Part shown: positions 1-64,000 of the stretch, piece after piece
Layout: every line of letters starts with the position of its first letter
Numbering within the stretch: the first letter of the stretch is position 1
Assembly (NCBI GenBank): GCA_013306675.1
Contig: JABLUY010000215.1
Coordinates: forward strand, 1 to 64,000
Source: Thraustochytrium sp. TN22
Taxonomy: Eukaryota > Sar > Bigyra > Thraustochytrida > Thraustochytriidae
DNA: 64,000 nt
Reading direction: 5' to 3'
The notes under the pieces: model-generated
Database searches by the model: none
Told to the model about the DNA's origin: nothing
What the model saw: only the letters and a program-made list of their open reading frames with translations
Translations under genes and position numbers: made by a program

Positions 1-2240
1 TCGCGTTCCAGGTCGACATGTGCGCAAAAGCATCCGGACCAGGACCAGGGTTGTCAATGTTGCGCTGGAGCGCGGCGGAGATCTGCGACTTGATTGCAGA
101 GTCCGTGATGTTGTCGTTGTCGGTGAGGCTGCGTCATGCAAGCTCGCTGAGTCAGCCCTGCTGTTGATTTGAAAATAAAGCAAATGCCAGGCGCGCGCAT
201 GTGTGACGGTCACGCGAGGGTGAGACTCGTTCGAATGATGAAGGTCCCGCCTCAGCTCCGCAAGCACAGGCACAGGCATTGGCAGGCCATTGACAGGGGC
301 GCTCTTATTTTCTGGCCTGTCTCTGTCTGGCTCTGTACCTCTGTGCTCGCGCGCGCACACACGCGCGGAAAGAAACACGTACTCGAGCCCAGTGAGCGTC
401 CGGTTGGTCTCCAGAGCCCTGGCCAGCGCCGCCGCGCCCTCGTTGCCGATGCCGTTGTCCAAAGACTGTGACGCCAGACGGGCGCGAGCAGAAAGTTCAG
501 GCAGCCCACGAGTCAGTCCTCCGTCAACCGGCGCTCCTTCCTTCCATCTTCGCTTGCTCCCTCGGTTCCGGTTCTCCACAAGAGCGCGGGAGCCCATTTC
601 CCTCTGGCTGCCAGCCCGGCCGGCGGCCTGAGCGCCCGGCTAGCTAGAGACTCTGGCCGACCCGCGCCCGCCCGCCAGGCAAGCTTGAGCGAGGCCAGGC
701 CAGGCCACTGCCACGCCGGGCCAGCCAGCGCGGTAACAATGGCACGGCACGATCTACTTACACCAACGTCGTGAGCGACCTGTTCCGCGGCAGCGCCTCC
801 GCGAAAGCGCGCGCGCCTGCGTCGCCGATGCCGTTCCAATGGAACCTGTGAAGCGCGCGTTGAGCATGTTAGCCGGGTGGCCGAGCCGGGTTCCGTCCTC
901 CCGTGCCAGTGGGCCGCCCGTCGCGGCAGCCGCGGCACCAGAGCCCGCGCCGCCGCCGCACCGGCCCGCGGCCTCACGCACCACAGCTCCCGCAGCGTCT
1001 TGCAGCCGTCGAGCGCCGCCGCCGCGGCGCGCGCGCCCGCGAGACCCAGGTTGTTGTCGGCGACGCTGCGCGTTCGAAAGCGGCCGGGCACGACGCGCCG
1101 ATCCATCGTCCGTCAGTCCACTGCCAGCCAGCAGGCCGTCTTGCTGGTGACTCGGCGTCGCCTCAAGCACCTAACCAAGCGTCGCCAGTGCGGGGTTGGT
1201 CTTGAGCAGCGCCAGGACGGCGCGCAGACCCTCTTGGCCTATCGCGCAGTGATCCAGGCTGCGACGCATACACGGCCCAGGCGCGCCGCCGGTCAGCAAT
1301 CAGTGATGCGAGAAATCGACTTCCGCCGCCGTCCGAGGGCAGACCGGCCGGCGAGCGCGCTTGGCGGACGCACCTAAAGTACGCGAGCGTCGGGTGGCCC
1401 TTGAGCGCCGCGGTGAGCGCGCGCGTCCCGTCATCGCCGATGTCGTCGTTCCAGATCCTGTTGGTCGCGAGCGAGAGCGAGAGCGAGGCGGCCGCGGCTC
1501 CGTCAGTCAGTCTGCTCGCCCCGCCACCGCGCCGGCGGCCGCGCAGCCCGCGCCGGCGGCGGCCCGCGCCCCGCCGCAGGCCGCCCGCGTCACGTCCGGC
1601 CTGCGCCGGGCGGGCCGCGCCGCAGCAGCCAGCCCAGGCCCGCCCGCCGCGCGGACCCGCTCGCCGCCGTCGCCTCGCGCGCGCGCCGCAACTCACCGCA
1701 GCTCCTCGAGCCTCGTGTTGCCCTCGAGCGCGCCGGCCACCTCGAGCGCGCCCGCCTTCTTGAGGTTCGCACTGCGCACCAAGCCGATCCTGGTTTCGCA
1801 AGCACAAGGGGTCGCGGCGCGGTCAGTCGTCGTGTCGCCCGCCTCCCCGGGCGGGCCCGCCGGTCCGCGCGCGCGCGCGGCCAGGCGGGCCTCGCCGCCT
1901 GCGCGCCGCGCCCGCCTGCGCGCGCGCGCCGCCTCTCCGCGCCGCGCCTGCCGGCCTCGCCTCGCCGCGCCGGGGCCTCGCAAGCCTCGCCTCGCCTGGC
2001 CTCGCCTCGCCGCGCCGCGCCTGCCCGCCCGCCTGCCGCGCCCGCGAGCCCGCGCAGACAGCCAGGCAGGCAGGCAGGCAGGCGGGCAGACGGGCAGGCA
2101 GGCAGACCAACAGCCGCAGGCGCGCCTTCGCACAAGACGTACTGGACCTCGGTCTCGCCGTTCTTGATGGCCTGCACGGCCTCGGCAGCGCTGTAGCAGT
2201 CGGCATGGCGGCCGCCGGTCTCCAGGTCCTCGTGCGTCGC
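1..2240 (-). CDS. Ribonuclease-inhibitor-type LRR protein, multi-exon, partial at its 3' end
   Basis: Spliced on the minus strand, this encodes consecutive LRRs of the RI/NOD type (pattern LxxNxIGDxGAxALAxAL). Exons I can place are 2143-~2240, 1697-1789, 1374-1457, 1176-1258, 982-1065, 764-845, 383-465 and 1-128, the last running off the window. Joins such as TRLEEL-RIWNDDIGDDG, TLAYF-SLDHCAIGQEG and TLTGL-DLTDNDNITDS read straight through GT-AG introns. Repeats include NGIGNEGAAALARALE and NGIGDAGARAFAEALP. Almost every exon is 82-93 nt and holds one repeat, as in vertebrate NOD-family genes. The join from the 1176-1258 exon (donor GTTAGG) to the 982-1065 exon is one base out of register, so there is either a nonstandard splice or a defect there. 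The 5' start is not resolved: upstream sequence is low-complexity GC. Such proteins are usually cytosolic protein-protein interaction scaffolds; no effector domain is visible here. Confidence 0.75.
2063..2106. repeat. (GGCA)n tetranucleotide tract in an intron
   Basis: This is an imperfect run of GGCA/GGCAGAC units inside the intron of the minus-strand LRR gene. A similar GGCA run lies at 59795-59834 upstream of another gene. Confidence 0.85.
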
Positions 2241-2744
2241 CCTCGCGGTCTCTTGGCGCGGCGCCGCTCCGTGCGGTCTCGCGTTGCGCCGCCGCGCGCC
2301 CGGCCGCCCTCGCTGCCGCTCTCTCGCCGCGCCTCGCCGCCGCGCGCCGCCGCCGCGGGCTCGCGCGCGCGTTGGCCGTCTGCCGCCTGCCAGGCGCGCG
2401 CCGCGCTGGCCGTGGCCGAAAGCTGGGTGTGCGGCACGCGCGGTGCAGAGCGGCGCGGTGCAGCGCGGCGCGGTGGCTGCAGGGTGGCGGTACGCGCGCT
2501 GGGCGGCGCGGCGCTGGGCCGGCGCGCGGCGGCGGCCCGGGCTCGCCGCTCGCGGCCGGTGTCGAGCCCCGCGTCGCGCGAGCGGGCAGGGGCGCAGCCC
2601 CGGAGGAGCCGCGGCGCAGCTGGAAAGAAGGAGACAGTGGCGCTTATTCTTAGCCAGGAAGGTGTCACACCCCCGCCAGCAGCGCCTCCTCAGTCGGTGA
2701 GCGAAAGCAGCGCCGCCGCCGCCGCCGCCACCGTCATCTCGGTT

Positions 2745-3889
2745 TGCCACAGAGACATTGCGCGCTTCAATCACCTTGTTGTCTCTGATGACATGCAAAG
2801 TGCAGAGCAGGTCTTGCTGAGGGGAGACACGAGCGCTGACTTTGACTTTGACGATGCGACGCCACAGCTCGTCCCAAAATGCGTGAAGGAGCTGCCCACG
2901 CTAGCTAGCGAGTGCGTCAAAGATTCTAGGCACGACAGGAACGAAAAAGGGCCGCGCACGCATCTCCTCTTCGTGCACATCCAACGCCCAGACGAAATCC
3001 CGAAAAGCGACAGCTTGCGCTGGTCGCGGACCTGCAAGGGTGCGACTTCAAGGACCTTCTGTCCGATTTCTACGTCAACGTAGAGACTGGCGACCAGCAA
3101 GTCAACGGGCAGAGGAGTCTGACCTGTGTGGCGTTGAGGTTACCCCTGGGACGCGCGAGGGCAAGTGCAGCGTCGCTGTCCACGGGAACCGCGGATCATA
3201 CCGGAAGCTCAACGCAGAGGAATGACACGCCGGAGACGCTCAGGGCGTAGCAAATGCGCTGTTAGCGGCGCGCTGCCCTCCACGCACGATCGAATTGCTG
3301 ACGTATCGTACCAGGCACATGGCCAGCATTCTTCAAGCGTTTACGAAGGGGCACAGCCAGCCTCTTGCGTCTCTTGTACTGCGGTCATTGGACGGACTCA
3401 ACGCCGCCGCCGAGCTCCGCGTCTACGAGATGTGCCGACTTGCGAAACGCGCCAACCATCTGCAGCTGGTCAACATCGGAGTGGCAGAGTTCGGAATTCT
3501 GCCAAGAGCTCCATTCCACGCGAGGCGCTCCAGCGATTCCCTTGTCCGTGGAGTCCCTGGTCTTTGTGTACCCGGACGCACAAGACAAGGACGACTTGTG
3601 CAGCTTCCTAAGCCGCGCCGCTGCGCTCCACGTGCCGTGGTGTTGTGATGAAACCATCGTCCCACTGCCATTTGACCACCGGTTTGCGGATGACACCATG
3701 GGCGTCGTTCTCCGGAACTCGCTCGTGGAAAGGGTGTCCGTCTACGCGGGCTACTCGCTTGTCGCACAGCGTGGCACCGCCAGAGACCCTCTTCGCGCGT
3801 ACACCATCTCGACATTGGAACAACTCAACAGGGTGCGCGACATGTACGACCAGAAGGCAGAGCTAACAGTTGGCGAGACCATCGAGTAG
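2745..3889 (+). pseudogene. Decayed coding remnant of unknown family
   Basis: Base composition here is less GC-extreme than the flanks, and protein-like open stretches occur on the plus strand but in more than one reading frame. Recognisable pieces read LVVSDDMQSAEQVLLRG, LALVADLQGCDFKDLLSDF, ASILQAFTKGHSQPLASLV, SLVFVYPDAQDKDDLC and LEQLNRVRDMYDQKAEL, ending with a stop at 3887-3889. The amino-acid composition and codon pattern of these pieces look like genuine former coding sequence rather than GC noise. I do not recognise the family and see no catalytic motif. It could be a decayed multicopy gene or a gene with unrecognised introns; no canonical GT-AG intron clearly joins all the pieces. 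Confidence 0.45.
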
Positions 3890-5255
3890 TTATTTCTAAG
3901 GTCACCAAAACCTGGGCCTTTCGCCCTGCCTCGCACGGTCGCATGCAGCTTAGGGCACCGATTTCCCGCGCCCAGTTCGAGTTTTAACTGTTAGTGTAGA
4001 CTGAAGCTTTGAATTTGAGCCGTAAAGAGATGCGATCTTCAACGCTCTTCAACATCCTCGCTCTCGTACTCTGCCGCCTTGGCCGCGTGGAGACTAGTCC
4101 GCACGGGTGTGTGCCGTCACCTATTGCCTCGTTCATCGCCGCCGCCCCGCTGCTCGCCCGCGCGCGCGCTGGTCACGGTGGTCTGGATGGCCGGGGGCGA
4201 TTTGCGACGATTCGACCGCGTCGCTACGCGCAACCTTAAAAATTGGTCGAAAATGAGCCTACCGGTACCAGTACCATGGTAATAACTTGAAGTCACGAAC
4301 CACTCGTCATCGATGGACCATGGTGTCGCCAACTGTTGGCGTCCTCAGTCAGCGGCGCCACCACCAGGACATGCTTCGGTGGACGGTCCACCCTTAGCTA
4401 GCAGCTCGGTGGCCGGCGGCCCTCCCCGGCCTGGGCCACGAGGGCCGCATGCACTGCAGTCGCCAGTCCGACGCGCTGCCACGAGGGCCGAGGCACGCAC
4501 TGCTGCGCTACGCTTTGCTGCGCTACGCTTTGCTGCGTTACGCTTTGCTGCGCTACGCTTTGCTGCGTTACGCTTTGCTGCGCTACGCTTTGCTGCGCTA
4601 CGCTTTGCTGCGCTACGCTTTCGCTCAGGCTGTCGGTCCGTGACTCCGTAGTACTGCCGGCGGGGTACGTGCCGCTGCTGACTCGGACAACCAGCCGCCT
4701 GCAGTGCCAGTGCTGGCGCCTGCTGGCTGGTCTGACCATTGGCACCGGGCCGCTTTGCGCATCTGCTGCAGTACGGCGCCGGCAAGCTCGGCCGGCCACC
4801 TCAGTGCCGTCCGCGCGTGCGACTCGCTGCAATGCATTGCAGTGCATGTTAGGCGCGGAGTCGTGACTCGGACGACGTCCCGGGGTCACGTCCGAGTCAC
4901 GCCGGCCGGCCGGCCCACGGGCCTTTGGCTGACGTTTGGCGGCACGCAGGCCGGGCCGCAGCGTGGCCTGCAGTGGGCCGCGGCCCGGAACTTGAAGGTC
5001 AAGGCTTGAGTCTCACTCTCATCAGCCAGTTCGCACACCGTGACTCACTGTACGTGGCACCTCAGGGCACCTCAGGGGTGAAAGGTGGCGTCTATCGACG
5101 GTACTACGCCGCTGGACTCGGACTCGGGGCTACCTTGCAGGCCAGCAGACTGGAATCGAAGCCGAGTGCGGCGACGGCGCGCGCGTGGGCTCGTGCTTCC
5201 GACGGCGCGCGCGTGGGCTCGTGCTTCCGGTCGCACCCGAAGCGTCGCTGGGCCT
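3890..5255. other. Spacer upstream of the LRR-TM array
   Basis: No gene is seen. It holds a short AT-richer patch (4220-4300), a 15-bp minisatellite (4501-4620), and a 3' end (about 5220-5255) resembling the segment immediately upstream of the other three LRR-TM copies, including the shared words GCGACGCTGGGCCTATGTGG leading into the ATG. A duplicated word, GGCGCGCGCGTGGGCTCGTG, occurs twice at about 5175-5225. Confidence 0.7.
4501..4620. repeat. 15-bp minisatellite, 8 units
   Basis: Eight head-to-tail copies of TGCTGCGCTACGCTT, two of them with GTTA for GCTA. Related single copies (GCGCTACGCTTTTGCG or close variants) sit in the spacers before copies 2, 3 and 4 at about 10050, 14820 and 19550, so the array looks like a local expansion of a word already present in the ancestral duplicated unit. 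Confidence 0.9.
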
Positions 5256-8200
5256 ATGTGGCCGGCCAGGGCCGCGCTTGCGGCGCTGCTGACGACAGCG
5301 CTGTCGCTGCTGGTGAGGAGCCGCGGCCAGAGCATCTATGGGTGCTTTTGCGATGATTCGGGCCTCTGCTCCGCGCCGTACCCGAGTACGACGACGAGCC
5401 TGAGTTGCGGGCATATGAGCGGGTGGCCGGACCTGCAGGGTCTCACGGCCTTAAAGACACTGTAAGTTCGGTTGGATTCTGGTCTCGAACACAGACGCCC
5501 AAGTCTTCGCTAACGTTCCTCGGATGGCAGACACTTGGCAGCTTACCCTGTCAATGGTAACGCGGAGTCTCCGATTTCCGAGGTCCACCCGAGCATCACC
5601 GACTTAACGGCGTTGGAGACGCTGTTCCTCGACCTGCAATTCTACCCCGGGAGCAGCAGCCTGCAGAAGGACATCTATACCACACTGACGACTCTAACTA
5701 GCCTGTAGGTCCTCACCAACTCACGCGAGCGCGGGCATGCAAGGAGACTGCGAGACTGACGCAGATCTGCGATAGGAGCGCCACCTATCTCTTTTCTACC
5801 ACCGGCCTTGACTCCTCCATCACCAGTCTCACGGAGCTGCGGACCCTCGTACTCAACAACAACGGCCTCAGTGGGGCCGATTCCCTGACGTCGCTGACCA
5901 GCCTGGGATCCACGCTCACGGCGTTGAACCTCAACAGCAACTGGATTACCAACCTTCCGGTTTCGCTGCTGAGCTCCCTGTCAAGGCTACGCACGCTGGA
6001 ACTCGCCCACAATGAACTGGCGCACCTATACGTGCCTCATCCGCGTGATTTGGAGCATCTCGATGTTGGGGACAACCAGCTCACTGGCCTAAATGCAGAG
6101 TACTCGATATACGCGATGCCCTCACTGACAAGCCTTAATGCTGAGCGAAACCAGCTCAGCGAGCTACCTTCTGGCCTCGAGCTGGGAGACAAGCTGCACA
6201 CTGTGTAAGTGCCAAACACGATCATTTGTGATTGAGTACCCTGAGGCCAGACGAGGACTAACAGCGGGCCGCCACGGCGAGACAGGAGGATCAGCAACAA
6301 CTATCTGAACGGCATGGGAGAGATTCTGGAGCAGCTCGGCGGCAGCCTCACTTACCTCCGTGCCGATGACATGCTTGACAGCAAGCCCAACCTCAACGTG
6401 CTCACAAAATTGACCTCGCTGACGTACCTCAATGTCAGCAACGACAAGATGGAATACCTCCCCGCTGGCTTCTCGGCGCTCTCCAACCTTGAGAGCCTGG
6501 ACCTGTACGGTAATCAGCTTCCGTCAGTGGACCTTCTCAGCACGCTGACGCGGCTCCGCATTGTGTACGTTGGCTCTTGTTGCATCCTAAAGACGGTTCC
6601 TCTGGAGACAAGATGAGCTAACGCGACTTGCGCCCTTGGCATGTCGCACAGCAACCTTGGCGGTCAGTCGTTAACCTCCCTCGAGCCGCTGCTTGCCTCC
6701 AGCGACACACTGGAGAGCTTGTCCATGGAAGGATGCGAGGTGTTCACCACCAGCGCTCTGGGCACCCTCAGCCACCTCACTCAGCTCCAGGCAATGTGCG
6801 TAGTTCAAAGGTAGTGCGAGCCCACGTAGTGCGAGCCCTTACCGCCCGCCTGCGCGCTCACGCGAATCTGACCGACTGACTGGCCAGCAATTCCCTTTCT
6901 CCTCACGACGCAGCGACGCATCCAACATGGATCTCTACGAGCTCCCGGCCGCCATCATGGAGCATCCCAGCCTAAGGGAGCTGACAGCGAGGAACAACAA
7001 GCTATCCTCAATCTCAGAGCTGCCCCCGACGCTCACATCGCTGTACGTTGGCCGGGCACCTCAAGATCGTCCAACCAAAACTAACGATGCGGCGTTCCAG
7101 CGACCTGCAGACCAACCTCTTCACGCGGGCGTCCGCCGCAGTCCCTGACTTCGCCAACTACAGTGCCAATGTTGAGTATCTTGGCATGTCCGGCAACTTC
7201 CTCTGCGGCGGGGTTGAGATTGCGCCGCCCTCCATGGTATTCACGCACGACTCCTACATCACCAGCTGTTTGCATTTCGCTCTCCTCCAAGCGCGCTTCT
7301 GTCCCACGGGTGACTGCGCTTACCCTCAAGCCGTTATGTACAACGAAGCGTCGTACAACACAGGTGTCTATGCCTCACGGGAAGACCTGACACCGATTCT
7401 TGACTCTCCAGGCCTTCCTGGTCGTGCCCTCCTCGTCGATGTGAAGCCTTATCCCGGCGTCTTTCTCAGCAACATTGAAATCTGGGATAATGATGGAGTC
7501 TTCGAGCCTGGTGATTGCGAGTCGTCGCGCGCCGCTCTCCTGCTGCCAGGTTCACACTTCCTCGTCCCCTACAACAAGCCGGAGCATGTTGTCAAGCTGC
7601 GTCGCCATCCCAACAGGACGGACGCGTGCGTCATCCGCTGGAACGGCCTCTTCCGGACCGCGGCCGACATCGATGAGGTCACAAGCTTTGCGGTTGGCCT
7701 TTTCCTAGCAGACGACTTCTTCCCGCCGCAGAGCCACCGCAACATCCAAATGAGGGTGGCACCTTCCGATCCTATCCTCACCATCGAAGATATCGTGGCG
7801 GGCTACAACTTTTATGCCGACGCGCCGCCCTCCCTCGCTGCCGACCACCGCAACTTCTCCTTCTCGCTGCGGCGCCACACCTTTGCGGCCGACGGCTGCG
7901 ACTTCCCACCCTACGTGCGGATGCAGATTGGCGACAACTGCGAGAAGATTGTCTGGCAAGACGAGGCGATCCCCGGTCTCTACGCGTACAAGATCCCTGC
8001 CGGGGAGTTCCACGCGGCCGTCTCAGAGTGCGTCACCAACGGGGCGAAGTGGATCGAGGACAACCGCGTCGTTCTCGATGTGGACGTGAGTGTTGTGACA
8101 CCCGTTCCGGACGCCTGCGGCGCGACGGACACGCCAGCCAACTTTCTCTCCAAGACAAGCTCTGTCTCCACCTTCACCGTGACTGCAAGCCGCTCCGACT

Positions 8201-8343
8201 CGAGTGCGAGTACATCTGGGCTCGCCGTTGCTGTGGCGGTCCTCGCAGTCGTCGACCTCGCGATGCTTGGTGGCATCGGCGTATATGCTCGGCGTATGCG
8301 TGCCAACCGAAGTACGCAGGTCGCCACTGCGATCCAGCCGTGA
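5256..8343 (+). CDS. LRR transmembrane protein, array copy 1
   Basis: Seven exons: 5256-5461, 5531-5704, 5776-6204, 6286-6564, 6652-6795, 6914-7042, 7101-8343, giving 867 residues with all introns in phase 2. The protein has a signal peptide (residues 1-25, ALAALLTTALSLLV), a short Cys-rich segment (CFCDDSGLC), LRRs over about 60-470 (for example LTALNLNSNWIT, LEHLDVGDNQLT, LESLDLYGNQL), a Cys cap starting NFLCGG, a conserved membrane-proximal module of about 300 residues (ILTIEDIVAGYNFY, FSLRRHTFAADGC), one TM helix at about 827-849 (GLAVAVAVLAVVDLAML) and an 18-residue basic tail. It should be a type I surface protein with its LRRs outside the cell. No kinase, TIR or death domain is present, so signalling would need a partner. 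The start was chosen because it gives the signal peptide and is shared by all copies. Confidence 0.9.
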
Positions 8344-10568
8344 CGGAGGGGAGAAGCCACGAAGGAGTCACCTGCCTCTGTCGTTGCGTTGGGCAAGCAC
8401 TGTCACCTGCGGTAGCTGTGGTGGTTTTCGAGCCGGCTCGGGCTCGGAGAAATCGGCTGGCGTCAACACGGCGCGGCGTCGAGCCAAGACTGCGACGTGT
8501 GGCTGCGGTGCTCGCAGCCGCACGAGCCCGGCGCTGCGCCGCGCCGCGCCTGCCGTAGCCCCAGCGCACCTGCTAGACCTGGCATTCGCTCCAGGCTAAG
8601 CATAACCTTATCATCTATCGAAGAGCAGGGAGAGGAGGCCGATGAGGTCGCCAAGGCCGCGAGCGTTGCAGAGCCGTACGGCCGCTATAGGAGTGAGCCC
8701 GCAGGACACGATGCTGGCTGGCCTTGTGCGCGAGCGGATACTTGATGTAGGTGCCCGGGATGAGGCGGATGAGGTAGCCGAGCGCGCATGCCCCAGGCCC
8801 GACGCGGATGCGCAGATAGCCGCCGCCGGCGCGGCGCAGGATGGTTTCGGCCGTGCGCTCGGGCGTTGTCAAGTCGAGACTCTCAAACACCTGGGTGGCC
8901 TTGTCGCGGTCCACCGAGGCCACGACCTCAGCGTTCCGCATGATGCTGGTCTTGATGAAGCCTGGGTGCACAAGAGTTTGTCCTCCTTGGACTAGAGCTG
9001 GAGAGCGCAGATACTCGCTCCGTTCCATGCGGCCTAGCTGTTGACCAGCCCCTTGGCGTGGCCGGCCCAGAGCCATCGAACGCACAAGTCAAGAAGTTTG
9101 AAGATTCAGATTTCAAGCAATTACTTGCGAGTGATGAGGTGAGTGCATTGTCACAGTATCCGAGTCCCGCTCACACAGCCTCACAGCTTGCCGCCACTTG
9201 CACAGGCACCAGGACAGCCAACAGCAGGACAACGTGCACGCAGTGTTGCACCGCGCGTCGCCAAGCGCAGTTCGAGTTGAGGCGAGTGAGTGATGTGGCT
9301 AGCTAGTCCGAGTCGTGGCGTGGCTGCGCTCGACAGGATGCCGCCGCCGCGACAGCTGCCGGCCATGGCAAGAGACTCATGGTACCAGGCTGGCAGGCCA
9401 GGCCTGCCTGTGCCTTCCCAGTCTGCGGCACTGCGCGGGCCCGGCCACAGCCCGAACTCGGCGTCCTTTCTGCCAGTGGGCAGCCACTCTGCGGCACTCT
9501 TCGATGGAATTAGTGCCGACATCTCACCGTCTGTCAGGCTGCGGCTGCGGCGCACTGGCAGCCGGCGCCCAATAAGCGCGGAGGCTTCAGGCCTGCCATT
9601 GCTCTTGCTAAAGCAACTTTGGTTGATTTCCTCATGTCAGACTGAGTGCCGCGGCCAGGCCAGTGCCTGCGGCACTGCACTCCGGCCATCGTGTGGTCTG
9701 AGTCAGATTCAGGGGTAATCGGGTTTCGCCTCGCCAGCGGCAGGCACGAGCCCCCTGCCCTGCCACTGGCACTGGCAGTGGGCCGTGGGCTCCTGGCAGG
9801 CTCCCGGCGGCCGCTTGGCGTCGCTCGCGTTGGCCGTCCGGCTGCGGCCCGTGCACTGCAGTGGCCACCGTCCACGCCCGCCCACTGCTGCATTCGAGGC
9901 CGCCGAGACATGCCCTGTGACTGATCTGGCAGGGCCTGCACCAGCGCCGCCTTGCACACGCACGCCGTGCAGTGCAGTGCACTGCACGGCACTGCCTGGC
10001 GCACGAGCCATGGCCAGCCTGAGTTGCAGCGATGCTAGCTCAGGCTGCAGCGCTACCCTTTGCGAATCTTGACTCGACTCGGCGGCGCACTGTGACAGCG
10101 CGAGGACTACTGGCAGAGCGGACCCGTCCGCCATGGCCGACGGAAGGCCGGGCGCGGCGGCCCGGTACCCCAACTACTAAGAACTACTAGGCCTAAGCTT
10201 ACCTAACTTACCATGGTACGACCGGGACGGCGCCTGCACGGATGCACACACACGGCTGCAGCCTTCGGACCTCTCTGGCTCTTACTACAACTTGAAGCCT
10301 TTGAGAGCAGCAGACCGTGGCCCTCCGGGCCACGTTGAGGCCGTGTCACGCGCGGCGCCGCGGAAAGTACAGGCACTGGCAGGCAAGCAGCGACGGTAGA
10401 GCAGCCGCTGGCAGGGCCGGGCTTGGCAGGGCTAGGCCTGGCAAGCTGAGCAGACCGCAATCAGAGCCGCGGGCGACATCTCGCGCTTGGTTTGGCACGG
10501 CGAGCTGAGCTGCGTAGGGTGCTTTCCTGCCGCGTGGTCAGCGCAGCGTTGCTGGCGACGCTGGGCCT
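8344..10568. other. Spacer between LRR-TM copies 1 and 2
   Basis: The first ~50 bp match the 3' flanks of the other copies. Homology then breaks at about 8392 and resumes near 9086, so about 690 bp are extra here and contain a dehydrogenase relic. Sequence from 9300 to 10568 is a diverged version of the spacers before copies 3 and 4, rich in CACTGCAGTG-type words (9955-9990) and ending in the conserved upstream block. No intact gene is seen. Confidence 0.7.
8615..9075 (-). pseudogene. C-terminal relic of a short-chain dehydrogenase/reductase
   Basis: Minus-strand translation shows the SDR C-terminal signature VHPGFIKTSIMRNAEV (8926-8973), followed by LTTPERTAETILRRAG, LRIRVGPGACALGYL and RLIPGTYIKYPLAHKAS. 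This matches SDRs in which the loop after strand beta-6 reads HPGxIKTxIxRNA. The Rossmann glycine motif, the catalytic YxxxK and the rest of the N-terminal half are absent. A possible earlier fragment, GHAKGLVNS, occurs in another frame near 9035-9065. It is a truncated, nonfunctional fragment, most likely carried in with the ~690-bp extra segment. Confidence 0.65.
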
Positions 10569-13500
10569 ATGTGGCCGACCAGGACCGCGCTTGCGGCGCT
10601 GCTCACGACAGCTCTGTCGCTGCTGGTGAGAAGCCGCGGCCAGAGTTGCTATTGCGATGGCGGCTACACCAGCTGCAGCGCGCCGTTTCCGAGTACGACG
10701 ACGAGCCTGAGATGCTCGTGGATGAGCGAGTGGCCGGATATGCAGGGGCTCACGGCCCTGACCTTGCTGTAAGTTTTGTTGCATCGCTGGTCTCGATCAC
10801 CGACGCCCAAGTCTTCGCTGACGTTCCTCGGATGACAGACATTTGGAAAGCCCATTTTACGTCGGGGCTCCGGCCATTGCCCAGGTTCACTCGAGCATCA
10901 CTGACCTGTCCGCGCTGGAGACGCTGTCCCTCGCTTTCTTCTACGATTCCCCCGGGACCAGCATGCAGAAGGACATCTATGCCTCTCTGACAACTCTGAC
11001 TAGCCTGTAGGTCCTCGCCAACTCACGCAAGCGAGCGCGAGCTCAAGCGCGTGCATGCGACGGGATTGCGAGACTGACGCAGATCTGCGATAGGAGCGCC
11101 ACCCGTCTCTTTGACGCCGGCCTTGACTCCTCCATCACCAGACTTACCAGCCTGCGGACCCTCGCACTCCATGCAAGCCGGGTGAACACGGTCGCGTCCC
11201 TGACATCGCTCACCACACTAGGTCTACTGGAGGACCTCACTATTAGCGACGCATATCTCACCGGGGCCCTGCCAGTGGCGTTGACCACGCTGGGATCCAC
11301 GCTTACGGCATTGAACCTCAACTACAACTCGATCACCAGCATTCCGAGCTCGCTGCTGAGCTCCCTGACGAACCTACGCAGGCTGGACCTCGCTGGCAAT
11401 GACCTCTCCTCTCTGACTCTGCCGGCTTCTCTGAGTACGGTGGAGCACGTCGAGCTTTCGCACAATCAACTCACCCTGCTCGGAGGCTCTTACATGCCCT
11501 CCCTGACAAGCCTCCACGTTGAGCATAACCAGTTGAGCGAGCTGCCCGATGGTCTCGCGACGGCCCACGGGCTGCAAACTCTGTAGGTGCCAAACTCGAT
11601 CTTTGGCGGGTGAGTACCCTTACGCCAGACGAGGACTCACAGCGGGCCGCAACGGCGAGACAGGAGGATCAGCAACAACTATCTGCACGGCATGGCAAGC
11701 ATTCTGGCACAGCTTAGCGACAGTCTCGTGCACCTCAGTGTGGATAACATGGCTGACACCAAGCCCAACCTCGACGTGGTCACCAGCTTGACCGCGTTGA
11801 CGTATCTCGATGCCGGCGACGACAAGTTGGATGACCTTCCCCCTGGCTTCTCGGCGCTCTCCAATCTCGAGCACCTGGACCTGGAGGGGAATGAGCTTCT
11901 CTCAGTGGACCTTCTCAGCACGTTGACGCGGCTCAGCGTTGTGTACGTTGGCACTGGCTTGCATCATGATCAACGGTTCCTCTCGCGACAAGATGATCTA
12001 ACGCGACTCACGCCCTCGACATGGCTCACAGCAACCTTGGCCGTCAGTCGTTGACCTCCCTCGAGCCGCTGCTCGCCTCGAGCGACACACTGGTGAGCTT
12101 GTCCATGCTAGGATGCAAGGCATTGACCATCAGCGCTCTGGGCACCCACAGCCAGCTCACTCCGCTCCAACCCCTCTGCGTAGTTCCCCTGTACTGCGAG
12201 CCCCTGCCCTCCCGCTTGCGCGCCCACACGAGTCCGATCGACTGACCGGTCAGCGATTCTATTCTCTCTCTCCTCACGACGCAGCGAAGCATCCGAAATG
12301 GATCTCTACGAGCTCCCAGCCGCCATCATGGAGCATCCCAGCCTCACACAACTGACGGCGAGATACAACAAGCTATCCTCCATATCGGCGCTGCCGTCGA
12401 CGCTCCGACGTCTGTAGGTTGGCCGGGCATCTTCGAGAGAAGCGTGTCACACGAAACCTAACCCGATTCGTTGTCCCAGCGAACTGTACGACAACTACTT
12501 CACGCGGGCGTCCAACGCAGTCCCTGGCTTCTCCAACAGTAGCACCAGTGTTTGGTATCTTGGCTTGCGCAAAAACTTCCCCTGCGGCACGCCTGAGAGT
12601 GCGCCGCCGTCCATGACCTTCTATCACGACGATTACATGCCCAGCTGCCAACATGCAGATCTCTTCCGAGCGCGCTTCTGCCCCAGTAATGCGTGCCCAT
12701 ACTATGAAACCTGGGAAATCGACACAGACCTGGGCGACAACACTTACCTTGCCTCAACCGGTGACCTGGCGGAGGTTCGTGACTCTTCAGTCTTTTATGG
12801 CCAGGCCGTCTTTGCCTACCTGGAGCCCCCTCGCTTCACCCCCCTTCGCAGCGTTGAAGTAACGTCTCCGTACGGAATCTTTGGGCCTTACGACTGCGTC
12901 TCGGCGCGTGCAGTGCTTCTGCAGCCAGTCGCAGAAGCCGTCGTTCCCTACAACAAGCCGGAGCAAGTTGTCACGCTGCGTTCCCATCCCTCCAGGCCGG
13001 ACACGTGCATCATCAGCTGGGACGGCGTCTTCCGGACCGCGGCCGACATCGATGAGGTCACAAGCTTTGTGATTGGCCTCTTCATGGGATCCGAGTTCTT
13101 CCCGGATCGTGGGTACTACTACGGAACCACAGTGCGCTCCCTCCAAGTAAAGTCGGTAACGTCCGATCCCATCCTCACCATCGAAGACATCGTGGCGGGC
13201 TACAACTTCTACGTCGACGCGCCGCCCTCCATCGCGTCAGACAACCGCAACATCTCCTTCTCGCTGCGGCGCCACACCTTTGCGGCCGAAGACTGTGCCT
13301 TCCCACCGTATGTGCAGATGCAGATCGGCGACAGCTGCGAGAAGATTGTCTGGCAAGACGAGGCGATCCCCGGTCTCTACGCGTACAAGATCCCTGCCGG
13401 GGAGTTCACGGAGTGCATAACCAACGAGGCCAAGTGGATCGAGACCAACCGCGTTGAACTCGACGTTGAGGTGAGGGTTGTGACACCCGTTCCGGACGCC

Positions 13501-13731
13501 TGCGGCGCGACGGACACGCCGGCCAACTTTGTCAACGAGACACGCTCTGTCTCCACTTTCACCGTGACTGCAAGCCGCTCCGACTCGACTCTCACGACCA
13601 TTTCTGGACTCGCCGCCGCCGTGGCGGTCCTAGCGGTGATCGTTCTCGCGCTGCTCGGTGGCATCGGCGTCTATGCTCGGCGTATGCGTGCCGACCAAAC
13701 CATTCAGGTCGCCACCGCGGTCCAGCCGTGA
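10569..13731 (+). CDS. LRR transmembrane protein, array copy 2
   Basis: Exons 10569-10768, 10839-11006, 11094-11582, 11664-11942, 12032-12175 (or to 12190), 12285-12413 and 12480-13731; about 886 residues. The architecture is as in copy 1: signal peptide MWPTRTALAALLTTALSL, CYCDGGYTSC, LRRs (LTALNLNYNSIT, VEHVELSHNQLT, LEHLDLEGNELL), Cys cap NFPCGTPE, conserved membrane-proximal module, TM helix with VAVLAVIVLALLGGIGVY, and tail RRMRADQTIQVATAVQP. The intron-5 donor, GTGCGTAG in copies 1, 3 and 4, reads CTGCGTAG here (12176). A GTACTG 15 nt further on would keep the frame and add five residues. Sequence 12211-12917 is indistinguishable from copy 4 across exons and introns, pointing to gene conversion. 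Function is as inferred for copy 1. Confidence 0.88.
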
Positions 13732-15407
13732 GGAGAGAAGGCACGAAGGACTCACTTCCCTCTGTCGTTGCGTGAGTTTGATGCCTATCAAGAAGTTTCA
13801 AGATTCAAGCAAACCCTTGCGTGTGAGATGAGTGCACCTTCCCAGCTCGCAGCTCGCCGCTGCTAGACAAGCACCAGGAGAGCTTGCGGACCGCGGACAG
13901 CGCGACAACGGCCACGCAGTGTTGCGCCGCCCGTCACAAGCGCGCCTCGAGTTGAGGCGAGGCTGTGCCGCGCTTGCGAGCCGGGCGCCGCATGAAAGGG
14001 GCTCTTCTTGAATGGTCACGCGCCTGGCTGCAGCCGCCGTGCAGTGATCGTGCTGTATTGAATCATCTCGCCGTGTCTGCGTTCAACAGGATGCCGCGGC
14101 CGCGACAATCTGCCATGACAAGAGACTCATGAATGTAGGAGGGGAACCACGTACCTGGCTTGCCTGTGCCTTGCCAGTTTGCGGCGCTGCGGCTATGGCC
14201 CAGGACCCGGCGTCTTTCCCGGGCAGCGACTCTGCAGCGCGCCGCTCTGTGAGACCACTGTGACGGCGGAGTCAGCCCAGTCTGTCTGAGAGCGTCTGAC
14301 TGCCAGAGGCTATGCAGCAGAATCCCGCGAAGGTTCCTTCGTCGACAGCAACCCACAGGGCAGGCCTGCCAGAAGGCTACTCTTGCGAAAGCAACGTTTT
14401 TTATTCTTTTCGTCACGGTGCCAGTGGCCGCAATGCCAGCGGCCTGGGCCTTCTTCTCTGTGGTCAGCGGGTGTCGCCTTCAAGTTGCCAGCGGCGGCCA
14501 CGAGTCCACTGACGACCAGGTCACCGTCCTCAGGCTGCCAGTGGGCCGTGGGCTCCCGGCTTCCGCCGACCGTGACGGCCGCTCGGCCCGCGTCGCTGGC
14601 GACTGGCCGTCCGGCGGCTGACTGCCACTGCAATGCGGCTGGCCGTCCGGCGGCTGACTGCGGCCCCTGCCTGCACTGCAGTGCAGTGGCCATGGAAGCC
14701 ACTGCCAACGCCCGCCTACTCAGGCTTGCTTGCACTGGCAGGCGAGGCCGAGGAATGCTCTGGCAGGGCGCGCGCGCAACGCGCCGCCAGCGACTGCCAG
14801 TGGCGCACGAGCCAGCTGCGGCGCTACGCTTTTGCGAATCTGAGTCTTGACACGTGACACGGTCGAACCTGCCAGTCCGCAATCTGTGCCGTCAGTGAGA
14901 GGACTACGGGGGCTAACTTACAAGTAGGCTAGCTAGGCCTAGGCTAGTACGTACTAACTGTAAGTGGTGACTACCCCCGCGGCCGGGCGCGGGCCACCTA
15001 CAGCGCCTTGTGGCGCGCGCCAGCGGCACGGATGCACGCATTGCTCGGGCCACCACCATGCATGACCACTGCTGCAAGCATGCCCCGCAGGCTGGGCGCC
15101 GCGTGCTGCTCCGTCACGGTAGCTGACAGGCTGTACTTACTACCATAACCTCTCCGGGCGGGGGCAACTTGAAGTTGAAGACCGCGTCACGCGCGGCGCC
15201 GCGGAGACAAGCAGGCAAGCATCGACTCGGACGGTAGAGAGTGCCAGCCACTGGCGGTGCCGGGCAAGGCTAGGCCTGCCAGTGGCAAGCAGACCGCAAT
15301 CGGAGCCGCGGGCGACATCTCGCGCTTGGTTTGGCACGGCGAGCCGAGCTGCGTAGGGTGCATTCCTGCCGCGTGGTCAGCGCAGCGTTGCTGGCGACGC
15401 TGGGCCT
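13732..15407. other. Spacer between LRR-TM copies 2 and 3
   Basis: No gene is seen. The first 700 bp closely resemble 18576-19250 after copy 3, including the run CGCGAAGGTTCCTTCGTCGA near 14327. The middle contains TGCACTGCAGTGCAGTGG-type words (14670-14690) and a single GCGCTACGCTTTTGCG word (14820). The last ~110 bp before the ATG match the other copies. Long apparent reading frames on the minus strand are GC-driven and are shared between spacers only because the DNA is duplicated. Confidence 0.7.
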
Positions 15408-18400
15408 ATGTGGCCGACCAGGACCGCGCTTGCGGCGCTGCTCACGACAGCGCTGTCGCTGCTGGTGAGAAGCCGCGGCCAGAGTTGCTATTGCGATGGC
15501 TCGATCAGGTGCAGCGCGCCATTTCCGAGTACGACGACGAGCCTGAGTTGCACGTGGATGAAAGAGTGGCCGGACGTGCAGGGGCTCACGGCCCTGAACT
15601 CGCTGTAGGTTTGGTTTCATCGCTGGTCTCGATCACCGACGCCCAAGTGTTCGCTGACGTTCCTCGGACGACAGACACTTGGACAGCCCATCTTACGTCG
15701 GGGCTCCGGTCATTGCCCAGGTTCACTCGAGCATCACTGATCTGTCCGCGCTGGAAACGCTGTCCCTCGACTTCTTCGGCGGTTTTCCCGGGACCAGCAT
15801 GCAGAAGGACATCTACACCACACTGACGACTCTGACTAGCCTGTAGGTCCTTGCCAACTCACGCGAGCGAGCGCGAGCTCAAGCGCGGGCATGCGACGGG
15901 ATTGCGAGACTGACGCAGATCTGCGATAGGAGCGCCACCCGTCTCTTTGACGCCGGCCTTGACTCCTCCGTCACCAGACTTACCAGCCTGCGGACCCTCG
16001 CACTCGATAAAAGCATTGCGAACACGACCGAGTCCCTGATGTCGCTCGCCACACTGAATTCTCTGGAGGACCTCACTCTAAGCGGAGCAGGTCTCACTGG
16101 GGCCCTGTCGGTGGCGCTGACCACGCTGGGATCCACGCTTACGGCATTGAACCTCAACGACAACTCGATCACCAGCATTCCGAGCTCGCTGCTGGGCTCC
16201 CTGACGAACCTACGGAGCCTGGAACTAGCCGACAATGACCTTTCCTCTCTACGTCTGCCGGATTCTCTGAGCGTGGTGGAGCACCTCAACCTTCGGGACA
16301 GCCGACTCACACTGCTCGAAGGATACTACGTGCCCTCGCTGACAAGCCTCCACGTTGAGCGAAACCAGCTGAGCGAGCTGCCCGATGGTCTCGCGACGGC
16401 CCACGGGCTGCACACTCTGTAGGTGCCAACCTCAACCATTGGCGGGTGAGTACCCTTGCGCCAGACGAGGACTAACAGCGGGCCATAACGGCGAGACAGG
16501 ACGATCAGCAACAACTATCTGAACGGCATGGCAAGCGTTCTGGCGCAGCTTAGCGACAGTCTCATGTACCTCAGTGTGGATCACATGGCTGACACCAAGC
16601 CTAACCTCGACATGGTCACCAGCTTGACCGCGTTGACGTATCTCAATGTCGCTCTCGACAAGATGGATGACCTTCCCCGTGGCTTCTCGGCGCTCTCCAA
16701 CCTCGAGCGCCTGGACTTGTACGCGAATGAGCTTCTCTCAGTGGACCTTCTCAGCACGTTGACGCGGCTCAGCGTTGTGTACGTTGGCATTGGCTGCAGC
16801 ACGGAAAACGGTTCTTCTTGCGACAAGATGATCTAACGCGACTCACGCCCTCGACATGGCTCACAGCCACCTTGGCGGTCAGTCGTTGACCTCCCTCGAG
16901 CCACTGCTCGCCTCGAGCGACACACTAGAGCGCTTGCTCATGGGAGGATGCAAGGCATTGACCACCAGCGCTCTGGGCACCCTCAGCCACCTCACTCGGC
17001 TCCAATCTCTGTGCGTAGTTCAACTGTACTGCGAGCCCTTGCCCGCCCGCTTGCGCGCCCACGCGAGTCCGATCGACTGACCGGTCTGCGGTTCAATTCT
17101 CTCTCTCCTCATGGCGCAGCGAAGCATCCAATATGGATCTCTACGAGCTTCCAGCCGCCATCATGGAGCATCCCAGCATCACGATCCTGGACGCGACGTA
17201 CAACAAGCTATCCTCCATCTCGGCGCTGCCGTCGACGCTCGAAGAGCTGTACGTTGGCCGGGCATCTTCGAAAGAAGCGCGTCACACGGAAACTGACCCG
17301 ATTTGTCGTCCCAGCAAACTGCGCAATAACTACTTCACGCGGGCGTCCAACGCAGTCCCTGACTTCTCCAACAGCAGCACCAGTGTTTGGTATCTTGACT
17401 TGCAAGACAACTTCCTCTGCGGCACGCCTGAGAGTGCGCCGCAAACCATGAGCTTCTATCACGACGATTATCTCACGAGCTGCCAACCTGCAGATCTCTT
17501 CCGTGCGCGCTTCTGCGGCAATACTGCGTGCCCATACTATGGACCCTGGGAAATCGACAAAGACCTGGGCGGCCTCACTCACTCTATCTCAACCGTCTAC
17601 CTGGAGGAGGTTCGTGACTCTTCACTTTTTGATGGTCAGGCCGTCGTCGCCTACCTGGAGCCCCCTCGCTTCACCTCCCTCAGCAGCGTTGAAGTCACGG
17701 AGGCAGAAGAAACCTTTGGGCCAGGCGACTGCGCGTCGGCGCGTGCAGTGCTTCTGCAGCCAGTCGCAGAAGCCGTCGTTCCCTACAACAAGCCGGAGCA
17801 AGTTGTCACGCTGCGTTCCCATCCCTCCAGGCCGGACACGTGCATCATCAGCTGGGACGGCGTCTTCCGGACCGCGGCCGACATCGATGAGGTCACAAGC
17901 TTTGTGATTGGCCTCCTCATGGGAACCGACTTCTTCCCGGAACCTGCGAACTACTACGGAACCTACGGAACCACATATCGCGCGCTCCAGGTAAGGTCGG
18001 TAACCTCCGATCCCATCCTTACCATCGAAGACATCGTGGCGGGCTACAACTTCTACGTCGACGCGCCGCCCTCCATCGCGTCAGACAACCGCAACATCTC
18101 CTTCTCGCTGCGGCGCCACACCTTTGCGGCCGAAGACTGTGCCTTCCCACCGTATGTGCAGATGCAGATCGGCGACAGCTGCGAGAAGATTGTCTGGCAA
18201 GACGAGGCGATCCCCGGTCTCTACGCGTACAAGATCCCTGCCAGGGAGTTCACGGAGTGCGTAACTAACGAGGCCAAGTGGATCGAGGCCAACCGCGTTG
18301 AACTCGACGTTGCGGTGAGTGTTGTGACACCAATTCCGGACGCCTGCGGCGCGACGGACACGCCGGCCAACTTTGTCAACGAGACACGCTCTGTCTCCAC

Positions 18401-18575
18401 CTTCACCGTGACTGCAAGCCGCTCCGACTCGACTCTCGCGACCATTTCTGGACTCGCCGCCGCCGTGGCGGTCCTAGCGGTGATCGTTCTCGCGCTGCTC
18501 GGAGGCATCGGCGTCTATGCTCGGCGTATGCGCGCCAACCAAAACGTTCAGGTCGCCACTGCGATCCAGCCGTGA
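15408..18575 (+). CDS. LRR transmembrane protein, array copy 3
   Basis: Exons 15408-15604, 15675-15842, 15930-16418, 16500-16778, 16867-17010, 17120-17248 and 17315-18575; 888 residues, phase-2 introns throughout, all donors and acceptors canonical. Signal peptide MWPTRTALAALLTTALSL, CYCDGSIRC, LRRs such as LRSLELADNDLSSL and LERLDLYANELLSV, Cys cap DNFLCGTPE, membrane-proximal module, TM helix and tail RRMRANQNVQVATAIQP. It has the longest variable loop of the family (FFPEPANYYGTYGTTYRAL, about 17934-17988) at a site where the four copies differ in length. The segment from 17750 to 18530 is nearly identical to copy 2, while exons 5 to early 7 differ, a mosaic pattern. It is probably a surface recognition or adhesion protein; no ligand can be inferred. 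Confidence 0.9.
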
Positions 18576-20132
18576 GGAGAGAAGGCACGAAAGAGCCACG
18601 AGTTGCGTTGAGGCAGATGCGCATCAAGAAGTTTCAAGATTCGTATTCCAAGCAAAACCTTGCGTGTGAGGTGAGTGCATCTTCCCAGCTCGCAGCTCGC
18701 CGCTGCTAGACAAGCACAGGAGAGCTTGCGGACCGCGGACAGCGGGACAACGGCCACGCAGTGTTGCGCCGCCCGTCACAAGCGCGCCTCAAGTTGAGGC
18801 GAGGCTGGGCCGCGCTTGCGAGCCGGGCGCCGCATGAAAGGGGCTCTTCTTGAATGGTCACGCGCCTGGCTGCAGCCGCCGTGCAGTGATCGTGCTGTAT
18901 TGACTCATCATCGCGCCGTGTCTGCGTTCGTCAGGATGCCGCGGCCGCGACAACCTGCCACGACAAAAGACTCATGAATGTAGGGGAACCACGTACCTGG
19001 CTTGCCTGTGCCTTGCCAGTTTGCGGCGCTGCGCGGCTATGGCCCAGGACCCGGCGTCTTTCCCGGGCAGCGACTCTGCGGCGCGCCGCTCTGTGAGACC
19101 ACTGTGACGGCGGAGTCAGCCCAGTCTGTCTGAGAGCGTCTGAGAGGCTATGCAGCAGAATCCCGCGAAGTTTCCTTCGTCGAAAGCAACCCACAGGGCA
19201 GGCCTGCCAGTAGGCTACTCTTGCGAAAGCAACTTTGATTTTTTTCAAACCAGTGGCCGCAGTGCCAGCGGCCGGGGCCTACTCTGTGGTCAAAGAGCGG
19301 CGGGCACGGGTCCACTGACGACCGGCCGGGGTCGCCGCCCTGCCAGTGGGCCGCGGGCTCCAGGCTCCTTGGGGGCGCTTGGCGCGCGTCGCTAGCGGCT
19401 GGCGGTCCGGCGGCTGACTGCGCCCCCTGGTAGCCACAGCACTGCGCCGCCCCGGCCACTGCACGTGCACCGTTGCGCGGCAATGCACCGCCACCGTGGC
19501 TAGCCACTGACGAGCCAGCTACGAGTGACGAGTCACGGCGGCCGCCGCTAACTACGCTTTTGGCAATGCAGTACTGCGGCCACTGGCAGTGCAGTACCAC
19601 TGCACGGCCGGGCGACTCTTGACTCTGTGAAGTGTGACTACGACTTTCGAAGACCCGGGCGGGCCGGCCACGGCCAGTGCGGGCACTGCACTGCACTGCA
19701 CTGCCAGCGCTGCAGTGCCCAACTGGCGGCGCGGACTCGGACCCGTCACCCCGCCCGGCGGCGGCGGTGCCGCCGTGGTACCCCCCACCTACGGCGCCGT
19801 CGGGCGGCCCGTCGCGCGCCAGCCGCACGGATGATGCACGGGCCACCACCGTGACCACTGCCCAGCCTGTGCCGCGGCCAGTGCAAGCAAGTGACTGGCT
19901 GTACTTCCTGCCCGGGCCATTACCTCCTCTCCGGGCGGGGGCAACTTGAAGTTGGAGGCCGCGTCACGCGCGGCGCCGCGGAGACATGCAGAGCCAGGCA
20001 AGGCAGGCCTGGCAAGCAGACCGCAATCGGAGCCGCGGGCGACATCTCGCGCTTGGTTTGGCACCGCGAGCTGAGCTGCGTTGAGTGGCACTCCTGCGTG
20101 GTCGGCGCAGCGTTGCTGGCGACGCTGGGCCT
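18576..20132. other. Spacer between LRR-TM copies 3 and 4
   Basis: No gene is seen. It is homologous to 13732-15407, with short indels. It includes an uninterrupted GCACTGCACTGCACTGCACT run (19682-19703) and, before the next ATG, the conserved block ending GCGACGCTGGGCCTATGTGG. Confidence 0.7.
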
Positions 20133-23100
20133 ATGTGGTCGACCAGGGCCGCGCTTGCGGCGCTGCTCACGACAGCGCTGTCGCTGCTGGTGAGAAGCCG
20201 CGGCCAGGCGTGCACGTGCGATGTCTACACCCGCTGCAGCGCGCCGTTTCCAAGTACGACGACGAGCCTGAGTTGCTCGGACATGAGCGAGTGGCCGGAC
20301 GTGCAAGGTCTCACGGCCCTGACCTCGTTGTAAGTTTGGTTGCATCGCTGGTCTCGATTACCGACGTCCAAGTCTGAGCTGACGTTCCTTGGATGACAGA
20401 GACTTCTACAGGGCTACGATTCCCCAGGTGCACTCGAGCATCACTGACCTGTCCGCGCTGGAGACGCTGTCCCTATACTTCGTCCACGGCTTCTTCGGGA
20501 GCAGCATGCAGAAGGACATCTACACCTCACTGACGACTCTGACTAGCCTGTAGGTCCTCGCCAACTCACGCGAGCGAGCGCGAGCTCAAGCGCGGGCATG
20601 CGACGGGATTGCGAGACTGACGCAGATCTGCGATAGGAGCGCCACCCGTCTCTTTGACGCCGGGCTTGACTCCTCCATCACCAGACTTACCAGCCTGCGG
20701 ACCCTCGTGCTTGATTCAAGCATTGCGAACACGGCCGAGTCCCTGACGTCGCTCGCCCAACTAAATCTTCTGGAGGACCTCACCATTACCTACGCAGGTC
20801 TCACTGGGGCCCTGCCAGTGGCGCTGACCACGCTGGGATCCACGCTCACGGCAATGAACCTCAACTACAACTCGATCACCAGCATTCCGAACTCGCTGCT
20901 GAGCTCCCTGATGAAGCTACGCAGGCTGGAACTCTTCGACAATGACCTATCCTCTCTGACTCTGCCGTCTTCCCTGAGTACGGTGGAGCACGTCGAGCTT
21001 TCGCACAATCAACTCACCCTGCTCGGAGGCTCTTACATGCCCTCCCTGACAAGCCTCCTGCTTTGGGGAAACCAGCTGAGCGAGCTGCCCGATGGTGTCG
21101 CAACGGCCCGCGGGCTGCACACTTTGTAGGTTCCAAACTCGATCTTTGGCGGGTGAGTACCCTTACGCCAGACGAGGACTCACAGCGGGCGACAACGGCG
21201 AGACAGGTTGATCAGCCAGAACTATCTGAACGGCATGGCAGGCGTTCTGGCACAGCTTAGCGACAGTCTCGTGTACCTCAGTGTGGATAACATGGCTGAC
21301 ACCAAGCCCAACCTCGACGTGGTCACCAGCTTGACCGCGTTGACGTTTCTCGATGCCGGCGACGACAAGTTGGATGACCTTCCCCGTGGCTTCTCGGCGC
21401 TCTCCAACCTCGAGCACCTGGACCTGGAGGGGAATGAGCTTCTCTCAGTGGACCTTCTCAGCGCGTTGACGCGGCTCAGCGTTGTGTACGTTGGCACTGG
21501 CTTGCATCATGATCAACGGTTCCTCTCGCGACAAGATGATCTAACGCGACTCACGCCCTCGACATGGCTCACAGCAACCTTGGCCGTCAGTCGTTGACCT
21601 CCCTCGAGCCGCTGCTCGCCTCGAGCGACACACTGGTGAGCTTGTCCATGCTAGGATGCAAGGCATTGACCATCAGCGCTCTGGGCACCCTCAGTCACCT
21701 CACTCAGCTCCAACACCTGTGCGTAGTTCAACTGTACTGCGAGCCCCTGCCCGCCCGCTTGCGCGCCCACACGAGTCCGATCGACTGACCGGTCAGCGAT
21801 TCTATTCTCTCTCTCCTCACGACGCAGCGAAGCATCCGAAATGGATCTCTACGAGCTCCCAGCCGCCATCATGGAGCATCCCAGCCTCACACAACTGACG
21901 GCGAGATACAACAAGCTATCCTCCATATCGGCGCTGCCGTCGACGCTCCGACGTCTGTAGGTTGGCCGGGCATCTTCGAGAGAAGCGTGTCACACGAAAC
22001 CTAACCCGATTCGTTGTCCCAGCGAACTGTACGACAACTACTTCACGCGGGCGTCCAACGCAGTCCCTGGCTTCTCCAACAGTAGCACCAGTGTTTGGTA
22101 TCTTGGCTTGCGCAAAAACTTCCCCTGCGGCACGCCTGAGAGTGCGCCGCCGTCCATGACCTTCTATCACGACGATTACATGCCCAGCTGCCAACATGCA
22201 GATCTCTTCCGAGCGCGCTTCTGCCCCAGTAATGCGTGCCCATACTATGAAACCTGGGAAATCGACACAGACCTGGGCGACAACACTTACCTTGCCTCAA
22301 CCGGTGACCTGGCGGAGGTTCGTGACTCTTCAGTCTTTTATGGCCAGGCCGTCTTTGCCTACCTGGAGCCCCCTCGCTTCACCCCCCTTCGCAGCGTTGA
22401 AGTAACGTCTCCGTACGGAATCTTTGGGCCTTACGACTGCGTCTCGGCGCGTGCAGTGCTCCTGCAGCCAGTCGCAGAAGCCGTCGTTCCCTACAACAAG
22501 CCGGAGCAAGCTGTCACGCTGCGTTCCCATCCCTCCAGGCCGGACACGTGCATCATCAGCTGGGACGGCGTCTTCCGGACCGCGGCCGACATCGATGGTG
22601 TCACAAACTTTGTGATTGGCCTCTTCATGGGAGTCGAGTTCTTCCCGGATTCTGCGGACTACTACGGAACCCCACTTCGCTACCTCCAGGCAAGGTCGGT
22701 AACCTCCGATCCCATCCTCACCATTGAAGACATTGTGGCGGGCTACAACTTCTACGTCGACGCGCCGCCCTCCATCGCGTCAGACAACCGCAACATCTCC
22801 TTCTCGCTGCGGCGCCACTCCTTTGCGGCCGAAGACTGTGCCTTCCCACCGTATGTGCAGATGCAGATCGGCGACAGCTGCGAGAAGATTGTCTGGCAAG
22901 ACGAGGCGACCCCCGGTCTCTACGCATACAAGATTCCCCCCGGGGAGTTCGACGCGGCCGTCACGGAGTGCGTAACCAACGAGGCCAAGTGGGTCGAGAC
23001 CAACCGCGTTGAACTCGACGTTGAGGTGAGTGTTGTGACACCTGTTCCGGACGCCTGCGGCGCGACGGACACGCCGGCCAACTTTGTCAACGAGACACGC

Positions 23101-23283
23101 TCTGTCTCCACCTTCACCGTGACTGCAAGTCGCTTTGACCCTCTCGCGACCATTTCTGGACTTGCTGCCGCCGTGGCGGTCCTAGCGGTGATCGTTCTCG
23201 CGCTGCTCGGAGGCATCGGCGTCTATGCTCGGCGTGTGCGTGCCAACCAAACCGTCCAGGTCGCCACTGCAATCCAGCCGTGA
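20133..23283 (+). CDS. LRR transmembrane protein, array copy 4
   Basis: Exons 20133-20329, 20400-20549, 20637-21125, 21207-21485, 21575-21718, 21828-21956 and 22023-23283; 882 residues. Signal peptide MWSTRAALAALLTTALSL, CTCDVYTRC, LRRs (LTAMNLNYNSIT, LRRLELFDNDLSSL, LEHLDLEGNELLSV), Cys cap NFPCGTPE, membrane-proximal module, TM helix and tail RRVRANQTVQVATAIQP. Exon 2 is 18-24 nt shorter than in the other copies. From exon 4 into exon 7 it tracks copy 2 rather than its neighbour copy 3. Its variable loop reads FFPDSADYYGTPLRYL. All splice sites are canonical. It is the last direct copy and converges on the inverted member at 24273-26908. Confidence 0.9.
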
Positions 23284-24272
23284 GGAGAGAAGGCACGAAA
23301 GAGCCACTGTCGTTGCGTTGAGTTTGATGCAAATCAAGGAGTTTCAAGATTCAGATTCCAAGCAAAGCCTTGTGTGTGAGGCGAGCAGCGTGCCGCCGCT
23401 TGTCCAGGCGCCTTGACAGCATAAAATTTTGGCAAATCCTTGCGCGTGAGGTGAGCAACGTGCCGCCGTTTGCACAGGCGCCAGGACAGCATAACTTGTT
23501 AATAGTTGGCTGACAGCGTGACACCGGCCACGCGGTGTTGCGTCGCGCGTCACCAAGCGCGGTTTGACTTAGTTGGGGCGAGGACGTGCCGCGCTTGCGA
23601 GCAGGGCGCTGCATGAAAGGAGCTTTTCTTGAACAATGATGCGCCTGGCTGCAGCCGCCGTGATCGTGCTATGGCCAGTCACTGACCCATTCATCGCGAC
23701 GTGGCTGCTCTCGACAGGATGTCATCGCCGTGGCAGCCTCTTATGGCCAGAGGCTCATGATTGTGATGAAACCAGGTAACGTAGCACCCTGGATATCTAA
23801 CGTTTTGTACGCGGCCTTGGCCGTCGGCTGGCCGTCGGCTGGCCAACCGGACGGGCAACTTAAGGACTGTCCTCGCTGGTCTGCATGTTTCTTCGTTCTC
23901 ATCCGGTGCGAGAAAATCCGCGCTCCAGCTCCTGCTCTCGCTCCGTCCGCGCTCTGTGTGACGAATAACGAGCTCTTACTGCAAGCACCCAGCGGGCCTC
24001 ATCTCAATCGTGGGCTGCACGCCCTCGTCATCTCCATTGACCGGCCCAGCCCCATGCGTCCAATCCAGCTACAGGACGTGCTGGACTCCGGGTCTGACTC
24101 GGGGAGTGTCCCGATTGCCACCGTCATCGAAGTGAACCAATTGAACGAAGATTTGTTGAAATGTTGAACGAGACTGTGTCCTTGCCGTGCTCGCGTGGCG
24201 AGGAGAAGAGGGGAGAAGAAGGAAATGGGCGCGGGGCGGAGGCGGGGCCGAATCGCTGCCGGCGCGAGCTTC
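23284..24272. other. Convergent spacer between copy 4 and the inverted member
   Basis: It begins with the usual array 3' flank. The block TTTGGCAAATCCTTGCGCGTGAGGTG-like (23430 onward) repeats the preceding 23340-23410 element, so the 3'-flank block is doubled here. No gene is seen; both neighbouring genes end toward it. Confidence 0.65.
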
Positions 24273-26908
24273 TCACACCTTGGACGAGGTTGCAACGACA
24301 GCAGCGTCGTCGCGACGACGGATGCGCGCTTTAAGCTGGCCCAAATGCACCAGGCCTCTCTGCAAAAGCGAGGCATCTGTGGGACTCTTGTCGCTCGTCG
24401 AGACTTCGCCACCGCTGCTGCTGCCGCCGCCGCTGCTGCCGCCACCGCCGTTGCCATCGCCGCCGTCGACACCACGAAGTCTGCGCCGGCGCCGCCAGAC
24501 CAGAAAGCCCGCCACGCCCAGCACGAGAAGGGTAGAAAGGACAGATCCCGCGATGACTCCGGCGTCCGAGCCGGCATCGCCCGTTGTGAGCCGCGATGCC
24601 GCCACGGTGAAGCTGCTGGACGAGCGCGTCTGGTCCACGTATCCTGCAGGCGTGCCATCGGCGCCGCAGCCAGCCGCCATGGGGGCCAGCACGCTCGCCT
24701 CCAGGTCCAGCACGACGCTGTCGTCTGAAATCCACTTGCTCGCGGCGACGCAAGTCGAGATGGTCGCGTCGAGGTCGCCACTTGCGATTTCAAAGACGTA
24801 CAGACCTGGATGGCTCGCGTCCTGGAGCAGTACGGTCTCATTGCAGCTCTCGCCAATGACGAGCTGCACGCTGGGCGGGTAGGTGCAGGCGCCTGCCGCA
24901 AAGGTGTGGCGTCGCAGCGCAAAGGAGATGCTGGACCTGTCGTCGGCGAGCGAGGGCGCCGCGTCAACGTAAAAGTTGAAGCCCGCCACGATGTCCTCGA
25001 CGGTAAGGATCTCCTCGGCGCTTTGCACGAGGGTCACGGTCCGGTTTGCCAAGGACTCGGTCACAGCTCTCGCACCGGCGGCAGAGGCGGAGTCGAAGAA
25101 ATCCTCGGCGAAGAAGAGGCCGATTGCCGGGTCCCGCACGGCCTCTAAGTCAGCTTCGTCAGCGAAGACGCCGTCCCAGCGCGCGACACATGCGCGGGGA
25201 TTGGATTCATGCTGGGCCAGGCTCACCACGTGCTGAGGCTCGTAGAATGGCACGACGGCATCCGAGGAGGGCTGCACGAGGACTGCCACAGAGTTGGAGC
25301 AAGAGGCAGCCTCTGCATCAACGGCGATTTCGATGTTGGTGAGTGAAGTCCCGTTCGGAAATTCAATGTAGGCAAAGGTGAAGTTCCCAGTCGATGGAAA
25401 GCTACTGTCCTGCACCTCTGTCATGGCGAGAGGCGAAAGCTCCGCGGGGTCGCTGAAGCTCAGCTTCTCCGTCGAACAGCCCTCCCAGCTACCGCAGAAC
25501 AGCCTGATTAAAATATCGGAGAAGGCGCAGGAAGGCCCGAAGGCCAGTTCAGAAATGTAGAACTTGGCCTTTTGGTACGTCTCGGTGCTGTCGCAGAGCC
25601 AATTGTCCTTCAGATTGATGTTCAGAAAGTTTGAGCCATTATAACCCTGAGTTGCATGCTCAATCTTCGTGAAGAGATTCTCGTTCAAATATCTGCGTTG
25701 AAAACGTAGTCGTCAGAGATGAACTTCGCACGCGTGCGATATGCAGCTTACAGTGCGGTGAGTGAATAGGGAAGCCTCAGGTTGGAAAAGGACGAAAGCT
25801 TGTTCGACTGAAGATATATACTCCGCATGGCGGGAAGCTCTCCGACGGCCTCCGGGACGAGTCGTAGGCCTAGACCCTGGAGTCTGAGTTTGATGATGCT
25901 CTCAAAATTACGGAGAGTATCAAGCTTGTCCACGGAGAGGCCCGGGTTCTCACTGAGCTCTCTGCAGGTGTGTGATCGCGCATGGAGAAAGTCAGCGAGC
26001 GCAGAGCATCGTCGTCGAAAGGCGCGGCAGCCTGAACGTACAGAGTTGTCAGCTTACTGAGAAGGCTGATGCTGTCGAGTGAAGAGATGTTTGTGTCCTT
26101 TAGAGTCAGCTGCTGAAGATTCGTCATCGTGTTGAGCGCGCTCAGTTCGCCGAGCTTCGAGTTCCCATCGAGGCTTAGGTGAAGTAGGGAATCTAGGGAC
26201 GCCCCAAAGGTTGACAGGCTCGCAAGGTCTGCTTGAGCCAGGTTGGCGGAAGACAGAACAAGTTTGGTCAGCAGGCTCAGCGCGCTCAAGCCGGAGAAGG
26301 CCCCGGGGGAACCTCCACCGCCTAGGTTGTTGAAACTAAGATCGAGTCTTGTGAGCAGGCTCAGGCCCGAGATGCTGCTCGCCAGCCCTGTGCTCGTGAC
26401 GCCCATTGCGGTCCTGTGAACCAAATCACCGTAAAGTGTCAGTGGTGCGCGCCGCTCTCATACGCAATACCAACCTACAGTTCGCTCAGGGTAGTGAGTG
26501 TATAGATCGCCTCTTGCAGTTCGCCGCTTGGGTATTCCACCAAATCGAGCTTTAGCTTTTGGATTGAGGTCAAGCCAGCAATGCTGGGATGCGCCGTGTT
26601 GAATGAGGACGTGCCGATGGAACTGTGTAATGGATGGATTTGACGTTCAAGTGCGTTGTGAGTTTTCTCGCATGGCCTCGCCGGCCCGGATATACTGAGG
26701 CCACCTACAGATAGGTCAGGTCTCCGAGGTTGGTCACGTCAGGGAAGCTCAGCTCCGACGAGCACTCCAGGTCCTTGGTCACGGCCGGAAACGGCGAGGA
26801 GCACCCCACATCATCGCACGTGCACGAACCCTCCACAGTAGCGACCAACACCGACATCACCAACGCCAGCGCCGCCTGCGCTATGCCCACCACCCGCGCT
26901 GGCATCAT
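24273..26908 (-). CDS. LRR transmembrane protein, diverged inverted member
   Basis: Five exons on the minus strand: 26709-26908, 26479-26622, 26042-26413, 25752-25961 and 24273-25692, all phase 2; 781 residues. Signal peptide MMPARVVGIAQAALALVMSV, then CTCDDVGCSSPFP as in the array, LRRs (LLTRLDLSFNNLG, LLHLSLDGNSKLG, MRSIYLQSNKLSSF), Cys cap DNWLCDSTE, the same membrane-proximal module (ILTVEDIVAGFNFYVDAAPS, FALRRHTFAAGACTYPP) and a TM helix (GVIAGSVLSTLLVLGVAGFL). Unlike the array copies, the cytosolic tail is long (about 75 residues): RRRRR, then a Gly/Ser-rich stretch, then DASLLQRGLVHLGQLKARI. It has two introns fewer than the array genes. It is an older paralogue, and the longer tail could contact cytosolic partners (inference). 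Confidence 0.88.
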
Positions 26909-28616
26909 GCTCAGGACTGCACGACTGCCTCGGCCGTGCCGCAGATTCGTCTTTGCCCGCCCTGGCTGTAGCGGCCGGCCCGGGCAGCCGGCCCTCTCAG
27001 GCGGTCGCCTATCAGACAGCTCAGCCTGGCTGTGAGAGGTCCTAGTCTTGGCCTAGGCCTTGACAGCGCACACGCTCCAGACGTGGACGCTGGCACGATG
27101 ATTCGCAGTGAGTGTATCCCGGGCCTCGCTCCGGCAGTGGGCCACAGGGACCAACTTGAACACGGCGGAAAGTACTACTACACTGTCAGGATCGGAGCTA
27201 TCCGCTCCACTGCATTCTTGCTGCCGCGTCCGAGTCTTGCGAGCCACCACCGGCGCCACTTGCGGGCCGGGCCGTCCCTGCCGTGAACCCCCTTTCAGGC
27301 CGAGCCAACCGCCGCGGGCCAGCGGCCCAGCGCGTTTCGGAGCGCCTGCAGGCTGCGGCCCGCACTCGAGCGGTGCGGACCCCCCCGATCTGCGAGCCAG
27401 CCGCGGCGCCGCGGCGCCCGCCGCAAGCGGGAACTACCACTGGTTTGTTGCCTTCAGGCGAGCGCGGCGGCTCGGGACCGTCGCGCCGACTCACAATCCA
27501 GTTAGGTTGCGGAGACCTCATCTGTCGCTGCGGCTGCTACGACTTGCAGTGACAGCAAACAAGACACCGGCCAGCGAAGTAAGGGCGGCGCAACTCCGTA
27601 CAAGCCAAAGAGAATCTCGGCCACATGCGCGGTTCACACGAACGTAAATACTAACAGTAAGCAGGCAAGGTACAGCCGGCCTGCCACCACCAGTGGGCAA
27701 TCCTCGATTGGCTGTTGCGCACTGTTGCATCGTTCTCTCACACCGACCGACGCCAGCGGCCCAGTCTTTGAAGGCACATGATGATGCACATGAAGGTACT
27801 TGGCCGGTCCCTCGCGGTCCCTCCTACCACTGCACGTCACGCCGGTACCCCACCACGGCAGTGACGGCAAGTTCCTCCCCAGCCGGCGGCCAGGGCCGTC
27901 CGAGTCCGACTCGGAGTCCGAGTCCGAGTCCTTCCTTGCGGCTCGCCCTCTGATGACTGTGCGTCTGACTGCGGCCAGGCAGCGGCGGCGCCACACCCTG
28001 GAGTGACAGCTTTGCCGCCGGACGCCCGGGACGCCCCGGACGCCCTTCACGTTTGTGCAGTGGTTCCTGGCAGTCGGCCTGCCACTTGAAGCGGGCCGCC
28101 CAGCCGCGCCGAGCCGCGCCGAGCCGCGCCGAGCCGCGCCGAGCCGCGATCAGCCGCAGCCTGAGAGGGACTCGGACGTCAAGTCGACCAGCCGGGATAC
28201 GAAGCGGGCCGCAACGGTATACATCCCGGAAACCAGCGCGAATCGTAGAAGGAGCCTGCACAGCTGGGCCGGCAGAGTGCACACAGCACTGCCATCCAGC
28301 TAGGCCCTGGCTTCGACAGTGCGAAGATTCGTAGCTGCACGCCTTCAGCCTGCCAGTGAGGGCCCGCCCTTCCGGCGGCTAGTACTCCAAGGATTGCTCC
28401 GAGCCAATCAGTCGGCGCTCGCTGCCGCCCTCAGGCTTTTCGGCTGATAACTTTACATAAGTTAGTTAGTGTCGGACTTTGTCAGAGGCTGAAACTGCAG
28501 GTGGTTCAAGTTGGCTCACCGTCGGCCACTGCGACACTGCTTGATTCACAGTCAGAGTCAGATGAGATGAGCTGACAACTTTGCTTGTCTGTCACGGTGT
28601 GTTTCATGATTTTCCA
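26909..28616. other. Intergenic region, no gene seen
   Basis: 5' flank of the inverted LRR-TM gene and 3' flank of the PqiA-like gene. It holds a GAGTCC repeat (about 27899-27931) and a 10-bp repeat GAGCCGCGCC, four units, at 28102-28148. Open frames on both strands are GC-biased and lack domain motifs. Confidence 0.6.
28102..28148. repeat. 10-bp tandem repeat GAGCCGCGCC
   Basis: Four consecutive GAGCCGCGCC units with a further partial unit (GAGCCGCGAT) at the right edge, lying in the intergenic region. Confidence 0.85.
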
Positions 28617-30563
28617 TCAGAGCAGCATGACGGTGCGTCGGTCAAAACGCTTGCCGGAGATGTCGTCGGCGACGTAAAAGAAGACCGCGCGCGTGAGGAC
28701 GGAGCTGTAGAGCACAAAGGCGAGCAGGTTCCACCAGCCTTCGTTGAGACGCGAGTTGACACCGAAGCACACACATTCCTCGGCAGAGGCCCCGAGAGCG
28801 CACATGAGGTCTCCGACCTCGGGCGGGCAAAAGGAGAGCCCGGCGGCAACCACGTCGAAGAACTTGGATACCTCGAGCGACATGACGAGCAGAGTCGCGC
28901 AGATGACGTTGGTGTTGTTCCACGCGTGGGCGATGCGATAGGCCATGAGCATGCGGTGCTGGACCCACTTGCTCATGGGAACGTACCATAGCGCGAGCGC
29001 GGCGAGGATGCCGAGCGCCGGCGCCAGCACGACCAGCAGCACGTACACGACCAGCAGCAGGGCTTCAGCCAGAAGGCTGGCCTGGCCCGCAGGATCAGCG
29101 TTTAGAAGGCCGCCGAGTAGGAGGGCGAGGGACTGCCGCCGCACCTTCCCGGAGGCCTCGTCCACGCCGAAGAGGTCCGTGCCGATGCCCGTGACGCCCA
29201 TGAACTCCATCTCGTACATGGGCTGCGAGAAGGTGTGCACAAATGCAGCCGGCCACAGCAGCACACCAACGCCCACCAGCGTGCGCATCAGCTTGCTCAC
29301 CCATTCGAGCTCCGCAGAGGGCGGCGCCGGGTCCGACCCGTGCCCGTCCAGCGAGAAGTAGTCGTCCGGAACGGCGATGTCGCCGTCGTCGCCGCCTTGT
29401 GAGCTCGCGTCGAGGAGGCGGCTCGAGTCTGCTGTCGCAGATGCCGCAAACACGGACCCATCGGCGCAGACGTTCGACGCGAAGAGACCGTCATCTCCTC
29501 CCGCAACAAGCTCGCTGTCAAAGGAGGTCGTGGTCGCCAGAGCCTCGTCCTCCAGTGCCTCGTCCATAGGGTAGTCAGGAACCGCGTGCAGCAGCAGATG
29601 GCTGGAGTCCCGCCCACGGCCTGCTCCCGCGGTCGCACTGCGCACCTGCATTGCGTGGTGATTGTGCACCACGATGCGGTCGTGGTGAAAGAGAATGATG
29701 TGGTTGAGGAGGGTGGACAGCGCCGCGCCAACGAGAAAGGAGGTGAAGCCCCACATCGGCACGCACTCAACGAAGCCGACAGCGGCGTCTCGCTCGAGAA
29801 AGGGCATGTACCGCGTCGGCACCGTCACGGTGGTGTTGAGCGAGGCCGTCATGATCATGAACACGTAGATGATGGCCATGGTCCACTTGCCGATGGACTC
29901 CATGAGCCGCAGCAGGTAGCCACGGTGCTCCACGGTGAGCACGTTGGCCGGTGCCACCCATGCGTAGGCGAGCATACCCACGCGCAGCCACGGCAGCACG
30001 CCGGAGCAAAAGCCAATAAATAGAAAGAATACAAAGGCGCCGCCCTCCGCGAGGAGGTCCACACAATAGTCCAGCGTCAGCACCACGACAGGCACCTCGC
30101 GGAGCTCGTTGCCCATGAAGCTCGCGAAGATGGTGACGCGGCCCATCGTGAAGAAATTACCAGAGACGAAGAGCGCAAAGTTCCCTGCCAGTAGCACAGC
30201 GATCCCGATGCCGGTGGCCAGCCCGATTGACGGGTGGCTGATCATCGGCCGATCCTTGCCCAACAGGTAAAGTCGGTCGGACTCCGAAACCACCTCCCGC
30301 GGAGACTGCAGCAGCGAGTTGCGGGATGCCTCGCACTCGCTCACCTGGCGCCGAAAGTCGAGCACGACCTCACGATGGTACTCTTCGGCCAAGTCCTCGC
30401 TACGCCGTCGTTCTTGGCGCGTACCTGGAAGGCCCGGAGCCGGCAGGGACCGGGACGAACCGGACCGGCGATGGTCGCCGCGTCGTGCTGCGACCGCGCC
30501 TGCGTAGGCGCACTGACTCGCCCCTGCCGAGTCGGCCCCTGCCGCCTCGTCTTCGGTGCCGTT

Positions 30564-30596
<33 letters not shown>

Positions 30597-33503
30597 TTCG
30601 CCCTCGCCCCCCCCCTCGCCGGCAGTCGCGCCGCGTCGCGCCGAGGTGCTGCGCGACGCGCTTGAGTGCGCCGCAGTCGAAGACCCGCCTGTGTTGAGAA
30701 AGTCCGTCTCTAACAGCGTGGTTGCAATGCGCTTGCTCTGATTGAGCCGCAAGAGCAGCGAGCGCCGACGCGCCAGCCAGACGGATACGAGGAAGCCCGC
30801 CAGCATGAGCGCCGACGTTACGATGAGCAGAATCTTGATGGGCGGCAGCCACCACGGCTTGACGTACTTGTGCCTGGCGCCGTGCAACAGCTGCGCCGGG
30901 CGCCGCTCGCAAGCGTCTTGAAGCGCTGCGATCAGGTTGTTCACGGCAAAATTGACATTCATCCCGCGCAAGAGCTCCAGCGCGCTCGAATTCGTCAGGA
31001 CGCTGGCCAGCACGGGCGCCGCTTGCGCCACGAATGCGTTCAAACTCGCCTGCGAGGCGTTTTGTGCGGCAAAGGCGAGTACGGAGTCGAGATCTGGCGA
31101 CGAGCACCGCAGGCAGTAGCCCGAGAACGACACGTGCTCGAGGCCCAGGTCCAGGTTATCGAAGCCCAGCGGCGCCGGCGCACTAGCGAACCGCCGAGGC
31201 GCGTCGCGCGCAACAGGGAGCGCCAGTGAGGCGCACGTGCTGAGGAGTTCTCGCAAGCGCAGCGCGTAGAGTGTGGGCTGCGCGATGAGGGCACGCACGG
31301 CGGCCAGGATTCGGGGCAGGTCCAGCCCGAGCGCGACGGCGATGCTGTCATCGATGTCACCGCCGCTTGCGGAGATGCCTGTCACAAGCCACGAAACGTT
31401 CGCTTCAACTTTGAGCTGGCCCAGACCGCCACCGAGACACACGTCGGCTGAGCCGAGGGCGTGCAGCGCAAGCTCCTGAATGCTAGCGAGACCCCGCACA
31501 CGCGCCCCGCGCAGCTCGAGCTGCGCCGTGGACTGCTCGGACAGCGCGGGGAAGAACTGCCGCAGACGAATGGGCCCGAGCGTCACCGAGGCGTCGCTCA
31601 AGTCCAACGTGTCGGCCTCGGGTTGCCACCGCTCCTCGAAGACATACCCGAGCGCCCAGTTCACGATGCTCCCGGCGTTGAGCGCGCCTTGGACACCCAA
31701 AAAGGTCTCCAAAACCCAGCTGCCCCCCTGCAGCAGCAAGCTCTCGTTCCAGGCTACCGTGTCAGAGTGGCCTGCTGGCGGGGGCGGCCACGGCCGGCCC
31801 GGACAGCGCTGCGCGCGAAGGAGGGGCTCCAGCGCCGCGGCGCTAAGCGCCTGGCCCACTGCAGTGCCCTGTGACTGAAGCAGCGACCAAAGGGGCGAGA
31901 GGATGACGCGCTGCGTGACCTGCAGCGCGGCGTCCGCGACACGGAAGGCGTCGTCGGCGCCCTCGATGCGTACGCGCGGCAGGCGGAAGCGAGGTCCAAC
32001 CCCGAGCTCCGACACGGTGCAATTTGCAAGGACGCTCGCCGCGCAGGCGGATGGCGCCTCAAATAGCCCGCCCAGCGTCGTGTTGAGTAGCGCCATGGCG
32101 TCGACGGCCAATAGGACCGTGGCGGTAAGGTCAATGGCGTCCGCGTCCAGCTGCGCAGAGAATCCCTCCTCCAGCTGCACACGTTCCGTGGACCCAGAGT
32201 AGCTCTCCCGCACCATGAAGGTCGCGTTGACGCGCAGGGGCTGCGCCAGCGCCAGTCGGTTGCGCAGCGAGTAGGCGCCCGCAGGCTCCACGAGAGCAAG
32301 CTCCTGAATCGAGTCCAGCCCCTGCACCCAAAGGTCCTTGAGGAAGAGCTCGAGGCGCACATCAAAGACCTCTGCGCGGGCCAAGGCCACGCTGGCGTTG
32401 CGAAGCGCGACCCAGCGCGCTCCTGCCGTGCCCTGCAAGAGCGCCTCGCGCAACGCCGCATTCACAAGGAGCTCTCCTTGCCTCGTGTGACCTGCTAGAA
32501 CCTCGCGCGTGAATGCAGCCGCAAAGGCGGTCGCGGACGAGTTGGTGCGGACCGCGTGGTCCCGCGGGCCATACTCTTGATAGCGGGGCTGCACGGCGTC
32601 CTCTAGCTTGGCGATGGACGCGGGGCGCTGCGGCAGCTCCTGACGCACGAACCAGTCCGTGTTGAGGCGCAGGACGTTCGTCCAGAAGCTCACAGTTAGC
32701 GTCGAGGACCGCAGCGCGAGGCAGTACATGGGGTCCACCACGAGCGGGCCGAACCACGGCGCCAGCGCATTGAGGACCATCTGGTCAAGCGCCGTTAGCA
32801 CGTGCAGATCGTCATTGATCAGCCGAAACGACTCCGCCGTGTAATGCACGCGCGCGCTGCACCTCGACATGGAGATGCTCGACGGCAGCCGCTGGCCACG
32901 GTCCTCCGGGTGGCGTCGCGCATCGCGCCACGAAAACCGCCACTGCGCCGACAGCGCGCTCGACGGCGTGAAGATCTCGATGCCCAGCCGGTGACGGCGC
33001 TCCGAGCCCCACGACGCCGGCGGCTCGATCCACAGGTCGCCACTGCACGTGTGTGCGAGGTCCTGCACGTCAAAGCTCACCGTGTACGGCTTGCGCGCCT
33101 CGTCCATCACTGACATGCTCATGGGCCCCACATGAATCTTGGAACACCGCAGCGCCACCGTGCAGTTCACGCGGGTGCCGGGCAGCACAGGCAGCGAGAA
33201 GCTCAGCTCGGGCAGGCCCAGGCTCGCGTCCTCCAGCAGCCAATTCAAGAGCGTCGACCCGTGCTCCTCCGGCGTCTCGGCCGCGGGTTCCGCGCCCTCC
33301 AGCGGCTGCTCCTCGCGCGCGCCAGACCACGAGTTTCGCGCCAGCGCCGACCCGAGCGCAGACTCCGACGCGAGCCCCAGCTCCTCCCGCGTCCGCTCCT
33401 CTTCCAGGCCCGCCGTCGCCGTCGCCGTCGCCGTTGCCGTCGCCGTCGCCGTTGCCGTCGCGAGCAGCGCGGCGAGCGCCGCCGCGAAGCGCCTGCTCCG
33501 CAT
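28617..33503 (-). CDS. Giant membrane protein: large lumenal domain plus PqiA-like multi-TM domain
   Basis: A single exon of 1628 residues from the ATG giving MRSRRFAAALAALLATATAT, a signal peptide followed by a Thr-Ala repeat. The N-terminal ~880 residues are lumenal or extracellular, with several N-glycosylation sequons. They include two related segments (VQGLDSIQELAL, 32300-32335, and VRGLASIQELAL, 31465-31500) and stretches reminiscent of TULIP lipid-binding domains (MVLNALAPWFGPLV). Then come a TM helix (ILLIVTSALMLAGFLVSVWL), an acidic cytosolic segment rich in EDEDED, and about eight TM helices. The block LMESIGKWTMAIIYVFMIM resembles the PqiA motif LGxWSMLDVFxxAL, and PMWGF follows. 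Bacterial PqiA works with PqiB and PqiC in intermembrane lipid traffic; a lipid-transport role here is inference. It is divergent from the TPR gene. Confidence 0.6.
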
Positions 33504-33987
33504 GGTCGTCCCGGCACCTGCCGGCACCTGCCGGAGCGCGCGCGCGACGCGGCGGCCTCGCCTCTGCCCGCCTCGCCTCGCTGCGCGGCCGCCGCCGCCG
33601 CGCGCCACGCCGCGCCGCGCCGCGCCGCGCCGTGCAGTTGGCCGTCTGCCTGCCTTCGTGCGAGCGAGAGAGAGAGAATGAGAATGCGGCGGTCGTCGCC
33701 GCCGAGGCGCAGGCGCGCGGGTCATGCAAGCCCTCCGCGCAGACCGCCAACTCCGACGGCGACGGCGCGCCTGCGAGTCGAGTCGAGCCGAGCCGAGTCC
33801 AGTCGCGTCGTCCCGGGCGAGCGCAGCGCAGCGCCGAGCGGCAGGCAGGCAGGCCAGCGAGCTCGCACGCGCGCCACTCTCTGCGCACGCGCTGCGCGCC
33901 GTCGCCCGCGGCGGTGGAGGTGGAGGTGGAGGTGGAGGTCGCCGCCGTGCAGAGCGAAGAGACTAGGCCAGGCAGGCCGGAGGAGAT
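33504..33987. promoter_or_regulatory. Divergent intergenic region with CCGCG and GGTGGA repeats
   Basis: 484 bp between two head-to-head start codons, so both promoters must lie here or extend into the leaders. It contains a CCGCG pentamer run (33607-33633), a GA run (33665-33677) and a hexamer run GGTGGA (33912-33939). No TATA-like element is evident. Confidence 0.55.
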
Positions 33988-35379
33988 ATGCTGATGCGGC
34001 TCGCGGTGAGGTCGCTGCGGCGACCCCTGCAGCTTCGGATGCGGCCAGGGCCGGCCGTGGTGGCGCTGCGCGGGCTGGCGTCCGGCGGAGCGACCTCGCG
34101 CGAAGCCGTGCTGCAGCGGCTGGAGGCGCGCCTGGGCGAGGCGGCGCGCCTGGAGCAGGCTGGCCAGCTTGAGGAAGCTGAGGAGAGCCTGCGGCGCAGC
34201 CTGCACGAGGAGCAGGGTCTGCAGGGCTTCGCGGAGCTGGCCGCCTTCCACAACCGGTGGGGCCGCATCCGACTTCAGCGCGGCGAGGCCGCTGCCGCCA
34301 TGGGCAGCTTCGACGCGGCGCGAGAGGTGTGCGAGGCGCACGGCGCGGCCTCCGAGGACAACCCGCTGTGGGCGGAGACCCTCAAGGGCATCGGCGTGGG
34401 CTTCTTCGCGCTAGGCGACCACTCGCGCGCCGAGGCGGTCTTGCGCAAGGCAATCCAGTGCCTGCAGCAATGCTACGGTGCGAACGGCCAGCCCGTTTTC
34501 GACGCTCGACTCGCGCTCGCACAAGTGCACCAGAGCAAGGGCGACCTGGACGCGCTCCTGGACTCGCTGCACGAGCTGCTGGACCAGGTCCACGCGATGC
34601 AGCGCGAGGGCGCCGCGCCGGAGGCGCTCGTTCACGAGGAAGCCTCGCTGCACGCGTCCATCGGGCGCGCGCTGCACGAGAAGGGGCTCTTCGAAAGCTC
34701 CATCGTCATGCTGCGCGTGGCCGCGGACCGTCTCGAGCAGCTGGAGAAGATTGGTGCGCTGCTGCCCACCTCGCAGGCGGAGCTGGCGCGCACCTACGAG
34801 GCACTGGGCTACGCGCTGGAGAGTGACGGTCAGGACGAGGCTGCGTACGCGACGCTTCGGGCCGCCCTGCGGCGCTTTCGCGGCTGTCTGAGCCAGGAAG
34901 ACTTTCTGCGCTCGGGCAGCGTCGCAAACATCCTGCGGTACCTGGGCAACGAGGCACTGCACACGGGAGAGACGCAGCGCGCGCTGGTACTCCTCACCGA
35001 GGCGCACAAGGTAATGGAGAAGGTCCCGCAACCTGACGAGGCGCGCTACGGTCTCCTCTTGAACGACCTGGGCAACGCGCTCATTGCGGACAACCAGGTG
35101 GACGCGGCGCTGGAAATGTACCTGTCTGCGCTGACCAAGCTGCACGCGCCACGGCACCTGGCGCTGAGTCTCACGAACGCCGCGCAAGCCTACGTAACGC
35201 AGGGCCGCGGGGACCAGGCGTATGATGCGTTGTCTTCTGTGCTGGAGCTGGCGAGCGAGTCACCGCTCCCGGAAGCGGACCTGCGCAGCATTGGGGCGTG
35301 CCTTGCCTTGGCTCGCGACCTTCTCTCGGAGAGCCAGGCGCAAGAGCTGGCGCACTTGCTGCAGCGACTGCTGAATTGA
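33988..35379 (+). CDS. TPR-repeat protein with mitochondrial presequence
   Basis: 463 residues, no intron. The N terminus MLMRLAVRSLRRPLQLRMRP is Arg-rich and free of acidic residues, followed by ALRGLASGG, a typical matrix-targeting presequence with a likely cleavage site near ALRGLAS. The rest is helical with tetratricopeptide-like repeats: LEQAGQLEEAEESLRRSL, WGRIRLQRGEAAAAMGSFDA, GVGFFALGDHSRAEAVLRKA, LGNALIADNQVDAALEMYL and AYVTQGRGDQAYDALSSVL. TPR proteins in mitochondria usually act as assembly or scaffold factors; I cannot assign a specific orthologue. The three Met codons at positions 1, 3 and 18 leave the exact start slightly uncertain. Confidence 0.85.
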   Translation: MLMRLAVRSLRRPLQLRMRPGPAVVALRGLASGGATSREAVLQRLEARLGEAARLEQAGQLEEAEESLRRSLHEEQGLQGFAELAAFHNRWGRIRLQRGEAAAAMGSFDAAREVCEAHGAASEDNPLWAETLKGIGVGFFALGDHSRAEAVLRKAIQCLQQCYGANGQPVFDARLALAQVHQSKGDLDALLDSLHELLDQVHAMQREGAAPEALVHEEASLHASIGRALHEKGLFESSIVMLRVAADRLEQLEKIGALLPTSQAELARTYEALGYALESDGQDEAAYATLRAALRRFRGCLSQEDFLRSGSVANILRYLGNEALHTGETQRALVLLTEAHKVMEKVPQPDEARYGLLLNDLGNALIADNQVDAALEMYLSALTKLHAPRHLALSLTNAAQAYVTQGRGDQAYDALSSVLELASESPLPEADLRSIGACLALARDLLSESQAQELAHLLQRLLN

Positions 35380-35823
35380 TGGAGCTTGCCAGGTAGCGCC
35401 GGGGAGGTCAAGATCATTTGCAAAGTCAAACGCTGAATGCCGATCTGTCTCCTATCAACAGCGCGAGCTGTGGTCTTAGTAGGCCCTAAGTTAGTTAGAG
35501 CGTGAGAAGAAGAGAGCCGCGAGGTGCTCCCTGTACCGGCAGTCATGTTCTTATTCTTTGTCAAGTCGATGCAATTATGGAAAAAAGAAGGGCGCGCCTG
35601 TGCGTGCAGTGAACCGGATTGCTCCTTACAAGATGTCATTGAGGTAAGCTTAGAGTACGCCGTGTAAATAGACTTAGATCAGCATGTGTTACGATCAGTC
35701 AGCAGCAGCAGCTGCTGCAGCGGCAGCTACGTGAGCCGCCTTTGCAGCCTTTGCAGCAGCAGCAGTTGGCCTGTCATTCTCTCTCCATCGGCCTCGCGTG
35801 TATACGTAGCTAGGCTAGCTCGG
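35380..35823. other. Convergent 3' spacer
   Basis: 444 bp between the tail-to-tail TPR and kinase genes. It contains short CAG/CTG triplet tracts (35701-35765) and an AT-richer patch. No gene is seen. Confidence 0.6.
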
Positions 35824-38800
35824 TCAGGGGGCGTCCGTGCTGACCACGGAGCCCGGGGGACTCGGCGGCGCGTGCGCGCTCGTCGCAGGGGCACAGGCTT
35901 CCGCCTCGTCATCCTTGCAGACATGGGGCTCAAAGTCCGAGGTGTTGGCGTCCTTGACCTCCGAGGGAACGAGCTTGGCCGTGGACTCGGTGTCCTTGGC
36001 CTCGGAGACGATCTTGGCCGCGGAATCGTTGTGGTCGCCGACCGAGGCCTCCTCGACGAGCTCGAGGTCCTCGCCATCAAAGTGCATGTCGTCATCGTGC
36101 ACCGAGGGCTTGGGCATGGCCAGATCGGCGCTGGGGGCGGAGGTGGCGGGCGGCTTGTCGAGGCCCAGCTCGGTCCGCATGCGTTTCATCCAGGGGTGCT
36201 CGAGCACCTGCTCGGCGGTGAGACGGTGCTCCGGGTTCTTGCGCAGGAGGCCCTGCACGAGGTCGACGTGGTCGCGCGAGGAGCGGGAGAAGACCGGGTC
36301 GTGCGCGAAGTCGAGCTCGGTGTGAATGGTGTTGTAGATAATGTCGTCCTTGGTCTCGCCGTCAAAGGGAAGGCGGCCGCGGCGCACAAGATAGACAATG
36401 ACGCCAATGTTCCAGATGTCAGCGGCCTTTCCGTAGCCGCGCGCCGTGAGGACCTCGGGCGCGACGTAGGAGAGCGTGCCGCAGGCAAGCTTCATGACGC
36501 CGAGCGGCGAGACGAGCTTGCTGAGGCCAAAATCGCAGATCTTGAGGGTGGCGGAAGTGAGGGGTTCGTCCTTGCTGCCGGTGCAGAGAATGTTCTCCGG
36601 CTTGATGTCGCGATGCGCGACGCCGAGCATGTGCAGGTAGCGCACGGCCTCGGCGAGCTGGGCGAGCAGCGGGTAGACCTCGTGCTCCTTGAGGCGCGCG
36701 CGGCCGACGATGCGGTCGAAGAGCTCACCGCCGCGCACGAACTCGAGCACGAGGTAGATGTGGTTGAGCGACTCGAAGGTGTCGTGAAGCTGGATGATGT
36801 TGGGGTGGTTGACGAGTTTGAGCACAGCGATTTCGGTGCGCAGCAGCTCGCGCTCCTTCTCGTTGAGCGCGGCCTTGTCGATGACTTTGACGGCGCAGTA
36901 CTGGCGCTCGTTCTCCGGCTTATCGTCGTTGATGCCGATGCGCTCGCACTTGTAAACAATGGCGAACTTGCCGCGGCCGATCTTCTCGAGCTGATGGTAG
37001 CGCGCCGAGAAGGGGACGACCTTGCTGGCCTTGCGAATGGCCTCGATCCAGGCATCGCGCTCGGCCGCGGTCTTGGCGTAAAGCACGCGCGAGTCGCGCT
37101 CGCCGCCCTGGCTGGTGATGATCTCGAGGCCAAACATGTGCGCGGCGGCGCCGGCGATGGGCGGGCTGTGGATATCCATGTCGGCCGGTTGCGTCTTGCG
37201 CGCCTGGATGCTGAGCTCCGAAAACTCGGAGCGCAGCACGCGCTGCAGGCCGCCGGGCTGTTCGCGCAGCTGCGACTGCGCGCGGTCGCGACCGCTGGCG
37301 CTCTTTCGGCGTTGGTGGTGGGGTTGAGGGTGAGGGTGGTTGTGGTGATCGTGGTCGTCTTCGTCGTCTTCGTCGTCGTCATGATCGTGATCGTGGTGGT
37401 GGTCGTCGAGGTCGTGATGATGGGTGCGGCGGTGGTCCGAGGCGTTGGAGGCCGCGGAGCGCGTCATGGCGCGGTCGGGCGTCTGAAAGGTGCCCGAGCC
37501 CGAGCCCGAGCCCGCGGCGGCGTTCCCGCCGTTGCGCAGGTTGCGCGGCGAGCTGGGCGCAGAGCGGGCGCCGTGCGCGTCGCGCGGCGCGACAAAGCAG
37601 CCCTGCAAAAAGATGAGGCCGGCCGGCTGCTCGGACTTGTTGACGTAAAAGTAGTACAGCACGGTGCCGCGCAGCACGAAGAGGCGCGCACGCAGGCCGC
37701 GCGTGCGGCGGCCGACCTTGTAGAGCACGCCGGAGTGATCAAAGGGCAGCGGCTCGTCCGCGTCGTGGTGGTCGTGCGCCGAGGCCGCAGCGCGCGCCGA
37801 GGCCCACATGTCGTCGTGTGAGCCGGCGCTGCTGGTCACGTCGAGCGTGGGCGTGGCCGCGCGCGGCACCTGCGGCGACGAGTGGTAGTGGTGGCTACTG
37901 TGGTGGTGCGGAAGGTGCAGGCCGCGCGCAAGGCTAAAGACCGACTTGCGGGTGCGGCTGAGCTTGGCGCTACTGCTACCGCTGGCGCCGGCGCCGGCGC
38001 CGTCCTTGGGCGCGGGCGAGGCGGAGCGAAAGGAGCCGAACGGGCTGTGCGAGCGGCGCGGTGGCGCGAGAGCCTCGTCCGGGTGCGAGGAAGTGGCGAC
38101 CTCGGGCACGGGCGAGGCGATGGCGCCGTCCTCGGCTGCGGCGGCCCAAGCCTTGGGCGCGTGCTTGTCGAGGCTGACCTGGATGCGCGTGACCTCCTCC
38201 AGCGGGAAGACCGAGCTGAGGAGGTCGAGCACCTCGGGCGTGGAGCGCACCCACTCGGTAAACTGGTCGAGGCTGAGGTTGTCGTTTTTGTTGAGATCGA
38301 AGTGCTGAAAGGTGGAGTCGACCATCTGATTGACGACCTGGACGGCGATCTCGCCGTCGGCCGTTGCGGCCTGCGAGATGATGCTGGCCAGGTTATCGCC
38401 GCTGGGCGCCGGCTTGTGCGCGATGAGGCGCTCGCGCACACCCTCGCTGAGCGTCTTGGCGCTGAGCGCGTAGAGCGACTCGCGCGGCACCTGGTGCAGC
38501 ATGGTGCGCAGCTCGGCCTTGCTGACGTTGTCGGTGTTGTCGATGTCGTAGATGCGGAAAATGACGCCGACCTTTTCCTCGAAGCTGCCGCGCAGGCAGA
38601 GCGCGAGGCCGGTGACGAACTCCTCGAAGTCCACAACGCCCGTGTGCTTGTGGTCAAAGACGTAGAAGAGCCGCTCGCCGTGCAGGCCGGGCAGTGGGAA
38701 GAACTTGAGGAAGGTGTCCTTGTCGATGGTGCGCCCGGGCGAGCGCTGCGCCAGGTCCTTGAAGCACATGCGCAGAATATCCAGCTCCGGGTGCGAGAAC

Positions 38801-38961
38801 TTCTTCGTCAGCGCCGCCGGCAGCTGCTCCGCGGGCCCCGCCGCCGCGTGGGCCACCGCGCCGGGCCCGGACCCGCCGCCGCCATGACCGCCGCTGTGCC
38901 CGTGCCCGTGCGCGCGCCCGCCGCCCAGGTGCGGCCCGTGCGACGACGGCCCGTGCCCCAT
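35824..38961 (-). CDS. EF-hand / PH / protein kinase fusion (calcium-regulated CAMK-type kinase)
   Basis: A single exon of 1045 residues. The start MGHGPSSH was chosen because upstream in-frame sequence is low-complexity Ala/Arg/Gly; Gly2 with Ser6 would suit N-myristoylation. EF-hand loops occur at about 103-114 (DHKHTGVVDFEE), 139-150 (DIDNTDNVSKAE) and 222-233 (DLNKNDNLSLDQ), in a calcineurin-B/NCS-like arrangement. A PH domain (408-464 and 606-648, GVLYKVGRRTRG to AERDAWIEAIRKA) is split by a 140-residue insert containing a poly-His/Asp run. The kinase domain (655-about 920) has GRGKFA, AVKVID, HRDIKPEN, DFG and APE intact, so it should be active. A plausible role is membrane-recruited calcium-dependent phosphorylation. 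Apicomplexan CDPK7 likewise combines EF-hands, PH and kinase, which is the nearest architecture I know. Confidence 0.9.
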   Translation of the reverse strand: MGHGPSSHGPHLGGGRAHGHGHSGGHGGGGSGPGAVAHAAAGPAEQLPAALTKKFSHPELDILRMCFKDLAQRSPGRTIDKDTFLKFFPLPGLHGERLFYVFDHKHTGVVDFEEFVTGLALCLRGSFEEKVGVIFRIYDIDNTDNVSKAELRTMLHQVPRESLYALSAKTLSEGVRERLIAHKPAPSGDNLASIISQAATADGEIAVQVVNQMVDSTFQHFDLNKNDNLSLDQFTEWVRSTPEVLDLLSSVFPLEEVTRIQVSLDKHAPKAWAAAAEDGAIASPVPEVATSSHPDEALAPPRRSHSPFGSFRSASPAPKDGAGAGASGSSSAKLSRTRKSVFSLARGLHLPHHHSSHHYHSSPQVPRAATPTLDVTSSAGSHDDMWASARAAASAHDHHDADEPLPFDHSGVLYKVGRRTRGLRARLFVLRGTVLYYFYVNKSEQPAGLIFLQGCFVAPRDAHGARSAPSSPRNLRNGGNAAAGSGSGSGTFQTPDRAMTRSAASNASDHRRTHHHDLDDHHHDHDHDDDEDDEDDHDHHNHPHPQPHHQRRKSASGRDRAQSQLREQPGGLQRVLRSEFSELSIQARKTQPADMDIHSPPIAGAAAHMFGLEIITSQGGERDSRVLYAKTAAERDAWIEAIRKASKVVPFSARYHQLEKIGRGKFAIVYKCERIGINDDKPENERQYCAVKVIDKAALNEKERELLRTEIAVLKLVNHPNIIQLHDTFESLNHIYLVLEFVRGGELFDRIVGRARLKEHEVYPLLAQLAEAVRYLHMLGVAHRDIKPENILCTGSKDEPLTSATLKICDFGLSKLVSPLGVMKLACGTLSYVAPEVLTARGYGKAADIWNIGVIVYLVRRGRLPFDGETKDDIIYNTIHTELDFAHDPVFSRSSRDHVDLVQGLLRKNPEHRLTAEQVLEHPWMKRMRTELGLDKPPATSAPSADLAMPKPSVHDDDMHFDGEDLELVEEASVGDHNDSAAKIVSEAKDTESTAKLVPSEVKDANTSDFEPHVCKDDEAEACAPATSAHAPPSPPGSVVSTDAP

Positions 38962-39400
38962 CCGCCTGCGCGCCGCTGCCTTCGACCGCCACCCGCCCCA
39001 CGACGCCGCGCGCGCGCGCCGCTGCGCCGCCGCCGCCGCCGCCTCCGCCTCCTCCTTGTCTTTGGGTCTGCCGCCGCCGCCTACGCCGCGGAGCCACCGC
39101 GCGCGACTGCGCCTTGAGCGCTCGGTCGCGGGCGACGCCGCCATGCCTCGCCGCGCGCCCGCCCCGCCCCGGCGCCTTGGCGCGCCGCGCCCCGCGCGCG
39201 CCGCCTGGCCGCGCCCCGCGGGCGCCGCAAAGCGCGCCTCGCCTCGGCCCGCCCCGCCGCCGCCGCCGCCGCAAAGCGCGCCGCGCGCCGCGCGCGCCGC
39301 CATCCCACGGCCGCGCCGGCACGCGCGCGCCGCCATCTTGGGACCTGCGCAGGCCCTGCGGCCACGAGCGGACATGCGCGGTTGCCGGGCCCGCCCGCGG

Positions 39401-39440
39401 CCGCGCCGCGCCGCGCCGCGCCGCGCCGCGCCGCGCCGCG
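39401..39440. repeat. (CCGCG)8 pentamer array
   Basis: Eight perfect units upstream of the EF-hand/PH/kinase gene. Similar arrays occur upstream of several other genes in the window (about 33607, 56141 and 63935). Confidence 0.9.
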
Positions 39441-39760
39441 CGGCGAGCCTGCCGCTGCCGCGCAGGCGCGCGGTCTGCCGAGGCGCGCGGCCCGCGCTGC
39501 GGCCGCCCGGCGGCCTTCGACGGCGGTACTAGCTAGGTACAGCTCTCGCCTCTAGCTGGCGGGCGAGCCGACTCGGGCCGCAAGGACAGGGATCCTCTCC
39601 TCTGCTCTCGGCCTACGACTCCTCCGGGTCTGGGCTCCACGTGCCTGCCGGCCGCGCTCTGGAGGCCGCTGCCGACGAGTCTGCCGACGAGTCTGCCGGC
39701 GTCCTCCGAGTCGTCGCTCCTCCATGCAACGCGAGCGAGCGCGCGGCGGCGGCGCGAGCA

Positions 39761-39850
39761 GCTCTGCCGCGCTCTGCTGCGCTCTCGCTCTGCTGCGCTC
39801 TGCTGCGCTCTCGCTCTGCTGCGCTCTGCTGCGCTCTGCTGCGCTCTACT
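39761..39850. repeat. CTCTGCTGCG minisatellite
   Basis: An imperfect tandem run built from GCTCTGCTGC and GCTCTC units. It resembles the TGCTGCGCTACGCTT array near 4500 in sharing the TGCTGCGCT core. Confidence 0.8.
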
Positions 39851-40250
39851 TGCTCCGACTCGGAGCAGGTGCCACGCACGCAGCGAAGAAAGCAGCTGCG
39901 CAGCCTGATCTGAGCGCTCGCGAGCCTCGGCGCCGCCTGCTGAATCGCCCTGCTTGTCGAGGCGAGGCGCGGCTGTTCGCTGCTGGCTCCGCCTGCGGTG
40001 AGGCCGGCCAGCGGCACCTTCGTCCGAATCAGGTCTGACGCCCGCGACGCCACGCTGTGGCAGCAGCGCAGACGCACGTAGAGCGAGAGGTCCTCCGAGT
40101 CCCGCCCGTGCCGGGGCGCGCCAGCCAGCTCACGGCGATGATCGCCCCCGTCGCGCCTCCCGGATGCCACCGCGCGCGGGCCGGGCGATGCGATGCCGTC
40201 TGTCACTTGTCACTAACGTTAACATGCAGACACTGCCTTTGCCAAGAATG

Positions 40251-40340
40251 TGCAGTGCAGTGCACTGCAGTGCAGTGCACTGCAGTGCAATGCAATGCAA
40301 TGCAGCGCAGTGCAGTGCAATGCAATCCAGCGCAGTGCAA
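40251..40340. repeat. TGCAGTGCAC palindromic repeat array
   Basis: A run of TGCAGTGCA, TGCACTGCAG and TGCAATGCAA words, self-complementary in places (TGCAGTGCACTGCA). The same words occur scattered at 9960-9990, 14672-14690 and 19682-19705. Confidence 0.8.
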
Positions 40341-41338
40341 GCAGTTGCCAGGCCGCGAGCGGCGGCGACTCTGCACAGTGCACTCCAAGCTTGCTTGGGC
40401 CTGCTCGGCATCCCAGTCCTCCACACGTGGCAGCTGTGTGTCATGACTGTGATCAGAGTGACCGAGATGATAGGCCTGCAGTGAGATCGATCACCTGCAC
40501 CACAACCAAGCTCTGCGCCGGGAGAACTGCCGGCCGCCGCTCTTGCCCTGCAGCGCCGCTCCTCGCCAAGCCTCGCCAAGCCTCGCCAGCTGGCAACTGC
40601 CGGACCGCGGTCACGGCAGGCACTGGCGGGCAGGCTTGCCAGGCACTGCCAGCTTGCCCGCCACCGAGCTCCGCGCCCGCGAACTGCTCCAGCCTCGTCA
40701 AGCCGCGTCAAGCAGTCAAGCAACAGGCAGTGCCAGCGCCTCGGCGCGGCATCGGAGCGAGGCAACCCAGCCCAGCTGGCACTGGCAGGCCGGCGCGCCG
40801 GAGGCGAGGAGCAGCCCTGCCTGCCGCCAGGCTGGCTGCGCGAGCTGGAGCTGGAGCTGGAGCTGGAGCGGGCAAGGTGGAGGAGAACCCTTGCTCGCTT
40901 GAGGCGCCCGCCGCTCGCGGATACCGCGGCGTCCGCTCGCGAGCGTGTCCTTCGACGACGATTGCTTCCGACGACAGCGGCGATCCACAAGTCAGCGGCC
41001 ACGAGCAGCCTCGAGACAAATCCTCAGCGACGACTCGGAGCGACGCCAGCGCCTGGGCCCTGAGCCTGAGCTCCAGATAAATCTTTGGAGGCGGAGAGGG
41101 AGGCCTGGCTTGCTCGATCGGAGTCGGAGCGACTCGACCTACTTGGTGTCTGACATGTGGCCAAGTCACATGAGCTAGCGACCCCTGAGCGAGCGGTGCG
41201 GCGCACGAGCGAGCGGTGAGGCGCACGAGCGAGCGGTGCGACCCGCGAGCGAGCGGTGCGCGGGCGACCTCTCGTCCGCCGCGCTCGTGCGGCAACTGCA
41301 GAGGCGCGTGGGGCTGCCGCGCCGGCGGCGGCGGCGCG

Positions 41339-42142
41339 ATGAGCGGGTGGTTGGGACGGCGAATGGATGCCTGGCTGCGGCTGGTGAACCGCGCGTCCGA
41401 GTACGACCACGTGGAGCGCGCGCGCCAGGCTGTAGTGCAGGCGGACGGCGCGCTGCGCGAGACGCGGCAACGCTTCCGCGACGCCAAGGAGGCCTTCGAG
41501 CAGGTCTCGGACCGCCAGCGCAAGCACCAGCAGGACCTCAACGCCTTGCTGCACCGCAAGCCGGACTGGACCTCGCAGGAGCTCGCGCAGTTCACCGACA
41601 TGTGCCAGGTGGAGCACGAGGTCAACCAGGCCGCGCAGAGGGCGCGTCGCACGCTCGTCGGCCTCGAGGACCTCGTCGACCAGAACCAGACGCGCTACCT
41701 CGCCTCCATCCGCGAGCACTACCACGAGGAGCAGGTCTGGGCCGAGAAGGGCCGCCGTCTCTCCACCTACGGCACGCTCGGGCTCATCCTCTTCAACAGC
41801 GCTGTCTTTCTGCTCTCGGTCGCCGTCGTTGAGCCCAGCAAGCGCGAGCGCATCGCGCAGCGCGCCATGGAGCTTAGTCGCGACTTTACGCACCGCGAGT
41901 TGCAGGCGGTCGAGGCTCGTCTTGGAGACAAGCTCGACCAGCTGGCTGCGCAGTCCGCGTCCGCGCCGGTCTCCGTGCCACCACCTCCGCCGCTGCCACT
42001 GCCAGACGGTGAGTCGGCCTCGTCTCCGTCGCCGCCCCTCGCGCCGCTTCTTTCTGTGCCAGACAGTCTGCGTCCGCGCCCTGGCGACTGGCCGGTGGTT
42101 GCCACCTGTCTGGCCTCTGCAGTGGTCTTCTTCTTGCTCTGA
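41339..42142 (+). CDS. She9/Mdm33/CCDC51-family mitochondrial inner-membrane protein
   Basis: 267 residues from MSGWLGRRMD; an upstream in-frame ATG at 41216 would add 41 Arg-rich residues that could serve as a presequence, but that DNA overlaps a tandem repeat. The protein has a coiled coil (AVVQADGALRETRQRFRDAK), then the family signature: LNALLHRKPDWTSQELAQF, YHEEQVWAEKGRRLSTYGT, a TM helix (LGLILFNSAVFLLSVAVV) and EPSKRERI. A second coiled segment, a proline-rich linker and a C-terminal TM helix (WPVVATCLASAVVFFLL) follow. Fungal She9/Mdm33 shapes the inner membrane, and animal CCDC51 (MITOK) is reported as the pore subunit of the mitochondrial ATP-sensitive potassium channel. Which role applies here cannot be told. 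No intron is present. Confidence 0.87.
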   Translation: MSGWLGRRMDAWLRLVNRASEYDHVERARQAVVQADGALRETRQRFRDAKEAFEQVSDRQRKHQQDLNALLHRKPDWTSQELAQFTDMCQVEHEVNQAAQRARRTLVGLEDLVDQNQTRYLASIREHYHEEQVWAEKGRRLSTYGTLGLILFNSAVFLLSVAVVEPSKRERIAQRAMELSRDFTHRELQAVEARLGDKLDQLAAQSASAPVSVPPPPPLPLPDGESASSPSPPLAPLLSVPDSLRPRPGDWPVVATCLASAVVFFLL

Positions 42143-42641
42143 CTGTTTTTGTTGCATCCTTCCTTCCTTCCTTCCTTCCTTCCTTCCTTCCTTCCTTCCT
42201 TTCCTTCACGCGCTACCCTGTCCTGCACGATGGCCTCACTAGGACGGCCACACAGGCTGTGCAAGAGGAAGCACCACGACCACTATTGACTGGCCTCTCT
42301 GCTCCTTTCGTACGCTGCAAAGCTGAGGCGCGTGTCGTGCGGACCGGCAGATCTGCGTTGCTCATGCAGGGCACCTGGCGCTGATGCTCCGCCTTCTTGA
42401 CCAGATGCGCAAAGCTTCTCTTTGACTCCAAGCAAACCTGCAAGAACATCAACCCGTCTCCTGCGCCCGCGCCGCGCGAGTTCACGTGCATTCAGCCTCG
42501 CGCCTCCTCACCGGAGCCGAACGAGGCAAGGTCCCCGCCCGATGGGCTTTTCGAGGCGGTGTGAACTTTGCACGCGCAACGGTGTGAATGATAACTTAAA
42601 CTCAGGACCGTGGCAACTTCGTCTGGTTTCCCTCGTGCTCA
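42143..42641. other. Convergent spacer with (TTCC)n
   Basis: Tail-to-tail spacer between the She9-like gene and the first ketopantoate-reductase-like gene. A TTCC tetranucleotide run occupies about 42158-42201. No gene is seen. Confidence 0.7.
42158..42201. repeat. (TTCC)n microsatellite
   Basis: About eleven TTCC units immediately after the stop codon of the She9-like gene. Confidence 0.95.
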
Positions 42642-43709
42642 TCAACGCGCGGTCACGGCGGCGAAAAGCTCAGAGGCGGACATGCAGGGCGAGCATCCCT
42701 GCTGCTCGGCCTCCTTGATGAGCTGCACAAGCTTGGCGTTGACCTTGGGCTCTGGGAGGCCGTGCTCGCGCGCAATGCGCACAATGTGGCCGCTGAGCAG
42801 GTCGATCTCGGTGTGACGGCCGCGTTCGAGATCCTGGAGCATGCTCGCCTTGGACTTGGGGTGAATCTGCAAAATGTACGGCACGAGGCGGTTGAAGAGA
42901 CAGTCGGGCAGGCTGAAAACATAGGGCATGACACGGATCGAGCGACCCGCGGCGGGCGCCTGCACCTCAATACCGGCTTTGTCGAGGACGTCCAGCGCCT
43001 CCCAGACGCTGAGCGCAAAGACTCGGCGAAAAGGGCGCTGCGAGATCATCTCCATGATGGACACGCCGGAAAGGCCGTTCACGGCGTTGTTGAGGTTAAT
43101 GAGCAGCTTGCCGTAAAGCTTGGGCTGCAGGTTCGGGTCCACGGTCACGGGGACGCCGCCGCGGCCGAGCAGGCGGGCAAAGTCCTCGGCCAGCGGACCG
43201 GCCTCGACGAAGATCTCGCCCGAAGTCGTCTGCGCGAACTCGGCGCCAGACCACACCGCGTTGAAGACGACGCTGCCGGCCAGCACCGAGAGCTGGTCCA
43301 CGCCGTCCTCGCCCGTGAGCACCTCGCGCAGCGTCTCGGCGTTGGTGACGCCATTCTGCAGCGACACGACGGCGCGCGGTTTGGCCTCGGCGCCGCGCAG
43401 CGCCTCGAGCAGCTGGCGCGCCGCCTCCTCGGTGTGGCCGCCCTTGACTGCGACGAGCACGATGTCGGCGTCCGCGAGCTCCTCCGCACGGTCCGTCACC
43501 ACGAATCGCTCGCTCACCTCGATCTCGCTCACCTGATTGTCCACCGTGTGCACGAACAGCTTGTCGCCCGCGCCCTTGACGGCGTCCAGCAGCGACTTTC
43601 GTCCCACCAGCGTCACCTTGAGCTCCGGATCATCGGCCTCGTTGCCCACGAAGATCCGTGCGCCCACGAAGGCGCCGACGGCGCCCGCGCCCAGCACGCC
43701 CACGTGCAT
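42642..43709 (-). CDS. Ketopantoate reductase-like protein (ApbA/PanE family), paralogue 1
   Basis: 355 residues from MHVGVLGAG. The Rossmann glycine motif GAGAVGAFVGA sits at the extreme N terminus, followed by LTLVGRKSLL-type NADP-binding context, VSLQNGVTNAETLREVL and the C-terminal domain starting KLYGKLLINLNNAVNGLSG, in which the Lys and Asn occupy positions used for catalysis in PanE. The tail has SMLQDLERGRHTEIDLLSG and LPEPKVNAKLVQLIKEAE, diagnostic of the family. The expected reaction is NADPH-dependent reduction of 2-dehydropantoate to pantoate in pantothenate/CoA synthesis, although many eukaryotic family members act on other 2-keto acids. It is one of three same-strand paralogues here. 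No targeting signal is visible. Confidence 0.88.
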   Translation of the reverse strand: MHVGVLGAGAVGAFVGARIFVGNEADDPELKVTLVGRKSLLDAVKGAGDKLFVHTVDNQVSEIEVSERFVVTDRAEELADADIVLVAVKGGHTEEAARQLLEALRGAEAKPRAVVSLQNGVTNAETLREVLTGEDGVDQLSVLAGSVVFNAVWSGAEFAQTTSGEIFVEAGPLAEDFARLLGRGGVPVTVDPNLQPKLYGKLLINLNNAVNGLSGVSIMEMISQRPFRRVFALSVWEALDVLDKAGIEVQAPAAGRSIRVMPYVFSLPDCLFNRLVPYILQIHPKSKASMLQDLERGRHTEIDLLSGHIVRIAREHGLPEPKVNAKLVQLIKEAEQQGCSPCMSASELFAAVTAR

Positions 43710-44720
43710 GCTGCCCCTTCCCCGCCTGGCTAGGCTGGAGAATGACCAGGCCCTCTTGCCGCTGCGCCTCTCCTGCTCGCCGCTCGCCGTCCGCACGCCG
43801 CTGGCGGTACGAGCTTTGAGCTTGAAGTTGGTCCGGCCTGCAGCGCCAGCGCGTGGCGCTCGTGGTGGCTCTCTCTCTCTCTCTCTGTCTCCCACTGCAG
43901 TCAGGGACGGGTTGCGGCGGGAGTCCGAGGGACGGACACTGCGTGGGATGTGGCGACCGCACTGCACTCGCACAGAGGCACAGAGGATGACTCCAATCTG
44001 CAAAGTTCTTTTGGTTGGGACACTTGCGAACAGCAGGAAGGGCAGCGAAGAGCTGTGCATGCAGTACTAGTAAGCGTCTGTCCCTTCTTGTGAGGATTTC
44101 CTGACCCCCAGGTCGAACGGGTCGTCGCAGTGCGGGTCCCAGTGCAAAGCTATACCCGCCTCTGCCACATCACTCTAGTCGTCGGCACGATCACATAGAA
44201 GTTTGAAGACGCCCTCCAAGCAGCATCTCCATGGCCATGCCATCGCATGGCTTGTCTGATTGCATGTTCGCGCATGTTCTGGCTCCACTACGTTCCCGCG
44301 CTGTCCCTCAGCCTGCGCGTTCTGCTGAACAGCACGTTGGGCATTGCCACGAGGTTCCGCACGCTCAAGCCATCCTTCAATTCGATTCGGCGGACGTAGC
44401 AAAGTGCGCAATATACGCTGGATGGTGACTTCAAGTGGACGCTAAAAGTCGCCGCCAAGCGCAGAGGCGCGGACGTGGTCATCACGCAGTCAGTTGCGCC
44501 GCGCTGCGACTCGCCATGCCAAGTTCGAGTCCGGGTCGGATCGCACTTTGCGCTCGAATCGTACGTTGCGCTCGTGCTGGCCTCCCGGCTCGGTTCTTCA
44601 GCAGTGAGCTTGGAGTCGAAAAGATAAGGACCAAGCTTTTATTTTCATGTTTATAGCACCCACGCACGCACAAGACATACGCACGGACAGACTCATGAGC
44701 CGCGTCACAGTCGCAAAAGA
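43710..44720. other. Spacer between paralogues 1 and 2
   Basis: It contains the leader of paralogue 1, with a (CT)n run at about 43870-43890. Around 44280-44480 (minus strand) a short protein-like stretch reads LKDGLSVRNLVAMPNVLFSR, too short to assign. Otherwise there is no gene. Confidence 0.55.
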
Positions 44721-45794
44721 TCAGGGCTGGATGAGGGAGAGCATGTCGGCACCCGAGAGCCGGGGCGTGCAGCCCTGGAGCTCGGCCTGCTTGACGAGCG
44801 TGATGATCTTCGCGTTCACCTTGGGCTCCGGCAGGTCGTGCTCTTTGGCGACGCGGAGCACCTCGCCGTTGAGAAAGTCAATCTCGGTGCGGCGGCCGCG
44901 CTCGAGGTCCTGCAGCGAGCTGGTCTTGGCCTTGGGGCTGATCTTGATGATGTACGGCATGATGTTGCGGAAGAAAAAGTCGGGCGCCTTGAAAAAGGGC
45001 GGGATGAAGCGCAGACTCTTGCCGCCGGGGAACGGGTTCTGGATTGGGATGCCGGCGCGGTCCAACACGTCGATGGCCTCTTGCATGCTCAGGGCCGCGG
45101 CGTAGCGGATCTCCGGGTCGTACACGCATTCGAGCGCCGGCACACCGGCCAGCGCGTTGATGGCGTTCGTCAGGTTGAGCAGCAGCTTGCCGTACTGGCG
45201 GGGCGTGATGTCGTCCTCGACGCGGCAGTCGATGCCGCCCTCGCGCGCCAGGTGCGCGAAGACTTCGGCGCCGGGGCCGTCCTGCAGCCAGATGACGCCC
45301 GGGGTGGCCTGCGCAAAGGTCGCGCCGCTCCACACGGCGTTAAAGACCACGATGCTGGCCAGTACCGTCACGTCCTGGTCGTCCAGAATCTCGCGCAGCA
45401 CGCGCGCGTTCGTGACGCCGTTCTGCAGCGAGATGACCGTCCGCTTCTTCTTGACAGGCGTGCTGGCCAGGACCTCGCGCAGCTGCTCGCCGGCCTGCGC
45501 GGTCTGTCCGGCCTTGACGGCCACGATGATAAAGTCTGCCTCCGCAAGCTTCTCTGCCTTGTCGGTCACCACCAGCGTCTCGCCCGTTCGCATCGTGCTG
45601 CTCTCGCCGCTCAGCGTTTTGGCGGTCACGGTTTGGCCGGCCTCCTCCACGGCGCTCAGCAACGACTGCCGGCCCACCAGCGTCAGCTTGACGTTGCCGG
45701 ACTCGCTGCCGGCCAGGAGGCATGCGCCCACGAAGGTCCCCAGTGCGCCGGCGCCCAGGACGCCCACGTGCATCACGCCATCCTCCGCGGTCAT
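44721..45794 (-). CDS. Ketopantoate reductase-like protein (ApbA/PanE family), paralogue 2
   Basis: 357 residues from MTAEDGVMHVGVLGAG; Met8 is a possible alternative matching the start of paralogue 1. It has GAGALGTFVGA, LTLVGRQSLLSAV, TVISLQNGVTNARVLREIL, then RQYGKLLLNLTNAINALAG with the family Lys/Asn positions, then SSLQDLERGRRTEIDFLNG and LPEPKVNAKIITLVKQAE. It is colinear with paralogues 1 and 3 along the whole length, with differences concentrated in the middle. A (CTG)12 tract lies about 100 bp upstream of its start. Activity is probably the same NADPH-dependent 2-keto-acid reduction, with substrate possibly diverged. Confidence 0.88.
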   Translation of the reverse strand: MTAEDGVMHVGVLGAGALGTFVGACLLAGSESGNVKLTLVGRQSLLSAVEEAGQTVTAKTLSGESSTMRTGETLVVTDKAEKLAEADFIIVAVKAGQTAQAGEQLREVLASTPVKKKRTVISLQNGVTNARVLREILDDQDVTVLASIVVFNAVWSGATFAQATPGVIWLQDGPGAEVFAHLAREGGIDCRVEDDITPRQYGKLLLNLTNAINALAGVPALECVYDPEIRYAAALSMQEAIDVLDRAGIPIQNPFPGGKSLRFIPPFFKAPDFFFRNIMPYIIKISPKAKTSSLQDLERGRRTEIDFLNGEVLRVAKEHDLPEPKVNAKIITLVKQAELQGCTPRLSGADMLSLIQP

Positions 45795-45887
45795 TGTGCT
45801 TTGTTGTTTGTAGGTTTGGGTTTTGTTTCCTCTCGATTCGGATCTGCTGTAGCTCGAGACGGGCGAGGCAGGCCGTGGCGGCTCGTA

Positions 45888-45930
<43 letters not shown>

Positions 45931-46999
45931 ATGTTGCGCGTCGCGCTCGATTTGTGCCGCCCACGCTCTCGGGACGGCAAGCAGCGCGCAGTCCCAGTGA
46001 CGTCCAGTGCGGCGCGGTGGACAAGGCCACCCCTTCACTGAGAGTCAGAGGACCGACCACGACGTCGGCACTCCACCGAATAGGCGGGCCGCGGGCGGGC
46101 GGACGGCTCGCCCTCGAGCCGCGAACTGGACGAGGCGTGGCGTAGCGCCACGCCCGTTGCGACCGAACTGGCGGGAGCCAAGGGACGGAGGCCAAACTTG
46201 GGCTCCGCCTCACCTAGCGCAGCGCATCAATTTTCGCTGCTCGTGCCCGTGATGACGCGGTGCTCGCGAGGCTCCGCGAGCAGCCACCACACGTGCTCGG
46301 CGCTTCCGCCGGATCAGGTCCCGTTTCGGCCAAACCGACGAGTAACCTAAGGGAAACGGCGGGTTGCGCAGGTGGTGCGAACCTAGCAGATCGTGCCTGC
46401 GCGAGCGCCCGGGGCGCCCAGCTGAAGGGAGAGGAGCCAGTGCTGTGGTATGCAAGCGTGAGGCGCTGCGGGCGCGAGGCTTCTGGGGCTGAGGCGAGCG
46501 CGTTTGCGCCTAAGGGCAAAGCGATCATGAAGTGCCATCTTTGCAGTGATCATCAGTATCAAGCCCATTACTTCGATCCAGTACCCCAAATTTGACCTCG
46601 ATACACAAAAAAAGCAACGTAGTCAGGACGTATCTGTTATTTAGCAAAAAGGTAAGATATTTGGAGAGATATTTGATTCAGAAGTGGGCTTCTGGCAACA
46701 AGAGCACAACTTTGGGGATGGTGTACGGAGAGCAACTGAAAGGATGGTGACAGAGAGGATGGAGACGTGGGAGCGGGGCTGTTTGGCTGACACAAGAAGC
46801 CGCGCATGCGATGGTTTGACTTAATTAAAAATATCATTTTCGTTGATCTGACAAGGTGATGTCCAGAAGCAGAGAGCAGACGAGCTGGCCTGGCTCCGTG
46901 TCTATCAGAGGGCCCTTCTTGGCGACGCAAACCCCGCGCGGGCTGCGTCAAGATTGCTCGCCTGGCATCTAGCGCGCCTCCTACGCTCCTCCCTCCTGG
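45795..46999. other. Spacer between paralogue 2 and the MULE gene
   Basis: The 5' leader of paralogue 2 with a CTG run (45891-45927), then sequence without a convincing gene. 46560-46900 is clearly AT-richer than its surroundings, unlike most of the window, and lies next to the transposase stop codon, so it may be the 3' end of the element. Confidence 0.55.
45891..45927. repeat. (CTG)12 trinucleotide tract
   Basis: A perfect CTG run on the plus strand (CAG on the sense strand of paralogue 2), about 100 bp upstream of its ATG, hence in the leader or promoter. Confidence 0.95.
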
Positions 47000-49900
47000 T
47001 CAGTGGCGGTGTGGGAAACGAAGATGGGGCTGTTGGAGATGGGGCATAAGTCCAAGGAGCCTCGTCTCGCGGTCCCTCTGATCCTGTTCGCGTCGTCGCT
47101 CGTTCTCCCTGGCGTGGTCGAGTACCTCGACGACATCCCGCAACGCGCTCGACTCGATGAAGCCGTCGAGCCCCTCGCCACGCGTCAAAGCGGCGTCTTG
47201 CGTAGCGCTCGGCTCCGTGTCCTGCGAGTCTACAACTCTCTCGTCAAGGTCCCCAGCCGCGATGCGATCGACGGCATCGAGAAATCCACTGATGGACTGC
47301 TGGTAGCCGAGGCAAAGCGTGCCCGGGTTGAAGCACTCGCCATTGAGTCGCCTGGCTTCATTTCGTGCGGCAAAAGCCTCCCTACGCCTTCTCTTGTTTC
47401 TTGTCGGCATAAGTGGCAGCGCGTGAGCAGCGTTGCCCCCAGAAGGAGAGTTCTGGATGCCCGTGCTGTCGACATCGAGCTCCTCATCGTCAGGGTCCCC
47501 GCGGCGAGCGAGACGACCCTCATGGGCTGCCGCTTCCTCCTCAGCTTGACGCTCGGCTGCGATCACCTGGTGCCGCCCGCTCGTGCGCAGGCGCTGCCTG
47601 GGCCTCCTAGCATCGTAGCGTGGCTGGACCTGGTCCGCGCGTCGATGGCTCCGGAGGTCCTCTGGCATGCGTACGAGGCCATCAGGTGTCATGGAGACTG
47701 GCCCAGGCGCTAAGCTATGCTGCCCGCCCGCAATCAGCTGCACCTTCGCAATGATCGCGAGGGCCGACTGCTTGACGGCATCAAGTCCAGCCAAGGACTG
47801 GACGGCGGCCAGCTCCGTGCCTTGCACGATATCTTCCAGCCTCCGCTCAATATCTCGCAGGGAGTCGACGAGCGATGCGTGGCGCTGCGCGTTCGCGTAC
47901 TCATCGTCATCCTCGCTCTCCCCCACGAGGCCGAGCGGGCCGTCGCTCTCGGCGTCGCTCTCGGCGCTTGCAGCTGTAGCCGCTCCGACATCATGCTGGA
48001 CCTCCCCATCAGAGCCGATGTCAGCGAATGCATCCTCAGCAGCGTCCTCCAGCATCGCCCAGGTCTCTTCGGGCGTGAATTTCACCATCGCACGCGGTAG
48101 GGCGGTGCGCCCGTTCACCTCCAAGTACATGAGGTCCACCATGGTGCGCCGGCGAGCTTCCAGCTTGAAGAGCAGGTACCCGACGCGCTTGTTGCTCTTG
48201 TTCTTGAAGAGGTATACCTTGAGCTTATGATGCCAGCTCTCGAGCAGCATCGTGGTCCGGATCACCTCGTCTGCACTGTTCACCGCGGCAGAGCGGTAGA
48301 CTAGGCACCACGGCTCGAGGTCTGCCAGCCAGTACGTTTCGAGGTACGCGAGAAGCTCTGTCTGGTGGTCGCTCCGCAGCAGCTCCAGAATGTAGAAACG
48401 GAGCGTTTTAAGCCGCTCCTCGGAGTCCGCAAACATCATCATGTGCAGCGCGTTGTACACGTCGAAGATGAGACGATCCCTGTCACTCTGTCTTCTCGTT
48501 GCCCGCCTGGGACGGCTGCTGTTGTTGCTCCCACTCTCCTCACCCGGGCCATCACTCTGTGCACCACGATCGTTGGGGCCGATCCTGCCCCTCGCCTTGA
48601 GCTTGATGTTTTTGTGCATCGCCTTGACGCAGTGCCACGTGCACCAGAAGCGCGGGATGCTGCCGAAGACCTCCCACGCAGCGCTGATCGGAGGCTCGGC
48701 CATGTCCGAGAAGAGAAAGTTGGGCTTCCAAGAGGCGCCGCCGTGCAGTGAGCGCAGCACTTGCCAAACAAGCTTGTACGTCTCCGTCGTCTCGCTGTTG
48801 AGCACCACAAAGAGTACCTCGCGGCCACGGTTGTAGCTGTCAGCGACCATGACCGTAAAAAGCTTGACCTGGTCCTTGCTGCTGACGTTGTGTGTGGCGT
48901 CGAAGATGAGATGGGAGCCATGGCTTCGCAGCATCCTCAGCATCTCCGCGTCCGCCATGGCGATAAAGTACAGGTCGTTCGGGGCCACCGCATCCTCTCC
49001 GAAGTGATGCATACCGACGCAGCGCGAGTCATCCTTACTCACACCATAGGGCTTGTACACCCGGTAGAAGTTGGGATTTGACTTGACACGGTTCATGACG
49101 TCGTCCTCGTCGACGGCCTTGTTCCTCCACGCGACGCCCTGCCAGCACTTCGAGGCTTCGATGGACTCAATGTCGGCCATGCTCAGGAGGTCGTCTCGAC
49201 TGGCGGGGCGAACGTGTCGCAGTCCTTGGCGAGCAAGTTGGACGCTGCGAGGCTGGGTGAGCTTCTCGTAGATCTGCTGCTTCGTGAAGCCAGCATGAAA
49301 GAGTTCCTCGATTTGGTGCCTCATGTGGCTACTCAGCCGGCAGTCAAGGGGGCGCTCGGTAATGCCACACGTGTGCAGCATGTCGCTGGTCGCCCTGCTG
49401 TGACCATGCAGGATCACGGCCAGGCCATGATGGTTGTTGAAGAACTTGATCTCCACCATGACGTCGCACCCATCGTCATGGTTTGTACGGGGCGCGCGCC
49501 CCTTCAGCTTGTTGAGGTTCTCTCGAGGCGGCGGCGTGAACGAAGCCAGCTCCGGGATCGTCTGCGCCATTTCCACAAGCTTACCGCAGGCCGCGAACGC
49601 GCCACGCACCAGCTCTTCGTCGAGATTCACCACGGCCGTATCCTTTGAGGCTTGCTGCTGGATGTCCATCGCAGGCGCGCCGACGGCCGTCGACAGCGCG
49701 GCACCCTCGGCCGTCGACTGCGCGGCGTCCACGGCCGCCGACTGCGCGGCGTCCACGGCCGCCGACTGCGCGGCATCCACGGCCGCCGACTGCGCGGCGT
49801 CCACGGCCGCCGACTGCGCGGCGTCCAAGCCTGCAGACGAGGCAGCACCCCTTGGAGCAACCTTGCGAAGCCACTTCGCGTGCATGCCGAGATGGTAGAA

Positions 49901-50884
49901 GCATGCATGCATCTTCTCCAGCAGCTCATCGGGGTTCTCTCTCGGGTGTGCTCTTTGCACCGCAGGAGGGAGTCGGCCACGTTGAATGGCTTCGACACGA
50001 GCTAGACGCAGCGCGTTCGTGCGATCCTCGAACCACTTTGACCTCCAATGCGTTGCGCCGATGCGAAGCCGCGCCGGCCCGCCATTGCTGTTCCTCCGTT
50101 CGACGATCTCTCGGAGCAGCTCCTGCAGGACAAAGAGGTCGTGCAGCGCATGTTTTAGCTGCTTGAGCGACTCGTCCTTGCTCGGGTTCTCGTAGCACCG
50201 CTTCGCCTCCTTCGACCTGCAGACCAACTTCAGCTTCAGCGCCGCCGGATCGCGCGCGTCCGAGCCGTCCACCAGACCGAGCTTGTCCCAGTGGCTCGAG
50301 TCTGAGCTTCCCTTCTGGTCGGTCTTGAAGAATCTGTGTCGATCAGAACTCCGAACTGGGAGGTTGCGGCTGGTCTGGACAGCCGTTGAATTGAGTAGCG
50401 CCTGCTCGCACCGCGTCACGTCTCTGAGAAGAACATCCTTCGGCCGTTTGCGCTTGAGCGCCGTGAGAGTCATTCCCATCTCCTCAGGCATGGACTCCGC
50501 GTGGTCTTTCTCCATGCAAAGCACTGAGGCGCGCCTGCCGTCCCTGCTCGGCGAGCCGCCCTTGAAAGAGACTTCCTTCAGCTGCCAGATGAACGAGTAG
50601 AACCCGCCAGTCCATCCAGACCCACCATCGCGCTTGTTGAAATAGACGCCTTTGGAGACCGTCATGGTCGAGTCCACCTGGAGCGCGCGCAGCATCTCCA
50701 CTGCGTCGCAGGGATTCTCGAAGACGAAGATCTCGCCGGACTTCCGGTCCGAAGCTGTGCAGACGCACAGCTCACGGAACTCGTCCAGCTTCGATGGGTG
50801 TAGGTTCGACGCGGGCGGCACGGGCGGCGTGGTGGATTGCGTGGATCCGGCCGCAGACACAGCGAACTCATCCGAGCCATCCAT
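47000..50884 (-). mobile_element. MULE-type DNA transposase gene (Mutator superfamily), open throughout
   Basis: A single open frame of 1294 residues on the minus strand. The MULE transposase core lies at about residues 655-760: HLIFDATHNVSSKDQVKLFT carries the first catalytic Asp, LFSDMAEPPISAAW the second, and RFWCTWHCVKAMHKNI the characteristic CxxHC-type motif that follows. Upstream are HMRHQIEELFHAGFTKQQIY (helix-turn-helix-like) and an Ala/Gln-rich repeat. Downstream are a Leu/Arg-rich helical region and a long acidic and polar tail. I see no SWIM zinc finger. There are no internal stops or introns, so the gene could still encode an active enzyme or be a domesticated host protein. Terminal inverted repeats and a target duplication were not found by eye. 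It lies between two paralogous reductase genes, on their strand. Confidence 0.8.
49709..49830. repeat. 24-bp coding minisatellite in the MULE gene
   Basis: Five tandem 24-bp units encode the octapeptide DAAQSAAV (last unit variant). The frame is kept because the unit is a multiple of three. Confidence 0.9.
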
Positions 50885-52108
50885 CGGCTACTGACGAGCT
50901 TGTGCTCGCGCGGCGGGGCGAGGCGAGAGCGACACTTGCGCAGCGCGCGGGCCCGCCCCGGGGCGCGCCGCCGCGCGCTCGCCGCCCGCCGCTCGCCGCC
51001 CGCGCAGCCCAGCCTGTCACGCCGTGGATGTATAACCGCCGCACGATGGATCGATCCACCTCGCGACCTCGCGCGCGCCTCGAGAGGCTGCGCCGCGCGA
51101 GCGACTGGAGTCCGTGTGCTGGCGCCGCGCGCCCGCGTGGCGGCGCCCGCCGCCGCCGCCACCGCACGCTCCTACCCGCGCGCAACCGCGGCCGCACGTT
51201 GAAGGTCTGTGGATGCAAGGCCACCTACACCCATGCAGGCATGGCTCTTGACGTGGCGCGCGCCCCGGCGACGCGGCGCTGCTAGGGCCGGGGGAGGGGG
51301 CTCGAGAGCCCACTAGACCCCCCGCGGTGGCTGCCGCACGCTCCACGCCGCGCCAGAGCTCACGGCGCTTCGCAGCCGCCGAGCCAGGGCAGCCGCCGCC
51401 GCGATGGCCGCCAGGGGAAAAACCTGCGCGCAGCACTGAGCGGGCGGGTGCCCCCGCAGGAGCCCATTTCTGCTTGAGCGCCCCTAGAAGGCATGGCGCT
51501 CTGCGGGGATGCCCGATTCCGGTGATTTTCGGCCCTCGGCGGGAACGTGGGGCCTGGCGCTAATCGGGCGGAAGCCACGGCCAGGGCAGCCACCACTGGC
51601 AGTCGGCCGGCCGTGAGAGGCTCGTTGTGAGAAAACGGGGTCGCTCTGGACCGCCACAAATGAGAGGGTGCCCGTGGTCGTCCCTGACCGTCACAAATCC
51701 GCTGCGGCGCTGCGGCCGCCACTGCACCGCCGCCCGCCGGCCGTCGCAGCACTGCCAGTGACCAGTGCAGTAGATTGAGAGCTTCGGCAATGTGAAGCAC
51801 CTTCGCGAAACGTGGTCCTCTGTTTCACTCCATCCATCAGGAGGTTGGGTGTAAGCCATGATGATGACGCCAACCGGGCCGCGTGAAGAACACGACATCT
51901 TGCGTCACGCGAAAGATATTTGCTTGCTTTCGTGGGCCGAGCCTCTCAGAAAGAAAAATCAACCAAGGATGAGTATGAAGGCGCGGCCACGAGCCTGCGC
52001 GTCGTCGTTAAATCCACACGAGCTTGTCTCCTCGCTCTCCCCGCTCGCTTGCAGCGCTGTCGCGTTTCTTGTCCTCTCATATTCATTCATCAAGTCCACG
52101 CAGCAGGA
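50885..52108. other. Spacer between the MULE gene and paralogue 3
   Basis: The GC-rich leader of the MULE gene (50885-51300), then a non-coding stretch. Paired words (GGACCGCCACAAATGAGAGG at 51649 and TGACCGTCACAAATCCG at 51687) form an imperfect direct repeat. No gene is seen. Confidence 0.55.
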
Positions 52109-53179
52109 TCACAGCTTGGCCGGCGCCGAGACCTGCGCGAGGAGGTCGGCACCTGGCATGACGGGAGAACAACCCGCGATTTCGGCCTCCTTGACGAGCT
52201 TGACGAGCGTGGCGTTGACGCGCGGCTCGGGCAGGCCATGCTCCTTGGCGACGCGGACGACCTCGCCATTGAGCAGGTCGATCTCAGTCATGCGGCCGCG
52301 GTTGAGGTCCTGGAGCATGCTGGTGAGCGCCTTGGGGTGGATCTTGAGAAGCAGGGGCATGAGGATGGCGTAGAGGCGGTCGGAGAGCCCAAAGAGACGC
52401 GGCAGTGCGAAGATAGAGGTCTTGGAGAAGTTGCGCATGGGAATGCCCGCCTGCGTGAAGACATCGATGGCCTCATAGATACTGAGCGAGACGACGCGGC
52501 GCAGGCCCGGGTCCAGCCAAGTGTCGAGGATTGGAATGCCGGCGAGCGCGTTGACCGCGTTGTTGAGGTTGATGAGGAGCTTGCCGTACTGCACGGCCGT
52601 GATGTCGGCCTCGACCTGGACGTCGATGCCGCCGCGGCGCGCCAGGGCCGCGAAGTCGCCCACGCGCGGGCCATCCTGCACAAAGAGCGTGCCAGCCGAG
52701 GTCTGCGAGAAGTCCGCGCCGGCCCAGACGACGTTGAAGACGACGCAGGCGGCCTGCACGGAGATGCGCGCGTCGGCCCCGAGCGCCTCGCGCAGCACGC
52801 GCGCGTTGGTGACGCCGTTCTGCAGCGAGATGACTGTGCGCTCCCGCGCCGGCGCGCGGGCCAGCACCTCGCGCAGCTGCTCGCCCACCTCGCGCGTCGC
52901 TCCGGCCTTGACAGCCACCAGGATGATCTCTGCGTCCGCGAGCGCGTCCATGTCATCCGTCACCACCAGGCGCTCGCCATCCGGCCTGTGCACTGCGCTG
53001 TCGCCCTCGATCGTTGTCGTGCGCAGTTCGCCGCCGCCCTCCTCCACGGCCTGCAGCAAGGACGCGCGCCCCACCAGCGTCAGCTTGTCCACGCCGGACT
53101 CGTCCGTGTCGCCCGCCAGCAGCCGCGCGCCCACGTACGCGCCGATCGCGCCGGCGCCCACCACGCCCACCTTTGCCAT
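52109..53179 (-). CDS. Ketopantoate reductase-like protein (ApbA/PanE family), paralogue 3
   Basis: 356 residues from MAKVGVVGAGAIGAYVGARL. Family landmarks match paralogues 1 and 2: GAGAIGAYVGA, TVISLQNGVTNARVLREAL, VQYGKLLINLNNAVNALAG, SMLQDLNRGRMTEIDLLNG and LPEPRVNATLVKLVKEAE. The catalytic-domain Lys and Asn positions are kept. It is separated from paralogue 2 by about 6.3 kb that includes the MULE gene, whereas paralogues 1 and 2 are about 1 kb apart. Same-strand order suggests tandem duplication followed by insertion. The reaction is probably NADPH-dependent reduction of 2-dehydropantoate or a related keto acid. Confidence 0.88.
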   Translation of the reverse strand: MAKVGVVGAGAIGAYVGARLLAGDTDESGVDKLTLVGRASLLQAVEEGGGELRTTTIEGDSAVHRPDGERLVVTDDMDALADAEIILVAVKAGATREVGEQLREVLARAPARERTVISLQNGVTNARVLREALGADARISVQAACVVFNVVWAGADFSQTSAGTLFVQDGPRVGDFAALARRGGIDVQVEADITAVQYGKLLINLNNAVNALAGIPILDTWLDPGLRRVVSLSIYEAIDVFTQAGIPMRNFSKTSIFALPRLFGLSDRLYAILMPLLLKIHPKALTSMLQDLNRGRMTEIDLLNGEVVRVAKEHGLPEPRVNATLVKLVKEAEIAGCSPVMPGADLLAQVSAPAKL

Positions 53180-54069
53180 CCTGCCGCGCCCCTCTGCCGC
53201 CGCGCTCGCGCGCGCTCGCCGTGCCGTCGAGTCTGCTGCCCCGTGGCGGTCGTCCTTCTCCAACTGGTTCAACTCCGGGGCGGCGGCGAACCTGGGTCAA
53301 GCCAACCCTGCGAGCACGCGCACCGCCGGACCGGCGGGCTCAGGCGGCGGCGGGCCGGCGGCGGGCGCGCGCCTGCCCCGTCTCGGCGTCTCCGACTCGA
53401 GTCCGGGCTCGTTGGTTAGCCCCGATCACTGCAACGCTGCCAAGTTCATCTTGGGCTAGCCTAATCAGACGGACTCGGAGCAGACGGATCACCAACACGT
53501 ACACCCAGGTGAAGATTGAGCATGATACATACACGAGGCGAGCTCCGTGGGGCTTTCTGCGGACTCCAAACTCCGAGTCTTCGGTTGGCCCTGATCACCG
53601 TGGTAGTAATCTTGCGTGGATTGACGGATTCTGACTTTCTACTGCACCACCGCCAGGTGAAGCGGCGTTGCTGAGCATACCAGAGTGGGCCCGAGGCAAG
53701 CTCTCTCCTGCCTGCTTTAACTTGCGCCAAGCTCTCTCCTGCCCTGCCCTACTAGTACACCGCGCTACACCGCCCAGGGCCTGAGGTCTTGCTGTGTTTG
53801 CTTGCTCAAGCATGGATGTCAGCGAGAGAACGTCGCCGCCAGAGACCGGTACGAAGACGAGGGCACGCACCACGCAAGCAGACGCCTATGCAGGCAGAAG
53901 CTAACGCTAGCTCGAGCACAGCGACAACTGCAGTGATCATGAGCGGATCAAGAGCAAGCGTCGTCGGGACCACCGCACGGCGCTTCCTGCCCAGTGATGC
54001 TCTCCTTGAGCAAGCCAGACTCTCTTCGCTCGCCAGGTACGAGCGCGAAGCGGCCAGGGCCTCGCGAGG
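53180..54069. other. Divergent intergenic region
   Basis: Between the starts of paralogue 3 (minus) and the enolase-like gene (plus). The 53500-53800 part is AT-richer and carries a short direct repeat (AGCTCTCTCCTGCC at 53700 and 53729). No gene is seen. Confidence 0.6.
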
Positions 54070-55158
54070 ATGCTGGCGGCGCGGCGGCGCGGCGGCGCGC
54101 GGGTGGTCGCAGCTGCGCGGCGCGCGCTGTCGATGCGCGTGCAGGCGGCGCGCGGGCGGGCGCTGGACGGCGGCGCGCTGGCCGTGGCCGTGGAGACCTC
54201 GTCGGGCGACTTCGAGGCGGTGGTGCGGGAGCCGAGGGCCGAGCAGGCCGTGGAGGCGCTGCAGACGGAGGTGAGCAGGCTGGTGGCCGGCCTGGACCCA
54301 ACCGACCAGCGCGGCGTGGACGACCTGCTGCTGCAGGCCGACGGCACCGCGGACCTGGCCGAGTTCACGCCGGGCGCCGTGCTGGGCGTCTCGGTGGCGA
54401 CGGCAATGGCCGGCGCGGTCGCAGCCGAGCGCCCGCTTGTCGCGCACCTGGCGGACCTGGGCGGCCGCAAGGCGCTGCAAATGCCCATGCCCATTGGTCG
54501 CCTGCCGGCCTTGCCACTCGTGTCGGCCATTCCCTTCGGCGACCGCTGCTTGCGCGATGCGCTGCAGCGCTTCCAGGCGCTCGCGGCCGCCATCAAGATT
54601 GACGACCAGCAGACGACCAGCGTCAAGGCGCAGCTGCGCGCGCTCATGAAGCCGCTGCGCGAGCGCGACATGCTCGGCGAGGTGGCGCTTGGCATCCACC
54701 TGGATGCCGACATGGACCGCGAGAAGGTCCTCGATTTTGTCAACAAGTTCCCGGTGGCCATGCTGCAGATCGCCGGCGCCGGGGATGACGAGCTCCAGGC
54801 CTTTACCATCGCCCTCGGCGACAACGCGCAGATCGTCGGGGGCGCCGAGCAGTACCGCTCGCTCGACGCCATCAAGCACACGCTCGAGGGTAATGTGTCC
54901 AACACGGTGCTGCTCGACCTCTACGAGCTGCGGACGGTCACCGCCTTTTTGGACGCCTGCCGCCTGGTCGACGAGACTCCTGGCGTCGCCGCGCTCGTGC
55001 CCAGCCTGCGCGGCGAGTCCGACGGCCTTGAGGCCTTCGTGGCCAACCTTGCGGTCTCCCAATCTGTAGCGGCTGTCTGCGTGGGCGCTGACGCTGGCCC
55101 GCTCGAGCGCGAGCTGCTCAGCCTTGAGGACCGTCTTGAGCAGAGAGGCAAGGCCTGA
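54070..55158 (+). CDS. Mitochondrially targeted enolase-like protein, predicted catalytically dead
   Basis: 362 residues, no intron. The N terminus MLAARRRGGARVVAAARRAL is a strong matrix presequence. The rest follows enolase end to end: GRALDGGALAVAVETSSG (enolase RxxLDSRGNPTVEV), DLAEFTPGAVLGVSVATAMA (KSxLGANAILGVSLAVAKA), LVAHLADLGG, DNAQIVGGAEQ, VLLDLYELRTVTAFLDA (LLLKVNQIGTVTESxxA) and LVPSLRGESDGLEAFVANL (MVSHRSGETEDTFIADL). In yeast numbering Lys345 is Asp, His373 is Ser, Lys396 is Val, and metal ligands Asp246, Glu295 and Asp320 are all replaced; the SGASTG loop is missing. It cannot be a normal glycolytic enolase. A structural or regulatory role in mitochondria is inference. It is about 70 residues shorter than enolase. 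Confidence 0.75.
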   Translation: MLAARRRGGARVVAAARRALSMRVQAARGRALDGGALAVAVETSSGDFEAVVREPRAEQAVEALQTEVSRLVAGLDPTDQRGVDDLLLQADGTADLAEFTPGAVLGVSVATAMAGAVAAERPLVAHLADLGGRKALQMPMPIGRLPALPLVSAIPFGDRCLRDALQRFQALAAAIKIDDQQTTSVKAQLRALMKPLRERDMLGEVALGIHLDADMDREKVLDFVNKFPVAMLQIAGAGDDELQAFTIALGDNAQIVGGAEQYRSLDAIKHTLEGNVSNTVLLDLYELRTVTAFLDACRLVDETPGVAALVPSLRGESDGLEAFVANLAVSQSVAAVCVGADAGPLERELLSLEDRLEQRGKA

Positions 55159-55233
55159 TCGAACGATGGACGTGATAGTTATTTTAGAACTAACTGTAAG
55201 GCTAGTAGGACGGGAGGCTGCATGCGACTCACG

Positions 55234-55803
55234 TTAGAGTCGCGAGGAGCCCCGCAAGAGGTCCGCGACCTGCGAAAAGGGCCCCGGCGGCCCGTTGAGA
55301 AACTTCTCCCTTTGCGACGGCGGATCGCGGCGCACCATGAGCTGGTGCGCCGCCTTGAAGAGCAGCGCGCCGTCCTTCGCCGGGTCGCCCTTATAGAAGG
55401 TGCAGCGCGAGAAGACCAGGCTCTTGCCGATGCGGTCCAACTCCGTCACGACGAAGACCTCGTCGCCGAGCGAGGCGCCGCTGAGGAACTCTGCGTTGAG
55501 CGCCACGCTCATGCTAGAGCTCAGGCTGCCGTTCGTGACCAACTCGGCGGTCATGAGCAGACGCGTCGTCAGCCTGTCCGCGATCGCCGGAATGAGCCCG
55601 CCAAAGAGTCCGCCCGCCATGTTGAGCATGCGCGGCTTCACCACGAAGCTCGACACGCAGCGCGCGCTCTCCGCCCTGCCGCCGCCGCCCGTCGCCACCT
55701 CACACGCGTGGTGCTCGTACTCCGCGAAGCCCTCCCGGTCCGCCAGCACCACGTCGCACCCCTTGGACACGGCGCCCAGCACCTGCAGCGCGTCCGGCGC
55801 CAT
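55234..55803 (-). CDS. Hotdog-fold acyl-CoA thioesterase-like protein
   Basis: 189 residues from MAPDALQVLGAV. The hotdog-fold core runs from the helix FGGLIPAIADRLTTRLLM through LSSSMSVALNAEFLSGASL, GDEVFVVTELDRIGKSLVF, SRCTFYKGD and LLFKAAHQLMVRRDP, the pattern of the PaaI/ACOT13 (THEM2) branch of 4HBT thioesterases. The helix keeps the conserved Asp, but the usual HGG reads FGG, so the His is lost and activity may be altered. The expected role is hydrolysis of acyl-CoA thioesters. It converges on the enolase-like gene with only 75 bp between the stops and is divergent from the 477-residue gene. No targeting peptide is obvious. Confidence 0.8.
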   Translation of the reverse strand: MAPDALQVLGAVSKGCDVVLADREGFAEYEHHACEVATGGGGRAESARCVSSFVVKPRMLNMAGGLFGGLIPAIADRLTTRLLMTAELVTNGSLSSSMSVALNAEFLSGASLGDEVFVVTELDRIGKSLVFSRCTFYKGDPAKDGALLFKAAHQLMVRRDPPSQREKFLNGPPGPFSQVADLLRGSSRL

Positions 55804-56334
55804 GCCGCCGACCGCTGGCCTCGCCTCGCCCGCCCAGCCAGGCTCGCCTCCGCCGCCGCGCCTCCTCCGCTTCCTGCTCCACCTCCGCCGCCGCCGCCGC
55901 GCGCGCGCTGCCCCGAGGCCGCGTCACCTGGCTGCGCGTCTGCGCGCAGCGCTCTTCCCCCTCCTCATCCTCTCCTCATTGTCATCGTCGTCGTCAGGCC
56001 AGGCCGCCCCCGTGCACGGTTGCTCCCGGGGCCCCGCGCGGCGAGCGCGAGCGCGCTCGCAGCCGCGCTCGCGCCGCCGCCGCCGCGCCGCCGCCCCGCC
56101 CGCGCGCGCGCGCCGCCGGCGTCCCGGGTCTGCCGCCGCGGCGCGGCGCGGCGCGGCGCGGCGCGGCGCGGCGCGGCGCGGCGCAGTACCCGTACCCGGA
56201 CCCGGACTCGGGCGCGCCGCGCCGCGCCGCGCCGCGATGGCGTCCAGCGCGGCGGCGGCGCGGCGGCGGCAGCGGCGGCGGCGCCCGCGGCGCCCGCGGC
56301 CGGCCCGGCCCCGGCCGCGGCGCCCGCGCGCGAG
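55804..56334. promoter_or_regulatory. Divergent promoter region with CCGCG/GCGCG arrays
   Basis: 531 bp between the thioesterase-like start (minus) and the 477-residue gene (plus). It contains a GCGCG pentamer array (56141-56180, eight units), a second short run (56214-56236) and a TCATCG/TCGTCG run (55977-55998). An ATG at 56237 opens a different frame and is not the start used here. Confidence 0.5.
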
Positions 56335-57768
56335 ATGCGCGAGGCGACGAGCGAGGAGGTGGTGCAGCGCGTGCTGCGCGAGCTGGGCCGCGCGGGCTAC
56401 GCCGTGCCGGGCGGCGACATGTTCACGGAGCTGGCGGAGCGCCTCAAGGTGCTGGTGGCCAGCAAGGAGGCGCTGCAGGAGGCGCTCACGCCCTTCTTCT
56501 TCGGCCGCGGCACGCAGGGCTTCGACATGGCCGTGTCCAAGCGCGCCGGCCTCGAGCTAGGCGGCGAGGGCAACCCAGAGGCCGCTCTCGGCGAGCTCGA
56601 GGCCGGTGACATGCAGTGCAACATCCGCTTCGCGGACGGCGAGACGACCGTGCGCGGCTCCAAGGTCGCCCACACCATGGACTTGGACGGCCGCTTTGCC
56701 TTTGGCGGCTTCACGAGCCTCTCCTTTATCGAGGCCACGGCGCGCCGCGTCTTCGGCCAGATCGGCCGGCTCAACGCGCCGCGCATTCCCGCGCCCGCCT
56801 TCGTGGCCGCGCTGCGCAGCGCGCTGCCCGCGATCCGGGCGTTCCTCGCCTCCATCTGCTTCGTGGACGAGTCTGAGGTGCACGTGGACTACCTTGAGGC
56901 CCGGCCCGACCCGGCCGCGCCGCGCGCCATCCGGCTCGAGCTGACCGCCATGGTCTGCGTACGCAAGCTCAAGACGCGCTACGCCTCCATCGAGAACATC
57001 GTGCAGCATCTGCACAACGTGCGCTTCGCGGTGCTGCAGCGGCCAGGCCCGATCGACCAGGCGCACTCGGCGGACGACTGGGAACGCATCGCCGCGACCG
57101 CGCCTATGCTCGCCTCCCTCGTGTTGGATCACCAGAGCGGCCAGCGCCTCGCCGTCACGCTCACCGCCTGCATCCACGAGGGCGCCAACGCGCTACTCTG
57201 GCTCGACCAGGACTCGGGCCAGCCCTTGCGCGACGCCCAGGGCGGCTTTCGCGAGGCGCCCTTTGATTTCGCCCAGGTCAATCCGCTGCTGTTGCGCGCG
57301 AACATCCAGGTCCGCGTCATGGAGCTCGGCTGCGCCACCTTCAAGCTGCCCGAGCTGCTCTTCAGCCTCACGAGTCGCGCGCGCGCGGCTGCCGGCGACG
57401 CTGAGCTCTTTCACATGCGCCTCGTCTACATGTCCGGCCACCACCGCATCACCTTGATCGCCATGCGCCCCTTCATCAACCTCGACTCCTTTCGTCGTGT
57501 GCTCTTGCACGAGCTTGACTTCGAGATCGGTTGGACGCCCAACGCCGACACGACGCGCGACGTGCGCAGCGGCAACTTCCTCTTCCGCTTCCGCATGAAG
57601 CTCGTGCCGCCCAAGGTTCTGGTGCTGCGCTGCGTGACCTTTTTCATCAAGCACCAGCTCAGCCGCTTTGACGTTCTCGATTTCCTGCACGACATTTGCG
57701 CGGCCGTTGGCTCCGACCTGTCCTCGCTCGCCCTGCCCGCCGACGAGGTGCAGAGCCCCGCAGGTTAG
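56335..57768 (+). CDS. Conserved-looking protein of unknown function (477 residues)
   Basis: I do not recognise this family. The start MREATSEEVVQRVLRELG was chosen because all upstream in-frame sequence is Ala/Pro/Arg low complexity. The protein is globular: a helical N terminus (FTELAERLKVLVASKEALQE), then mixed alpha/beta segments including VAHTMDLDGRFAFGGFTSLS, VHVDYLEARPDP, LELTAMVCVRKLKTRYASI, VTLTACIHEGANALLWLDQD, RLVYMSGHHRITLIAMRPF and FLFRFRMKLVPPKVLVLRC. No TM helix, signal peptide or classical catalytic motif is visible. It is convergent with the PLK4-like gene. Confidence 0.75.
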   Translation: MREATSEEVVQRVLRELGRAGYAVPGGDMFTELAERLKVLVASKEALQEALTPFFFGRGTQGFDMAVSKRAGLELGGEGNPEAALGELEAGDMQCNIRFADGETTVRGSKVAHTMDLDGRFAFGGFTSLSFIEATARRVFGQIGRLNAPRIPAPAFVAALRSALPAIRAFLASICFVDESEVHVDYLEARPDPAAPRAIRLELTAMVCVRKLKTRYASIENIVQHLHNVRFAVLQRPGPIDQAHSADDWERIAATAPMLASLVLDHQSGQRLAVTLTACIHEGANALLWLDQDSGQPLRDAQGGFREAPFDFAQVNPLLLRANIQVRVMELGCATFKLPELLFSLTSRARAAAGDAELFHMRLVYMSGHHRITLIAMRPFINLDSFRRVLLHELDFEIGWTPNADTTRDVRSGNFLFRFRMKLVPPKVLVLRCVTFFIKHQLSRFDVLDFLHDICAAVGSDLSSLALPADEVQSPAG

Positions 57769-57903
57769 AATGATCCATTCTTGACAGTGAAGAAGTAGTC
57801 ACCAAGTTAGTAGAAAGACATCTGTGTATAATTCATGGTGAGTGTCGCCATCCATGGCGGGCACCACCGCAGCACCACCACTACGTTTCGCCCTACATAC
57901 ACA

Positions 57904-59637
57904 TCAAGACGGACTTTCGAGCAGCTGGCTCACCACCGCCTGGGCCTGCCGCAGCTTGCTGCGGAGCGCGCCGGGGAGCGCCGGCAGCGCGCCCGAGGCC
58001 ATGTCCGGCAGGAGCGCGTACGAGCGATCCGCGCACGTGAGCACGCTGGCGGAGCGATCCAGCGTGAGGTTCGTGCCATCGTCAAGGTGCACGTTCACGT
58101 GACCCTGTGCAGTGCGCATGCCCGTGCCGACACCTGGCAGCGTGACCTGGTCGTCGTTGACAATAACGGGAAAGTGCACCGGCGTTTTGGAGCCCGCCTG
58201 CTTGCGGAAAATGTCCATCTCGATCTCCAGACACCGCAGCGCAGCCTGCTGGACCAGCGCCGGCAGTTGCGCCGCGCTCGCCTCATCCGTCGCGGCGCCA
58301 GCAGGCGCCACGAGCGTCACCGGCAAGCTGCGCCCGCCAACGCGCACCACGGGCACCGCGACGTCCTGATTCAGGTCATAGGTGGCGTGCATACCGCGAT
58401 CGCGCAGCCAGACGCGCGCCACGCCGCCGATGACGGCCGCCATCATGTTTTCGGGTTGCGCGAGCTTGAGCACCACGCGGGGCGTGGTGCTGACCAGGAT
58501 GCTCACGGCCTTCGCCGCGAAGTGCTGGAGTTTACGGTACCGCGCCGGCATCCACTCGGTGACGATGATTTCGCGCGGCTTGTGCGAGTCCTTGCTGAGA
58601 ACCGTCACCACCACCGCGCCATCGCGGCGGATCTGCACCAGGTGGCTGCCAAAGACGTGCTGCACGCCGCGCACGTCCCCCGTGTGGATGCGCACGTACG
58701 AGCGGCGGTCCTCGAGCGGCGGCAACGCGGCGCCCTGCGCGTCCTTATCAGGACCGCGTCGCGCGGCCTCGCCGTCGCCCCCTGGCGAATCGAGGTCGCG
58801 GGGCCAGGCGCGCGCGCCGCCGCTGCGCGCCGCGCCGCGCGGCGGCGTCGCGGCGCCACGGAACGATGGCGTGCCGCGGAGGTAGGCGTGACGCAAGATC
58901 TCCTCAGCGCTCGAGCGGTCCTCCGTCGTGTTGAGCAGGATGGAGAGCAGATCGTGCGCCGCGTCCTCGGTGATTTTGTCCGTCCTGCGGTAGCGCTCCT
59001 TGGGCTCCAGGTGCTTGCCGTCGTTGAGCAGTGTGTACAGAAGGCAGCCCAGCGACCACAGGTCGGCCTGCACGGGGTCGTACGAAAGCCCCGAGCGGCG
59101 GTTGTGCTGGCGCACCTCGGGCGCCATGTAGCATGGCGTGCCGCAGATGGTGTGGTGCTCCCGGTCCTCGATGCGCGCGGCCAGGCCGAAGTCGCTGATC
59201 TTGACGTGGCCTTCTCGCGACACGAGAATGTTGCTCAACTTGAGGTCGCGGTGCACGATGTCGTTCTCGTGCAAGTGCGCCACTGCGGACACGATCTCGC
59301 CGAACCAGCGACGCACGAGCTCGCGGTCCAGCGGCTTGTTCTTCTTGAGGTAGTGAAACAAATTGCCCTCTTCGCAGAGCTCCAGCACCAGGAACAGGTG
59401 CGCCTTGTTCTCAAAGAAGGAGTGCATGCGCACGATGTGCGGGTGCCGCTTCAGCGCCAGCTGCAGCTTGATCTCCTCCGCCACGCGCGCCAGCAGGCCC
59501 TTCTCCTTGAGCCAGCGCTTCGCCATGACCTTGATGGCGTACGTCGCGCCCGACCCGCGCAGCGACGCGCGGTACACCTTGCCGAAGCCGCCCTTGCCGA
59601 TAAGCTCGCCCACGCTGAAGTCCTTGATGCTCTTCAT
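57904..59637 (-). CDS. PLK4/SAK-like protein kinase
   Basis: 577 residues from MKSIKDFSVGELIG. The kinase domain (about 8-265) has GKGGFGKVYRA, AIKVMAK (Lys36), HRDLKLSNIL (129-138), SDFGLAARIED and CGTPCYMAPEV; all catalytic residues are present, and a T-loop Thr lies in HHTICGTP. The sequence VGELIGKGGFGKVYRA with HENDIVHRDLKLSNIL is characteristic of PLK4/SAK. After a low-complexity linker, the C-terminal half (SYVRIHTGDVRGVQHVFGSH to CLEIEMDIFRKQAG) fits the cryptic polo-box region. PLK4 is the master kinase of centriole duplication, which would fit a flagellated cell. A C-terminal PB3 is not clearly identifiable. It is head-to-head with the beta-propeller-like gene. Confidence 0.82.
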   Translation of the reverse strand: MKSIKDFSVGELIGKGGFGKVYRASLRGSGATYAIKVMAKRWLKEKGLLARVAEEIKLQLALKRHPHIVRMHSFFENKAHLFLVLELCEEGNLFHYLKKNKPLDRELVRRWFGEIVSAVAHLHENDIVHRDLKLSNILVSREGHVKISDFGLAARIEDREHHTICGTPCYMAPEVRQHNRRSGLSYDPVQADLWSLGCLLYTLLNDGKHLEPKERYRRTDKITEDAAHDLLSILLNTTEDRSSAEEILRHAYLRGTPSFRGAATPPRGAARSGGARAWPRDLDSPGGDGEAARRGPDKDAQGAALPPLEDRRSYVRIHTGDVRGVQHVFGSHLVQIRRDGAVVVTVLSKDSHKPREIIVTEWMPARYRKLQHFAAKAVSILVSTTPRVVLKLAQPENMMAAVIGGVARVWLRDRGMHATYDLNQDVAVPVVRVGGRSLPVTLVAPAGAATDEASAAQLPALVQQAALRCLEIEMDIFRKQAGSKTPVHFPVIVNDDQVTLPGVGTGMRTAQGHVNVHLDDGTNLTLDRSASVLTCADRSYALLPDMASGALPALPGALRSKLRQAQAVVSQLLESPS

Positions 59638-59796
59638 CCTGCCGCCGCCGTCGCCGCCGCACGACCGCGACCGCGACGGAGCAAGGCGCGCCGCGCGCGC
59701 GCAGCGCCCGTTAGGTTTCTGCTCGTTCAAGTTTCAACCATCGCCTGCCTGCCGACGCCTCTTCCGTCGTCTCTCGAAACCTCGCTCGCCGCCGGG

Positions 59797-59832
<36 letters not shown>

Positions 59833-59914
59833 CACGCCAGGCAGGCACGCCAGGCGCGCCGTGCCCTCGGGCGCGCGGGGCCGCGCGCGCGGCGGCCGAG
59901 GCCAGCAGCATAGC
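59638..59914. promoter_or_regulatory. Divergent promoter region with (GGCA)n
   Basis: 277 bp between two opposed start codons. A GGCA run of about ten units (59795-59834) is followed by degenerate GGCA/CGCCA units. No TATA-like element is seen. Confidence 0.55.
59795..59834. repeat. (GGCA)10 microsatellite
   Basis: Ten near-perfect GGCA units in the divergent promoter region between the PLK4-like and beta-propeller-like genes. Confidence 0.93.
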
Positions 59915-61495
59915 ATGGCCGCGGCGGGCCGCGTCGGCGGCCTCGAGCACTGCGTCGTCGTGGCGGCGCCCAACGGCGCGGCGCCCGACGGCACGGCGCC
60001 CGGCGTCGGCGTGGCACTCTGGAGCTGGGAGACCGCCCGGCTCCGCGTGCTGCGCGTGCCCGCGCACTTGGAGCGAGATCCGCAGCAGCAGCAGCAGCTG
60101 CAAGAACGCCGGCACGCCGTGGCCCTGCGCGGAGGCGGCGAGGCGAGCGACCTGGTGGCGCTCGCGGAGCAAGCCGGCGACCGCGTGCAGTGGCACGTGT
60201 GGGACGAGGTTGCCACCGGCCAGTTCGCATATCGCGAGGGCGAGAGGCCGCTGGACGCGCGGCTCGCGGAGCTGGAGAGCGTGCTGCGCCGCTCGCGCAA
60301 AGACGGCGTGCTGGACCTGTGCTGGGCGTCCGCGTGGCTAGCCGTCGGGGTGACGGCCGGCGAGGCGGTCTGGCTCAAGGACGGTGCCATCATGTGCAGA
60401 TTCGACCCGTGGCCGCCCGCCGAGGAAGGCGGGCGGCGCCGCGCCGCGGCGAGCGGCGCGCAAGAGCGGCTCGTGTGCGTGGCTGCGAACGATGCTGTGG
60501 TGTGTGCGGCGTCCGACTTTGGCCGCCTGCACGTGCTTTCGCGCGACGACATGCGCTGGCAGCTCACGCTGCCACTCGGCGAGCTCATCGTGTCCATGGC
60601 AGCCACCCGCCGCAACGGCCGACTCGTTGCGGCACGCACTGTGGACGGCTCCGTGCGGGTCATCGACCTCGCGTCGGCATCGGCCGTCGACTTGGACGAG
60701 GCCGACTTGGCGGCAGCCGCGGCGGCGGCAGCAGCCCGCCCTCTGGGCACCGAGGCCTCGCCCGCCAACGCCAACGCCAATGCTCATGCCTGCGCCTGTT
60801 GCGGCCAGCGCGGTGCCTGCGTGTCGGACGCGAACCAGGACTTCGTGGCGTGCAGAGACCTCAAATCTGGTCGCGCTCGCGCCGCCTCACGCTTGCCCGC
60901 GTCTAGAGGAGCCAACTGCAGGCGCTGGACGCTGGCGGCAGGCTGGCCCGCAGTGGCACATTCGCCGCCATGTGCGCGCGTGGCGCTCGTGCACACCAAC
61001 TTCGTACTCGTCGTATCAGGCAGCGACGCAGCCGACCTGCTCATCTTCGCGCTCTCACCTTCTCGGGCAGCGCGCGTGGGCCGCCTCCGCTTGGATGCAC
61101 CTTGTGTCGCCTTCGACGTTGACCTGCACAAGCGTAACCGCATTGTGGCGCTTTCCTCGCGCGGCACGCTGGCCATCTTCCCCTTTCAGCTCGGCGACGA
61201 CGTGCGTCCCGCCACGCAGATCCGCTTCCGTGGGGAGCCTAAGCCGTCCCTGGTTGCAGCGCACGCCGGTCGCGTCGCCGTGGCGGACCCTTCCACGCTC
61301 GTGGTGCTCCTGCGCCCGGGCGAGTCCGCCGACCGCCACCGCCTGGACCGCCACTTCCCGCTCCTCTCCATCTCCTCCTTGCACTGGCAGGGCCCGTCCT
61401 GCGTCGTCGTCAACGGCGTTGAGCCCGTCGTCGTCGCCCTTCCCAAGGCGGAGGACGAGCCCGACGGCCACGGCGCCTCCACCGGGAGCTTGTAA
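59915..61495 (+). CDS. Probable beta-propeller protein of unknown function
   Basis: 526 residues from MAAAGRVGGLEHCVVVAAPN. The sequence is a series of short beta-strand blades of the WD/beta-propeller kind without strong WD signatures: VLDLCWASAWLAVGVTAGEA, LVCVAANDAVVCAASDFGRL, LIVSMAATRRNGRLVAARTV, DGSVRVIDLAS, VALVHTNFVLVVSGSD and RNRIVALSSRGTLAIFPF. A Cys cluster (ACACCGQRGACVSDANQDFV) interrupts the middle. The start is the first ATG after the divergent repeat. No TM helix or targeting peptide is seen. It is a likely scaffold; the family is not recognised. Confidence 0.72.
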   Translation: MAAAGRVGGLEHCVVVAAPNGAAPDGTAPGVGVALWSWETARLRVLRVPAHLERDPQQQQQLQERRHAVALRGGGEASDLVALAEQAGDRVQWHVWDEVATGQFAYREGERPLDARLAELESVLRRSRKDGVLDLCWASAWLAVGVTAGEAVWLKDGAIMCRFDPWPPAEEGGRRRAAASGAQERLVCVAANDAVVCAASDFGRLHVLSRDDMRWQLTLPLGELIVSMAATRRNGRLVAARTVDGSVRVIDLASASAVDLDEADLAAAAAAAAARPLGTEASPANANANAHACACCGQRGACVSDANQDFVACRDLKSGRARAASRLPASRGANCRRWTLAAGWPAVAHSPPCARVALVHTNFVLVVSGSDAADLLIFALSPSRAARVGRLRLDAPCVAFDVDLHKRNRIVALSSRGTLAIFPFQLGDDVRPATQIRFRGEPKPSLVAAHAGRVAVADPSTLVVLLRPGESADRHRLDRHFPLLSISSLHWQGPSCVVVNGVEPVVVALPKAEDEPDGHGASTGSL

Positions 61496-61893
61496 GAATG
61501 ACCCGCATCAACTTGGATGCGACGAATGTACCCTACCACCTAAATTTCTGAGCAATGATACACGCAGGGATTTATGGCGGCGGGGTCGACAGTGATGAGG
61601 CTCGGCGAGTCCTTGGCGGGCGTGGCAAGGTCTGCGGGCGCGACGCTCTCCGAGTCCGAGTCCGAGACGGGGCGCCGTTAGTCGTAGCTAGCTAGTCGCG
61701 GACGTACGTAGCCAAGCCGTGGCAGCGCGCCCGCGCAGCGACGGCAGAGCGGAGTCGCGCGCGCGGGGGCGGCGGCGGCGGCGGCGGCAGGCGGCGGCGC
61801 GGGCGGCGGCGGCGGCGGCGCGCGGGTGAGCAGCGGCGCGACAGGCGCTTCGGAGGACGGGTGCGGCGGGCAGCGCTTGATTCATCGGGCAGG
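61496..61893. other. Intergenic region and LSm2 leader
   Basis: 398 bp. It has a GAGTCC run (61649-61662) and a GGCGGC-rich stretch (61765-61825) directly upstream of LSm2. No gene is seen. Confidence 0.65.
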
Positions 61894-62205
61894 ATGCTCT
61901 TCTTCTCGCTCTTCAAGACGCTCGAGGGCAAGCCGGTGACGGTGGAGATGAAGAACGGCGTGGAGCTGCAGGGAAACCTGCACTCGGTAGACCAGTACCT
62001 GAACGTGAAGCTTGTGGACGTGTCACCGGTGGACGCGGCCAAGTTTCCGCAGTTGGCAGTGCTCAAGACGTGCTTCATCCGCGGCTCTGTGGTGCGCTAC
62101 ATCTCGCTGAGGAAAGAGGATGTACACATCCCGCTCCTTCAGGACGCCGCGCGCCGCGAACTCGCCAAGGACGGCGACACCGAGGCGCCTGCGGCCGCGC
62201 ACTGA
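61894..62205 (+). CDS. LSM2: U6 snRNA-associated Sm-like protein LSm2
   Basis: 103 residues, intronless, close to the usual ~95 for LSm2. The start MLFFSLFKTLEGKPVTVEMK matches the family N terminus (MLFYSFFKxLVGKxVxVELK). The Sm1 motif continues with GVELQGNLHSVDQYLNVKL and the Sm2 motif with CFIRGSVVRYISL, followed by LLQDAARRE. These are diagnostic of LSm2 rather than other LSm proteins. It would join the LSm2-8 ring on U6 snRNA in the nucleus and the LSm1-7 ring in cytoplasmic mRNA decay. It is convergent with the ArfGAP gene. The gene is expected for a spliceosomal-intron-bearing eukaryote. Confidence 0.95.
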   Translation: MLFFSLFKTLEGKPVTVEMKNGVELQGNLHSVDQYLNVKLVDVSPVDAAKFPQLAVLKTCFIRGSVVRYISLRKEDVHIPLLQDAARRELAKDGDTEAPAAAH

Positions 62206-62654
62206 GGCCGCGTCCAAGCGGCGCTTGCCGACTCAGACGCGGATCGAAGCATCCGGCGGACGGGGCTCGGGCACTGGTTAGCTCCACGCTCTACTAGCTA
62301 GCAGCTAGCTAGCTAGCTGGCTCCTGAGCTCCAGCCTGGGACGGCTCCACGAGCTATCTAACTTCTCAGTTCGAGCCGGGCCATCGTCCGTCGTAGGGTC
62401 TCCATGTTTGCTATCTGCGTGCGTAGAGGCGCAGCGTAGAGGCCCAGCGCAGAGGTGCAGCGTATGGGTCGCCCGCCGCCTCTCCTCCTGGCAAGGACTG
62501 ATACCATCTTCTTTCATTCTATCTTTCATGGATTGGGATACTTTGGGGGAAGGAGGGGGGGGGTGTCAGACAGCACATTCAACTTTAGCCTTTCCACACT
62601 GGGCCTGGCACACATCAGGTCGCCCGCTTGCTTGGAAGCTTTGCTTGCACTCAC
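62206..62654. other. Convergent spacer
   Basis: 449 bp between the LSm2 and ArfGAP stops. It contains a GCTA run (62294-62318) and a G-rich tract (62548-62562). No gene is seen. Confidence 0.65.
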
Positions 62655-63872
<1,218 letters not shown>

Positions 63873-64000
63873 CTATCTCGTTTCACCTCGCCCGTCTCTT
63901 CCCGTCAGTTTTCGTCCCGCCTCGCCGCGCCGCGCCCCGCCCCGCGCCGCGCCGCGCCGCGCTTTGCTGCAGGCTGGTCGGCTCGCTCGCTGCCCGACTC
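63873..64000. other. Intron or 5' flank of the ArfGAP gene, with CCGCG run
   Basis: It holds a CCGCG-type run (63925-63962). No clear donor or first exon is visible before the window ends. Confidence 0.5.

Follow-up and report, generated by a model that had tools for sequence, protein, structure and literature searches.

What kind of protein is encoded by the array of leucine-rich repeat (LRR) genes found in contig JABLUY010000215.1 of Thraustochytrium sp. TN22, and what might it be for? The window, that is, the whole stretch of DNA analyzed here, comprises 64,000 nucleotides (positions 1 to 64,000 of the contig). Repeat analysis of the window revealed direct copies spaced by ∼5.4, 4.8, and 4.7 kb, and also inverted matches, one arm of which lies at 24812–25023. 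Together with splicing to open proteins, this confirmed the four direct copies and one inverted relative of a preliminary description of the locus:

5256–8343, forward strand: copy A, seven exons, 867 aa, spliced to an open protein
10569–13731, forward strand: copy B, seven exons, 886 aa as modelled
15408–18575, forward strand: copy C, seven exons, 888 aa
20133–23283, forward strand: copy D, seven exons, 882 aa
24273–26908, reverse strand: copy E, the inverted relative, five exons, 781 aa, with a longer tail

The spliced models thus range from 781 to 888 aa. Among the direct copies, A shows the greatest divergence (from B–D), and E is 37% identical to A. Internal exons measure 129–489 bp in A–D and 144–372 bp in E. 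The claim that all introns are in phase 2 was borne out in 28 of 28 cases (six introns in each of A–D, four in E). The boundaries are GT-AG in 27 of these introns, the sole exception being intron 5 of B, where the donor is CT. An alternative GT donor at 12191, one of seven in-frame GT-AG pairs listed, retains the acceptor and the frame; given the CT donor and this candidate, B may be either functional or broken.

The order of elements in copy A is a signal-peptide-like N-terminus, a Cys cap, LRRs, a D1–D2 block, a transmembrane (TM) segment, and a short tail. All five proteins contain matches to the Pfam families LRR_4, LRR_8, and LRR_14, which qualifies them as LRR proteins with tandem repeats of the LxxLxLxxN type, while the C-terminal ∼350 aa following the LRRs yielded nothing above the Pfam cut-off in A–E. 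Each protein has one strong C-terminal TM segment (mean hydropathy 2.27–2.88). An N-terminal hydrophobic stretch is also present in all five (hydropathy 1.24–2.23); in B, C, and D it does not rise above the internal maximum (1.41–1.43), and hence the putative signal peptide is a reading of the sequence. A–E are likely type I membrane proteins; of this topology, as originally proposed, the LRRs and the single strong TM segment stood firm, and the signal peptide keeps its putative status due to the weak hydropathy in B, C, and D. The proposed tail of 18 residues fits A–D and fails for E, which has 74 residues beyond the peak window. Pfam searches turned up no kinase, either in A–E or in the frames scanned from 8 of 13 relatives elsewhere in the genome, and no ROC-COR match in A–E. 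The LxGxIP and GxIP motifs occur in none of the five proteins. GxxxG is absent from the TM segments of A–D and present in that of E; its enrichment in the TM segments of the family, chosen by eye from 13 genes, was rejected (5 of 10 distinct segments, shuffle P 0.21).

The membrane-proximal block is positioned as follows:

12574–13728, forward strand: block in B, comprising the C-cap, D1 (variable), D2 (conserved), TM segment, and tail
7195–8340, 17409–18572, 22117–23280, and 24480–25565: its counterparts in A, C, D, and E, respectively

No convincing match to the ∼350-aa post-LRR region was found among PDB sequences; the block had a match to NTF2 (E 0.64), and its C403-type version, to a pilin (E 7.4e-4). 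Accordingly, the view that this module matches no known family holds in Pfam and the PDB sequences searched. The structure prediction suggested for the module was carried out and came out with low confidence (pLDDT 60), a trimmed construct being predicted even worse (pLDDT 54.7). A check for a pair of Ig-like domains produced four Foldseek hits at E up to 0.001, all to T-cell-receptor chains, with TM-scores of 0.16–0.17 and a low-confidence query (pLDDT 60). An internal duplication yielding D1 and D2 was rejected, as hhalign, run with C284a excluded, gave a probability of 0.8% and E 0.031 over 36 columns, out of register; the true pair surpassed 20 of 20 column shuffles (E 0.23–0.92), but the duplication is unproven. 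None of 46 pattern hits in viral contigs and none of 204 in bacterial and archaeal genomes was confirmed as the module.

Within its own genome, the block is reused with other heads. It was found at 13 further places, one of them a remnant, which makes 18 places in total, with one weak row (C436, E 6.9e-4) excluded from the family count. The remnant, on C111, is frameshifted. The genes on C403 and C241 are 97.2% identical over 2,625 bp, with most of the LRR stretch non-collinear. We rejected the reading of these two as haplotypes, as matches of at least 100 bp to C403:106500–154500, the region covered by the comparison, are confined to ∼7.5 kb of the 35-kb C241; this favours paralogues. The C403 gene has 11 LRRs of 69 bp, with three to five residue types at positions 12, 13, 15, 17, and 18 and at most two elsewhere; these repeats were located by an exact nine-residue anchor, which makes positions 1–9 invariant by construction. 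Distant versions of the block on C206 and C84 showed no LRR match in the frames that hold them, to which the scan was confined. Separately, we observed a frame with ten tandem ACP domains in this genome, which points to a thraustochytrid, and hence to a stramenopile; an 18-base rRNA pattern gave no match. The versions on C206 and C84, the short tails of A–D, and the lack of a signalling domain in the scanned frames would suit adhesins, whose varied LRR faces attach the cell to a substrate or to like cells and send no signal inside. We consider this unlikely in view of how change is distributed along the proteins.

Gene conversion and spacer duplication are seen in two features:

12211–12917, forward strand: 707-bp tract identical in B and D, ending at 22460 in D
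13820–14392, no strand assigned: spacer after B, 95–99% identical to the spacer after C

The 707-bp tract is a gene conversion that runs across some of the LRRs and the C-cap and reaches into the beginning of D1. Mosaicism, also claimed earlier, is significant for B–D (0 of 5000 permutations), weaker for B–C (22 of 5000), and not detected for C–D (1121 of 5000). Similarly, the proposed spacer duplication applies to B and C and in part to D, and not to A, whose spacer is unlike the others over ∼13820–14392 (38–48%); closer to the downstream gene, at its far end, the A spacer is again 78–85% similar to those of B and C, with many gaps.

Amino acid changes among B, C, and D are concentrated on the predicted concave face, affecting 29 of the 44 LRR columns assigned to it, compared with 85 of the remaining 370 (Fisher 1.9e-8). 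The mask was built on 11 LRR starts found by motif in all four copies A–D. Starts at columns 94, 100, 151, 260, 356, 414, and 511, each seen in one or two copies, were dropped, as was 472 (three copies), which overlaps 462; start 404 was retained, although it possibly does not mark a genuine beta strand. When the mask was slid by −12 to +12 columns, 3 to 17 columns were variable, compared to 29 in register. Core columns vary at 7 of 55 positions, although selecting the repeats by motif accounts for some of this conservation. When A is included, the counts are 31 of 44 concave-face and 143 of 345 other columns (Fisher 3e-4). At concave codons, a strict excess of dN over dS reaches nominal significance in just one pair, C–D (pN 0.397, pS 0.208, bootstrap P 0.016, Fisher 0.079); it is not significant in B–C (P 0.14, Fisher 0.50) and absent in A–C and A–D. 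A wider concave-codon set gives pooled ratios of 1.82 within the B–D group and 0.74 when A is compared with its members. The concave-column pN of B–C and C–D (0.33–0.40) exceeds the intron divergence of these pairs, 0.086 and 0.084 (42/501), respectively, while the pN of 0.097–0.108 at other LRR columns was not counted as exceeding it. Synonymous change at concave codons is likewise raised (0.21–0.24), and hence they may contain sequence blocks from unseen donors.

The excess over intron divergence, confined to concave columns, argues against relaxed constraint, under which redundant duplicates would drift at exposed LRR positions as the least important ones. Such drift would fit the whole-gene dN/dS of 0.68–0.88 in A–D pairs, the weakness of the strict test at concave codons, the lost splice donor in B, and the frameshifted remnant. 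Still, the frames of A, C, and D are open, and the membrane end of the proteins is constrained, which makes this explanation improbable. Among A–D pairs, dN/dS is 0.69–0.89 in the LRR region, 1.32–1.39 in the C-cap (five pairs, B and D being identical), 0.88–1.42 in D1, 0.27–0.47 in D2, and 0.19–0.70 in the TM segment plus tail. Thus, D2, the TM segment, and the tail are under purifying selection. The C-cap and D1 pooled have bootstrap P of 0.043 (A–C) and 0.041 (A–D), not significant by Fisher's test; taken separately, their dN − dS intervals span zero in the three tested pairs. As for the adhesins, conservation of D2, the TM segment, and the tail suggests a role for the membrane end beyond anchoring, and mere attachment to a substrate would not readily require change in each copy to focus on concave residues.

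A near-constant membrane end combined with a fast-changing, probable binding face is the pattern expected of recognition receptors, and favours them. We therefore find it probable that A–E are receptor-like surface proteins, in which the LRR array makes new specificities above a constant base. The solenoid of LRRs, possibly together with the rapidly evolving D1, would face the outside of the cell and bind a ligand that itself changes. The base would consist of D2, which is conserved, one TM helix, and a short tail, and would probably be coupled to shared partner proteins, given that no signalling domain was found. New specificities would arise from tandem duplication, gene conversion, and amino acid change at concave-face residues. 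The recognition role suggested in the preliminary description is thereby supported by the concave-face bias, the conserved membrane end, conversion, and the changed LRR stretch. To our knowledge, little is known about immunity, partner choice, and virus resistance in this lineage. More tentatively, the array may represent the labyrinthulomycete's own evolved recognition of non-self or pathogens, a germ-line counterpart of plant receptor-like protein (RLP) clusters, with interchangeable LRR heads that arise by duplication, conversion, replacement of the whole LRR stretch, and concave-face selection above the constant D2–TM–tail base; this possibility is weaker than the general one. If confirmed, it would mean that diversifying surface recognition similar to that of plant RLPs arose separately in a lineage of single-celled protists, and would provide a defined locus for testing recognition. 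The undescribed membrane-proximal block is a marker of the family and can be used to seek relatives in other protists.

Several known systems resemble the array in part. TgrB1 and TgrC1 of Dictyostelium, described as polymorphic membrane proteins for self/non-self recognition, are similar in being membrane proteins and in the role suggested, although the copies compared here come from one genome. The binding domain of TgrB1/TgrC1 differs from that of an LRR array. The brown algal LRR-ROC-COR (ROCO) genes are described as having phase-2 LRR exons and positively selected concave-face sites (PMC11378527), and the A–E array shares both the phase (28 of 28 introns) and concave-face variation; unlike ROCO, A–E have one TM segment and no ROC-COR match, and their LRR exons are of 129–489 bp rather than single 72-bp units. 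Also comparable are the LRR receptors described from non-oomycete stramenopiles, with LRRs, a TM segment, and no attached functional domain (PMC2939053), and among the kinase-less receptors, the diatom MRP2 and MRM2, reported as mating-type-biased TM-LRR proteins with no recognisable kinase (PMC6261938). A–E have the same composition; what sets them apart is the block at 18 places, its presence compared on the side of this genome only, the array with conversion, and concave-face variation. As MRP2 and MRM2 were proposed to be pheromone receptors or adhesion molecules (PMC6261938), they set a precedent for recognition of mating types or partners in a sexual cycle; for the present locus we find this highly unlikely, as four direct copies and E adjacent to each other in one genome by themselves give no hint of a mating-type switch. 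The receptor-like reading finds its nearest parallel in plants. LxGxIP repeats are the plant type, and Hcr9 genes show concave-face variation. Features of plant LRR-RLPs also include a signal peptide, GxxxG in the TM helix, and dependence on a SOBIR1-like kinase partner. Unlike plant LRR-RLPs, A–E lack LxGxIP/GxIP, A–D have no GxxxG in the TM segment, and all five carry two extra membrane-proximal domains; the lineage, judged from the ten-ACP frame, is also a different one. Plant LRR-RLPs are described as having extracellular LRRs and one TM segment without a kinase (PMC10834447, PMC9025879), in genes clustered through tandem duplication (PMC9025879). As in the Cf-2/4/5/9, Hcr9, and RLP23 type, A–E combine a predicted LRR ectodomain, one TM segment, and no kinase (by Pfam and hydropathy) with tandem clustering, and by this analogy these proteins would function much as plant LRR-RLPs do, although they do not belong to that class.

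The five members of the array of putative LRR surface proteins, here named A to E, lie on contig C128 in a 37.9-Mb genome of 453 contigs whose genes have introns. Repeat analysis and spliced gene models agree with the preliminary description of four direct copies followed by one inverted relative. The models are as follows.

5256-8343, plus strand: copy A, spliced protein of 867 aa, six introns
10569-13731, plus strand: copy B, 886 aa, six introns, 65% identical to A
15408-18575, plus strand: copy C, 888 aa, six introns, 66% identical to A
20133-23283, plus strand: copy D, 882 aa, six introns, 65% identical to A
26908-24273, minus strand: copy E, 781 aa, four introns, 37% identical to A

As had been proposed, all 28 introns in A-E are in phase 2, and 27 of them are GT-AG. 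The fifth intron of B starts with CT; a GT at 12191, with the acceptor unchanged, keeps the frame in B with a 94-nt intron. In all five proteins, a hydrophobic N-terminus precedes a Cys-rich cap and LRRs (matched by Pfam in each of the five, consistent with the earlier reading), and these are followed by a C-terminal block of ∼350 aa, a single strong transmembrane (TM) segment and a tail. The hydrophobicity of the N-terminal stretch does not exceed the highest internal value in B, C, and D, and the signal peptide of the array proteins is therefore treated as putative. The short tail holds for A-D and fails for E, which has 74 residues beyond the peak hydropathy window.

A 15-bp tandem repeat (4480-4644) is immediately upstream of the array. 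Further features noted in the region, on the minus strand, are a 1,702-aa frame adjoining E (28617-33725), whose sole Pfam match, to PqiA, is weak and under the cut-off; a frame in which EF hands and a PH domain are combined with a Ser/Thr kinase domain (35824-39375); and three ketopantoate-reductase-like frames, the first (42642-44060) assigned by Pfam and the other two (44721-45980 and 52109-53272) by eye. A MULE transposase frame (47000-50884) lies between the second and third of these, also on the minus strand.

The membrane-proximal block had been described as matching no familiar family, and this was borne out: nothing in Pfam exceeded the cut-off, and a profile search of PDB sequences gave no match stronger than E 0.64. 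An AlphaFold2 model from five sequences (pLDDT 60, pTM 0.52) suggests two beta-rich domains, D1 (about 46-190 in the numbering of A's block) and D2 (194-330), and a TM helix. With this low-confidence model, Foldseek produced four matches at E up to 0.001, all to T-cell-receptor chains with TM-scores of 0.16-0.17. A repeat relationship between D1 and D2 was not demonstrable in sequence comparison.

Substitution rates differ along the genes. Among the six A-D pairs, whole-gene dN/dS is 0.68-0.88, with 0.69-0.89 in the LRRs, 0.88-1.42 in D1, 0.27-0.47 in D2, and 0.19-0.70 in the TM segment plus tail; in the C-cap it is 1.32-1.39 in five pairs, B and D being identical. Taken apart, the C-cap and D1 do not significantly exceed one in the three pairs bootstrapped; pooled, they yield bootstrap P 0.043 (A-C) and 0.041 (A-D), with Fisher tests not significant.

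To locate variation within the LRRs, we took the eleven repeats of LxxLxLxxN type that were found in each of A-D. Among B, C, and D, 29 of the 44 concave-face x columns are variable, compared with 85/370 other LRR columns (Fisher 1.9e-8). Core columns vary in 7/55 cases, a low figure partly built in by the motif choice, which does not build in the concave-versus-other comparison or the slide test, where shifting the mask of concave columns by -12 to +12 captured 3 to 17 variable columns. With A included, the counts are 31/44 and 143/345 (Fisher 3e-4). At concave codons of C-D, dN nominally exceeds dS (0.397 vs 0.208; bootstrap P 0.016, Fisher 0.079), with no such support in B-C (P 0.14), A-C or A-D. 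When a broader selection of motif columns is pooled, pN/pS comes to 1.82 for comparisons within B, C, and D and to 0.74 between A and these three. Concave-column pN (0.33-0.40) is well above the intron differences (42/501 in C-D, 43/501 in B-C). Since synonymous change at concave codons is also raised (0.21-0.24), blocks may possibly have been exchanged there from unseen donors.

Conversion has occurred among the copies. One tract of 707 bp, ending at 12917 in B, is identical between B and D; inside it, C differs from both at 100 polymorphic sites in a row, a run reached by none of 5000 permutations. The longest B-C run was reached in 22/5000 permutations, and the C-D run in 1121/5000.

The block recurs elsewhere in the genome. 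With B's block as the query, 18 rows were obtained, comprising the five copies, family gene F on contig C453 (two rows), a remnant on C111 (two rows) and distant matches; a distant member as the query found 11 places outside the array contig, a weak row on C436 being left out. Together, the searches yield 18 places, five in the array and 13 elsewhere, one of them a remnant. This remnant (C111:577500-577822, L028) is a frameshifted A-D-type gene, 68-76% identical. F, as read from frames, has an N-terminus resembling the array proteins, a C-x-C-D cap, LRRs, and CT|GT phase-2 donors. Among matches at E up to 1e-6, the LRR half of C is no more than 36% identical to other contigs. By eye, a hydrophobic segment followed by basic residues is visible in the ten relative frames inspected, and a kinase was found in none of nine frames covering 8 of the 13 relatives. 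Pfam found PT-repeat linkers on C206 and C409, which fit a stramenopile, and no match in scanned frames of C94, C10, and C284, C10 being LRR-like by eye. As the scanned block-bearing frames on C206 and C84, upstream exons aside, lack an LRR match, the block is probably a base beneath more than one kind of head.

Two of the block-bearing genes elsewhere in the genome form a close pair:

C403, about 128165-135873: gene carrying the block (L031)
C241, 16345-23793: gene carrying the block (L032)

Their identity is 97.2% in a 2,625-bp stretch that takes in the block, the PT linker, and the last LRRs, and 87.5% in 657 bp at the cap. The LRR stretch between these two regions is not collinear and yields just two 54-bp cross-matches at 83%. 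Matches of at least 100 bp between C241 and C403:106500-154500 are confined to a ∼7.5 kb span and are absent from the rest of the C241 contig, so the genes look like paralogues rather than haplotypes. The C403 gene has 11 near-identical LRRs of 69 bp, differing mainly at concave positions: with positions 1-9, the exact search anchor, left aside, there are 5, 5, 5, 5, and 3 residue types at positions 12, 13, 15, 17, and 18, two at 10, 14, 22, and 23, and a single type at every other position. The pair shows the design of the array at a second locus.

A second LRR cluster occupies both strands of C409:182500-202300 (L037, L038); some of its frames have a Cys cap and LRRs, others LRRs, a PT linker, and several hydrophobic stretches, and the block searches gave no row in it. 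Separately, a 3,044-aa frame on C124 carries ten tandem ACP domains (C124:29160-32300) in 327-bp steps, the layout of thraustochytrid PUFA synthases, which suggests that the genome is that of a thraustochytrid; an rRNA sequence pattern gave no match. Nine of the ten score equally (41.0 bits), which suggests recent homogenisation.

A Thraustochytrium transcriptome study reports relatively few LRR proteins compared with other species (PMC8917795), and the partially covered literature on thraustochytrid LRR proteins and related topics yielded no description of this family.

The placement of variation, the conversion and the reuse of the base are features of the genes themselves; ligand binding and signalling by the array proteins we infer by analogy. 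On this view, the rapidly changing concave face of the LRRs, perhaps together with D1, would bind a changing external ligand, while D2, the TM segment, and the tail would form a constant base requiring a partner for signalling. This proposal leans on plants, where kinase-less LRR-RLPs recruit the kinase SOBIR1 and act via the parts of the protein in and next to the membrane, the TM and juxtamembrane regions (PMC10834447). The array proteins themselves differ from the plant LRR-RLP family in both repeat type and TM motif, which places them outside it.
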